37,426 bases of DNA from a virus, in the IMG/VR virus record IMGVR_UViG_3300042905_002178, positions 1 through 37,426 of that record; one strand, written 5' to 3'. The notes under the pieces were generated by a model. The model was not told where the DNA came from. It was given only the letters and a program-made list of their open reading frames with translations, and did not search any database. Positions within the stretch are counted from its first letter, which is position 1, and each line of letters starts with the position of its first letter. Positions 1 to 37,426 of this stretch are shown here, piece by piece. A program made the position numbers and the translations under genes.

Positions 1-127
1 CAGGCCCAGCGACGGGCATCGTATACATCTGTGCGCGGTGACAGTGCCCGATCACCAGGTTCGTTCCGTAACGCAGCAAGTGAGACTTGCAGTAGGCGTC
101 GCCAGCGAACACGCCATGCGTGAAGCC
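1..127. repeat. Direct terminal repeat, left copy (circular closure)
   Basis: The first 127 bases are identical, base for base, to the last 127 bases (37300-37426). An open reading frame runs through the join without interruption. A length of 127 is the largest k-mer commonly used by de Bruijn assemblers, so this is best read as the overlap of a circular assembly, not a packaged terminal repeat. Confidence 0.95.
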
Positions 128-565
128 GAGGTGCCCGATCTTGTGAACCTCACCGTATGGCGTCGACGTGATGGCGTGATCGACGAGACGGAGCGCGGAT
201 GACCACGTTTCCATTCCTGCAAGTGCCGGCGCTGTCTTCGCGACGAAGCGCCGATAGCGGTCTTCGTGGTTGCCCTCGACGTAGTGGATCGGCTTCTTGC
301 CCATGATCTTGCGCAAGCGCGACAACTCGTCTCGCACCTGCTCAAGCTCGGCGAGGAACGCCTGTCGCGGCTCTCCGTCGTCGTGCAGCGACACCGCAGC
401 GAAGTCAGCGAAGTCGCCGTTGATGACGAGCCGGTCAGGCTTGCAGTTTTCGAGACGCTTGATGAACGCCGCCCACGCAAACGGGTCATGGAAGGGGACA
501 TGCACGTCGCTGCACACCATGACGTGCTCGACGTCGGCCCGCAGTTTCCCCTTGCGCCGGGTCAC
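1..565 (-). CDS. Calcineurin-like metallophosphoesterase, 5' part (runs across the circular join)
   Basis: This part encodes the first 188 residues of a 257-residue protein that continues at 37299-37091. The metallophosphoesterase metal-binding blocks are present: Asp20-x-His22 (SDVH), Gly50-Asp51 with Asp54 (NGDFAD), Gly98-Asn-His-Glu101 (GNHE), His150 (FTHG) and His174-x-His176 (GHCH). Such enzymes hydrolyse phosphomono- or diesters with a two-metal centre; the substrate here is unknown. The start is GTG at 565, overlapping the upstream stop as GTGA. It sits between head-associated genes and the lysis cassette, so it is probably expressed late. There is no signal peptide. The family assignment is firm but the biological role is not. 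Confidence 0.9.
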   Translation of the reverse strand, partial: MTRRKGKLRADVEHVMVCSDVHVPFHDPFAWAAFIKRLENCKPDRLVINGDFADFAAVSLHDDGEPRQAFLAELEQVRDELSRLRKIMGKKPIHYVEGNHEDRYRRFVAKTAPALAGMETWSSALRLVDHAITSTPYGEVHKIGHLGFTHGVFAGDAYCKSHLLRYGTNLVIGHCHRAQMYTMPVAGP

Positions 566-792
566 CGTTCCACTTCCGTCGTGTGCGTCGGCTCGACGTC
601 GGGGTAGTGCCAGTGAGGATACTCGCCGACAGAGCGGTGGTTCATGGTGCGCGTCGCGATGCTCATGCCTCCGAGGTAGTCCGCAGAGATGCGACCACCA
701 CCGAGATGGCGACGCACGAATCCGGGGCAAGCGTAGGTGTCGGAGATGACGACGACGACGGCGTCACCGATAACGGGTGTGCGGATCTTCAT
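562..792 (-). CDS. Unknown 76-residue protein
   Basis: I do not recognise this family. The ATG at 792 is chosen because a perfect AGGAGG lies about 4 bases upstream (796-801); an in-frame start 27 bases further out has no such site. The N-terminal third is Val/Ile-rich, and the C-terminal half is rich in His, Tyr and Trp. The stop overlaps the GTG start of the metallophosphoesterase as GTGA, so the two are probably translationally coupled. It is the first gene after the hairpin at 806-830. Confidence 0.75.
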   Translation of the reverse strand: MKIRTPVIGDAVVVVISDTYACPGFVRRHLGGGRISADYLGGMSIATRTMNHRSVGEYPHWHYPDVEPTHTTEVER

Positions 793-804
793 GGGCCTCC
801 TAGA

Positions 805-831
805 CAACAGGCCCCACAAGGGGGCCTGTTG
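805..831 (-). terminator. Hairpin between the head-decoration-like gene and the 76-residue gene
   Basis: A perfect 10-bp GC-rich stem (806-815 with 821-830) encloses a 5-base loop. There is no T-run after it on either strand, and the next gene's AGGAGG begins only a few bases beyond. It may be a weak or factor-dependent terminator, or an mRNA processing/stability hairpin. Confidence 0.5.
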
Positions 832-853
832 CGTGTCACGTTGTCGTCGACGC

Positions 854-1357
854 TCAGCCGATCTTGCGGACGATCAGGCTGAAGTCGCGGATGGTCAGGG
901 CGTGACCGTTGGTGCCGACACGCACACGGGCCTCGACGGTGTCGCCGACAGCGGTCGGCGAAAACACGGCGTAGGCGGCCGGCATACCCATGCGCGACGC
1001 CGTGGCCAGCTCGGTCTTGCGCGAGCCCACGCCGATCTGCGCCTTGGCCGCGCCACCGACGCTGGCCCAGATCTCGACGTCGACAACGGCGCTGTTCGTG
1101 GCGATGCCGTCGCCGACGATCGCGAAGACCTCATAGTCGCCAACGGCGGCGGGCTGGGCGACAGTGACGACGCCAGTCGAACCGACGAACGAGAGAGCGC
1201 CGCCAGCGTTGTTCTTCGCGGCGGTGTAGAGCGTCGACGAGAGGATCGCCTGCGGCGTAGCAGCGGCGGCGACGGTGATTGTCTCACCAGTGCCGTCGTT
1301 GATCTGCGCCACGAGGGCGAGGGGGGTACCACCAGTGTTCAGGGCTGCGAGGGACAT
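854..1357 (-). CDS. Probable head decoration/fibre-type virion protein
   Basis: This 167-residue protein is rich in Ala, Gly, Val and Thr with alternating hydrophobic strands, typical of all-beta virion proteins. It has no enzyme motifs and no membrane segment. The ATG at 1357 is preceded by AGGAG at good spacing. It lies two genes downstream of the major capsid protein, the usual place for capsid decoration or accessory head proteins. That role is inferred from position and composition; a short tail or head fibre is an alternative. Confidence 0.7.
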   Translation of the reverse strand: MSLAALNTGGTPLALVAQINDGTGETITVAAAATPQAILSSTLYTAAKNNAGGALSFVGSTGVVTVAQPAAVGDYEVFAIVGDGIATNSAVVDVEIWASVGGAAKAQIGVGSRKTELATASRMGMPAAYAVFSPTAVGDTVEARVRVGTNGHALTIRDFSLIVRKIG

Positions 1358-1374
1358 GGAGAACTCCTAGCCGC

Positions 1375-1518
1375 TCACTGGCGGCGCTGACGGTTGATGC
1401 GCTCGGCAGTTTCCCGCGCAATCTGGCGGGCCTTCTCCGAGGAGAGAGAGGGGTTGGACTGCTTGATCTTTTCGGCTGCCTTGTCGACGGTGGCCGGCTT
1501 GATGTCCTTGTCAGACAC
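1375..1518 (-). CDS. Small basic, helical protein (47 aa)
   Basis: The ORF starts with GTG at 1518, overlapping the last 8 bases of the 153-residue gene upstream (GTGTCTGA). The product is Lys/Arg/Glu-rich and predicted helical throughout, ending in a run of Arg and Gln. The central SSEKARQIARETAER stretch resembles small capsid-linked proteins that follow the capsid gene in several siphophages, but I cannot name a family. No strong ribosome-binding site is seen, so expression would rely on coupling to the upstream gene. Confidence 0.65.
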   Translation of the reverse strand: MSDKDIKPATVDKAAEKIKQSNPSLSSEKARQIARETAERINRQRRQ

Positions 1519-1972
1519 GAGCCACCGCCTTCGTCGACGTCGACGACGCAACGGACTTGACCATCGCCTGAATGCTCTTCGCGACTTCGCCGCCCATCTG
1601 CTGCTCCATCTGAACCTCAGCCTGACGACGAGCCTCGATGCTCTTGGCGATGAACCCATCGCGGGCCTTGGCCCACTTCGCCAGCATGTGCTCAGGGTGT
1701 TCGCGCTGAATCACATCGGCCTCGAAGGCGAGGGCGTCGTCGGAGGAAGGCACGGACTCACCAGGACGAAGCGTCCACTCGCCAACGTGCTCGACGAGAA
1801 ACACGGGAAGCTGCGTTTCCTTGCCGTCGACGACGACGGGGACGCGCTTCGACATGACGCGAGCAAGCGCCTGTCGCTGGGACGTGGGCTCTCCCTCTTT
1901 GGTGACGCCACCGTCGGCAAACTCGACGATGTGGGGGTCTTTGATGCAGCGAAGTTTAATCGTTCGTTTCAC
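1511..1972 (-). CDS. Unknown head-associated protein downstream of the capsid gene (153 aa)
   Basis: The start is GTG at 1972, with AGAGG about 10 bases upstream. The N-terminal part contains short beta-type segments (KRTIKLRCIKDPHIVEF), and the C-terminal 60 residues are a charged helix with coiled-coil character. No family is recognised. It lies immediately after the terminator of the major capsid gene and overlaps the 47-residue gene by 8 bases. A head-completion or capsid-accessory role is suggested only by position. Confidence 0.7.
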   Translation of the reverse strand: MKRTIKLRCIKDPHIVEFADGGVTKEGEPTSQRQALARVMSKRVPVVVDGKETQLPVFLVEHVGEWTLRPGESVPSSDDALAFEADVIQREHPEHMLAKWAKARDGFIAKSIEARRQAEVQMEQQMGGEVAKSIQAMVKSVASSTSTKAVARV

Positions 1973-1999
1973 GTCGACGCGCCTCTAGTGAGGGATGAG

Positions 2000-2030
2000 A
2001 AAAGCCGGGGGCTCACGACGAGCCCCCGGC
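2000..2030 (-). terminator. Intrinsic terminator after the major capsid gene
   Basis: A perfect 11-bp stem (2004-2014 with 2020-2030) with a 5-base loop lies 10 bases past the capsid stop codon. Read on the minus strand it is followed by TTTTC, giving a classic Rho-independent form. It would raise capsid mRNA stability and lower expression of the genes beyond it. Confidence 0.85.
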
Positions 2031-2039
2031 AGGCAGACC

Positions 2040-3032
2040 TCAGTCGAGGTCGTAGATGATCTTGCAGCCGTGCTCGTCGGTGTGCTCGGCGACCGACCAG
2101 CACCAACGACCCACGGCGAGGAGGGTGTCGTCGGAGAGGTCGTACTGGAAGCCGAGGCTCGGCTCGTAACGCTCCACCATTTCGGCGAAGCCGCGCACGG
2201 AGCCGGGGGTACCCGTCTCGCCACGGCCAGCGACGATGAGCGCGGCGACACGGTCGACGCCAGCGTTCGCGGTCTGCATGACGTTCTTGTTCGCGCTGTA
2301 GATCGGGATGCCGGCGAACGAACCACGGAAGCCGTTGCGGCTCGCGTCCGGGCGATGGTTGAAGAACGACACGTCACCGCTTCCGCCGCCGCCAAAGATG
2401 GCGGACAGCGACGCGCCAGTGCCCGACGCAGCGAGGGTGCGCAGATCGGCGAGGCCCTGCTCTTCGAGCACGAAGACGAGGTCTTCCGACGACGGGTTGT
2501 TATCCATGACCTTCAACAGCGCGTCGAGGAGGGTCGCAAACGACAGCGGCTGGTTGGTCGTGCCGGCCGACTCCGACAGACCCGAGAAGAGGGCGAGGGC
2601 GTCAGTCTCAGCGCGGAGGTAGTGGGCCTCGAGGATCTCGGTGATGGCGTCACGCACGAGCGGCAGCGCACCGGGGTTGTTTCCCTCGATGGCGCTGATC
2701 ACCTGGCTGCGCGGCACACCGGGGAGCGCGAGTTCGACGGCGTCAGCGGTGAGCTGGATGCCCTGAACCTTGGTCGTCGGGGTGATGCTGATGTTCGCCT
2801 GAACGCCAAGCGCGGCGGGGTTGCTGAACGCAATGCCCTCGCTGTCGTCGACAGCGGCGGCAATCGCGGACTTCTTCCGGATCTTGCGCACCTTGGAGGC
2901 GCGGCCGCTGATGTCGGCCATGTTCAGGAAGGGCAAGAGGACGTACTTGCCGCGAAGCGGATCAAGCGCAAGCTGCGACATGACCTCGGTGAGAATCCAA
3001 TTTGCGACGGTCGTGCTGCTAGAGACGGGCAT
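2040..3032 (-). CDS. Major capsid protein, probable HK97 fold
   Basis: This 330-residue protein follows directly after a scaffold-like gene and is followed by a strong terminator, the usual setting of a major capsid gene. The N-terminus (residues 1-55) looks like the N-arm region, and residues 120-150 resemble the long spine helix (VRDAITEILEAHYLRAETDALALF). The C-terminal half contains beta segments ending in a Cys/Trp-containing region near residues 306-324. The length fits HK97-type capsid proteins, with no delta-domain or protease attached. The ATG at 3032 is preceded by AGGTGA. I assign it by gene order and overall pattern, not by a single diagnostic motif. Confidence 0.85.
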   Translation of the reverse strand: MPVSSSTTVANWILTEVMSQLALDPLRGKYVLLPFLNMADISGRASKVRKIRKKSAIAAAVDDSEGIAFSNPAALGVQANISITPTTKVQGIQLTADAVELALPGVPRSQVISAIEGNNPGALPLVRDAITEILEAHYLRAETDALALFSGLSESAGTTNQPLSFATLLDALLKVMDNNPSSEDLVFVLEEQGLADLRTLAASGTGASLSAIFGGGGSGDVSFFNHRPDASRNGFRGSFAGIPIYSANKNVMQTANAGVDRVAALIVAGRGETGTPGSVRGFAEMVERYEPSLGFQYDLSDDTLLAVGRWCWSVAEHTDEHGCKIIYDLD

Positions 3033-3058
3033 GTTTCACCTATTGCGGCGTCAGCCGC

Positions 3059-3715
3059 TCAAGCGTTTTGCGCCTTGTTCGCCGACGAGAATCGCCCGAC
3101 GCCAAGGGAGGGCGAACCGCCGTTGCGGTTCGCCAAAACTCGATTGAAAAACGCCGACACCGCGCCGGGGTCGCGCTTCTTGATCTCGGCCAGCTTCGCG
3201 CCGCTCTTGTCCGCAAGCGCGGCCTCGATATCGACGGCAGACACCGGAGCCGGCGCACCCATCGGCGGGGGCTGGCCCTTGACGGGTGCCGCGCTCGACG
3301 TGGCGCGGAAAGCAGCAAGTACCTTGCGGCGGGCCTCGACATCGGAGGCAGTCGCGTAGAGGTCACGCACCGCTTCCGGCAATGCGGCAGCTTCAGCGTC
3401 GAGGCGCTTGGCCTCTTCGGCCTCATAGCTACGCCACTTCTGCGCCAGCGGCTCAAGCCCCTCCAACTCCGCCAGACGCGCCTTGGCTGCCTCGTAGGCC
3501 TTGGCCATCTCGCCCGCCGCCTCCGCCTCCGCCTGAAGGCGCTTGCGCTCCTCACGGGCAGCCTGCTTGGCGCTGGCCTGTTCCGCTTTCAGGGCCGCCA
3601 GTTCAGCGGCGGCGGCCTTGAGCGCGTCGAGGTCCACGACGTCAGGTGACGGGGCAGCAGAGCCCGCTACAGGCTCTGTGAGAGGGGTTTGCGCGGCATC
3701 GCCGGAGATGGTCAT
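3059..3715 (-). CDS. Capsid scaffolding protein
   Basis: This 218-residue protein has an Ala/Glu/Lys-rich coiled coil from about residue 30 to 115, a Pro-rich linker near residues 145-160, and a short charged C-terminal helix. Scaffolding proteins of HK97-like phages look like this: they line the inside of the procapsid and bind the capsid protein through their C-terminus. The gene is immediately upstream of the major capsid gene with a 26-base gap. No separate prohead protease is seen near it. The ATG at 3715 has no ribosome-binding site; a palindromic element and a possible -10 (TAGACT, minus strand) lie just upstream, so the message may be leaderless. Confidence 0.8.
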   Translation of the reverse strand: MTISGDAAQTPLTEPVAGSAAPSPDVVDLDALKAAAAELAALKAEQASAKQAAREERKRLQAEAEAAGEMAKAYEAAKARLAELEGLEPLAQKWRSYEAEEAKRLDAEAAALPEAVRDLYATASDVEARRKVLAAFRATSSAAPVKGQPPPMGAPAPVSAVDIEAALADKSGAKLAEIKKRDPGAVSAFFNRVLANRNGGSPSLGVGRFSSANKAQNA

Positions 3716-3727
3716 GCGGGCAGTCTA

Positions 3728-3743
3728 CTGCACCATAGTGCAG
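3728..3743. promoter_or_regulatory. CTGCA-N6-TGCAG palindrome, copy A
   Basis: This is a 16-bp palindrome (CTGCACCATAGTGCAG) 13 bases upstream of the scaffold start. On the minus strand it lies between a possible TTGCGC -35 and TAGACT -10 spaced by 18 bases. A second palindrome of the same design begins 31 bp away, close to three helical turns, as expected for cooperative binding of a regulator. Confidence 0.6.
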
Positions 3744-3757
3744 ACGCGCAACCTGGA

Positions 3758-3779
3758 CCTGCACTCTTTTGCAGTTGAC
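3758..3779. promoter_or_regulatory. 22-bp late-operon element, copy B
   Basis: This 22-bp sequence matches 17824-17845 at 19 of 22 positions and contains the CTGCA-N6-TGCAG palindrome followed by TTGAC. Both copies lie directly upstream of the first gene of a leftward structural segment: scaffold here, connector at 17.8 kb. A shared operator or activator site for late transcription is the simplest reading. Confidence 0.65.
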
Positions 3780-3785
3780 AGGACG

Positions 3786-4448
3786 TCAGTGGGTGCGGCG
3801 GACCACCTGATTCAGGCTGCACGGCCCAATGTCCATGCCGGTCGCGCCGCCTGACAGCGACGTCAGTTCGAATTGAATCAGCCGCTCATTCCACCCCGGC
3901 CGCAACTCTGCGGCGTAGGCCCCGGTGCCAAACTGTGCCGTTCCCGTCGTCGACAGCGTCGCCGACGTGAAGTTACCGGCAAGCCCATCGGGGCCGTAGA
4001 CGCGCACGGTAGCGTTCGCCGTGCCCGCCGTGAGGCGCGTCCCAAGCCCACGGAAGTACGCTCGGCTGTAAGGGGCCAGCGGCGAGACGTAGAAGGGGCG
4101 CACAAAAAATCTCGCCGTGATCCCCACGATCTGCCCGACCGTCGTCAACGTCGCCGTGGGCACCTCGCCAAGCACGTCGGTGCCGTTCGCAAACTCGGTC
4201 ACCCATATCGGGTGCTGATGCGCGTCGCCCCACGGCGGGCCGCTGCGGTCGATGCCGCGCTGGCCCTGCGGATTGAGCGGGGTCGCGCCGTCGTCGGCGA
4301 ACCCTGCGGTGTCGCCGCGCAACAGCTCCAACAGATAGCGCCCACGGCCCGCCAGAGAGGTCGCCAGTCGGCGAGAGACGGCGGGAGCGAGGGAGCGCAC
4401 CTCGCTGTCGGCGAGCGGCTCTGACGACGATATACGCGACAGGGACAT
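3786..4448 (-). CDS. Tail/baseplate-associated structural protein (220 aa)
   Basis: No catalytic motif is visible. The C-terminal half is beta-rich (residues 120-215, Thr/Ala/Gly/Val strands), typical of receptor-binding or fibre-tip domains. Near residue 66 it has GIDRSGPPWG, which resembles IDHSGAPLG near residue 55 of the upstream 437-residue product, so the two may share an N-terminal domain. The ATG at 4448 has GAGAGG upstream, and the gap to the upstream gene is 9 bases. It is the last gene of the tail segment, before the operator region and scaffold gene. A role in the tail tip is inferred from position. Confidence 0.65.
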   Translation of the reverse strand: MSLSRISSSEPLADSEVRSLAPAVSRRLATSLAGRGRYLLELLRGDTAGFADDGATPLNPQGQRGIDRSGPPWGDAHQHPIWVTEFANGTDVLGEVPTATLTTVGQIVGITARFFVRPFYVSPLAPYSRAYFRGLGTRLTAGTANATVRVYGPDGLAGNFTSATLSTTGTAQFGTGAYAAELRPGWNERLIQFELTSLSGGATGMDIGPCSLNQVVRRTH

Positions 4449-4457
4449 GGGTGCCTC

Positions 4458-5771
4458 TCAGGGATCGAAGTAGACGCAGACGCCGGTCATCTGAACGAGC
4501 TTTGTCAATGCGCCCGACGTGGAATGTCGGACGCGCACGTCCAGTTGATTCGTGGCGGCGGCCGTAAACGGGACGCCGGTGATTTGCGCCCGCCACCATC
4601 GCGACCCGCCGATCTGCGTCGGCGCAACCTCGGTGGCAGCCGCAAGACCCGAGACAATCGCATCGAAGCGCCAATCTACAAGGCTGTCGTTACCCGGTGC
4701 CTCCATGAGCACCTCGACACGGAGGTCCGAAGGCGACGTGCGGAAACCAGGCATCTGCAAGATGGTCCCAGAGAACACCGACGCCGCTGTTGCGTGTTTG
4801 TCGGGGTAGCGGATCCATCCCGATAGCTGCGTCAGGCTCGGCGTCTTTGGTGACGCGATGTCTGCCGACGCGCCCACCGCTATGGACGTGATCGGAAACT
4901 CAAGCAGCGCCTCAGCCGACCACGTCGTCCGGTTGTTGTTCCATGTGTTTGAGATCTGCCTTGCGACGTTGCCGGGGACAGTGCCCCCAGTGACGTACTC
5001 CCAGAGCGCGTTGATCTTGCGGTTGAGTCTCGACGTCACCCACGCCGACAACGGGCCATCGGTAACGACTTCCTCGTCGTAAAACTCCAGCACGTTCGCG
5101 GGCGCGTAGCTGGTCAAAGCACCGTAGGGCGAGCCTTGCACGGCTGTGCCGTCGACGAGGATTCCGTTGCTGTTGCCGGCGCTTCCACGTTGGTGGTCGA
5201 GCGCCCATCGAAACAGGGTTGCGCCGGTGTCGGCGCTGCGCATGAAACGCTTGACCAGCAGGTAGTGAATGCCCGTCGTAGCCAGCAAAAATGTCCACGA
5301 GACAGATACATTGCTTGGGGTCGCAGAACGCAACCCATCAGCGACAGGCGGAGGTGCGGCCTCACGCTCTCCGGGTGTCGGATTGACCGTGACTGTCCAC
5401 GACGTGTTGCGGACCTCAAGCGTCACGGGGTCATCGCCAAACGGAGTCACGTCGACGACAAGGCGATAGTAGCCAGTCTCGCCAGCCCGCACAAAGACCG
5501 GCACGGCGAGAATGTAATAGTTGCCGTCGGAGCCGCTAACGTTGCCGATGATCCGCCCGATGTGCTGCGCGGCAAGCGGCATCCGTAGCTGGCACCCAAG
5601 CGGTGCGCCGCTGTGGTCAATCGGCGTCGTCGAGTTGGCCCCGGTGGCAAGGTCACTGGCAAGCGCCACGTCGCCCGCCGCAGTGGCGAGCCAGCGACGG
5701 AAGATGCTGGCATCTGGCGACGTGTCACGAGGTGGGACGCCGACCGGCGATGCAGAGCGTAGACGGGCCAT
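4458..5771 (-). CDS. Tail tip / receptor-binding-type structural protein (437 aa)
   Basis: The start is taken as ATG at 5771, where the stop of the upstream gene overlaps as TAATG and GAGGTGG lies upstream; an in-frame GTG at 5780 is possible. The product is beta-rich almost throughout, with Trp, Tyr and Arg scattered in the C-terminal 200 residues (RWWRAQI and similar), as in carbohydrate-binding or receptor-binding jelly-roll modules. No enzyme motif is visible. It is tightly linked to the baseplate-type gene upstream. The host-recognition role is inferred from position after the tape-measure and baseplate genes. Confidence 0.65.
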   Translation of the reverse strand: MARLRSASPVGVPPRDTSPDASIFRRWLATAAGDVALASDLATGANSTTPIDHSGAPLGCQLRMPLAAQHIGRIIGNVSGSDGNYYILAVPVFVRAGETGYYRLVVDVTPFGDDPVTLEVRNTSWTVTVNPTPGEREAAPPPVADGLRSATPSNVSVSWTFLLATTGIHYLLVKRFMRSADTGATLFRWALDHQRGSAGNSNGILVDGTAVQGSPYGALTSYAPANVLEFYDEEVVTDGPLSAWVTSRLNRKINALWEYVTGGTVPGNVARQISNTWNNNRTTWSAEALLEFPITSIAVGASADIASPKTPSLTQLSGWIRYPDKHATAASVFSGTILQMPGFRTSPSDLRVEVLMEAPGNDSLVDWRFDAIVSGLAAATEVAPTQIGGSRWWRAQITGVPFTAAATNQLDVRVRHSTSGALTKLVQMTGVCVYFDP

Positions 5772-7993
5772 TAGCGCCACCTCGGTTCGTTGTCTGTGTT
5801 GGCGTTTGCGCCTGCGTTGCCGTCGCTGTCAGCCAGCTTGGCGAGTTCGATCAGGCTGTAGCCCGACGCGCTTGTGCCCGCGCTGCTCGTCTCAGGGTTG
5901 AGCACGACGTAGTCGACGGTGAGTTCGGCAGCAAAAGACGGGTTGACGTCGATTGTGATCTGCGTCGTCGACGGGATTGCGGTGATGGATGTCGCATGGG
6001 TCGCTGGCGTCGTTGCCAACGAGGACCTGTCAACAAACGTGACCACTGCTCCGATCCAGAAATCATTGGCTGGCGATGCGCTGGACACTTCCGGTGCCGT
6101 TGCCGACAGAGTGTAGGTCTTAAGGCCATCATAGGCAGTGATCGTCGACGCAGGGCAGACATGCAGCAGCCGGTCAAGCAGCTCAAGCCGCACGTCAACA
6201 CGAGCCTGGTCGTAGCGCGGACGACGCGCCACCACGCGAGCCGACAAGCCAAGTATCGACCCGCCACGGAAGTCGGGCAGATCGTAGGCGTCGGGAAGGT
6301 CGGTGCCCAGAGTGATGACGTCGCCGATGCGCAGTCCAAGATGCTCATGCGACAGCGACAACGAGAGGAAGCGCCGGCCCAGCGTGGAGCCCTTCATCAC
6401 GGCATCGACGTAGACGATGAGGTCTTCAACGCGCATGGACACCGGGTTGCGCCATGAGGGCGCATCGAACCCGATGGGGAAGCCGCCGTCGATGCCAATC
6501 GACTTGATCTCTACTTCAAGCTTGTTCGTGTTGCGCTGGTATTTCTTCGCGAGGTCGACGTTGACGAGCGGGGCCTCGACGGTGAAATCGCCGGAGCGGA
6601 TATCGTAGCCGCCGCGCACAGTGAGAAGCGGATAGACGTTGGCCTCGTCGCAAGTGACGGTGAGCGGTCCATCTGGGATGACGTCGTCTGCGCCGATTGT
6701 CGTCGTGTTGATGATGCGCGGTGGGGCAAGCGTGATCGGCTTGATCTTGCCGTCGACGGTGGAGACGATGGCGGTGTTCGTGAGAAGCGTCCACTCGCGG
6801 AGAAGGTCCGTCAGCTTCTCCTCGCGCTCGACGACAAAGAGCGAGTTCACAAACGGCACCGCCTCAAATGCGGCGACGTCGACCTCCGCCGTCGTGAACG
6901 CTGCGCCCATGCGCCAGCCGCCTTCGTATGTCGAGGCTGGCAGACGGCCCGGCAGACGGTCGTATGACGTCGCGCCTTGCCCTTCGCGAGACAACAGCAG
7001 ATAGAGCAGCGCCGACCCGCTGAACGTCGCGACGGGCCTGATGGTGGCGTCCAGTGCGCCGACGCCGGTGAGGATGTGCGGCGTACCAAACGACGGCGAC
7101 AGGTCCAACTGGACGATGTCGTTCGTCGTGTCGACGGAGACAACCTCATAGATGGCGAACACCTCACGTCCAGACCTGATGGATGTGGCGTCGATGGCAA
7201 CATACGTCGGGAAGGAGGAACCCAACCGGAACGCTGTGGCGTCTTCGACGCGCACACCGATGGAAGTGGAGATAACGGTCACCTCAAGCGCCGCCTGCTC
7301 ACGCAAGCCGAGTCCGATTGAGCGCTCCCAGTATTCCTGGACGATTCCGGCGCAACGAAGCGTCCATCGGAGGTCGCCAGCCTGAACGGGTGCCTCGTCG
7401 ATGAGGTAGGTGCCCAGCAACGTCGACGTGTAGAGCCCCGCTCCATCGGGCGCATGAGCGTAGAGCGACACACGACGACCACGCCAGAACGGAGGCACGA
7501 CGTAGACGCTATCGCCGTCGCTGGCGGTGCCGTAGAGCGCGGCTGCCGTCGACCCAAAGGCACCACGGGTGCAGCCGGTGAGGGACGTGCCCGAGGCGAC
7601 GGTGCCTACAGTGATCGTCTCAGCCCCGACGTAGATGTGCTGGCCACCGACGAGCGCCGCCGTTGACGCCAGCGTGAGCGTCGTCGCCGACACTGTGGAG
7701 GTCGCGGACGCCCACGTCACAGAGCGCGACGCCGTGGCGAAGAGGTCGGCGAGAACGCCGGCATCGTCCAGCATCTCAAGGTCCAGCGTCGCCGCCATCT
7801 CGCGACGATCTTCGTAGGACAGCGTCGACTCGCCCTCTTCGACGCGAGTCAGGCACACGATTGGCGTTCGCCCGCCCCACACCGCTGGCGACGTCGGGAG
7901 GTTGCGTTCGACGAACACGACGGGGATTCCCTCGACAACCACCGAGAGATGGAGGTCGACGTGCTCGTTTGCTGTGCGCCCGTAGTAGGCCAT
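5771..7993 (-). CDS. Large baseplate hub / tail-tip protein (740 aa)
   Basis: This is the longest protein in the genome. It has a beta-rich N-terminal domain, a repeat-like Ser/Thr/Val segment near residues 90-165 (GAETITVGTVASGTSLTGCT), a central region with mixed alpha/beta pattern (residues 340-560, including TLLTNTAIVSTVDGKIKP and GDVITLGTDLPDAYDLPD), and a Thr/Ser/Ala-rich C-terminus. The central region resembles phage baseplate-hub/tail proteins acting as the hub at the tail tip. It follows a distal protein gene with a 1-base stop/start overlap (TGATG). The hub assignment is from size, order and general pattern; I see no muramidase or peptidase motif. Confidence 0.65.
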   Translation of the reverse strand: MAYYGRTANEHVDLHLSVVVEGIPVVFVERNLPTSPAVWGGRTPIVCLTRVEEGESTLSYEDRREMAATLDLEMLDDAGVLADLFATASRSVTWASATSTVSATTLTLASTAALVGGQHIYVGAETITVGTVASGTSLTGCTRGAFGSTAAALYGTASDGDSVYVVPPFWRGRRVSLYAHAPDGAGLYTSTLLGTYLIDEAPVQAGDLRWTLRCAGIVQEYWERSIGLGLREQAALEVTVISTSIGVRVEDATAFRLGSSFPTYVAIDATSIRSGREVFAIYEVVSVDTTNDIVQLDLSPSFGTPHILTGVGALDATIRPVATFSGSALLYLLLSREGQGATSYDRLPGRLPASTYEGGWRMGAAFTTAEVDVAAFEAVPFVNSLFVVEREEKLTDLLREWTLLTNTAIVSTVDGKIKPITLAPPRIINTTTIGADDVIPDGPLTVTCDEANVYPLLTVRGGYDIRSGDFTVEAPLVNVDLAKKYQRNTNKLEVEIKSIGIDGGFPIGFDAPSWRNPVSMRVEDLIVYVDAVMKGSTLGRRFLSLSLSHEHLGLRIGDVITLGTDLPDAYDLPDFRGGSILGLSARVVARRPRYDQARVDVRLELLDRLLHVCPASTITAYDGLKTYTLSATAPEVSSASPANDFWIGAVVTFVDRSSLATTPATHATSITAIPSTTQITIDVNPSFAAELTVDYVVLNPETSSAGTSASGYSLIELAKLADSDGNAGANANTDNEPRWR

Positions 7994-9366
7994 CAGGTCA
8001 CCTGCTCATGTGCGGTGGTGTCGAGGTCATACAGCGGCACACCGGGACCGATCCGGCGAGGTCGAAACGCCGACAGCGTGTCCTCTGACCAGTGCAACGT
8101 GCCGAACGGATGCTCGATGATCGGGGCCAGCACCGAGCCCGATGCCACGTTGACCTCACGGCCTTGGAATGCAGCGCCAGCGCCGAAGCGACGGAGGAAC
8201 GACTCAAGCGAACCACCGGGGTCGACGCTGGCCCGCAACAGCATCCGCGCCTCATGGACGAAGGCGAACCCCAACGACCACGAAACCATGTGCGATGACC
8301 TCGACACGCCGACCACGCCGCCGTTGGCCTTGCGCGGGACGGCCACTGTGCGCTCGCCAAATGGCTCACGTTCGCGGAGCACGTCGTTCCCGATCCAGAC
8401 TGCGGCCGCGCTTCTTGCGCCGCTCTTAGGGGCGCTGTCGTTCTCCGTGGAGGCACTGAACCCCAACAGGTCATAGTCGAAAGTCTGGCTTCCGTCCTTG
8501 ACGAGGCCAAAGGTATCGGTTCCCGTCGTGCGGGTAATGGTGAGCACCGATGCCTGCTTGTCGGGGTCGATGTCGGCCGACAGCGAAACGTCGTAGGCGT
8601 TGCCGCCAGCGCCAAAGGCGTCGAGGCCGGTCTTGATTGCCAGTGCCAGCTCGTTGCTGGGGCCAGTCGCCGATGCGGTGGTCGTGCGGACGTATGGGCC
8701 GACACTGGCGGCAGCCTCAATCTGAGCGCCCCACACAAAGATGCCGCTCACGCCGTCGCCAAGGTAGATGGAATCGCCTGCCGCTGGGCCGCTGCTTGTG
8801 GCGATGAGCAGTTGCGCGGTCACCGCAGTGTCCGATAGGCCGGTGATGGCGATGCGATACCAGCCATTTTCCAGCGTCGTCACAGAGCACGAGCCCAGCG
8901 TCCATGTGCCGTTGGAGGTGACGTATGCGATTGCTCCCGTCAGCAGGTTGACCGTGACGTCGATACGGTTGGTCGAAACCCCCGAGAAGAGATACGCACG
9001 GACAAAGTTGCGCCCGTCCGGGCGGGCATAGAAGCTGGCCGTGTAGGTTATCTGTGATGCAGCTTTTGAGACGGACTTCGAAACAAAGTGAACGTTAGAC
9101 GTCGCATTCTCCACAACCTTGTCGGCCGTCAACGTGCCGTCGGGTGCGATAACGACGTTAGGTGTGAGGAGGACTTGAGATTTCGTCCAACTCGCATCGT
9201 CTAGAGACTCGCTATACGTCGCCAGGTTCGTCGCGTACCTGCCTCGCAGAAAGTAGGTGCCCAGCGCAAGGTCGACGTTCCCGACCGCGCCAGCGGCCTC
9301 ACGGAAGCGCAAGCGCCGGTTGGCTGCGGTGACGACGACAGCGCCAGAGAGGACCGGGTAACTCAC
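7993..9366 (-). CDS. Distal tail protein with a carbohydrate-binding-like module (457 aa)
   Basis: The start is GTG at 9366, overlapping the tape-measure stop as GTGA. Residues 45-230 carry a recurring phage tail module: it opens with NLATYSESLDDASWTKSQ, contains YTASFYARPDG, and closes with a WGAQIE segment followed by YVRT. This beta-sandwich resembles carbohydrate-binding modules and is found in many tail fibre and distal tail proteins. The C-terminal 200 residues are of a different type and unassigned. Position directly after the tape measure fits a distal tail protein that links the tube to the baseplate. Confidence 0.75.
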   Translation of the reverse strand: MSYPVLSGAVVVTAANRRLRFREAAGAVGNVDLALGTYFLRGRYATNLATYSESLDDASWTKSQVLLTPNVVIAPDGTLTADKVVENATSNVHFVSKSVSKAASQITYTASFYARPDGRNFVRAYLFSGVSTNRIDVTVNLLTGAIAYVTSNGTWTLGSCSVTTLENGWYRIAITGLSDTAVTAQLLIATSSGPAAGDSIYLGDGVSGIFVWGAQIEAAASVGPYVRTTTASATGPSNELALAIKTGLDAFGAGGNAYDVSLSADIDPDKQASVLTITRTTGTDTFGLVKDGSQTFDYDLLGFSASTENDSAPKSGARSAAAVWIGNDVLREREPFGERTVAVPRKANGGVVGVSRSSHMVSWSLGFAFVHEARMLLRASVDPGGSLESFLRRFGAGAAFQGREVNVASGSVLAPIIEHPFGTLHWSEDTLSAFRPRRIGPGVPLYDLDTTAHEQVT

Positions 9367-11072
9367 GCTGCACCTCGTCGGCGGTTGCCGCTGGACGTGA
9401 CCTTGTGGATCTCGCGGGCGATATCCTCAGGCAACGGGCCGCCTGCACCGTATGCCACGTTCACGATCAATGGGCCACCGCTCCCACCGCCGCCGCTGCT
9501 ACGGGGGGAGGCACCAGGGTCGCGGGTCGCTTTGTCGTCGAGGGGCTTGCCGATGGTGCCGCCTGCGAGAGTATGTGAGGCCGCTGTTGCGCCAGCGCCT
9601 AGGCCCATGCCGGCAGCCACAAGGGTAGCGCCAGCGCCGGCCTGCGCGGCAGCAAGAGGCTGAAGGGCAGGCGTGAATGCAGACACGACGCTCTGTCCAA
9701 GCAGGTTGATGCCGTGTCCGACGAGCGCATCGCCAGCCGTCCGCATGAGCGAGACGCCCATCATCTCGGCGGCGTGTTCCTGCCCGGTGATAATGTCGTC
9801 GAAATACTGCTGCCCGGCGCTGGCGACCATGCCAAAGCCTTGTGCGCCCAACTCGGCAAATCCCATGTAGAAATCATCCCACTTTTGCTGCATCTCTGCT
9901 GCGTCTTTCTCTTGCTCCCTCTTCTCTTTTTCCGCCAGTTTGCGCCGTTCGTCATAGGCTTTGAGTTCGTTTTTGGCGCGGTGGTCCTGCGCTTCATCGC
10001 GCATTTTGCCAAGCCAGTCGAGAACGTTTGATTCAGCCGTGCGCCAAATTTCACGGGCATCTGCGTCTTGCTTCGCTTGCTCTTCGTTGAGTTTTGCGGT
10101 GCTGTCGAGAATTGCAGCCATGAGCGACGGACCCTTGAAGCCCGTGCCGTACATGGCTTGCTCTTCCGCCGACAAACTGTAGTCCCGTGTCTCAGCCGGC
10201 CCCTTCTTGCCCATGTTGGCGATTTTTTCTTCTGCCTTGAGAATCTTTTCCTTGATCTCAAGCTGCTTCCGCACCTCGTCTTTGAGGGCTCGTTCCGTCT
10301 CCAGTCTTGTGTTGATGCTTGTGATCTGCGCCTTCTCATAGGCGATTTGCTTCTCTTGCTCTCCCGATTTGAATTGAAGCCGCTCCAGTATCGCGACAGT
10401 GCCCTGACGTTTGGAGCGTTGCTGGTCAAGGTTGGAGATGCGTTCGTCTATCTCCTTCAACTGGCGATCTGCTTCTGCCTTCGCCGTTGCAGCCTTCCCC
10501 CCGCCGATCTCAATATTCAATTCGTCAAGGCGCTTTTGCAGGTCTGCCGTTTCCTGCATCGCCCCGATCTGCACATCCAGCATTGAATTGCGAAACTTGA
10601 TTGCGGCTTGCGTCGCTTCTTGCTGCTTCTTGATGTATCCCGTCAGCTTGTCTGTAAGCTGATTGACCGCAATGAATGCCAACTGCGCCGCGCCCGCAAT
10701 GCCAGCGCCCATGCCGAATCCCTGCACGAGTCCAGGGATGTTGTTGACGACGCCACGGATGCCGTATTGAAAATCGTCGAGTGTCTGAGAGAGTTGAAGC
10801 AGGCCGCCTGCTCGCGAACCCATGCCGCCACCGGCCGCACCATTCGCAGCGACCTGAAGACTCTCCAACTGTCTCTTGTATTGCTCTACATTCGGCCCGC
10901 CCGCCGCGATGGCGGCGTTCAAGTCTTTCATGTCGCGTTCAAGCGCGATGATTGATTTGTCGACGCGAGCCACGACGGTGTCGACGCCACCGAAGCGTTT
11001 CTCGACGTCGGCAACGGCCGCCTGTGCTTGTGTGGCGTTGACCTTGACGACGTACTCAATTGTCTGCGTCAT
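9363..11072 (-). CDS. Tail length tape measure protein (569 aa)
   Basis: Long charged coiled coils occupy roughly residues 150-420, preceded and followed by Gly/Ala-rich hydrophobic segments (residues 95-140 and 405-510). The last 60 residues are Gly/Pro/Ser-rich. The N-terminus (VVKVNATQAQAAVADVEKRFGG) is typical of tape-measure proteins. It directly follows the tail assembly chaperones with an ATGA overlap, which is the conserved order. By the usual relation of about 1.5 angstrom per residue the tail would be short for a siphophage, below about 90 nm; that figure is inference. No lytic domain is seen. Confidence 0.88.
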   Translation of the reverse strand: MTQTIEYVVKVNATQAQAAVADVEKRFGGVDTVVARVDKSIIALERDMKDLNAAIAAGGPNVEQYKRQLESLQVAANGAAGGGMGSRAGGLLQLSQTLDDFQYGIRGVVNNIPGLVQGFGMGAGIAGAAQLAFIAVNQLTDKLTGYIKKQQEATQAAIKFRNSMLDVQIGAMQETADLQKRLDELNIEIGGGKAATAKAEADRQLKEIDERISNLDQQRSKRQGTVAILERLQFKSGEQEKQIAYEKAQITSINTRLETERALKDEVRKQLEIKEKILKAEEKIANMGKKGPAETRDYSLSAEEQAMYGTGFKGPSLMAAILDSTAKLNEEQAKQDADAREIWRTAESNVLDWLGKMRDEAQDHRAKNELKAYDERRKLAEKEKREQEKDAAEMQQKWDDFYMGFAELGAQGFGMVASAGQQYFDDIITGQEHAAEMMGVSLMRTAGDALVGHGINLLGQSVVSAFTPALQPLAAAQAGAGATLVAAGMGLGAGATAASHTLAGGTIGKPLDDKATRDPGASPRSSGGGGSGGPLIVNVAYGAGGPLPEDIAREIHKVTSSGNRRRGAA

Positions 11073-12057
11073 CGCCTACCTCGTGGCCTAGCGGCTTCCT
11101 GCGCCCGTGCCTCGGTACGCGCCTGCTCGGCATCCGACTGCATCTTAGCAGCTCTGCCAGAATCCACGACCGCGAAGGCGTCTACGGCGTGTGTGGACAG
11201 CGCCCGGAGCGCCTCGACACCCGGCTTTCCCTCGCATGAGCGCCACAGCGCAAGCGCCCCGCCGACGTCGGGGTGGTCGCGTAGGTGTCGTCGAGGGCAT
11301 CGCCGTGTGGCGTGTTCAGTGCCGGCGAAAAACACCACCGGCCCGTCGGAAGTGCATCCCTGCTGTGATCGTCGCGCCGTGGGGCAGTCGTCGCAGTCGT
11401 ACCGTGTCAGGTCGACAGCGGTGGCAGCCCACAGCGCACGGCTTTTCCCACGGGCAACTCAAGGAAGTGGCGAGCCGCCTGGTACAGCGGAGCCAGCAAG
11501 CCGGCGAGGGTCAGGCCCGGCATCGACTCGGCGATGGTCGGCTTCATTCCCTCGATGCCGGCCACCTCGACAACGATGGCAGACACGACACGGGCCGCGA
11601 TGGCATCCAGCGCGTTCAGGGCGGCTTGTGCGCCGACGAGGTCGCCAGAGACGCGACACTCCCGCACCCTCGCCCATTGCGCCTGCGTCTCGGCATTCCA
11701 AAGACGTCTATCGGCGTCAGCGACTACCTGCATCGTGACGAGAATACCCTCCAGCGCCGGGTCTGGCTCGTAGGGGCCGACCTCTTCGAGGGCGTTGCCC
11801 TCGGTGAGTTCCGCCAGCATCCGCGCCTCACGGGCCAGCTTGGCGCTGTCGCGGTCTGTGAGGGCCAGAGAGACGCCAGCGACCGATTCGGTGACCTGCT
11901 TCCAATCCGTGCTGTCGTCGAGGGGCACACGCCGTTTGCGGCGTCCCTCGATCTGCGCCTTGCGAGCCTCGCGATAGGCGTCGTGCGCCTCACGTAGGAC
12001 GTCTTGCAGCGGGACAGGTGTGCCACGGGTGCCGGGATAGATGAGCAGAGCTGGCAT
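11069..12057 (-). CDS. Tail assembly chaperone, -1 frameshift fusion (GT-like, 329 aa)
   Basis: After the slippery heptamer at 11443-11449, the -1 frame is open without a stop from codon AGC (11443) to 11069. It adds 124 residues to the first 205 of the G-like protein. The added part carries a Cys-rich stretch (YDCDDCP, then GC about 12 residues on) and a helical C-terminus ending in RPRGRR. The T-like frame has no convincing start of its own: its first in-frame GTG lies about 105 bases beyond the slip site without a ribosome-binding site. Its end overlaps the tape-measure start as ATGA. The match to the lambda G/GT arrangement is strong; the slippage frequency cannot be told from sequence. 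Confidence 0.88.
11407..12057 (-). CDS. Tail assembly chaperone, unshifted form (G-like, 216 aa)
   Basis: This is a mostly helical, Ala/Glu/Arg-rich protein encoded just before the tape-measure gene, the conserved position of lambda G-like chaperones. Near its 3' end (11443-11449) the minus strand reads GGGAAAA with zero-frame codons G GGA AAA, an ideal -1 slippery heptamer. Ribosomes that do not slip end 11 codons later, after ...GLPPLST. The ATG at 12057 has a weak GAGG-type site upstream. Its role, by analogy to lambda G/GT, is to coat the tape measure and recruit tail tube subunits. Confidence 0.85.
   Translation of the reverse strand: MPALLIYPGTRGTPVPLQDVLREAHDAYREARKAQIEGRRKRRVPLDDSTDWKQVTESVAGVSLALTDRDSAKLAREARMLAELTEGNALEEVGPYEPDPALEGILVTMQVVADADRRLWNAETQAQWARVRECRVSGDLVGAQAALNALDAIAARVVSAIVVEVAGIEGMKPTIAESMPGLTLAGLLAPLYQAARHFLELPVGKAVRCGLPPLST
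11443..11449 (-). promoter_or_regulatory. -1 programmed ribosomal frameshift slippery site
   Basis: The minus strand reads GGGAAAA in the phase G GGA AAA, so both tRNAs can re-pair as GGG AAA after a one-base backward slip. Lambda uses GGGAAAG at the equivalent place. GC-rich sequence follows and could form a stimulatory structure, but I see no clear single hairpin. Confidence 0.88.
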
Positions 12058-12090
12058 GTGCGCCTCATGTGAGGGGTTTGCGCGGCGATA

Positions 12091-12405
12091 TCACACGCGC
12101 TGGGGGACGTCGACAATCGTCAGGGTGCCCGACAGGACGGGCAGATTCTCGTCGACGTCGGACACCCACACCTCATAGACCCATCGGCCGGGCTGAAGTG
12201 CGCCAGCGTAGTCCGCCGCTGCAAACGTGAACGTGGCCTCGCCCGTCGCCGGGGAGACGACCGTCCCAGACTTCGCCAATTGGCCCTGAGCGCGAACAAC
12301 CATCGTGACCGTGTATCCGGTCAGGTTGAACGCTCCGCCGCCGCTGGCGTTGATTTGGAGCGTTACAGTTTGGGTGTGGCCTTGCTTGATGCTGAGCGCC
12401 GTCAT
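12091..12405 (-). CDS. BppU-N-like beta-sandwich virion protein (104 aa)
   Basis: This is an all-beta protein. The pattern IKQGHTQTVTLQI followed by FNLTGYTVTMVVR, then an F-A-A segment and GRWVYEVWVSD, is typical of the small Ig-like domain found at the N-terminus of lactococcal-phage BppU baseplate proteins and in many stand-alone phage proteins. The ATG at 12405 overlaps the upstream stop as ATGA. Its neighbours are the repeat protein and the tail chaperones, so it is probably a tail or head decoration component. The domain likeness is by eye. Confidence 0.7.
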   Translation of the reverse strand: MTALSIKQGHTQTVTLQINASGGGAFNLTGYTVTMVVRAQGQLAKSGTVVSPATGEATFTFAAADYAGALQPGRWVYEVWVSDVDENLPVLSGTLTIVDVPQRV

Positions 12406-13454
12406 GTCGACACCTGTGCGGTGAGAGTGAGGCCGGCTGGGACGGAGCCGGTGAGAGATTGCGCGGCGGGGATGACGCCGCCCGCCGTCAGCGTAGCAGG
12501 CACGGTGCCCATCGCCGACAGCGATGTTGCGATGTTGCCTGTTGCAGGCAACACCGCAGGAACGGTGCCGATGAGCATCGCCGGCTTGTTCGTGGCCCAA
12601 ATGGCGATGCCGTCGAGGGTGATAGCGCCAGTGCCGAGGTTGGGAATCGAAGCAGCGCCGTCGACGGCCGCATCGTCGAGGGTGACGACGCCGGAGGCAA
12701 AGACCACCGCTGCAACGTCGCCAGTGCAAGAGACAGCGTCGAGGGTGATAGCGCCCGACGCAACGTGAACCTGTGTGCCAGAACCCGCCACGGTGGCGTC
12801 GGCGAGGGTGATAGCGCCCGTGCCGAAGACCACGGCTGCAACAGTGCCCGTCGAGGTGACGGCGTCGAGTGTGATTGCGCCCGTGCTGGCGACGATGGGC
12901 GAGCCAGCGCCAGCTACCGTAACGCTGTCGAGGCTGACAGCGCCGGACCCGACAACCACCGGAGAGCCGGTACCTGCAACCGTGACGGCGTCCAGCGTGA
13001 TAGCGCCGGTACCATCGACGGAGGACGCGCCGACGTCGCCCGATCCTGCAACGGTGACGGTGTCGAGAGTGACCGCGCCCGTGCCGAAGACGACGTCGGA
13101 GACAACGCCAGTGCAGGCGACGGCGTCCAGGGTGATTGCCCCGGTGGCGACGTGTGTTTGCTGGCCACTACCAGCGAACGCCACCGTGTTGAGGGTGACC
13201 GCGCCGGTCGCAATGTGCGTCTGCTGGCCACTGCCCGAGACGGCGACGGTATCGAGCGTGATTGCGCCGGTTGCGTCTACGCCGCTACCAGACCCTGCCG
13301 TCGCGCTACCGCTGACGACGGCGTCGGCGAGGACGATGTCGCTCGACTCTTCAAGGTTGATCGGCGGATTCGGGTCGTGGTTGGTGGGCTTGGTCGCCCA
13401 CTGTGTCTGCGCCCACGACCGGACGACAAGGCCGTTGCCGGAAATCTGATGCAC
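12402..13454 (-). CDS. Repeat-rich virion protein, 11 units of about 21 residues (350 aa)
   Basis: Residues 62 to about 290 consist of 11 tandem units, ten of the 21-residue type and one (the fourth) of 24 residues, with the pattern T/SGAITLDxVxVxGxG followed by a variable tail. Three further units of about 20 residues (GTVPA-L-A-G-I type) fill residues 295-350. The regular strand-turn pattern suggests a beta-solenoid or stacked beta-hairpin rod. The start is GTG at 13454 with AGGAGG upstream. The gene lies in the tail segment between a structural gene and a BppU-N-like gene. A tail-tube decoration, fibre or adhesin role is inferred. Neighbouring units are also similar at DNA level, so copy number may vary. 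Confidence 0.8.
   Translation of the reverse strand: MHQISGNGLVVRSWAQTQWATKPTNHDPNPPINLEESSDIVLADAVVSGSATAGSGSGVDATGAITLDTVAVSGSGQQTHIATGAVTLNTVAFAGSGQQTHVATGAITLDAVACTGVVSDVVFGTGAVTLDTVTVAGSGDVGASSVDGTGAITLDAVTVAGTGSPVVVGSGAVSLDSVTVAGAGSPIVASTGAITLDAVTSTGTVAAVVFGTGAITLADATVAGSGTQVHVASGAITLDAVSCTGDVAAVVFASGVVTLDDAAVDGAASIPNLGTGAITLDGIAIWATNKPAMLIGTVPAVLPATGNIATSLSAMGTVPATLTAGGVIPAAQSLTGSVPAGLTLTAQVST
12585..13271 (-). repeat. 63-bp tandem coding repeats within the repeat-rich virion gene
   Basis: About 11 imperfect units, mostly 63 bp and one 72 bp, each centred on the recurring minus-strand segment for GAITLD. The period is an exact multiple of three and keeps the frame. The repeats are degenerate at third positions, so they are old or under protein-level selection. 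Confidence 0.85.
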
Positions 13455-13477
13455 GGCCTCGACCTCCTACGTCGTGA

Positions 13478-14602
13478 TCAACCCGACGCCGTGGCGAACA
13501 TCCCTGTAAAAGTCGCCGCCGTCGTTGACGAGGCGTTGACGTCGAGGAATGCCAAGCAGGCATCGTCGAAGATGCGCGTCAAGTTGAAAGCGGTGTTGAT
13601 CCCGTCGACGATGGTCATCATGTTCGTGACGACGGCCGGCATAAACGCAATCGGGTGCCCGATGACGAATGCCACCGTGCCCGTCACCGACGCGCTGCAC
13701 TGCATCTGCGTCAGCGCCTTGATCCCGTTGTCGCCGGTCGCAAGCGGGGCGAACCACTGACCCACTGGATGATCGAGGCGGTTGATGATGTTCGATGCAT
13801 TGCCCGTCAGCGACGGCAACGTCGCGGCGTTGCCGTTGTGGTCGACGTAGGTGCAGACGGTCCAGTTGTGCGCCGTCGCACCGAGAGCCGCTTGACCTTC
13901 GATGAAAAGAAAGTTCCCGTCGCAGGAATCCGGCTGGTCATCGGCGGTGTTCTGGTAGCGTGTCGGGACGCCCGTCACCGCCTCCGTCGCCGTTGACGAC
14001 ATCGTTTTGTTGACCTCGAAAAGCCGGTCGTAGAGCAGCAACGTGCGTGGTGCCGTCGACGACAGCACTTCAGCACGGACAAAATGCTGCGTGTCTGGCG
14101 ACGACGGGTTGACAAAGAAGAACGCGCCTTGCGTTGCATCCGTCAACGCCGCACCACCGGGAGCAGCCGCCGCAGCATTGCCCGCAGGGGGATAGGTACC
14201 GACGCGCCACATGGTGTTGGTTCCGCCTGTGACCGACGCAGAGCCCTGCTTCTGGTAGGTGAAGTCCTTGCGCTTGCCGAAGTTGCTGACCTCGTTGATG
14301 AGGTCCGACAGCGACGAGAAACCGTGCATCCGGTGACGCTTGGCGACCTTGCCGATGGCGTGGTCGACACGCTCAACGCATCGCTCAGCCAAAGACATGA
14401 AGTCGCCGCCGTCGATCTTGCCGACGAAGTCGCCACCGCGACCGCACCACACACCGCCAGCACCGGGGACGCCGTTGATGAGGATCGGGCGCTTGCCGTG
14501 CCAGTCACGCATGGACCCCGAAATGTGCTCCACCTGGTCAGCGCCAAGCCATCGCTCCAGTTTGCTTGCGTTGGTGCTACGTCGTGCGATCACGTTGGCC
14601 AT
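13478..14602 (-). CDS. Structural protein of the tail segment (374 aa)
   Basis: The N-terminal 110 residues are mixed alpha/beta with many charged residues (RWLGADQVEHISGSMRDWHG, then a long helix around LAERCVERVDHAIGK). The remainder is beta-rich with Thr, Ala, Asn and Phe. No enzyme motif or signal peptide is visible. AGAGG lies upstream of the ATG at 14602. It sits between a tail-tube-type gene and the repeat protein. A virion component is likely; the exact part is unknown. I considered a second capsid-type protein but nothing in the sequence forces that. Confidence 0.65.
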   Translation of the reverse strand: MANVIARRSTNASKLERWLGADQVEHISGSMRDWHGKRPILINGVPGAGGVWCGRGGDFVGKIDGGDFMSLAERCVERVDHAIGKVAKRHRMHGFSSLSDLINEVSNFGKRKDFTYQKQGSASVTGGTNTMWRVGTYPPAGNAAAAAPGGAALTDATQGAFFFVNPSSPDTQHFVRAEVLSSTAPRTLLLYDRLFEVNKTMSSTATEAVTGVPTRYQNTADDQPDSCDGNFLFIEGQAALGATAHNWTVCTYVDHNGNAATLPSLTGNASNIINRLDHPVGQWFAPLATGDNGIKALTQMQCSASVTGTVAFVIGHPIAFMPAVVTNMMTIVDGINTAFNLTRIFDDACLAFLDVNASSTTAATFTGMFATASG

Positions 14603-14613
14603 GTGTCGTCCTC

Positions 14614-14835
14614 TCAGGTGCAGACTTCGCCAGCATAAATGCCGACGTTAGCGGGCGGTTGCGTCGTCGTCGACGTGGGGCTTGAGCCGTGGCCATCGAG
14701 CCAGAACCCGACGACGTGGGCGCACTTGACGCAACGCCAGAACGCTTTGCTCTCGACGTCGGCCTCGCCAGCGGGAGCCGTCGTCGACTCCCACTGTGCG
14801 TGACCGAGGTTGAGCGCGGGATCGACGTCGTGCAT
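14614..14835 (-). CDS. Small protein with a CxxC knuckle (73 aa)
   Basis: The ATG at 14835 overlaps the upstream stop as TGATG. The central segment FWRCVKCAHVVGFWLDG has one CxxC pair flanked by aromatic residues, like half of a zinc ribbon; a further Cys is the penultimate residue. The N-terminus contains two His residues. It might form a small metal-binding or disulfide-stabilised virion accessory. No family is recognised. Confidence 0.65.
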   Translation of the reverse strand: MHDVDPALNLGHAQWESTTAPAGEADVESKAFWRCVKCAHVVGFWLDGHGSSPTSTTTQPPANVGIYAGEVCT

Positions 14836-15236
14836 CAGTTGTTGCCGTCAGTGATGGTCAGCGACGTGACCTGCACCGGCTGGCCCGAGACGATGGACAG
14901 CGTCGTGAGGTTGAGATCTGAACCCGACGTGCCGCAGTCACCATCGCACACGAAGGTGCCCGTGCTGTCGACGAGATAGAAGAACGCCGCCGTGCCCGTC
15001 GCGTTGGCCGACGTGTCGGAGAACGGCGTCGTGAACGTCAGCACACCCGACGACGACGAGCCGCAGGGATCGGCGCACGTCAGCTCGGCGAGCAACGTAC
15101 CGGCGGGAGTGCCGCCCTTCGTCGGCTTCGCGCCGCTGTAGATGCGGAGCAGGCCCGCGCCAGCGCCAGCGTCGATGGCGGCACGGATTGAGTCGACGCG
15201 AGTGTTACGGACGGTGTTTGCGATGCGGACAGCCAC
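14835..15236 (-). CDS. Beta-rich virion protein downstream of the tail tube gene (133 aa)
   Basis: The start is GTG at 15236, with GGGGTG upstream formed by the end of the tail tube gene; the longer frame to 15359 overlaps that gene heavily and is rejected. The N-terminus is a helix (ANTVRNTRVDSIRAAIDAG), followed by beta segments such as GLLRIYSGAKP. Two pairs of Cys (CADPC and CDGDC) may bind metal or form disulfides. The pattern resembles small phage proteins described as tail fibre or accessory proteins. The role is not certain. Confidence 0.72.
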   Translation of the reverse strand: MAVRIANTVRNTRVDSIRAAIDAGAGAGLLRIYSGAKPTKGGTPAGTLLAELTCADPCGSSSSGVLTFTTPFSDTSANATGTAAFFYLVDSTGTFVCDGDCGTSGSDLNLTTLSIVSGQPVQVTSLTITDGNN

Positions 15237-15240
15237 GGTG

Positions 15241-16470
15241 TCACCCCACAGAGAGGATAGCAGGAAGAGCGCCGGTGCCGGTGGCAACGACGCGAGCAAC
15301 GGTGAGGCCGTCGACGTGCTGCGTGGTGACCACGCAATCAGCCTCGGGCATGTAGGCATACATGACGGCCCCGATCTCGGTGCCGACCTGGAGTGACACC
15401 TTGCGGGTCACCGACACGTCGCCAGCGGCGTCGCTGTCGCCGATGAGGTCGTTCAGCGTCGGGCTTCCCGCGCTGTCTTGCAGTTCGCCAGCGAGGTTGG
15501 CGTCGCCGAGATAGACGCTGAATTCCATGGTGAACGTCTTGCCGTCGCCGGTGCTGCTCACGCCACCGACACGACCGTTCGTGCGCGTCGACGCAACACG
15601 GGGCGTCGTCGCCGCGCTGTAGTTGATCGTCAAGTCGCGGGCGATGACGTCGTTGCCGGCAAACCACATGCGGCAAGCGTCGACGACGATGGGGTTGCCC
15701 GACACAGGCTCGGCGTGGGCCGGGTTGGCTTCGGCAACGTCAGAGAACGACGTCGGGGAGAAGACCGACGTCATGCCGACAAGGCCGGCATTAGGCAGGG
15801 CAAGCGCCATCGACATCGGCATACAGCCGAAGTAGTCGCGCCGCCAATCCTCACCCTCTGCGGCGAACATCGCATGAACGTGGTGCGTGACGGCGTCAGC
15901 GACGGTGTAGACAGCGTTACGGAAGACGGTCGCGCCAGTCGTCGGGGTGCCGCTGTAGGGATGGTCCAGCGTCAGCGTCGTCGTGCCGCCACCGCTGGCG
16001 ATGCGACCCATCTGCAAGCCCGCCGACGAAGCGAAGGCGATAACCTGCCCGTTTGCGGTGGTCGTGCCGACGACGGCAATGATTCCCGACGCTGGCGTGT
16101 GACCCGATGAAGCGACCGTGGGCGCGACACCTGACGTCTGAGGGGCCACAGCGCCGAAGAGGCTGGCGAGCAGATAGCCCTGCTCCATCTTCGCTTCCCA
16201 GTCGGTGACAGCCGCGCCGGTGTTGGCGTTGACCCCGCGCATCTCGGTGGCGACGGAGATGTCGGCGAGGTCCTGCACACCACGGACATGCGAGTAGCGC
16301 CGGCCCGACAGCGACCGCAACGACCGCGCAATCGGCGCACGGTTGCGAGGCAAGAACGACGCGCCGTCGTCGGTGAGACGGAGGGGAACGAGCGTCGGCG
16401 TACCGCTGAACGTGAAAGCGTTCGTGTGGAGGCCGTAGCGCAACGTGGACAAGCGAGCGACGTCGGTCAT
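15241..16470 (-). CDS. Major tail (tube) protein, probable (409 aa)
   Basis: This 409-residue, mainly beta protein follows the tail-completion gene with an ATGA overlap, the standard place of the tail tube gene. The segment GKTFTMEFSVYLGDANLAGELQ and the preceding ARDLTINYS resemble the beta-strands and loop of siphovirus tail tube subunits. The central region (residues 100-190) is Gly/Thr/Ser-rich and may be an added surface domain, which would explain the length above the usual 200-300 residues. The ATG is at 16470. Assignment rests on order and pattern. Confidence 0.72.
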   Translation of the reverse strand: MTDVARLSTLRYGLHTNAFTFSGTPTLVPLRLTDDGASFLPRNRAPIARSLRSLSGRRYSHVRGVQDLADISVATEMRGVNANTGAAVTDWEAKMEQGYLLASLFGAVAPQTSGVAPTVASSGHTPASGIIAVVGTTTANGQVIAFASSAGLQMGRIASGGGTTTLTLDHPYSGTPTTGATVFRNAVYTVADAVTHHVHAMFAAEGEDWRRDYFGCMPMSMALALPNAGLVGMTSVFSPTSFSDVAEANPAHAEPVSGNPIVVDACRMWFAGNDVIARDLTINYSAATTPRVASTRTNGRVGGVSSTGDGKTFTMEFSVYLGDANLAGELQDSAGSPTLNDLIGDSDAAGDVSVTRKVSLQVGTEIGAVMYAYMPEADCVVTTQHVDGLTVARVVATGTGALPAILSVG

Positions 16471-16919
16471 GTGCTGTACCTCACTTCAAGAGTCATTCGG
16501 AGTCGGCGAGCACCGCTCACCTGCTCCACAGTGTAGGGCGCTACGTCGGTCCCTGCTGGCGTGACAGCGACGATGCCGCTCGTAGCGCGGTCCCAGTTGG
16601 ACCCGAGGGCGAATGCCGCCGCAAGTTGCGCGGCGTCGGTCGGGATGGCCTCGTCGATAGCCGAGGTGTTGCCGACGCTGTCGACGTACTCGACGACGAT
16701 CTCCCATGTCAGCCGATGCCGGGTCTGCTGCACCTGGTATGGCCCCTCGGCTGCACCCGACAACACGCGCCCCCACCATCGGCGCGACTGCGTACCGACC
16801 GTCTCGTCATGGCCCGCCACATCGTGCGTAAAGCGCGACGGGAGCCCACGCGAGACGACGGCAGGGGTGATGCCGCCGGGGATCGCCACAAGGGCGCGGC
16901 GGGCATCCTGCCACGTCAA
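16467..16919 (-). CDS. Tail completion/terminator-type protein (150 aa)
   Basis: The start is TTG at 16919, overlapping the upstream stop as TTGA, with a GAGG site upstream. The N-terminal helix MTWQDARRALVAIP and the following mixed alpha/beta sequence (RRWWGRVLSG, TWEIVVEYVD) match the size and pattern of tail terminator or minor tail proteins (lambda U-like, HK97 gp10-adjacent types) that cap the tail and join it to the head. It lies between the connector-type and tail tube genes, as expected. Confidence 0.7.
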   Translation of the reverse strand: MTWQDARRALVAIPGGITPAVVSRGLPSRFTHDVAGHDETVGTQSRRWWGRVLSGAAEGPYQVQQTRHRLTWEIVVEYVDSVGNTSAIDEAIPTDAAQLAAAFALGSNWDRATSGIVAVTPAGTDVAPYTVEQVSGARRLRMTLEVRYST

Positions 16920-17821
16920 CGTGAAATCCTCATGAAGCGCGGGCCTTGCGAGCCCGGCGTCGGAATCTCCGGCGTGACCTCGTCCTGCGAGCGGGTGATG
17001 AGGTCGATCCGGTCGTAGGTGGTCTGCTTGATCTGCTCGTAGCTGGCTTCAAGGCGCGACACGAATTCCGACGGCGCGGCTGGCCACTGGCGGGCGAGGT
17101 GGACCACCGTGGCGGCGGCGTGCATGGGCACGAGCACGTCGTCGGTAAGCACGTCTTCATCGAGGATGCCTCGCGCCGCAAGCGCCGGGACGAGAACCAT
17201 CCGCCATGAGGCTTGGATGGCCTCCTCGAGGGTGAGGTCTGACGATGACGCAATCTGCCGGACGACGGGGTAGGATTGCGTCAACTCTGTCGGCGACAGC
17301 GCAATCGACGTGATGCGCCGGACGACCCGAAAGGACTCGTCCCATTCACGGACGACGCCGTCGACCGTGGCGCGGAAGAGCACATAGCCCGCGCCGGGCT
17401 CGATGGTCTGTGCTGCCGTCAGGGCCACAGACACCGCCAGACCGCTCACAGTCGACGCATGGCCGATGTCGCAGGGCAGGGGCTCGGCAAGCCACAAAGT
17501 CGACAGGGTGCCACTACGGGCCGCGACAACCACCACCGGGCGGGCGCTTGATGAGTCGGTGACGAGATAGCGCCGGCCGGCGACGATTGCGACCGACGCC
17601 GCAAGGGGCAGACTGTCCGCACCCTCTGGCACCGCGCCTTGCGTCGTCGTCGACAGCGGATCGACCGTAGCGGCGACGTAGACACCGAGAGCATCGGGAG
17701 ACTGCGACGGGATGCGTCGCGCCGTCGCCGACGAGGGAATGCCGGTCGAGACACCGCCATCCGTCGACAGGCGCGGATACGACAGGATCGTGTCTGTGGA
17801 GCCGACCAGCACGCGCTGCAT
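16916..17821 (-). CDS. Head-tail connector/adaptor-type protein (301 aa)
   Basis: ATG at 17821 is preferred over an in-frame GTG at 17830. The N-terminal 190 residues are beta-rich. The C-terminal 110 residues are helical (LTLEEAIQASWRMVLVPALAARG, then a long helix ending in KQTTYDRIDLITRSQDE), a pattern seen in head-completion adaptors (SPP1 gp15/HK97 gp6 type). No clear ribosome-binding site precedes the start. Instead the 22-bp late element with a TATAGT-like sequence lies a few bases upstream, so transcription may begin very close to the start codon. It is the first gene after a strong terminator. Confidence 0.68.
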   Translation of the reverse strand: MQRVLVGSTDTILSYPRLSTDGGVSTGIPSSATARRIPSQSPDALGVYVAATVDPLSTTTQGAVPEGADSLPLAASVAIVAGRRYLVTDSSSARPVVVVAARSGTLSTLWLAEPLPCDIGHASTVSGLAVSVALTAAQTIEPGAGYVLFRATVDGVVREWDESFRVVRRITSIALSPTELTQSYPVVRQIASSSDLTLEEAIQASWRMVLVPALAARGILDEDVLTDDVLVPMHAAATVVHLARQWPAAPSEFVSRLEASYEQIKQTTYDRIDLITRSQDEVTPEIPTPGSQGPRFMRISR

Positions 17822-17823
17822 GG

Positions 17824-17845
17824 CCTGCACTATAATGCAGTTGAC
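17824..17845. promoter_or_regulatory. 22-bp late-operon element, copy C
   Basis: It matches 3758-3779 at 19 of 22 positions and contains CTGCACTATAATGCAG followed by TTGAC. On the minus strand it includes TATAGT, a reasonable -10, about 10 bases before the connector gene's ATG. Position between a terminator and the first gene of a segment fits a promoter/operator. Confidence 0.65.
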
Positions 17846-17865
17846 GGCTTGGCGCTACCTGTGCG

Positions 17866-17908
17866 CAAAAACGCGCCCCCGGTCACCGCACCATGCGGAG
17901 CCGGGGGC
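17866..17908 (-). terminator. Intrinsic terminator after the HK97-gp10-like gene
   Basis: An 8-bp GC stem (17875-17882 with 17901-17908) encloses a nested short hairpin in the loop, and on the minus strand it is followed by GCGTTTTTG. It lies 28 bases past the stop codon of the upstream gene and separates the head-packaging genes from the connector/tail genes. Confidence 0.8.
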
Positions 17909-17936
17909 TAGGCGAGCTGACGCCATGAGCGGCGGT

Positions 17937-18548
17937 CTAACCGAAGACTTTTGCCTTGCCAAGCAGCACGTTCAGTTCGCGCTCTTGATCTGGCGTCAAG
18001 CCCATAAACGGCCGCGCTGGCGTCGTCGAGGTGCCGTGGTGGATCCAGTAGCCGAGCACGTTGTGTGGCGGTCCCTGTTCGCCGGTCTTGATTTGTCGCT
18101 GGCCTGATTCGCGCTTGAGGTCGCGTTCAAGTTGACGGGCTTCACCACGTCTCAGGGTCTTGCTGATGCCTGCCTCGCCGAACCGCCCCTCGACAAGGCC
18201 AGCACGACGGAGCGCCCTGATCTCTGACGGCGCACGGACCTGGCTGCTGGACCCAGTGTCAGGCGCGATGACAACTTCAACACCGGTTCCGGTGATGCGC
18301 GTTTCGCGGACTTTGATCGAATTCATGAGTCCGCCGGTCAAGCGTAGGTCTATCTTCTGATCCTCGCCCATGCGCTGTAGCTGTCGTCGGTATTGCGTCG
18401 AGTAGGACGCAAACGCTTGCCCCGTCGACGAGATACCTTGATCCGTGCGCCGCAGGATCGCGCCGGGCACGAAGGCACCGATGACCTTGGCCGCCTTCTC
18501 GGGGTCAAACTTTACCGGGGTTCCGCTCCGTTTAGTTGTGATGCCCAC
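17937..18548 (-). CDS. HK97-gp10-like / virion morphogenesis protein (203 aa)
   Basis: The GTG at 18548 is chosen for the GGAGGTGA site just upstream; it starts right after the head-morphogenesis stop. The product is basic and ends with YWIHHGTSTTPARPFMGL followed by a helix. The 'PARPFMG' segment is characteristic of the HK97 gp10 and Mu gpG (virion morphogenesis) superfamily, which works in tail-head joining or tail completion. The N-terminal third is helical (QAFASYSTQYRRQLQRM). It is followed by a strong terminator. Confidence 0.78.
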   Translation of the reverse strand: MGITTKRSGTPVKFDPEKAAKVIGAFVPGAILRRTDQGISSTGQAFASYSTQYRRQLQRMGEDQKIDLRLTGGLMNSIKVRETRITGTGVEVVIAPDTGSSSQVRAPSEIRALRRAGLVEGRFGEAGISKTLRRGEARQLERDLKRESGQRQIKTGEQGPPHNVLGYWIHHGTSTTPARPFMGLTPDQERELNVLLGKAKVFG

Positions 18549-18552
18549 GTCG

Positions 18553-19368
18553 TCACCTCCGTTGCAGAGCCATTGTCTCAGCGTCGATGATGAGCCTGGA
18601 CCCATCGGGCCGATAGATCTCGATGCCCTCACGGACCGCCGTCTCTACCGTCGTCGGTGCCCAGCTATGACGGCAGTTGTACCCGCCGCAGTAGTCGTCG
18701 GCAGGAAGCCCCTGTCCGTTGTCGAGGCGGGCCGGGTCCGTGACCGCCTTGCCGACCCACGTTCGACAGAAGGGCCGGTTCTTCGCGTCGCGTGGCCCGA
18801 CGTAGACGTAGACGAGGTCGAGTTCCGCCTCAACCTCACGGGCCGCAGAGATGACGGACCGCCGACCCACCGCCATGATAGCGGCATCGACTGCGGCCGA
18901 CGCACGGACATACGTCGTCGACAGTCGCGCCCGCACCTCTTCGATGACGTCGGCAAGCGACTCACTGGACGTGATGCCGCGAGACACGGCGTCGCGCATC
19001 TCCTCACGGGCCAACCTGAAAACCGCGACGACGTCGGCGACTTGGCCGTTAACGATGGCGTCTAACTCTCGTCGTGCATCGACCGATAGCGCCGAAGGAG
19101 GCGTACCCAAGACAGCGGCGACGGCTTCGATGGCGCGTTGTCCGACAACACCGCGTACCGTTTCCCCCTCGGCTTCCAGTCGGCGACGTACCTGCGAGAG
19201 GACAGCCGCTGAAGTCTGCGCCTGTCGGCGGACGAGGCTGTCCTCTCCGGGGACGGTGTCGAGGGACAAGAGGATTCGGAGCAGGTCGCGCTCAAGTGCC
19301 ACCTCAAGACGTCGCAGATCCTCGACGGCGGCATCGGCGACGACGCCGGCAGCATCTGCCCCGCTCAC
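18553..19368 (-). CDS. Phage head morphogenesis protein (SPP1 gp7 / Mu F-like, 271 aa)
   Basis: The start is GTG at 19368, overlapping the portal stop as GTGA. A long helical N-terminus (residues 1-180) leads into the conserved C-terminal motif: DAKNRPFCRTWVG (Cys201), then YCGGYNCRHSW (Cys227, Cys232, His234, Trp236). This Cys/His motif defines the minor head protein family, whose members bind the portal and enter the procapsid in a few copies. Gene order terminase-portal-gp7 is conserved. No protease or ADP-ribosyltransferase domain is fused. Confidence 0.88.
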   Translation of the reverse strand: MSGADAAGVVADAAVEDLRRLEVALERDLLRILLSLDTVPGEDSLVRRQAQTSAAVLSQVRRRLEAEGETVRGVVGQRAIEAVAAVLGTPPSALSVDARRELDAIVNGQVADVVAVFRLAREEMRDAVSRGITSSESLADVIEEVRARLSTTYVRASAAVDAAIMAVGRRSVISAAREVEAELDLVYVYVGPRDAKNRPFCRTWVGKAVTDPARLDNGQGLPADDYCGGYNCRHSWAPTTVETAVREGIEIYRPDGSRLIIDAETMALQRR

Positions 19369-20912
19369 GACGTGGCCTCATCCTCTTCCTCGTCCTCTTC
19401 CTCGACGACGGTTGTCTCTCGCCGCGCCGTGAACGGCGAACCCGCCAATGCGCCGGGCAGACTGACCTGTGGCGCACGGACGGCCCGCATCTGCTCAAGG
19501 TACGCTTCCGCCGTCGCACGGTCGGCAGACAAGCCCAGCATCACGCGAGCATCGGCCTCGTCGATGAGCCCGGCTTCCTTGAGCGCCAGCACACGATCCT
19601 GCTTCTCTTGATCGGCCTCATAGGTCTTGCCGGTCGACAGCGTGACCATCGGCTTGACGTCGCCAAACTCATCGGGGCTCTGTGGATCAAACAAGCGCAA
19701 CACGTCGACGACGATTGGCAGAAGCTGGCCCTCTTCGAACGCCTTGAAGATGGGTCGGCTTTCCGCAACGCGCTGGTCATGCGGTGCATTCGCGATCATG
19801 CGTGACACGCCGGACTGCGGCGCACCGGGTTCGACGGCGTAGGCGTCTGGGCTGTTGCCTCGCGACACGCCGAGTTCTTGCAGGTCGCGTGTTGCGCTGG
19901 CCTCGATGGCGGCATGGTCCGCGCCGGCAGTCTGTGCTTGCAGCGTCTCGCCGGACCCGATTTGCAGGACGACACCTGGACCGCCGACAAGTTCGCTCGT
20001 CTCGCGAGTGAGGCCGCTGTAGACCCACGTTGCATGGGCCTGCATGTCGACGACGTGCTGCCGATTGGACCGCGACACGTTCAGCCTGTCGACGTTGGCC
20101 ACGACGTCACGGTCAGGGTCAGGCCAGATACCGCCAGCGCCGGGCTCGATACGAAGGAACGCGCCGGGGAAGCGGCCTTCGTATGCCTCCGACGCCGTCG
20201 CAGTCTTGCCGTCCTCCGACACGCGCCGATGCGACCACGCGCCGAACGACACGAGATTGCCGGCATCGTCCTCGACAAACTCCCGTGACCACACCCACCA
20301 CAAAGGCGACGCCGACGACGGCGTGGCTTGCTTGATGGCGCACAGCCACAAGGCATCGGGGTCATCGGGGGCCGATGGGTGCGCCAGCGTGACGACGTCG
20401 TGCGTCCAGTAGATCTGGCAAACCAGCTTGCCGATGTCGCCAATGCGTCGCCAGCCAATCATGGCAAACGACGCACGAACGCCAGCGTGGCAGCGCCGTT
20501 CCATCTCTGGCATGACGACGTCGATGCCGGCCTCGTCAAGCCCACGGCGGAAGGCGACAAGGCGCTCGTCCTCTTCGTCCAGCGCCTCGCCCTCGTCGTC
20601 GACAAGGGTGCGGTCCGCTGGCGTGGCGTAGACGCCGCTGTCCTGTCGAGCGAAGAACCGAAGCCAGTTGACGGGGTCAATCGGCAATTGCTGGTAAGTG
20701 CGGGGATAGGCCTTTTTCAGCGCGTCGCGAATGACGCTGGCCTGGTCGCCCGAGTAGCGCACCGCAAGCCCCTTGACGACGCTGTCATAGTCGGCGGGTC
20801 GGGTCTTGCGGCCAGCGTCGAGCAACGCCGACAACTGGTCTGGCATCCATGCGCCGGCCTGCTGTCGGATTGTCTCGATCACGGCATCGCTTGCGGCGTT
20901 GTAGGAAATCAT
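19365..20912 (-). CDS. Portal protein (515 aa)
   Basis: Size, position after the large terminase and before the head morphogenesis gene, and the sequence pattern fit a DUF935 (Mu gp29) or SPP1 gp6-like portal. The N-terminal half contains YPRTYQQLPIDPVNWLRFFARQ and the segment EMERRCHAGVRASFAMIGWRR; the region around residues 285-370 would form the clip/stem and crown. The C-terminus is an acidic run of Glu and Asp (about residues 500-512). Twelve copies would form the DNA-entry ring at one capsid vertex. The ATG at 20912 has an AGGG site. Confidence 0.82.
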   Translation of the reverse strand: MISYNAASDAVIETIRQQAGAWMPDQLSALLDAGRKTRPADYDSVVKGLAVRYSGDQASVIRDALKKAYPRTYQQLPIDPVNWLRFFARQDSGVYATPADRTLVDDEGEALDEEDERLVAFRRGLDEAGIDVVMPEMERRCHAGVRASFAMIGWRRIGDIGKLVCQIYWTHDVVTLAHPSAPDDPDALWLCAIKQATPSSASPLWWVWSREFVEDDAGNLVSFGAWSHRRVSEDGKTATASEAYEGRFPGAFLRIEPGAGGIWPDPDRDVVANVDRLNVSRSNRQHVVDMQAHATWVYSGLTRETSELVGGPGVVLQIGSGETLQAQTAGADHAAIEASATRDLQELGVSRGNSPDAYAVEPGAPQSGVSRMIANAPHDQRVAESRPIFKAFEEGQLLPIVVDVLRLFDPQSPDEFGDVKPMVTLSTGKTYEADQEKQDRVLALKEAGLIDEADARVMLGLSADRATAEAYLEQMRAVRAPQVSLPGALAGSPFTARRETTVVEEEDEEEDEATS

Positions 20913-20954
20913 GCCGCAACCCTACCACGCCAAAAGTCAAGCGGAAACACCCGG

Positions 20955-22268
20955 TCAGACTCGCCCCCATTCATCGGTGAGGGCGTCAGTTGGGGCCGTC
21001 TGGTTGGCGCGTGGTCGATGGACGGGCCATTGCCAATGACACAGATAGCCGAGGGCATCGATACCGTGATCGATATCGCCGCGCTTGTCGGGGTCGCCAT
21101 TGCGGTCCAGCGCCTGCGTTTCCAGCGCCCGAGTAAGCACGGGGGCAGCCGCAGCATCGACGGTGACGCGACGGTCGCGGAAGAGGACGTTAAGCGTGTT
21201 GACCCTGTCCTTGACGGGCGGGTTTGCGTTGCCATGCACCGGCCGAAACCCGGCTTGCGTCAGTAGCGCAACGTCGCTCTTTGTCGACGTGGAACGAAGC
21301 GCCGTGCCGCTGGCGTCGACGAACGCCTGTAGTCTCATCTGGTACACGTCGTCTCGCGTGTAGTGCCTCCCTCGTGTGCGGGTGAGGTAGTGCGCGATCC
21401 ACTGCGCCACGCGCTCAGCGTGTTCGTCCGTCGTCGTTCCGCCCTCTTTGATCACCTCGCCGACGACGTGTGTTGTGCGCTGCGACTGGTCCGTCTCGAC
21501 GACGATCCAATGCATGTAGCGCACGTTGAAATCGCATGCGATTTGGATGGTGCCGCGATTGACGACAGGCGACACGCAATGCACCCGCCGGTCGAATCGG
21601 CCATAGACGCGCCCACCCTTGGCCGTGCGGACGCCGTCAAGTTTTTCGCTGGCCGTGCTGTCGTCCATGCGTTGACGCATCGATTCCACATACGTCGACG
21701 ACAGATAGCTGTTCGCCGACGACGTCACGCTCCATTGCCGCACATCGGGCGACGGCTTGGCGAGGATCATCTCGTAGGCAGGACCGTAGCCTTCAGGAGT
21801 GCCCGTCAGCACGATTTGCTGACACGGACCCATGCTGACACGGGCCATCGCCGTCGTCAGGGCCTCGACGTCGCACAGTTCCCACTCGTCGACGAGCAGC
21901 CCGCCAGCGGTGATGCCTTCAAGGGAGCGGGGTTCGTCGGCACTGCGACAAAGGATCTCCACCTGCCGTTTGCGCCCGATGGTGAGGATTTTGTCGGTCT
22001 TGTGCCACGTGTAGGGCAAGCGCCACGCATCCAGCATCCGCCGCGCCGTCGCGACAAAAACGTCAACGACCATGCGGTAGGTAGGCTCTACGACGAGGAC
22101 GGGGAACCCGCCAGATCTGAAAGCCATGTCGACGACGGCCGCGACACCGGCGACCGTTTTCCCGCTTCGGTAGCCGCCTTGGAGTACCTTGATCCTCGAC
22201 GTCCTGTCACCCACGAGCGCAAGCTGGTGAGGTAGCAGGGTCGCCGCGCCGCGCTGGATATTCAGCAC
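20955..22268 (-). CDS. terL: Large terminase subunit (437 aa)
   Basis: The ATPase domain has Walker A at residues 31-38 (GGYRSGKT), Walker B at 123-128 (GLLVDE) and motif III at 155-160 (TGTPEG). The nuclease domain has acidic residues at 246 (ACDFN), 318 (FVDASG) and 398-400, followed by HGIDALGY (401-408), the usual third acidic block of the RNase H-like terminase nuclease. It pumps DNA into the procapsid and cuts concatemers. The GTG start at 22268 lies 6 bases after the upstream stop. The length is typical. All key residues are present, so it should be active. Confidence 0.95.
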   Translation of the reverse strand: MLNIQRGAATLLPHQLALVGDRTSRIKVLQGGYRSGKTVAGVAAVVDMAFRSGGFPVLVVEPTYRMVVDVFVATARRMLDAWRLPYTWHKTDKILTIGRKRQVEILCRSADEPRSLEGITAGGLLVDEWELCDVEALTTAMARVSMGPCQQIVLTGTPEGYGPAYEMILAKPSPDVRQWSVTSSANSYLSSTYVESMRQRMDDSTASEKLDGVRTAKGGRVYGRFDRRVHCVSPVVNRGTIQIACDFNVRYMHWIVVETDQSQRTTHVVGEVIKEGGTTTDEHAERVAQWIAHYLTRTRGRHYTRDDVYQMRLQAFVDASGTALRSTSTKSDVALLTQAGFRPVHGNANPPVKDRVNTLNVLFRDRRVTVDAAAAPVLTRALETQALDRNGDPDKRGDIDHGIDALGYLCHWQWPVHRPRANQTAPTDALTDEWGRV

Positions 22269-22274
22269 GGTGCG

Positions 22275-22787
22275 CTATTTCCGGTCGGCGGTCGTGACCA
22301 CCGCAGGCACCCAATCCACCACGTCGACCGTGTCCGGCGCGTCGGCCACCGTGCGTCCAGGCGGCCCGTAGCGGGCAGGGTCGAGGGCCGCCAGCATGGC
22401 GAGGATGGCGGCACGGTCGCCGTCGTCCGCTAGGGCTGCTAGGCGCTCCTCAAGTTCTTCGATGGACGGTCGCCGCCAGTTGGCTCCCATCGCCACCATG
22501 GTCCCGTTGTCGCGGTGCTCGGGCTCCCATCGTGCGTGAGGCGCTAGGGCGATGTCGAGGATCATCTTTGCCGCTGCGTTGCGATCCTTGCTGTCGGCCT
22601 CGACGACAGAGAGGCGCTCGGCGTCGGTGAGGTCCGGCACGACGTCGGGGTTGCCGACGGCTTTGGCGTACTGGACGCGCAAGATGTGATCGGTCGCCGT
22701 GCGGAGCCAGCGAGAGAGAGGCAGGCGATCAGACGCCCGCCCGGAACCGGGACGGGGAGGGGACGGCATAGGCAAGCATCTTGCCAT
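22275..22787 (-). CDS. Probable small terminase subunit (170 aa)
   Basis: The gene ends 6 bases before the large terminase start, the usual place of the small subunit. The product has a helical region (residues 25-110, including TDHILRVQYAKAVG and a LTDAERLSVVEADSKDRNAAAK segment) and an Ala/Asp-rich helix near residues 110-140; small terminases are helical with a DNA-binding N-terminus and an oligomerising centre. The start is uncertain: ATG at 22787 or 22769, neither with a ribosome-binding site, and a terminator hairpin lies just upstream, which excludes the longer frame. No clear helix-turn-helix is visible, so assignment rests on position. Confidence 0.6.
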   Translation of the reverse strand: MARCLPMPSPPRPGSGRASDRLPLSRWLRTATDHILRVQYAKAVGNPDVVPDLTDAERLSVVEADSKDRNAAAKMILDIALAPHARWEPEHRDNGTMVAMGANWRRPSIEELEERLAALADDGDRAAILAMLAALDPARYGPPGRTVADAPDTVDVVDWVPAVVTTADRK

Positions 22788-22794
22788 ATTGGCA

Positions 22795-22826
22795 CAAAAA
22801 AACAAACCCCCGACACCATGCCGGGG
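22795..22826 (-). terminator. Intrinsic terminator upstream of the probable small terminase
   Basis: An 8-bp stem with one G-U pair (22808-22815 with 22819-22826), a 3-base loop and a TTTGTTTTTTT tract on the minus strand. It would stop read-through from the primase-helicase message, or end a transcript made within the non-coding region. Confidence 0.8.
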
Positions 22827-22891
22827 ATCGTTTGCCTTGTCAGGGCTCCATCGTGGGCGTTGTGTAGCGCGTGGTGGCGATGGAGGCAACG

Positions 22892-22924
22892 ACAAAAACC
22901 AAACCCCGCCAGCGCAGGCGGGGT
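22892..22924 (-). terminator. Intrinsic terminator in the non-coding region
   Basis: A stem of about 8 bp (accccgcc at 22903-22910 with ggcggggt at 22917-22924) with a 6-base loop, followed on the minus strand by a T-rich run (TTTGGTTTTTG). It lies about 80 bases before the next terminator, so this region holds tandem stop signals. Confidence 0.7.
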
Positions 22925-23077
22925 CCAGTCGCGATCCGGTGGGGTGTCCGGTGCTCGCCAACCCGCCGAGAGACGGTAGCGGGGTGGCGTGGGTGGGAGG
23001 CTAGCAGCAATCACCCGCCAGATCAATTCTTCCAATCCGTTGGACCACACGGTCGATAACTGGCCCGCATCACCACC

Positions 23078-23188
23078 GTAACATCGTAACCCCCCTAAAG
23101 GGGGGGGTTACGTTACGTTACGCTGTGAGTGCCTTTGCCACCGTAGCAGTTACCACCTGTTACCGTCCTGTTACGTTACGTTACGCTG
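23078..23188. repeat. GTTAC iteron cluster with two identical 19-bp copies
   Basis: GTTAC occurs eight times in direct orientation and twice inverted within 111 bases. Two exact copies of GTTACGTTACGTTACGCTG lie at 23107-23125 and 23170-23188, exactly 63 bp apart. The second overlaps the stop codon of the primase-helicase gene. Iterons next to a replication gene often mark an origin. Confidence 0.75.
23085..23112 (-). terminator. Strong hairpin after the primase-helicase gene
   Basis: An 11-bp stem (cgtaacccccc at 23085-23095 with ggggggttacg at 23102-23112) encloses a 6-base loop. It incorporates three GTTAC/GTAAC repeat units. No T-run follows on either strand, so it may be a DNA or RNA structural element as well as a terminator. 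Confidence 0.55.
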
Positions 23189-25154
23189 AACCTTTGGCCA
23201 GTATCAGACCCGAAGCCCGCATCGGGTCGATCACGATCCAACCGTGGTCTTTTGCCGAAATGAACCCGGCATCGAGCAGATCACGGATCACGGACCCCGG
23301 TCGGGCGCTTGGCTTGACTGCTTGGTCGATGGTCGACGCCTTCCAGCCGTCGCGTTCCAAGTGCTGACGCAACGCAGCTCGAGTGAGATACGGGGCTCCG
23401 TCCAGAGTCTCGGCCTTGGACTCAAACCACGCCCGCTCAAAGGTCTTCCTGTGCTTGGACCCGGCTGGCTCTTTTTCGCGCACTGGCGGGGCATCTGATG
23501 CTGCCAGAACGGCGCTTGTGACGGGTGCGCCGTCTTCATCGACCCAACCAGGGATCGCGACGCTGGCCAGTCGGGCATGGATGGGGGCCAGCATCTCGGC
23601 GTCCTTCGACTTCCGCTGTGCAATCGTGATCGTGCCGTCCTTGGACGTAACCGACACCTCGATGTCGAGGGCTCCCCGCCATGCTGACGACCCACGGGCT
23701 CGACCCTGTGCTTCCTCGTTGACGCCGGTGTGATGCACTAGCAGGACAGAGCAACTGAACGTGGCCATCAGCGCCGCGCACGAATCCAACATCTCCTTGG
23801 CGTCTTGTGCGCTGTTCTCGTCGCCGGACAGAAACCGATGGAGGGTGTCGACGACGATCAGAGACGGCCGCACGGACAACGCCGCTATGGAGTCACGCGC
23901 CTTGATCAACCCTGCTTGCGTGTCGAGGTCGCAACCCGACGACGACAGCAACAGGTTCCCTCGAGGGATCGGGCCATTGGTGGTCTGCCACGCCGCCAGA
24001 CGACCGCGCAGTCCGTGGTGACCCTCGCCAGCGAGGTAGACGACCGCGCCGGGCTTGACCTTGGCTCCCATCCAATCGGGGAGGCCCGACGCCATGCGGC
24101 AACACCAGTCCAGGACGACGAAGGTCTTGCCGGACCCGCTGGGGCCGTGAACCATCATCAGGGCTTGCGATTGTGCCCAGCCCTTGATCAGCCATGAGAT
24201 AGGGGCAGGCTGTGCCGAAAAATCGACGGCATCGACGAGCCAGTCGCCGGCCGACGGCGTCAGAAGTGCGGCGAGGTCTTGACCGGCTTGAACGTAGTCG
24301 TTGGCGTCGCCGGGGATCGGCGGAATCACATAGCGAACGCCATGCTTGGCGCAGGCTTGCTCAGCGGCACGAAGCCCGACGTGGCCCTTGTCGTTGTCGG
24401 CGACGATGGTGATCCGATTGCCATACAGCCCCACAAGCAAGCCGGCGACGTCGACGAGGTTGCTTGCGCTGTAAGCAATGACGCACGGTCGGCCCGTGAC
24501 TTCGTGGACCGTTGCCGCCGTGGCGAACCCCTCGGCGAGATAGATGACGCCATCGGACGGCTTGCCGACCATCCAAAACTTGGCCTTGACTTCGCCACCA
24601 GGGTGATACCGCTTGCCGCCGTCGCCCTCGATGTATTGCAGGCTTGAGATGCCGCCGTCGACGTCAAACAGCGGCACCACCAACTTGCCATCCGAGGTCA
24701 CCTTGCTTCCGTGCGGCTTGACGCCCTTGCGTTGCAGGTATGGGTGATCGGCGGGTGCCTCGGGCAACTCGGACCAAACCTGCTCCACCACCTCGGCGAC
24801 GACCTCACGCTGGCGAGCCAGCTCGGCGTCGCGAATCGCCCGCATGTCGGCCATGCGCTTGGCATGTGCCACCTCCTCGGCGGGGGTCATCGACGGCCCG
24901 CCCTCGGCTCGCCATGACACGTCAATCTGACGACGCCAGCACCCGAAGTGCCCAGCCGGTCGCCCGTCGCTGTAGGCGATGTACCAGCCGTTTTTGGCCC
25001 GACTGGCGTCCGACCTGAACCGATGAATCTTGCCGTCGAGAGTCACCGATGACGGCGGATTGATTCCCTCGTAGGCGATGGCGTCGATCAGTTGCTGCTC
25101 TGGCGTCCTGTCGTCGACGAAAGCGGGGACAAAGGCGCGATCAAGCTTGACCAT
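23181..25154 (-). CDS. TOPRIM primase-like / RecA-like helicase replication protein (657 aa)
   Basis: The N-terminal 140 residues are a region seen in plasmid and phage primases. A TOPRIM-like domain follows: Glu208-Gly209 (LAEGFATA) and Asp253-x-Asp255 (VADNDKG), with a PPIPGDANDY segment after it. The C-terminal half is a RepA-type (AAA_25, RecA-like) ATPase with Walker A at 337-344 (GPSGSGKT), Walker B Asp436 (LIVVDT) and HHTG at 474-477. The last 90 residues are a winged-helix-like domain. It would unwind and prime phage DNA. ATG at 25154 lies within the end of the HTH regulator gene (14-base overlap). It is leftward, unlike the recombination genes. Confidence 0.9.
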   Translation of the reverse strand: MVKLDRAFVPAFVDDRTPEQQLIDAIAYEGINPPSSVTLDGKIHRFRSDASRAKNGWYIAYSDGRPAGHFGCWRRQIDVSWRAEGGPSMTPAEEVAHAKRMADMRAIRDAELARQREVVAEVVEQVWSELPEAPADHPYLQRKGVKPHGSKVTSDGKLVVPLFDVDGGISSLQYIEGDGGKRYHPGGEVKAKFWMVGKPSDGVIYLAEGFATAATVHEVTGRPCVIAYSASNLVDVAGLLVGLYGNRITIVADNDKGHVGLRAAEQACAKHGVRYVIPPIPGDANDYVQAGQDLAALLTPSAGDWLVDAVDFSAQPAPISWLIKGWAQSQALMMVHGPSGSGKTFVVLDWCCRMASGLPDWMGAKVKPGAVVYLAGEGHHGLRGRLAAWQTTNGPIPRGNLLLSSSGCDLDTQAGLIKARDSIAALSVRPSLIVVDTLHRFLSGDENSAQDAKEMLDSCAALMATFSCSVLLVHHTGVNEEAQGRARGSSAWRGALDIEVSVTSKDGTITIAQRKSKDAEMLAPIHARLASVAIPGWVDEDGAPVTSAVLAASDAPPVREKEPAGSKHRKTFERAWFESKAETLDGAPYLTRAALRQHLERDGWKASTIDQAVKPSARPGSVIRDLLDAGFISAKDHGWIVIDPMRASGLILAKGSA

Positions 25155-25338
25155 CGGTGGCTCCCTTCAGATAGAGGGCGATCACAGCGACAGTCGCCGG
25201 AGACGGAGTCGTGACGCCATGCATGAGTCGATAGAGCGTGTCGTTGCTGAGTCCGGTGGCCTTGGCCACGGCTGAAAGGTTGTGATCGCGCAGACGCCTG
25301 CGGATCTCCTCGATGGTGATCTGTCGTGTGTCGTTCAT
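25141..25338 (-). CDS. Small HTH regulator (65 aa)
   Basis: A helix-turn-helix of XRE/Cro type spans about residues 18-45 (LSAVAKATGLSNDTLYRLMHG), followed by a PSPATVAVIALYL helix. The protein is close to the minimum size of Cro-like regulators. It diverges from the recombination operon and its start is only 3 bases from the -35 of the rightward promoter, so it probably represses that promoter and perhaps its own. It is co-transcribed with the primase-helicase gene. No integrase accompanies it, so a lysogeny role is not supported. Confidence 0.85.
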   Translation of the reverse strand: MNDTRQITIEEIRRRLRDHNLSAVAKATGLSNDTLYRLMHGVTTPSPATVAVIALYLKGATDGQA

Positions 25339-25340
25339 GC

Positions 25341-25369
25341 TTGACGTTTGACGCAGATGCGGCTAGAAG
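25341..25369 (+). promoter_or_regulatory. Rightward early promoter
   Basis: TTGACG (25341-25346) and TAGAAG (25364-25369) are spaced by 17 bases, a sigma70-type arrangement about 50 bases before the Sak4-like gene start. The -35 is followed at once by a second TTGACG (25348-25353), a direct repeat that may be the HTH protein's operator. The 12-base segment GCTTGACGTTTG nearly recurs at the 30.2-kb promoter. Confidence 0.7.
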
Positions 25370-25421
25370 TCTACTCACAAGGCGCAACCCGATCACCGGA
25401 CCGCGCCACAATGGAGGCCAA

Positions 25422-26099
25422 ATGGCCATCAGTCTGAAGCGCACAGGCTCGCTCGGAGCTACTGCGGTTAAGTTTCTTGGATATGGTCCTGCAGGGCACG
25501 GCAAAACCCGCGCAATTGCGACGCTGCCGACTCCGATTACGCTTTCGGCAGAAGCCGGGTTGCTGTCGATCAAGGAGTTTGACCTTCCGTACATCGAGAT
25601 TGCGACGCTCGAAGACCTGTACGACGCATACCGTTGGGTGTCGTCGTCGGATGAGGCGAAGGGCTTTGAGAGTGTCGCGCTAGACAGCATTTCGGAGATT
25701 GCCGAGGTGCTGCTGTCGGCGGAGAAGAAGGTTCAAGTCGGCGGCAAGGCTCGCGACTTTCGCCAAGCCTATGGCGCGATGCAGGATCGGATGGGAGATC
25801 TCATCCGTGCCTTCCGAGATTTGCCCGGAAAGCATGTGTATTTCAGCGCCAAGCTGGAGAAGTCGGCGGATGAGCTTGGAGCCGTCTCATACGCGCCATC
25901 GATGCCGGGACAGAAGTTTGCCCAGCAGTTGCCCTATTTCTTTGACGAGGTTTTCGCCTTCCGCAAGGAGCAGGGGCACTTCGCATTGATGACGTCGACG
26001 GATGGTCTTTGGTCGGCGAAGGACCGCTCGGGTCGTTTGGATCTGTGGGAGCCGCCAGACCTCGGCGCAATTATCCGAAAGATTGCGGGGACGCCATGA
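25422..26099 (+). CDS. Sak4-like RecA-fold ATPase / single-strand annealing recombinase (225 aa)
   Basis: Walker A is at residues 22-29 (GPAGHGKT) and a Walker B-like strand ends at Asp88 (VALDSIS). A segment FSAKLEK near residue 150 follows the AAA_24 pattern. Sak4-type proteins are minimal RecA/Rad51 paralogs that anneal single-stranded DNA with the help of a phage ssDNA-binding protein, and such a partner is encoded two genes downstream. The ATG at 25422 has GGAGG upstream; a longer frame back to 25326 runs into the promoter and is rejected. It is the first gene of the rightward operon. Confidence 0.85.
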   Translation: MAISLKRTGSLGATAVKFLGYGPAGHGKTRAIATLPTPITLSAEAGLLSIKEFDLPYIEIATLEDLYDAYRWVSSSDEAKGFESVALDSISEIAEVLLSAEKKVQVGGKARDFRQAYGAMQDRMGDLIRAFRDLPGKHVYFSAKLEKSADELGAVSYAPSMPGQKFAQQLPYFFDEVFAFRKEQGHFALMTSTDGLWSAKDRSGRLDLWEPPDLGAIIRKIAGTP

Positions 26100-26473
26100 C
26101 ACTCGACGAGCTGACAGCGGCATGGCGCGAGGCCAAGGAAGCGGAGCGCGAAGCACAAGAGCGCCGCCGCGACATCGAGGATCAGATCACGGCGATGCTT
26201 GCCATCCCCGCCGACCTCGACGGCACCAGCACCTACGGCGCTCTCAAAGTCACGGGCCGCATTGACCGCAAGGTTGACGCCGATCTGTTGCAGGAGTTGG
26301 CACGGGATGCAGGGTTGACCGACCACCTGTCGGCGCTCTTCAGGTGGAAGCCGGAGATCAACAAAAAAGCGTGGGACGCAGCAGCAGATTCAATCACTCG
26401 CCCCCTTGCCGGGGCCATTACAAGCAAGCCAGGGCGACCCTCGTTTGCGATCACTGACAAGAAAGAAGGCTGA
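26096..26473 (+). CDS. Unknown protein of the recombination operon (125 aa)
   Basis: The start overlaps the upstream stop as ATGA. The N-terminal 40 residues form a charged coiled coil (AWREAKEAEREAQERRRDIE), followed by a small alpha/beta segment with GALKVTGRIDRKVDADLLQEL and FRWKPEINKKAW. Short proteins of this pattern are common between Sak4-like and DUF669-like genes in phages, which suggests a role with them in recombination, but I cannot name the family with confidence. Confidence 0.8.
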   Translation: MTLDELTAAWREAKEAEREAQERRRDIEDQITAMLAIPADLDGTSTYGALKVTGRIDRKVDADLLQELARDAGLTDHLSALFRWKPEINKKAWDAAADSITRPLAGAITSKPGRPSFAITDKKEG

Positions 26474-26476
26474 GCA

Positions 26477-26947
26477 ATGGCGAATCTTGGACGCAGCTAC
26501 GTTGAAGCAGAGATGCCAAAGGGCAGCAACAGCGGCGACTACACGCCGATCCCCGATGGGTGGTACGACGTCACCATCACTGAAGCCACCGTGAAGGCCA
26601 CGAAGGCGGGGACCGGCGATTACCTCTCCTACCGTTGCGACGTCGTCGGACCGACGCATCAGGGCCGGGTCGTTTTCGGAATGATTACGTTGCGAAACCC
26701 GAACCCGAAGGCGGAGGAAATTGGCAATCAGCAGATGGGCGAGCTGTGCCGTGCTATCGGTGCCGCTCGTCTCGACGACAGCGATCAGCTGATCGGAAAG
26801 CGCATGACGATCAAGGTCGTGACCGAAAGCAGTGAGCAGTACGGCGACAAGAACAAGATCAAGGCGATGAAGGCGAGCGGTGGCAATGCGCCGACGTCAT
26901 CAGCCGCCGCACCTGCTCCTGCCTCCAAGCCGCCGTGGGCGAAGTGA
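26477..26947 (+). CDS. DUF669-like single-stranded DNA-binding protein (156 aa)
   Basis: Features of the DUF669 family are visible: the N-terminal PIPDGWYDVTITEATVK segment, KAGTGDYLSYRCDVVGP, the GRVVFGMITLRNPNPKAEEIG core and GKRMTIKVVTES. The fold is an OB-like beta barrel. The last 30 residues are Ala/Pro/Ser-rich and end in PPWAK, reminiscent of the flexible tail and tip of SSB proteins. Such proteins act with Sak4 annealases. AAGG lies upstream of the ATG at 26477, and the order Sak4-unknown-DUF669 is conserved in many phages. Confidence 0.85.
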   Translation: MANLGRSYVEAEMPKGSNSGDYTPIPDGWYDVTITEATVKATKAGTGDYLSYRCDVVGPTHQGRVVFGMITLRNPNPKAEEIGNQQMGELCRAIGAARLDDSDQLIGKRMTIKVVTESSEQYGDKNKIKAMKASGGNAPTSSAAAPAPASKPPWAK

Positions 26948-27324
26948 TGACCGAAACCAAACGCCTCTACACTGTCACCGTCGAGTTCGACTTCGCCGTC
27001 ATGGCCGAGAGCGAATACGACGCCCGCAGTTACGCCAACGAAGCGCAGCGCGACCTCATGCTCGACGAGTTCGCGCACGCGACCCCGACCGTGAGCCGCC
27101 TGCCGACAGGCCGCTTCGTCGAGCGCCGCCCCGACGCCGAGGGTGAAAGCCTCGTCTACGGCACGGACGAGGACACGACGCTCAATGAAGCCGTCGCCGC
27201 CGAGAAGAAGCGGCTGGAAGCCGAAGCCCTCGCCGAGAAGCAGACCGATCTGTTCACGAAGGAGAAGCCGTTCATGAAGGCAGAAAATCCCATCATGGAA
27301 GTCGAGATCATCGAAAAACCCTGA
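26947..27324 (+). CDS. Unknown acidic protein (125 aa)
   Basis: ATG at 26947 overlaps the upstream stop as TGATG; an in-frame GTG 12 bases earlier is less likely. The N-terminal 50 residues have two beta strands around a helix (LYTVTVEFDFAVMAESEYDARSYANEA). The middle is charged and the C-terminal 40 residues are Glu/Lys/Ala-rich. No family is recognised. The gene ends before an intrinsic terminator and closes the first part of the recombination operon. Confidence 0.75.
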   Translation: MTETKRLYTVTVEFDFAVMAESEYDARSYANEAQRDLMLDEFAHATPTVSRLPTGRFVERRPDAEGESLVYGTDEDTTLNEAVAAEKKRLEAEALAEKQTDLFTKEKPFMKAENPIMEVEIIEKP

Positions 27325-27333
27325 CCCACAACC

Positions 27334-27360
27334 GGGGGTGCCCTTGGCCCCCTCTTTTTT
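27334..27360 (+). terminator. Intrinsic terminator within the recombination operon
   Basis: Five G-C pairs (27334-27338 with 27348-27352), a 9-base loop and CTTTTTT at the end. It would reduce, not abolish, transcription into the nuclease and helicase genes, because no obvious promoter lies between it and the next start at 27369. Confidence 0.75.
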
Positions 27361-27368
27361 GGTGATTC

Positions 27369-28217
27369 ATGACCGCCATTCCACCGCCTCGCACGACCAT
27401 TCAGTCCCTCATCGACGCCCACCACGAGCGCGGCCGGGAGCCGCCACGCCCGCACATGGGAGCCTCTGAGTTGGGTCACTCTTGCGACAAGTGGTTGTGG
27501 CTGAAGTTCCGTTGGGCCGTTGTCGAGCAAGTGCCAGGGCGCGTTCTGCGCGTCTTCCGTCGGGGCCACATGGAAGAGGCCACGATCCTGAAGGATCTTC
27601 GTGCCATCGGCATCGAGATTAGAGAGACGACTGGCGAGCAGACTCGCGTTTCGTTTGGCTCCCATGTGTCGGGCTCCGTCGATGCCATCATCGACGCTGG
27701 CGTTCCCGAAGCGCCGAAGAAGCCGCACGTCGCCGAGTTCAAGACGCATAGCTTGAAGTCCTTCAACGACGTCGAGAAGAACGGCGTCGAGAAAGCGAAG
27801 CGGACCCACTTCATTCAGATGCAGGTCTACATGCACGGGCTCGGCATCGACCGCGCCCTCTATGTCGCCGTGTGCAAGGACGACGACCGCATCTACACGG
27901 AGCGTGTCAGGTATGACCGCGACGTCGCCGAGAAAGCCATTGCACGGGGCAAGCGGTTGGCGCTTGCCGACGAGATGCCGCCGCCTTTGTCGCATGACCC
28001 CTCATGGTACGAGTGCAAGTGGTGCCCGGCCCACAAGGTCTGCCATGAGGGTCTAGGCGTCACCGCGCCGCAATCGTGCAGGACGTGCGCACATAGCACC
28101 GCCAAGGAGGACAACACCTGGCGATGCGAGAAGCACAACGCCGACGGAATCCCGCTTGGGTTTCAGCGCACGGGTTGCGCGGACTACGAATTGCACGATC
28201 ACCTGTTGCCGTTTTGA
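27369..28217 (+). CDS. Cas4/RecB-like PD-(D/E)XK nuclease with iron-sulfur cysteines (282 aa)
   Basis: The nuclease core is Asp105 (SGSVDAII), Glu123-x-Lys125 (VAEFKTHS) and Gln150/Gln152 (FIQMQVYMHG). Cys39 (GHSCDKWLW) plus Cys216, Cys219 and Cys225 (CKWCPAHKVC) match the four cysteines that hold a [4Fe-4S] cluster in Cas4/AddB-type nucleases. A further Cys set (237, 240, 253, 270) is in the last 50 residues and may form a zinc knuckle. It probably resects DNA ends for the Sak4-like annealase. GGTGA precedes the ATG. Confidence 0.88.
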   Translation: MTAIPPPRTTIQSLIDAHHERGREPPRPHMGASELGHSCDKWLWLKFRWAVVEQVPGRVLRVFRRGHMEEATILKDLRAIGIEIRETTGEQTRVSFGSHVSGSVDAIIDAGVPEAPKKPHVAEFKTHSLKSFNDVEKNGVEKAKRTHFIQMQVYMHGLGIDRALYVAVCKDDDRIYTERVRYDRDVAEKAIARGKRLALADEMPPPLSHDPSWYECKWCPAHKVCHEGLGVTAPQSCRTCAHSTAKEDNTWRCEKHNADGIPLGFQRTGCADYELHDHLLPF

Positions 28218-28223
28218 GGCCCC

Positions 28224-29840
28224 ATGCTTCGCCCCTACCAACAACGCGCCATCGACGAAACGCTGGCGTGGATCGCCAAAAACAAAGGCAACCCGTGCAT
28301 TGTCATGCCGACGGGGTCCGGCAAGTCTCACGTCGTCGCCGGCCTGTGCAAGCACACGATCCAGACGTGGCCAGAGACGCGAGTCTTGATGCTGACTCAC
28401 GTCAAGGAGTTGATTGAACAGAACATCGAGAAGATGCGCCAGCATTGGCCAGCCGCGCCAATGGGCGTCTACTCGGCCAGCATCGGCAAGCGCCAGCTCG
28501 GCGAGCCGATCACGTTCGCAGGCATCCAGTCAATCGCGACCCGCGCCGACGACGTTGGGCACATTGACCTTGTCGTCGTCGATGAATGCGACCTCATCAG
28601 CCACAACGATGAGGGGCGTTATCGGACCTTCCTTGGGCAACTGAAGACAATCAACCCGAACATGGTTGTAATCGGGCTGACGGCGACGCCATATCGTCTT
28701 GGCCACGGCATGATCACCGACGAGCCGGCGCTGTTTCATGGTTTGATTGAGCCGGTGGACGTCGTCGAGTTGCTGACCCTTGGCCACCTGTGCCCGTTGC
28801 GCCTGAAGAAGACGCAGCACACCTACGACACGTCATCCGTTCATAAGCGCGGCGGGGACTACATCGAGAGCGAGCTGCAGAAGGTCGTCGACACCGAGGA
28901 GCAAACACAGAAGGTCGTTGACGAGATTCTAGCGAATGCCACCGACCGCAAGTCTTGGGTGCTGTTCTGCACCGGCATCGACCACAGCCATCACGTCGCC
29001 GAAGCCCTTCGTGCCCGTGGGGTCACCTGCGAGACGGTGTCTGGCGAGACGCCGAAGGGAGAGCGAGAACGCATCCTGGCCGATTTCAAGGCCGGCAAGG
29101 TGACGGCGCTGACAAACGCCAACGTGCTCACGACGGGATTTGATCATCCACCTACGGACCTGATTGGCTTCCTGCGTCCGACGGCGTCGACGCGCCTCAT
29201 GATGCAGATGGCCGGCCGGGGCATGCGGCCATCGCCAGGGAAGGAGGACTGCATCGTTCTCGACTTTGCCGGTGTGTCGAAGGTCTGCGGCACGATTATC
29301 CGGCCCAACGTCCCCGGCAAGAAAGGCGACGGGAACGGTGAAGCGCCGGTCAAGGTCTGCGATGCTTGCAGCGAGCTGGTCCATTTGAGCGCCAAGGTCT
29401 GCCCTGCTTGTGGCGCGGCGTTCCCGGAGTCCAAGAAGGCATCCGAGCCAATCGACGTCCGGCTTATTGACGGCGACATCATGGGTCTGTCAGTCAACCC
29501 GGACGATTTGCGTGACGTCGAGGTGTCGTCATGGCGCTGGCAGATCAGACGCTCGCAAAAGACCGGCAAGGAACAGATCGCGCTGACGTACTACGGCAAG
29601 GCGATCAGCGACCGGCCGGTGACGGAGTATCTGTGCGTCTTCCATGAGGGCTACGCCGGCCAGAAGGCGTGGAGCACCGTCACCAGCATCGCCGAGCGTT
29701 GCGGAAAGCTGCCCGATGGGATCCTTGCCGATGGCGACGTGGTCGCCCTTGTCGAAGCCATGAACGCCGCCACACCGCCGACGTGGATTCAGTATGAGCG
29801 AGACGGCAACTTCGACCGCATCACAAGGAGGCACTGGTGA
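28224..29840 (+). CDS. Superfamily 2 DNA helicase with zinc ribbon (538 aa)
   Basis: Motif I is at residues 29-35 (PTGSGKS), motif II at 120-123 (DECD rather than DEAH), motif III TATP at 153-156 and motif VI QMAGRGMRP at 328-336. This is the SSL2/RadD-like type common in phage recombination sets. A CxxC-x10-CxxC zinc ribbon (Cys379, 382, 393, 396) follows the helicase core. The C-terminal 110 residues are beta-rich and unassigned. It overlaps the following nuclease gene as GTGA and shares its operon. It probably unwinds or remodels recombination or replication intermediates. Confidence 0.9.
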   Translation: MLRPYQQRAIDETLAWIAKNKGNPCIVMPTGSGKSHVVAGLCKHTIQTWPETRVLMLTHVKELIEQNIEKMRQHWPAAPMGVYSASIGKRQLGEPITFAGIQSIATRADDVGHIDLVVVDECDLISHNDEGRYRTFLGQLKTINPNMVVIGLTATPYRLGHGMITDEPALFHGLIEPVDVVELLTLGHLCPLRLKKTQHTYDTSSVHKRGGDYIESELQKVVDTEEQTQKVVDEILANATDRKSWVLFCTGIDHSHHVAEALRARGVTCETVSGETPKGERERILADFKAGKVTALTNANVLTTGFDHPPTDLIGFLRPTASTRLMMQMAGRGMRPSPGKEDCIVLDFAGVSKVCGTIIRPNVPGKKGDGNGEAPVKVCDACSELVHLSAKVCPACGAAFPESKKASEPIDVRLIDGDIMGLSVNPDDLRDVEVSSWRWQIRRSQKTGKEQIALTYYGKAISDRPVTEYLCVFHEGYAGQKAWSTVTSIAERCGKLPDGILADGDVVALVEAMNAATPPTWIQYERDGNFDRITRRHW

Positions 29841-30160
29841 AGACCGAACACGAAGAGCAACGCGAGTTCGTTCAATGGATGAGGCAGACGCATCCTACCG
29901 TCCGCATCTACGCGATCCCCAACGGAGGCCACCGTGGAGCGAGCCAGGGGGCCAGACTCAAGGCGGAGGGTGTCACGCCCGGTGTGCCCGATCTGCATGT
30001 CCCAGCTCTGCGGTTGTGGATCGAGATGAAGCGAACCGTCGGCGGCACAGTGAGCCGGGAGCAGCGCGACTGGCACGACTATCTGCGGGGGATCGGTGAT
30101 CGGGTGATCGTGGCGAAAGGGAAGGAAGAGGCGATCAGGGCGATCACAGATCTGCTCTGA
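29837..30160 (+). CDS. VRR-NUC family nuclease (107 aa)
   Basis: The stand-alone VRR-NUC pattern is complete: Glu10 in the first helix, AIPNGGHRG (26-34), LKAEGVTPGVPDL with Asp52, WIEMKR with Glu63 and Lys65, and a Gln in SREQRDW. These small PD-(D/E)XK enzymes act as structure-specific endonucleases and often sit next to a superfamily 2 helicase in phages. The GTG start has AGGAGG upstream, within the end of the helicase gene (GTGA overlap). It is the last gene before the second promoter. Confidence 0.9.
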   Translation: MKTEHEEQREFVQWMRQTHPTVRIYAIPNGGHRGASQGARLKAEGVTPGVPDLHVPALRLWIEMKRTVGGTVSREQRDWHDYLRGIGDRVIVAKGKEEAIRAITDLL

Positions 30161-30279
30161 CGCCGCATCCCAATGCGGCCACAGCATAATCTCACGCAAA
30201 CGCTTGACGCTTGCGTGGCGAGTGTGTAGGCTGTGGTTGTGGCCGGCAGGGGTGCCGGTCCGAAACAGGAGAGACGACA
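30161..30279. other. Intergenic control region between the recombination genes and the small-gene run
   Basis: This stretch holds the second early promoter, a 23-bp dyad and the ribosome-binding site of the next gene. No other frame is convincing. A short GC inverted repeat (ccggcagggg-tgccgg, about 30243-30258) follows the promoter and may structure the leader. Confidence 0.6.
30204..30232 (+). promoter_or_regulatory. Second rightward promoter
   Basis: TTGACG (30204-30209) and TAGGCT (30227-30232) are spaced by 17 bases, the same plan as the 25.34-kb promoter. The -35 lies inside a 23-bp imperfect dyad (30194-30216) with arms ACGCAA and TTGCGT. The segment GCTTGACGCTTG matches the other promoter at 11 of 12 positions, consistent with shared control by the HTH protein. 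Confidence 0.72.
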
Positions 30280-30444
30280 ATGCAGACCATCACCAACGCT
30301 CAGATCCGCGCCCTCCGCAACGAAGCCGCCGCCGCTGGCGACAGCGCCATGGTCCGCACCTGCGACCGCGCCATCGCCGGCAGCGCCCGCGCCATGACCA
30401 CGGTCCGCCGCGCCATTCGCGCCGCCGCCGCGATGGCCGACTGA
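30280..30444 (+). CDS. Small Ala/Arg-rich helical protein (54 aa)
   Basis: ATG at 30280 is set by AGGAGAGACGACA just upstream; the longer frame from 30211 would start inside the promoter. The product is almost wholly helical with Ala, Arg and Thr, net positive, and could bind nucleic acid. No family is recognised. It is the first gene under the second promoter and is followed by a weak hairpin. Confidence 0.7.
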   Translation: MQTITNAQIRALRNEAAAAGDSAMVRTCDRAIAGSARAMTTVRRAIRAAAAMAD

Positions 30445-30469
30445 CCCTCCCCCACAACCCGAACGCGCC

Positions 30470-30489
30470 GCCCCGTCTCAAGCCGGGGC
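30470..30489 (+). terminator. Weak hairpin after the first small gene
   Basis: A 6-bp GC stem (30470-30475 with 30484-30489) with an 8-base loop, followed by TTTGG. It may attenuate transcription into the downstream genes or protect the upstream message. Confidence 0.45.
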
Positions 30490-30510
30490 TTTGGCGTCAG
30501 GAGAGACACC

Positions 30511-30738
30511 ATGACCATGACCATCGCCGACCGCATCCTTACAAACCTTCTCGACAACGACGGGTGCGCCCGCAAGACCCGACTCGGTGTCGACCGCTAC
30601 GCCCTCGTGGCTCGCATCGGCACTCCGATGCGTGACCGCCTCGACAACGTCGTCGGCTGGGAGTTTTCCGACGGCAGCGAGATTGAGGAGTCGGGCGGCG
30701 GGTGGGACACCCCAGAGGGCTGGGCCGCCAACGTCTGA
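30511..30738 (+). CDS. Unknown 75-residue protein
   Basis: The ATG is preceded by CAGGAGAGACACC, a leader shared almost base for base with the next gene. Residues 1-30 are a helix (IADRILTNLLDNDGCARKTRL), followed by ARIGTPMRDRLDNVVGWEF and a short acidic, Gly-rich tail. The first part resembles a small winged-helix layout, but this is only a visual impression. Confidence 0.72.
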   Translation: MTMTIADRILTNLLDNDGCARKTRLGVDRYALVARIGTPMRDRLDNVVGWEFSDGSEIEESGGGWDTPEGWAANV

Positions 30739-30765
30739 CGCCAACACACCCACAGGAGAGACACC

Positions 30766-30966
30766 ATGACCGACGACAACATCCCCCCCGGCGCTGATCA
30801 CTACTGGGGCGCAGACCTCGACCTCCCCGACACTCACGACGACCCGCCCGAGGACGACCACCAGATCACCGACGAGCAAGCCGAGGCATGGGCTGCCGAG
30901 ATGGGCGAGGAGCGCGACCTCGAAGACGCGCTGGCCCAGCTCGCTGAAATCTACGGGGTGCTGTGA
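30766..30966 (+). CDS. Very acidic small protein, possible DNA mimic (66 aa)
   Basis: The product has 13 Asp and 8 Glu but only one Arg and no Lys, so a net charge near -20. The last 25 residues form an acidic helix (AEMGEERDLEDALAQLAEIY). Small, extremely acidic early phage proteins often mimic DNA and block restriction or other DNA-binding enzymes (Ocr, Gam-like and Ugi-type cases). The location in an early small-gene run agrees, but this is inference from charge only. CAGGAGAGACACC precedes the ATG. Confidence 0.72.
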   Translation: MTDDNIPPGADHYWGADLDLPDTHDDPPEDDHQITDEQAEAWAAEMGEERDLEDALAQLAEIYGVL

Positions 30967-31055
30967 TGTGCCGAACCATGCGCAAGGCCCTTGTGGCCGA
31001 AGCCAAGCGCCGTCGTCTGCCCGTGTGGGCGTTTCTGTTGCTGATCAATCACTGA
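30966..31055 (+). CDS. Tiny basic/hydrophobic peptide (29 aa)
   Basis: The ATG overlaps the upstream stop as TGATG. The first 18 residues are basic and the last 11 contain VWAFLLLI, so it could associate with membrane. Its stop is followed within 25 bases by the next start. Overlap-coupled starts are the rule in this genome, which is the main support; there is no separate ribosome-binding site. Confidence 0.45.
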   Translation: MCRTMRKALVAEAKRRRLPVWAFLLLINH

Positions 31056-31076
31056 ATGGGAAAAGGGAGAGACACA

Positions 31077-31823
31077 ATGCTGACAATCACGACCGAAAAA
31101 ATCACGCCGTCAATCGCTACTGCCTACCTTGAAAGCAACACCCGCAATCGACCGATCAAGCGCAAGCATGTCATCACGCTGGCAGACGCAATGTCCCGAG
31201 GAGAATGGCGCACGACGCACGAAGGGATTGCGTTCGACTCAAACGGCGACCTTATCGATGGCCAGCACCGGCTCTGCGCCGTCGTCATGAGCGGCGCGAC
31301 CGTGTATATGGCCGTTGCCCGTGGGTGCGACCCGGATTCGTTTGCCGTCATCGGCGACGGTGCCCGCCGGTCCTCTGGCGACGTCCTGCACCTTGCAGGC
31401 GAAATCAACGCAAAAAAGCTGGGGTCGGCTGTTTTTGCGGCGATTCTCGGCACCGAAACTCGCACCGCAAGCAAGGCCGAAATCGCCGCATGGATGCGCG
31501 GCACCCATGCGCAAATCACCCGCGACATTGTCTCTGCAATGCGAGACGAACACGCCGCCGTCACAGGCGCGATAATCCGGTCTGTCGTTGCAGGTGTTTT
31601 CAGTCACGCCCAGGCAATTGACTTTGCGAGGCGATATCAGTCCGGCGATTGGGACGGAGCCACGTCGCCAATTTGTGCGCTGAAGGCGCGAATCACGAAA
31701 CACAAGCACACTCGAGTCGAGCAATACCTCTATGCGGTGCGAGCGATCACGATGTACGCCGAAGGAAAACGTGCGCCAAAAATCTATCGCGCCACCTGTG
31801 ATTTCGAGGTTCCCAATGCGTGA
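31077..31823 (+). CDS. ParB-like-fold phage protein (248 aa)
   Basis: ATG at 31077 follows GGGAGAGACACA; an ATG at 31056 in the same frame would read through that site. Residues 20-80 carry a family pattern: NRPIKRKHVITLADAMSRG, HEGIAFDSNGDLIDGQHRL and then VVMSG. The 'DGQHRL' block is the hallmark of phage and plasmid proteins with a ParB N-terminal-like (sulfiredoxin) fold. The C-terminal 150 residues are helical. Members are thought to bind or process DNA or nucleotides; the function in phages is not established. Base usage is somewhat more AT-rich than in the neighbours. Confidence 0.78.
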   Translation: MLTITTEKITPSIATAYLESNTRNRPIKRKHVITLADAMSRGEWRTTHEGIAFDSNGDLIDGQHRLCAVVMSGATVYMAVARGCDPDSFAVIGDGARRSSGDVLHLAGEINAKKLGSAVFAAILGTETRTASKAEIAAWMRGTHAQITRDIVSAMRDEHAAVTGAIIRSVVAGVFSHAQAIDFARRYQSGDWDGATSPICALKARITKHKHTRVEQYLYAVRAITMYAEGKRAPKIYRATCDFEVPNA

Positions 31824-32019
31824 CCCAGACCGCCACTTGCCAGACCCCGGCATCGACGACAGCCCCACCGACGCCGAGCTTGCCAGCGCCGCAGACGGCG
31901 TCGACGTGACCCGATGGGTGCTTGATCTATTCAATCACTGCGTGACGACGTCTGACTACGCTCAATGGGCACAGGACTGCTACCGAGAGATCATGGATGC
32001 GGTGGAGCGTGGCCGTTGA
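31816..32019 (+). CDS. Unknown acidic 67-residue protein
   Basis: The ATG at 31816 lies in the last bases of the ParB-like gene (8-base overlap). The first 30 residues are Asp/Pro-rich and the rest is a helix with aromatic residues (VTRWVLDLFNHCVTTSDYAQWAQDCYREIMDAV). No family is recognised. It is translationally linked to both neighbours. Confidence 0.65.
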   Translation: MRDPDRHLPDPGIDDSPTDAELASAADGVDVTRWVLDLFNHCVTTSDYAQWAQDCYREIMDAVERGR

Positions 32020-32153
32020 ATCGCGCACTGCATGGGCGTCTCGCCCTCGCATTCTGGTACGGGCGCTGTGCTGCGTCCGTATCTGGCCCACTGTCCGCCA
32101 GCCTCGCCGATGACGCCGTCCGTGAGCTGTGCATCGCAATGGAGTGGCCATGA
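32016..32153 (+). CDS. Small protein with TTG start (45 aa)
   Basis: TTG at 32016 overlaps the upstream stop as TTGA, and GGAG lies 10 bases before it. The product begins with a basic, hydrophobic helix (RALHGRLALAFWYGRCAASV) and ends in an acidic helix. Its stop overlaps the next ATG as ATGA, so the reading frame fills the gap between two supported genes exactly, which is the best evidence for it. Confidence 0.55.
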   Translation: MNRALHGRLALAFWYGRCAASVSGPLSASLADDAVRELCIAMEWP

Positions 32154-32383
32154 CCGCGAGTCAGCCTGGACTGTTTGATTCGCCTACTGTCGACGACGAG
32201 GCGCTCGCATCGCTGCGAGCCACGGTGGCCGGGCTGACCCGCGCCCTCAAACGATATGAGGACGACCTTGACGCAATCAACGCCGCCGCCGAAGCACTGG
32301 CGAAGGTCATCGGCGACGACCACAACAGCGACACCGTCGAGATCATCCGCGACGCGACGCAACGATTGAAGGAGAAGACATGA
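32150..32383 (+). CDS. Unknown helical protein (77 aa)
   Basis: ATG at 32150 overlaps the upstream stop as ATGA. After a short N-terminal stretch with QPGLFD, the product is one long helical region (ASLRATVAGLTRALKRYEDD and onwards) with coiled-coil character. The N-terminal motif is reminiscent of sliding-clamp-binding peptides, but one short motif is weak evidence. GGAGAAGAC for the next gene lies at its 3' end. Confidence 0.68.
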   Translation: MTASQPGLFDSPTVDDEALASLRATVAGLTRALKRYEDDLDAINAAAEALAKVIGDDHNSDTVEIIRDATQRLKEKT

Positions 32384-32544
32384 AGAAACCCCCCCGCATC
32401 GCCCTCAACATCGATCTGAAGCCCGCCGAACGTGCCGCCCTCGACAAGGCCGCCGCCGCCGTCATCGACGAGCGTGGTCGACCCATGCGCTTGTCGACTT
32501 GGGCGCGTCGTGTGCTGATTGAAGCGGCCAAGGCCCAGCCATGA
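32380..32544 (+). CDS. Ribbon-helix-helix-like DNA-binding protein (54 aa)
   Basis: ATG at 32380 has GGAG upstream and overlaps the previous stop as ATGA. The sequence reads as a short beta strand (RIALNIDL), a helix (KPAERAALDKAAAAVIDE) and a second helix (STWARRVLIEAAK), the Arc/CopG/MetJ fold. Such dimers bind palindromic DNA through the strand, where Arg6 and Asn10 would contact bases. It is a candidate regulator for the palindromic late elements near 3.7 and 17.8 kb; this link is inference. Confidence 0.7.
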   Translation: MKKPPRIALNIDLKPAERAALDKAAAAVIDERGRPMRLSTWARRVLIEAAKAQP

Positions 32545-32696
32545 TCGCCCGCATCCTTGCCGTATTCGGCGTTCGTGTCGTCGACCTCGACATGGTGCAT
32601 GTGCCCATCGCCAAGTGGCACGAGATCATCGGCGAGCGTGACAGGTTGCGCGTCGAGGTGGAGCGGCTGCGGTCGCTTGTGAGGGGTGGAGTGTGA
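32541..32696 (+). CDS. Small coiled-coil protein (51 aa)
   Basis: ATG at 32541 overlaps the upstream stop as ATGA, and its own stop overlaps the methyltransferase GTG as GTGA. The first 20 residues are hydrophobic with Val and Leu, and the last 25 form a leucine-zipper-like helix (IIGERDRLRVEVERLRSLV). It may pair with a partner or itself. No family is recognised. Confidence 0.62.
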   Translation: MIARILAVFGVRVVDLDMVHVPIAKWHEIIGERDRLRVEVERLRSLVRGGV

Positions 32697-33373
32697 GCCC
32701 TATCGATCTGCGCCTTGGGCGCTGGCAGGACGTGCTTGCCGACGTGACGACGTGCGATGCGGTGATCTGTGATCCGCCCTACTCGGCGAGGACGCATGAG
32801 GGCAGCGACGCCGTAGCGTTGAGGACCGTGGACGGTGCCGACCGTCAGGAACTCGGGTACGCATGGCTGACGCCCGACGACGTGCGCGGCATCGTCGACG
32901 CATGGGCGCCACGTTGCGCGGGGTGGATGTGTGCCATGACGGACGACATTCTCTCGCCAGCATGGCGCGAGGCGTTTGCATCCGTCGGGCGCTACGACTT
33001 CGCCCCGGTGCCCATCCTGCAACACCGTCCGCGCATGTCCGGCGACGGCCCCGGTTCTGGCGCCGTCTACATGCTGGTCAGCCGCCCCCGTGAATCGCGG
33101 TTCATGTCGTGGGGGTCGCTGCCGTGCTGGTACATGTCGACGCCAGAGAAAGGCGCCGTGATGGGAGCCAAACCCCTCGGCCTCATGCGAGCCATCGTCC
33201 GCGACTACAGCCGCCCCGGCGATCTCATCGTCGATCCGTTTTGCGGCAGCGGCACAACCGCCCTTGCCGCCGCGATGGAAGGGCGCCGGTGCATCACATC
33301 AGAAGAAAAGCCCGAGCACCATGCCATCGCCAAGCGACGCCTCGACAGAGGCTACCAACCCGGTCTGATTTGA
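32693..33373 (+). CDS. DNA methyltransferase, N6-adenine/N4-cytosine type (226 aa)
   Basis: Catalytic motif IV DPPY is at residues 27-30 and the SAM-binding motif I DPFCGSGTT at 181-189, so the order is catalytic first, SAM-binding last (beta-class layout). The region between carries the target-recognition part. With 226 residues it is compact and is an orphan: no restriction endonuclease is adjacent. It could protect phage DNA from host restriction or act as a regulator. The GTG at 32693 overlaps the upstream stop. Target sequence unknown. Confidence 0.9.
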   Translation: MSPIDLRLGRWQDVLADVTTCDAVICDPPYSARTHEGSDAVALRTVDGADRQELGYAWLTPDDVRGIVDAWAPRCAGWMCAMTDDILSPAWREAFASVGRYDFAPVPILQHRPRMSGDGPGSGAVYMLVSRPRESRFMSWGSLPCWYMSTPEKGAVMGAKPLGLMRAIVRDYSRPGDLIVDPFCGSGTTALAAAMEGRRCITSEEKPEHHAIAKRRLDRGYQPGLI

Positions 33374-33385
33374 GAGGAGCACATC

Positions 33386-33595
33386 ATGCACGACACTGAA
33401 GGCGAGACGATTGACGACGTGAGACGGCAGAGAGACGAAATGGGAATTCAACTGGCGGCACTACGAGAGCGGCTGCGGTTGGCGATGGCGGTGGTGGATG
33501 CGGCGCGGGCCTACAGAGACGAGGACGAAGTGTATCTCGACCGTGCCCTCGCCGCCCTCGACGAAATCCCAGGCGACACATTGGAGCGCCCATGA
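33386..33595 (+). CDS. Unknown acidic helical protein (69 aa)
   Basis: GAGAGGAGCACATC precedes the ATG, giving a good ribosome-binding site. The whole product is predicted helical (VRRQRDEMGIQLAALRERLRL, then VDAARAYRDEDEVYL). It overlaps the following membrane protein gene as ATGA. No family is recognised. Confidence 0.72.
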   Translation: MHDTEGETIDDVRRQRDEMGIQLAALRERLRLAMAVVDAARAYRDEDEVYLDRALAALDEIPGDTLERP

Positions 33596-33729
33596 TCGTC
33601 ATACTCTTCGCCATCGTCGTCGTCAGCGTAGCTGTCGGCCTCGTCTACCTCGCCGACGTCTGGGAGAAACGGGAACGCGCCCGCCGTCGTCACGAAGCCC
33701 TGCGTAGCTTCTATGAGCGTGAGTCATGA
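33592..33729 (+). CDS. Small single-pass membrane protein (45 aa)
   Basis: Residues 2-20 (IVILFAIVVVSVAVGLVYL) form one clear transmembrane helix, followed by a basic tail rich in Arg and Glu. It overlaps its neighbours on both sides by four bases. It is the only membrane protein in the rightward block. Possible roles are superinfection exclusion or membrane tethering of neighbouring products, with no direct support for either. Confidence 0.68.
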   Translation: MIVILFAIVVVSVAVGLVYLADVWEKRERARRRHEALRSFYERES

Positions 33730-34352
33730 CTCGAGTCCGAGGCACCGATAAACTCGATCCGCCGTCGACGTATCAGCGAATCATCGAGCGTGGGCCATGG
33801 GCCAGCTACGCCCGCTGCGAGGAGTGCGGCGTCGACGCCGGCCGCGCCTGTCGCGACATGAACGACCGTGAGGCGCTAGAGGTCTGCGACGAGCGCCGGC
33901 TTGTGATCAACGACAGCGCCGCCCGCTGCCGTGTGCGGAACGTCGACGACGAGAAGCCGGAGAAATCGAGACGCGACAAGCCGCCAGCGAGCGACAAGCG
34001 CACGAGAAAACGACGAGAGGAAGGCAAGGCTGGCCAGCCAGTGTACGTCGCCTGTCATCACTGTGGCGAGCCGACCAGACTGTGGGGGCAGGGTCTGATC
34101 TCAGGCCGCACATGGTGCGCGGCCACGGAGTGTCGTCGTCACAAGGGCAGGGTGTATCGCGCTGAGCGCAAGGCACAGAAGCAGCCCGAGACGGTGTCTT
34201 GCCATTGGTGTCGGACTGCCCTGCCAGTCACCGGCCGACATGGTGCCGCTAGGCCGTGCTGTGGCGACGTGGCTTGCTCGTCTGCAATCAAGTACGAGAC
34301 GGCGAGGCATCGGGCGGAACACAGAAACCCCAATCAAATGATGGACACATGA
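33726..34352 (+). CDS. Multi-zinc-finger protein, possible Com-like regulator (208 aa)
   Basis: Three cysteine clusters are visible: Cys31/Cys34/Cys42 with Cys54 and Cys68; Cys110/Cys113 with Cys131/Cys136; and Cys159/Cys162 with Cys178-179/Cys184. A Lys/Arg-rich linker (residues 75-100) joins the first to the others. This suggests nucleic-acid binding. The gene overlaps the Mom-like gene as ATGA, recalling the Mu com-mom pair, where a zinc-finger protein (Com) opens the mom message for translation. Mu Com is only 62 residues with one finger, so the parallel is of arrangement, not of length. Confidence 0.78.
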   Translation: MTRVRGTDKLDPPSTYQRIIERGPWASYARCEECGVDAGRACRDMNDREALEVCDERRLVINDSAARCRVRNVDDEKPEKSRRDKPPASDKRTRKRREEGKAGQPVYVACHHCGEPTRLWGQGLISGRTWCAATECRRHKGRVYRAERKAQKQPETVSCHWCRTALPVTGRHGAARPCCGDVACSSAIKYETARHRAEHRNPNQMMDT

Positions 34353-34867
34353 TCGGCTTCTGCCTTGAGTCTTACGACGACAGCGCCAAGGCGTGGTTGG
34401 GTCGCAGTGGCCACTACTTGAAGAACCCGCCACCGGGCTGCCTCTTCTGCGTCGTCGTGCGCCGCACTGCGCCCGACTTGTTTGGCGACATGACGCCGTC
34501 AGGTGAGCGGGTCGGCATGTGCCTCGTCGGTCGCCCTATTGCGCGGATGCTGCCGCAAGATGGCACATGGGGAGAGGTCACCCGCCTCGTGCTGCTCGAC
34601 GGCCTGCCACACGGCACAGCGTCGGGTTTGCTGCGTTTCGTCTTTGACGCAGCATGGGGCCGGGGTCTGTCGACGGTGATCAGCTACCACGACCGGTCAC
34701 GACACACCGGCTGCATCTACCGCAAGGCGGGGATGCGCAAGGACGGCGCGACCACACCGTCAGGCAAAGGGTGGGCGTCGAGAGAACGTCCCATGTCTGG
34801 CGATGTCGGAAAAACATCAAAACGCCGATGGAGAATCGATCTCAGACCGTCAACGGATACCCTCTGA
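34349..34867 (+). CDS. GNAT-fold protein resembling the DNA-modification enzyme Mom (172 aa)
   Basis: ATG at 34349 is set by the ATGA overlap; a longer upstream frame lies in the zinc-finger gene. The core matches the Mom pattern seen in phage GNAT proteins: a cysteine/valine-rich strand (CLFCVVVRR), GEVTRLVLLDGLPHGTASGL (residues 75-94), then TVISYHDRSRHTGCIYRKAG (109-128) followed by a Gly. Mom adds a carbamoylmethyl group to adenine N6 and blocks restriction. The last 30 residues are basic. It follows a methyltransferase and zinc-finger gene. A different GNAT substrate is possible. Confidence 0.72.
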   Translation: MIGFCLESYDDSAKAWLGRSGHYLKNPPPGCLFCVVVRRTAPDLFGDMTPSGERVGMCLVGRPIARMLPQDGTWGEVTRLVLLDGLPHGTASGLLRFVFDAAWGRGLSTVISYHDRSRHTGCIYRKAGMRKDGATTPSGKGWASRERPMSGDVGKTSKRRWRIDLRPSTDTL

Positions 34868-35432
34868 CCACGCGATAGCGCCTCGGTGACGCGCCCCACA
34901 TGACCTCAGCCTGTAGGGTGCGTCGGTCGATTTGGATGACTTTCGCCGGTGCGCTGTCGGTCGCATAAATGACGTCGTCATCGTAGGCGAGGGCCATGAT
35001 CCAATGCTCGCCTACGTCATCGCCGGTGTAGTCCACATGCAACCACGCGAACCCGTGCCTTGGTGAGATGCCATGACGGTCGATTGCGTCGCAGATTGCC
35101 ACCGACAACTGCCGCGCCGACATGGCCCCCTTCGCCACCGTCCAGGCTGAATCAGGATCGGGACAAGACAGCCCCGCAGAACGCGCCAGACGTGGCAGGA
35201 CGGCGAGCGACGAGCCGGGTGCCCAGACGGGCGGGACCGCCAGCGCGGCGCGTTCACAGACCGTCTGGGGCGTTGCGCCAGCGCGAACGCCCGACGCCCT
35301 CTGTGCTTCGGCCAGACTGGTAGCCGTGCATCCCCACTGCGCAACGGTCTTGCCGGCGTGACCGTAGGGCGACGCGCTCCATCGGCGGTCGCCTTGCCAC
35401 ATGACGCGAGACGGTAGGGGCCAGCCGTGCAT
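34842..35432 (-). CDS. C39-like cysteine peptidase, probable endolysin (196 aa)
   Basis: Cys35 (WGCTATSLA), His143 (GEHWIMAL) and Asp159 (YATDSA) form the papain-like triad, with the spacing of the C39-like phage peptidase family. The N-terminus is not a signal peptide. It overlaps the Mom-like gene at the 3' end by 26 bases on the opposite strand. It is the last gene of the leftward cassette that contains membrane proteins and a phospholipase, so it is probably the endolysin cutting cross-links in the peptidoglycan. A structural peptidase role is less likely at this position. Confidence 0.75.
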   Translation of the reverse strand: MHGWPLPSRVMWQGDRRWSASPYGHAGKTVAQWGCTATSLAEAQRASGVRAGATPQTVCERAALAVPPVWAPGSSLAVLPRLARSAGLSCPDPDSAWTVAKGAMSARQLSVAICDAIDRHGISPRHGFAWLHVDYTGDDVGEHWIMALAYDDDVIYATDSAPAKVIQIDRRTLQAEVMWGASPRRYRVVRGYPLTV

Positions 35433-35560
35433 TATCCGCTCACCGCCATGACGACGTCGGGTTCGCCGTAGAATCGAGCCTGCTGCGCGGCCTGCTCAGG
35501 GGACATGGCCCACAGGTAGCGGGTGCGGCCGTCGACGTAGTGGGCGACGTAGCGTCTCAC
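35432..35560 (-). CDS. Small protein of the lysis cassette (42 aa)
   Basis: GTG at 35560 overlaps the upstream stop as GTGA, and its own stop overlaps the peptidase ATG as TAATG. The product is rich in Tyr, Arg and Ala (RRYVAHYVDGRTRYLWAMSP) with no membrane segment. Similar short proteins beginning with a beta hairpin are frequent in phage genomes; the role is unknown. The frame fits the gap between two supported genes exactly. Confidence 0.6.
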   Translation of the reverse strand: MRRYVAHYVDGRTRYLWAMSPEQAAQQARFYGEPDVVMAVSG

Positions 35561-35754
35561 TGGCGCTCCTCGATTCGTTTTGCGGCGTCATCGACGACGT
35601 CAGCCACGGCGTCATTCTTTGGGTCGTCGTCACTGCGAAGGCGAGCGGCGTAGAGCCGAAGGGCGAAGCCAATCACCTCGCGAACGACGGCGTAGACGCC
35701 GCCGCCAGCGAGCATGGCCTGCCATTCTGCGGCGATGTAGTTAGCGATTTCCAT
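35557..35754 (-). CDS. Small membrane-associated helical protein (65 aa)
   Basis: GGAGG lies just upstream of the ATG at 35754. Residues 5-38 form a mildly hydrophobic or amphipathic helix (ANYIAAEWQAMLAGGGVY, then AVVREVIGFALRLYAA), and the C-terminal 25 residues are charged. Location between a membrane/coiled-coil gene and the peptidase fits a holin-like or accessory lysis protein. A single amphipathic helix leaves the assignment open. Confidence 0.65.
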   Translation of the reverse strand: MEIANYIAAEWQAMLAGGGVYAVVREVIGFALRLYAARLRSDDDPKNDAVADVVDDAAKRIEERQ

Positions 35755-35986
35755 TGTGGCCTCCGTTCAAGAGCAATGCTTCGATGCGGTCGAATCGGCG
35801 GTCCATCTCGGCCTGCATCTTCTCGACGGAGGACGCCACCATCGCCAGCGCCTCTTTGCTGGCCTTGTCGCTTTTCAGGTCGGCGGTGATTTCCTCAAGC
35901 CGTCTCACACGAGCCTGCAGCGCCGCCCATGCTGCTGCGCCACCTGTCGCCGCCGAGAGAGCACCAATGGCAATTTGCTCAATCAC
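35741..35986 (-). CDS. Membrane-anchored coiled-coil protein (81 aa)
   Basis: GTG at 35986 overlaps the patatin stop as GTGA. Residues 4-24 form a transmembrane or membrane-surface helix (QIAIGALSAATGGAAAWAAL), followed by a coiled coil (residues 26-72). This layout is shared by many phage lysis-cassette proteins, including holin- or spanin-like ones. It overlaps the next gene by 14 bases. A role in lysis is inferred from layout and neighbours. Confidence 0.65.
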   Translation of the reverse strand: MIEQIAIGALSAATGGAAAWAALQARVRRLEEITADLKSDKASKEALAMVASSVEKMQAEMDRRFDRIEALLLNGGHNGNR

Positions 35987-36831
35987 GCCACACCTCGAAA
36001 CCACGCGCCGCAGAGACGGACGGTGTCGTAGCCGGTCGACCACTCACGTTCGACGCGCTGCCTGTTTTTGCGGAATGCCCAATCGTTGACGGCGTCGATG
36101 TCGACGTCGAGTCCGTCAGTGCGTCTCGACTTGCGTTGCGATGGAGCCCACAGCAGAGCACGGGGGATCGCGGAGAGAATTGCCGGGACGTCACTTGGAC
36201 GGATGCGCCCGGCCGGGTCCATCGGTGCTTCGCCGAGACGCACGGATACGCGAGGCTCCGGCTTGTGGTCCCACACGCTGTCGACGGTGTTGTCGCAAAG
36301 CCCGCCATCGCCATACAGGCGCACGTCGGGAGACAGCTCCGTCCCGATTGACGGGACGGTCGCCGCAGGGACCACGCCGCACATGAACGACGACGACGCG
36401 ATGACAGCCTCACGCACCACAATGCGCGGTGTGCTGTGCTTCGACAAGTAGACGGGCCTCGCCCTGTCGAGGTCAGTCACGCACACTACGAGCCCGCTGG
36501 TTGCGTCTCCGAGTCGTGCGCCTTTGCCGATGTGCATGTCGACGAGGTCGCCGATGACGTCGAGAGAAAACAGCCCCCCACGGGGGACACTGGCCGGCGA
36601 CAGCGCGAGAGTCTGCCCACTCTCCAGCACGTCGACGAGCATGGCGACAATGACCTCGTCAGGCAAGCCGAACGCCTTGCATGCTGCGACGATTGACCCC
36701 GCCGATGCTCCGCTCCAACCAAGGACTTTCGCGTGTGCGTCGACGGCAGCAGCAGCACCGGCGAGGTAGGTGATAGCGGGGCCACCTCCGCTGATGCTGG
36801 CGTACACTGGACGACGTGACATGCCGGTCAC
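35983..36831 (-). CDS. Patatin-like phospholipase (282 aa)
   Basis: The catalytic features are complete: an oxyanion-hole stretch GGG (15-17), the nucleophile elbow GASAG (41-45, Ser43), the segment ASSSFM followed by VVP near residue 150, and the DGG box (175-177, Asp175). Patatins use a Ser-Asp dyad to hydrolyse acyl chains from phospholipids. The start is GTG at 36831 by GTGA overlap; ATG at 36822 is possible. No signal peptide is present. Lying between two membrane-protein genes in the lysis cassette, it probably helps disrupt the host membrane; metabolic remodelling is an alternative. Confidence 0.85.
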   Translation of the reverse strand: MTGMSRRPVYASISGGGPAITYLAGAAAAVDAHAKVLGWSGASAGSIVAACKAFGLPDEVIVAMLVDVLESGQTLALSPASVPRGGLFSLDVIGDLVDMHIGKGARLGDATSGLVVCVTDLDRARPVYLSKHSTPRIVVREAVIASSSFMCGVVPAATVPSIGTELSPDVRLYGDGGLCDNTVDSVWDHKPEPRVSVRLGEAPMDPAGRIRPSDVPAILSAIPRALLWAPSQRKSRRTDGLDVDIDAVNDWAFRKNRQRVEREWSTGYDTVRLCGAWFRGVA

Positions 36832-37088
36832 GGTATCACCGCGACGGGGGAACCGGAACCCCCACCAACGCCGCCACTTGGTTTGCCCGGTGGCTTTCTG
36901 GTGCGGCGTTTCTTGCGCTTGTCGTCCTCCTCCTCGTCGGTTTCAGGATCGTCGACGTCATGCAGTGACGCCTGCTCGCTATTGAGCAAGCGCACGGCAA
37001 TCACTTTGACGATCCAATCACCTACAGCCATGCCGAAGCCGACGATGACACAGTCGACGAGAAGGATGATCAACTCAAGCATGTCCAT
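36828..37088 (-). CDS. Holin-like small membrane protein (86 aa)
   Basis: Residues 3-33 are strongly hydrophobic (DMLELIILLVDCVIVGFGMA and onwards), enough for one long or two short membrane helices. The middle is an acidic then very basic run (DDPETDEEEDDKRKKRRTRK), and the end is Gly/Pro/Ser-rich. Holins typically have membrane helices near the N-terminus and a charged tail. ATG at 37088 follows the metallophosphoesterase stop by 2 bases, with GGGAGGG upstream. It opens the lysis cassette, so a holin is the best guess. Confidence 0.7.
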   Translation of the reverse strand: MDMLELIILLVDCVIVGFGMAVGDWIVKVIAVRLLNSEQASLHDVDDPETDEEEDDKRKKRRTRKPPGKPSGGVGGGSGSPVAVIP

Positions 37089-37090
37089 GC

Positions 37091-37426
37091 TTACGCCCTC
37101 CCGTCGTAACATGAGCCATCCCGCCAGAAACGCTGCTCGGTGTAGACGACGATGTCGGCGGTGAATCGGCCAGTCCTGCGTTCGATCCAAAACTCTCCGT
37201 GTCCTTGCGTCCATCCTGTCGGCCCCTTGATGTAGCTGCACCTGTCGACGGGAGCGAGGCACGGCAAGCCGAAAGCCCCGCGCACATGCTGCGAGCCCTC
37301 AGGCCCAGCGACGGGCATCGTATACATCTGTGCGCGGTGACAGTGCCCGATCACCAGGTTCGTTCCGTAACGCAGCAAGTGAGACTTGCAGTAGGCGTCG
37401 CCAGCGAACACGCCATGCGTGAAGCC
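37091..37426 (-). CDS. Calcineurin-like metallophosphoesterase, 3' part (runs across the circular join)
   Basis: This is the 3' end of the 257-residue metallophosphoesterase whose 5' part lies at 1-565; bases 37300-37426 repeat 1-127. The segment carries His174-x-His176 (GHCHRAQ), the last metal-binding block, and a C-terminal tail with an aromatic, basic pattern (WTQGHGEFWIERRTG). The stop lies 2 bases before the holin-like start. The gene is complete on the circular genome. Confidence 0.9.
   Translation of the reverse strand, partial: GFTHGVFAGDAYCKSHLLRYGTNLVIGHCHRAQMYTMPVAGPEGSQHVRGAFGLPCLAPVDRCSYIKGPTGWTQGHGEFWIERRTGRFTADIVVYTEQRFWRDGSCYDGRA
37300..37426. repeat. Direct terminal repeat, right copy (circular closure)
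   Basis: This is the exact second copy of bases 1-127. Removing one copy gives a circle of about 37,299 bp in which the metallophosphoesterase gene is intact. Confidence 0.95.

Follow-up and report, generated by a model that had tools for sequence, protein, structure and literature searches.

Palindromes within predicted leaderless late promoters of a phage lineage as putative operators of a trans-acting repressor

The analyzed DNA, a viral record of 37,426 bases hereafter called the window, carries three copies of the palindrome CTGCA-N6-TGCAG, all of them located in gaps ahead of the first gene of a structural segment and all preceding genes of the minus strand. Their assignment as putative operators within late promoters is well supported, and we consider it probable that a single trans-acting repressor uses them as its operators to control the late (virion) genes. 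The following sites were computed:

3728-3743: proximal operator palindrome (putative), CTGCAC-N4-GTGCAG, reading CTGCACCATAGTGCAG, in the spacer of the scaffold promoter, with its centre 20 nt before the ATG
3759-3774: distal operator (putative), CTGCA-N6-TGCAG, 31 bp upstream of the proximal one, with its centre 51 nt before the ATG and a GTCAAC flank
17825-17840: operator (putative), CTGCA-N6-TGCAG, overlapping the -10 element of the promoter of gene 16916-17821, with its centre 11 nt before the ATG

A pattern search of the whole genome returned these three exact copies, none of them inside a gene and none elsewhere. Sequences simulated from a first-order Markov model of the window contained 0.06 copies on average, and none of the 150 had more than 1; a control with the pattern read backwards gave 0 matches in the window. 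When one mismatch was allowed, a single extra site appeared (27809, within a gene), and with two mismatches the count equaled that expected by chance (23 observed, 21.7 expected); only exact copies of the palindrome therefore carry signal. The preliminary description of this DNA had placed 22-bp sites at 3758-3779 and 17824-17845, identical at 19 of 22 bases, with a further palindrome offset by 31 bp (the start of 3728-3743 lies 31 bp before 3759), and all of this was borne out by the sequence. The similarity of the 22-bp sites extends as GTCAAC on one flank of the palindrome, and a third copy, in the opposite orientation at 3723-3744, matches the other two at 17 and 18 of 22 bases.

The genes that follow the palindromes are these:

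3059-3715, minus strand: putative scaffold gene, 218 aa, first of the capsid segment, its role deduced from the capsid gene that follows immediately
2040-3032, minus strand: putative major capsid protein, 330 aa, its role deduced from position and conservation
16916-17821, minus strand: gene at the head of the second structural segment, 301 aa, with a predicted leaderless start, the real start being the ATG at 17821

Neither the putative scaffold protein nor the putative capsid protein matched Pfam or PHROGs, and the product of gene 16916-17821 gave no Pfam match. On the coding (minus) strand, the predicted scaffold promoter reads TTGCGC-18 bp-TAGACT-6 nt-ATG (3715), with the palindrome in the spacer, and that of gene 16916-17821 reads TAGCGC-17 bp-TATAGT-7 nt-ATG (17821), with the palindrome over the -10 element. 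The single elements, together with that of a third predicted promoter, are as follows:

3746-3751, minus strand: scaffold -35 element TTGCGC, read from the sequence, with TTGCGC, TTGCAC, TTGACN or similar there in relatives
3722-3727, minus strand: scaffold -10 element TAGACT, 6 nt before the ATG at 3715
17852-17857, minus strand: -35-like element TAGCGC of the gene 16916-17821 promoter, with TAGCGC or TGGCGT at 17 bp in relatives
17829-17834, minus strand: -10 element TATAGT, within the operator and 7 nt before the ATG at 17821
20919-20924, minus strand: portal -10 element TAGGGT of a third predicted leaderless late promoter, 6 nt before the ATG of the portal gene (19365-20912)

In high-GC bacteria, leaderless genes are by general agreement recognized by a TANNNT element about 12 bp before the start (PMC3160421). 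In the window, TANNNT stands 6-7 nt before the start of three of the 54 predicted genes, namely portal (20912), gene 16916 and scaffold, all heads of late segments, and none of these starts is preceded by a Shine-Dalgarno-like motif; the background of the same test at all ATG triplets is 0.7%. Since the -10 elements of these predicted sigma70-type promoters lie only 6-7 nt before the start codon, the mRNAs of the scaffold-capsid and tail segments are probably leaderless, which hints at a host in which such genes are common. We infer promoter activity and leaderless starts from this arrangement, which the scaffold gene of the relatives retains (TTGNNN-17/18-TANNNT-6/7-ATG) while the spacer and its palindrome change. 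The -35 elements of the late promoters are weak matches, and owing to the weakness of the one near 17.8 kb a simple sigma70 scan did not detect a promoter there. Just upstream of the gene 16916-17821 promoter (17862-17905, minus strand) we also observed a terminator-like hairpin, CCCCCGG...CCGGGGG followed by CGCGTTTTT, whose loop is too long for the terminator scan used; it may insulate the tail segment. At the portal promoter of the window (20913-20924, minus strand), the leaderless -10 element is present and the CTGCA operator is absent; a conserved TTGACTTTTGGCGTGG is found just upstream.

The placement of the -10 elements also bears on whether the palindromes function as hairpins at the mRNA level. 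They are perfect inverted repeats with arms of 5-6 bp, but a -10 element just before the ATG puts the palindrome upstream of the transcript, the palindrome of the second promoter itself contains the -10 element, and there is no T run after the palindromes. An RNA role is therefore extremely improbable.

In the IMG/VR search, the capsid protein found 24 loci and the capsid alignment 44. Among the relatives, the palindrome pair before the scaffold gene was computed to be conserved at the exact 31-bp spacing in L004-L007 and L011 and at 32 bp in L013/G009; in L008 the distal palindrome differs by two bases and the proximal one is kept. Relatives whose capsid identity is as low as 83% still retain pair and spacing. 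G001, G005, G007 and G009 also have the third site, ahead of their homologue of gene 16916-17821. The three-site set is exact in G001 and G009, G007 has one mismatch at the distal site, and G005 has two exact sites and a distal copy with two mismatches. A stringent pattern of this third site, i.e., the one at the second segment (21 fixed bases), matched 19 IMG/VR stretches, two of them from already known relatives, and in each of the 19 a 69-99% identical homologue of gene 16916-17821 follows. The putative operator is thus kept across a whole lineage, and the earlier suggestion that it is specific to this phage does not hold, the same sites being found in at least six close relatives. In one further relative, a class A (CTGCA-type) operator lies directly before the portal gene (L127:3882-3897), which indicates that the class A set can include the third late promoter.

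In more distant relatives, the same promoters carry STTAYRTAAS in place of the CTGCA palindrome. This class B motif also occurs before the portal gene, where the window has no class A site, and there it is lengthened to GCGSTTAYRTAASCGC. Most motif copies in class B genomes precede one of three genes, namely portal, scaffold or the gene-16916 homologue, and some of the scaffold sites are off by one or two bases. Furthermore, genome G018 contains two TTGCCA-N3-TGGCAA palindromes about 32 bp apart, and no clear common palindrome was recognized in G019. The class A and class B motifs were never found together in one genome, and the scaffold site and the gene-16916 site were of the same motif class in all 18 genomes in which both could be read. 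According to this computation, the sites have been replaced jointly at promoters up to 14 kb apart, which points to one trans-acting protein reading several sites. Two features of repressor operators are therefore found here: the sites are conserved and change in concert at all promoters of the putative regulon (18 of 18 genomes concordant, motifs mutually exclusive), and the palindromes overlap core promoter elements.

The class A phages are close kin in most of their structural genes. Three changes are required to place class A on the capsid tree, but a single class A clade is not firmly rejected (AU p = 0.079); independent operator switches have therefore been few. The operator class follows structural and tail genes, not replication genes. 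The structural modules themselves (scaffold-capsid-lysis and gene 16916-tail) are in swapped order between class A and class B, as seen by comparing the window with G006, G011 and G013, and each swapped module keeps its own promoter and operator at its head. It could be argued from this that the palindromes, which mark the module heads, are recombination points of module exchange with no regulatory function. However, the palindrome found at this place in other lineages is a different one, its position being set by the promoter and not by the joint, and the second copy at a fixed 31-bp spacing would be left unexplained, so that we regard this reading as very unlikely.

The distance between the palindrome and the start codon differs from promoter to promoter. 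The palindrome centre lies 30-31 nt before the start codon at the class B portal promoter (on the -35 element), 25-26 or 20 nt before that of the scaffold gene (in the spacer) and 10-11 nt before that of gene 16916 (on the -10 element), while the distal class A palindrome is centred 51-52 nt before the start codon. A fixed contact with RNA polymerase would not tolerate such variable geometry, whereas a repressor that blocks access would, and the binding protein is thus most likely a repressor. The preliminary description had left the choice between a late-gene operator and an activator site, and of these the operator is favored by sites that lie within late promoters and are kept in relatives; an activator site is less likely because its distance to the start codon ranges between about 51 and 10 nt and because it mostly covers core promoter elements. 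Late activators are often used by lytic phages, and one made early in infection could act from the distal site, whose distance of 51 nt from the start is possible for an activator. Nevertheless, the other sites lie on the -35 element, in the spacer or on the -10 element, with positions varying between promoters by up to 20 bp, most promoters carry a core-overlapping site only, and the spacers are 17-18 bp long and not 19-20 bp as known for MerR-type activators. We therefore consider a late-gene activator quite unlikely.

Under the preferred repressor reading, a repressor dimer bound to the 16-bp palindrome would cover the spacer between the -35 and -10 elements (scaffold) or the -10 element (gene 16916-17821) and in this way block RNA polymerase. 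A second dimer could occupy the distal scaffold site three helical turns upstream, presumably on the same face of the DNA (31 bp correspond to 2.95 turns at 10.5 bp per turn). Release of the repressor would then switch the scaffold-capsid and tail segments on together. We infer both repression and its timing from the placement of the sites.

The location of the repressor gene can be narrowed by comparing close relatives. The replication segment (window 22275-34352) has been exchanged between near-identical phages, the window and G031 having one version and G001 and G003 the other. The primase/HTH65 segment of the window is related to phages of Idiomarinaceae, Alteromonas and Salicola; G001 has another early segment, with HTH83, yet the same operators as the window. 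Because close relatives with identical operators have exchanged this segment, the repressor gene is probably not part of it; as judged from these genomes, it is either located in the shared part of the genome or host-encoded. Within the segment, a C/G-run hairpin (cccccctaaaggggggg) beside repeated GTTACGTTACGTTACG units was noticed at 23080-23195, in the gap between the terminase small subunit and primase genes.

A phage-encoded repressor could be the RHH (ribbon-helix-helix), the HTH (helix-turn-helix), the zinc-binding (33726-34352) or the 51-aa (32541-32696) protein, and we regard this form of the one-repressor model as possible but doubtful. When RHH, HTH65, HTH83, the zinc protein and the methyltransferase were compared across the relatives, none of these phage genes tracked the operator class. 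Two of the candidates are the following:

32380-32544, plus strand: RHH-like protein of 54 aa, which does not track the operator
25141-25338, minus strand: Cro-like HTH protein (HTH65), 65 aa, which does not track the operator

The RHH protein, which the preliminary description had proposed as the binder, is found in five of the seven class A genomes, but it is missing from G005, G007 and the 32-kb record G036, all of which have the same operator, and we therefore do not retain it. Its structural model is RHH-like, with one strand-like end and two helices (pLDDT 88), and gave no significant PDB match; only its G018 relative reaches a Pfam RHH family (NikA-like). HTH65 is present only in the window, G031 and G005, and a 39% match to it occurs in the class B genome G008. 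HTH83 has a class A-type recognition helix in the class B genome G027 and near-identical recognition helices in class B and class D genomes. The DNA methyltransferase of the class B genome G024 is 94% identical to that of the window. These three were rejected as binders, as was the zinc-binding protein, which occurs in all class A genomes but also in the class B genomes G025 and G027. The latter (208 aa) contains several CxxC zinc-type motifs, has no Pfam match, is shared by class A, by class D and by a part of the class B relatives, and its fold model is poor (pLDDT 55). A family scan of the right-hand genes additionally gave a Mom-like DNA modification match, most likely in 34256-34867, which overlaps 33726-34352.

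By presence, only two genes fit class A. The 51-aa gene 32541-32696 is found in seven of seven class A genomes and also in the class D genome, while all 15 class B genomes lack it, which speaks for a phage-encoded repressor; its product, however, looks like a short coiled coil and not like a DNA binder. The second, the patatin-like gene 35983-36831, is present in all class A genomes and G019 and in no class B genome, and its product is not DNA-binder-like. This patatin-like phospholipase gene adjoins the lysis genes.

Since no tested phage gene tracks the operator, a host-encoded repressor is a serious option within the same one-repressor model. The repressor would then be LexA-like or another host regulator, each lineage carrying the operator of its host, and we hold this to be a real, if tentative, possibility. 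The association of the operator class with structural and tail genes instead of replication genes speaks in its favor. The proximal site matches TGCNC-N4-GTGCA, which we take to be the Fibrobacter LexA box, but two of the three window sites miss this box by one base. Moreover, a phylum usually keeps its LexA box unchanged, yet these closely related phages show three unrelated palindromes. A search for hosts with the capsid alignment found no relative in 84,980 bacterial species genomes, and cultured phages provided no capsid relative and only distant relatives of the terminase and replication genes. There is a precedent in GIL01, where host LexA, together with gp7, represses the late promoter P3 by way of LexA boxes arranged in tandem downstream of the -35 element (PMC6182141). 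Carried further, the host-repressor reading would have the late genes held off by a host protein whose operator each lineage copied from its own host into two or three leaderless late promoters; the operator would follow the host-range and not the replication modules, and replicating phage DNA could titrate the host protein, giving late timing with no late activator. This extended scenario is speculative, and we judge it unlikely.

Outside model phages, little is known about how virion genes are delayed in lytic phages that have no recognizable late activator. In the present case the sequence by itself yields a compact late regulon of two or three promoters with one putative operator each, in which a possible dependence of late timing on a host repressor can be tested. 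The occurrence of at least three operator specificities among close relatives makes the repressor findable, by DNA pull-down and by comparison across the classes.

The operators of lambdoid CI and Cro are palindromes of about 16 bp that overlap core promoter elements and control early promoters beside the repressor gene. The palindromes described here are similar in length and also lie over core promoter elements, but they are found at late structural promoters, with no copy near an HTH gene. As in leaderless genes of high-GC bacteria (PMC3160421), TANNNT lies before the ATG with no Shine-Dalgarno motif, in the window at 6-7 nt, although the predicted leaderless form is limited here to the heads of late segments. 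In Cluster A mycobacteriophages (L5, Bxb1), repressor sites are spread phage-wide, and their lineage-specific sequence changes in concert (PMC6550527). The sites of the present lineage likewise form a set of putative, lineage-specific repressor sites changing in concert. However, the Cluster A stoperators are asymmetric 13-bp sites, up to about 30 per genome and mostly outside promoters, whereas two to three palindromes per genome occur here, nearly all inside late promoters; the window, with only three palindromes before two genes, does not show the many asymmetric 13-bp sites in one orientation of a stoperator system. A parallel in layout is P3 of GIL01, likewise a late promoter, which serves capsid and lysis genes, carries two palindromic sites for its repressor and is freed from repression when the virion genes are to start (PMC6182141). 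No integrase was among the families listed for the window. In contrast to GIL01, which is temperate and has a known repressor, the late genes described here have a predicted leaderless start, and their putative operators change in concert between lineages.
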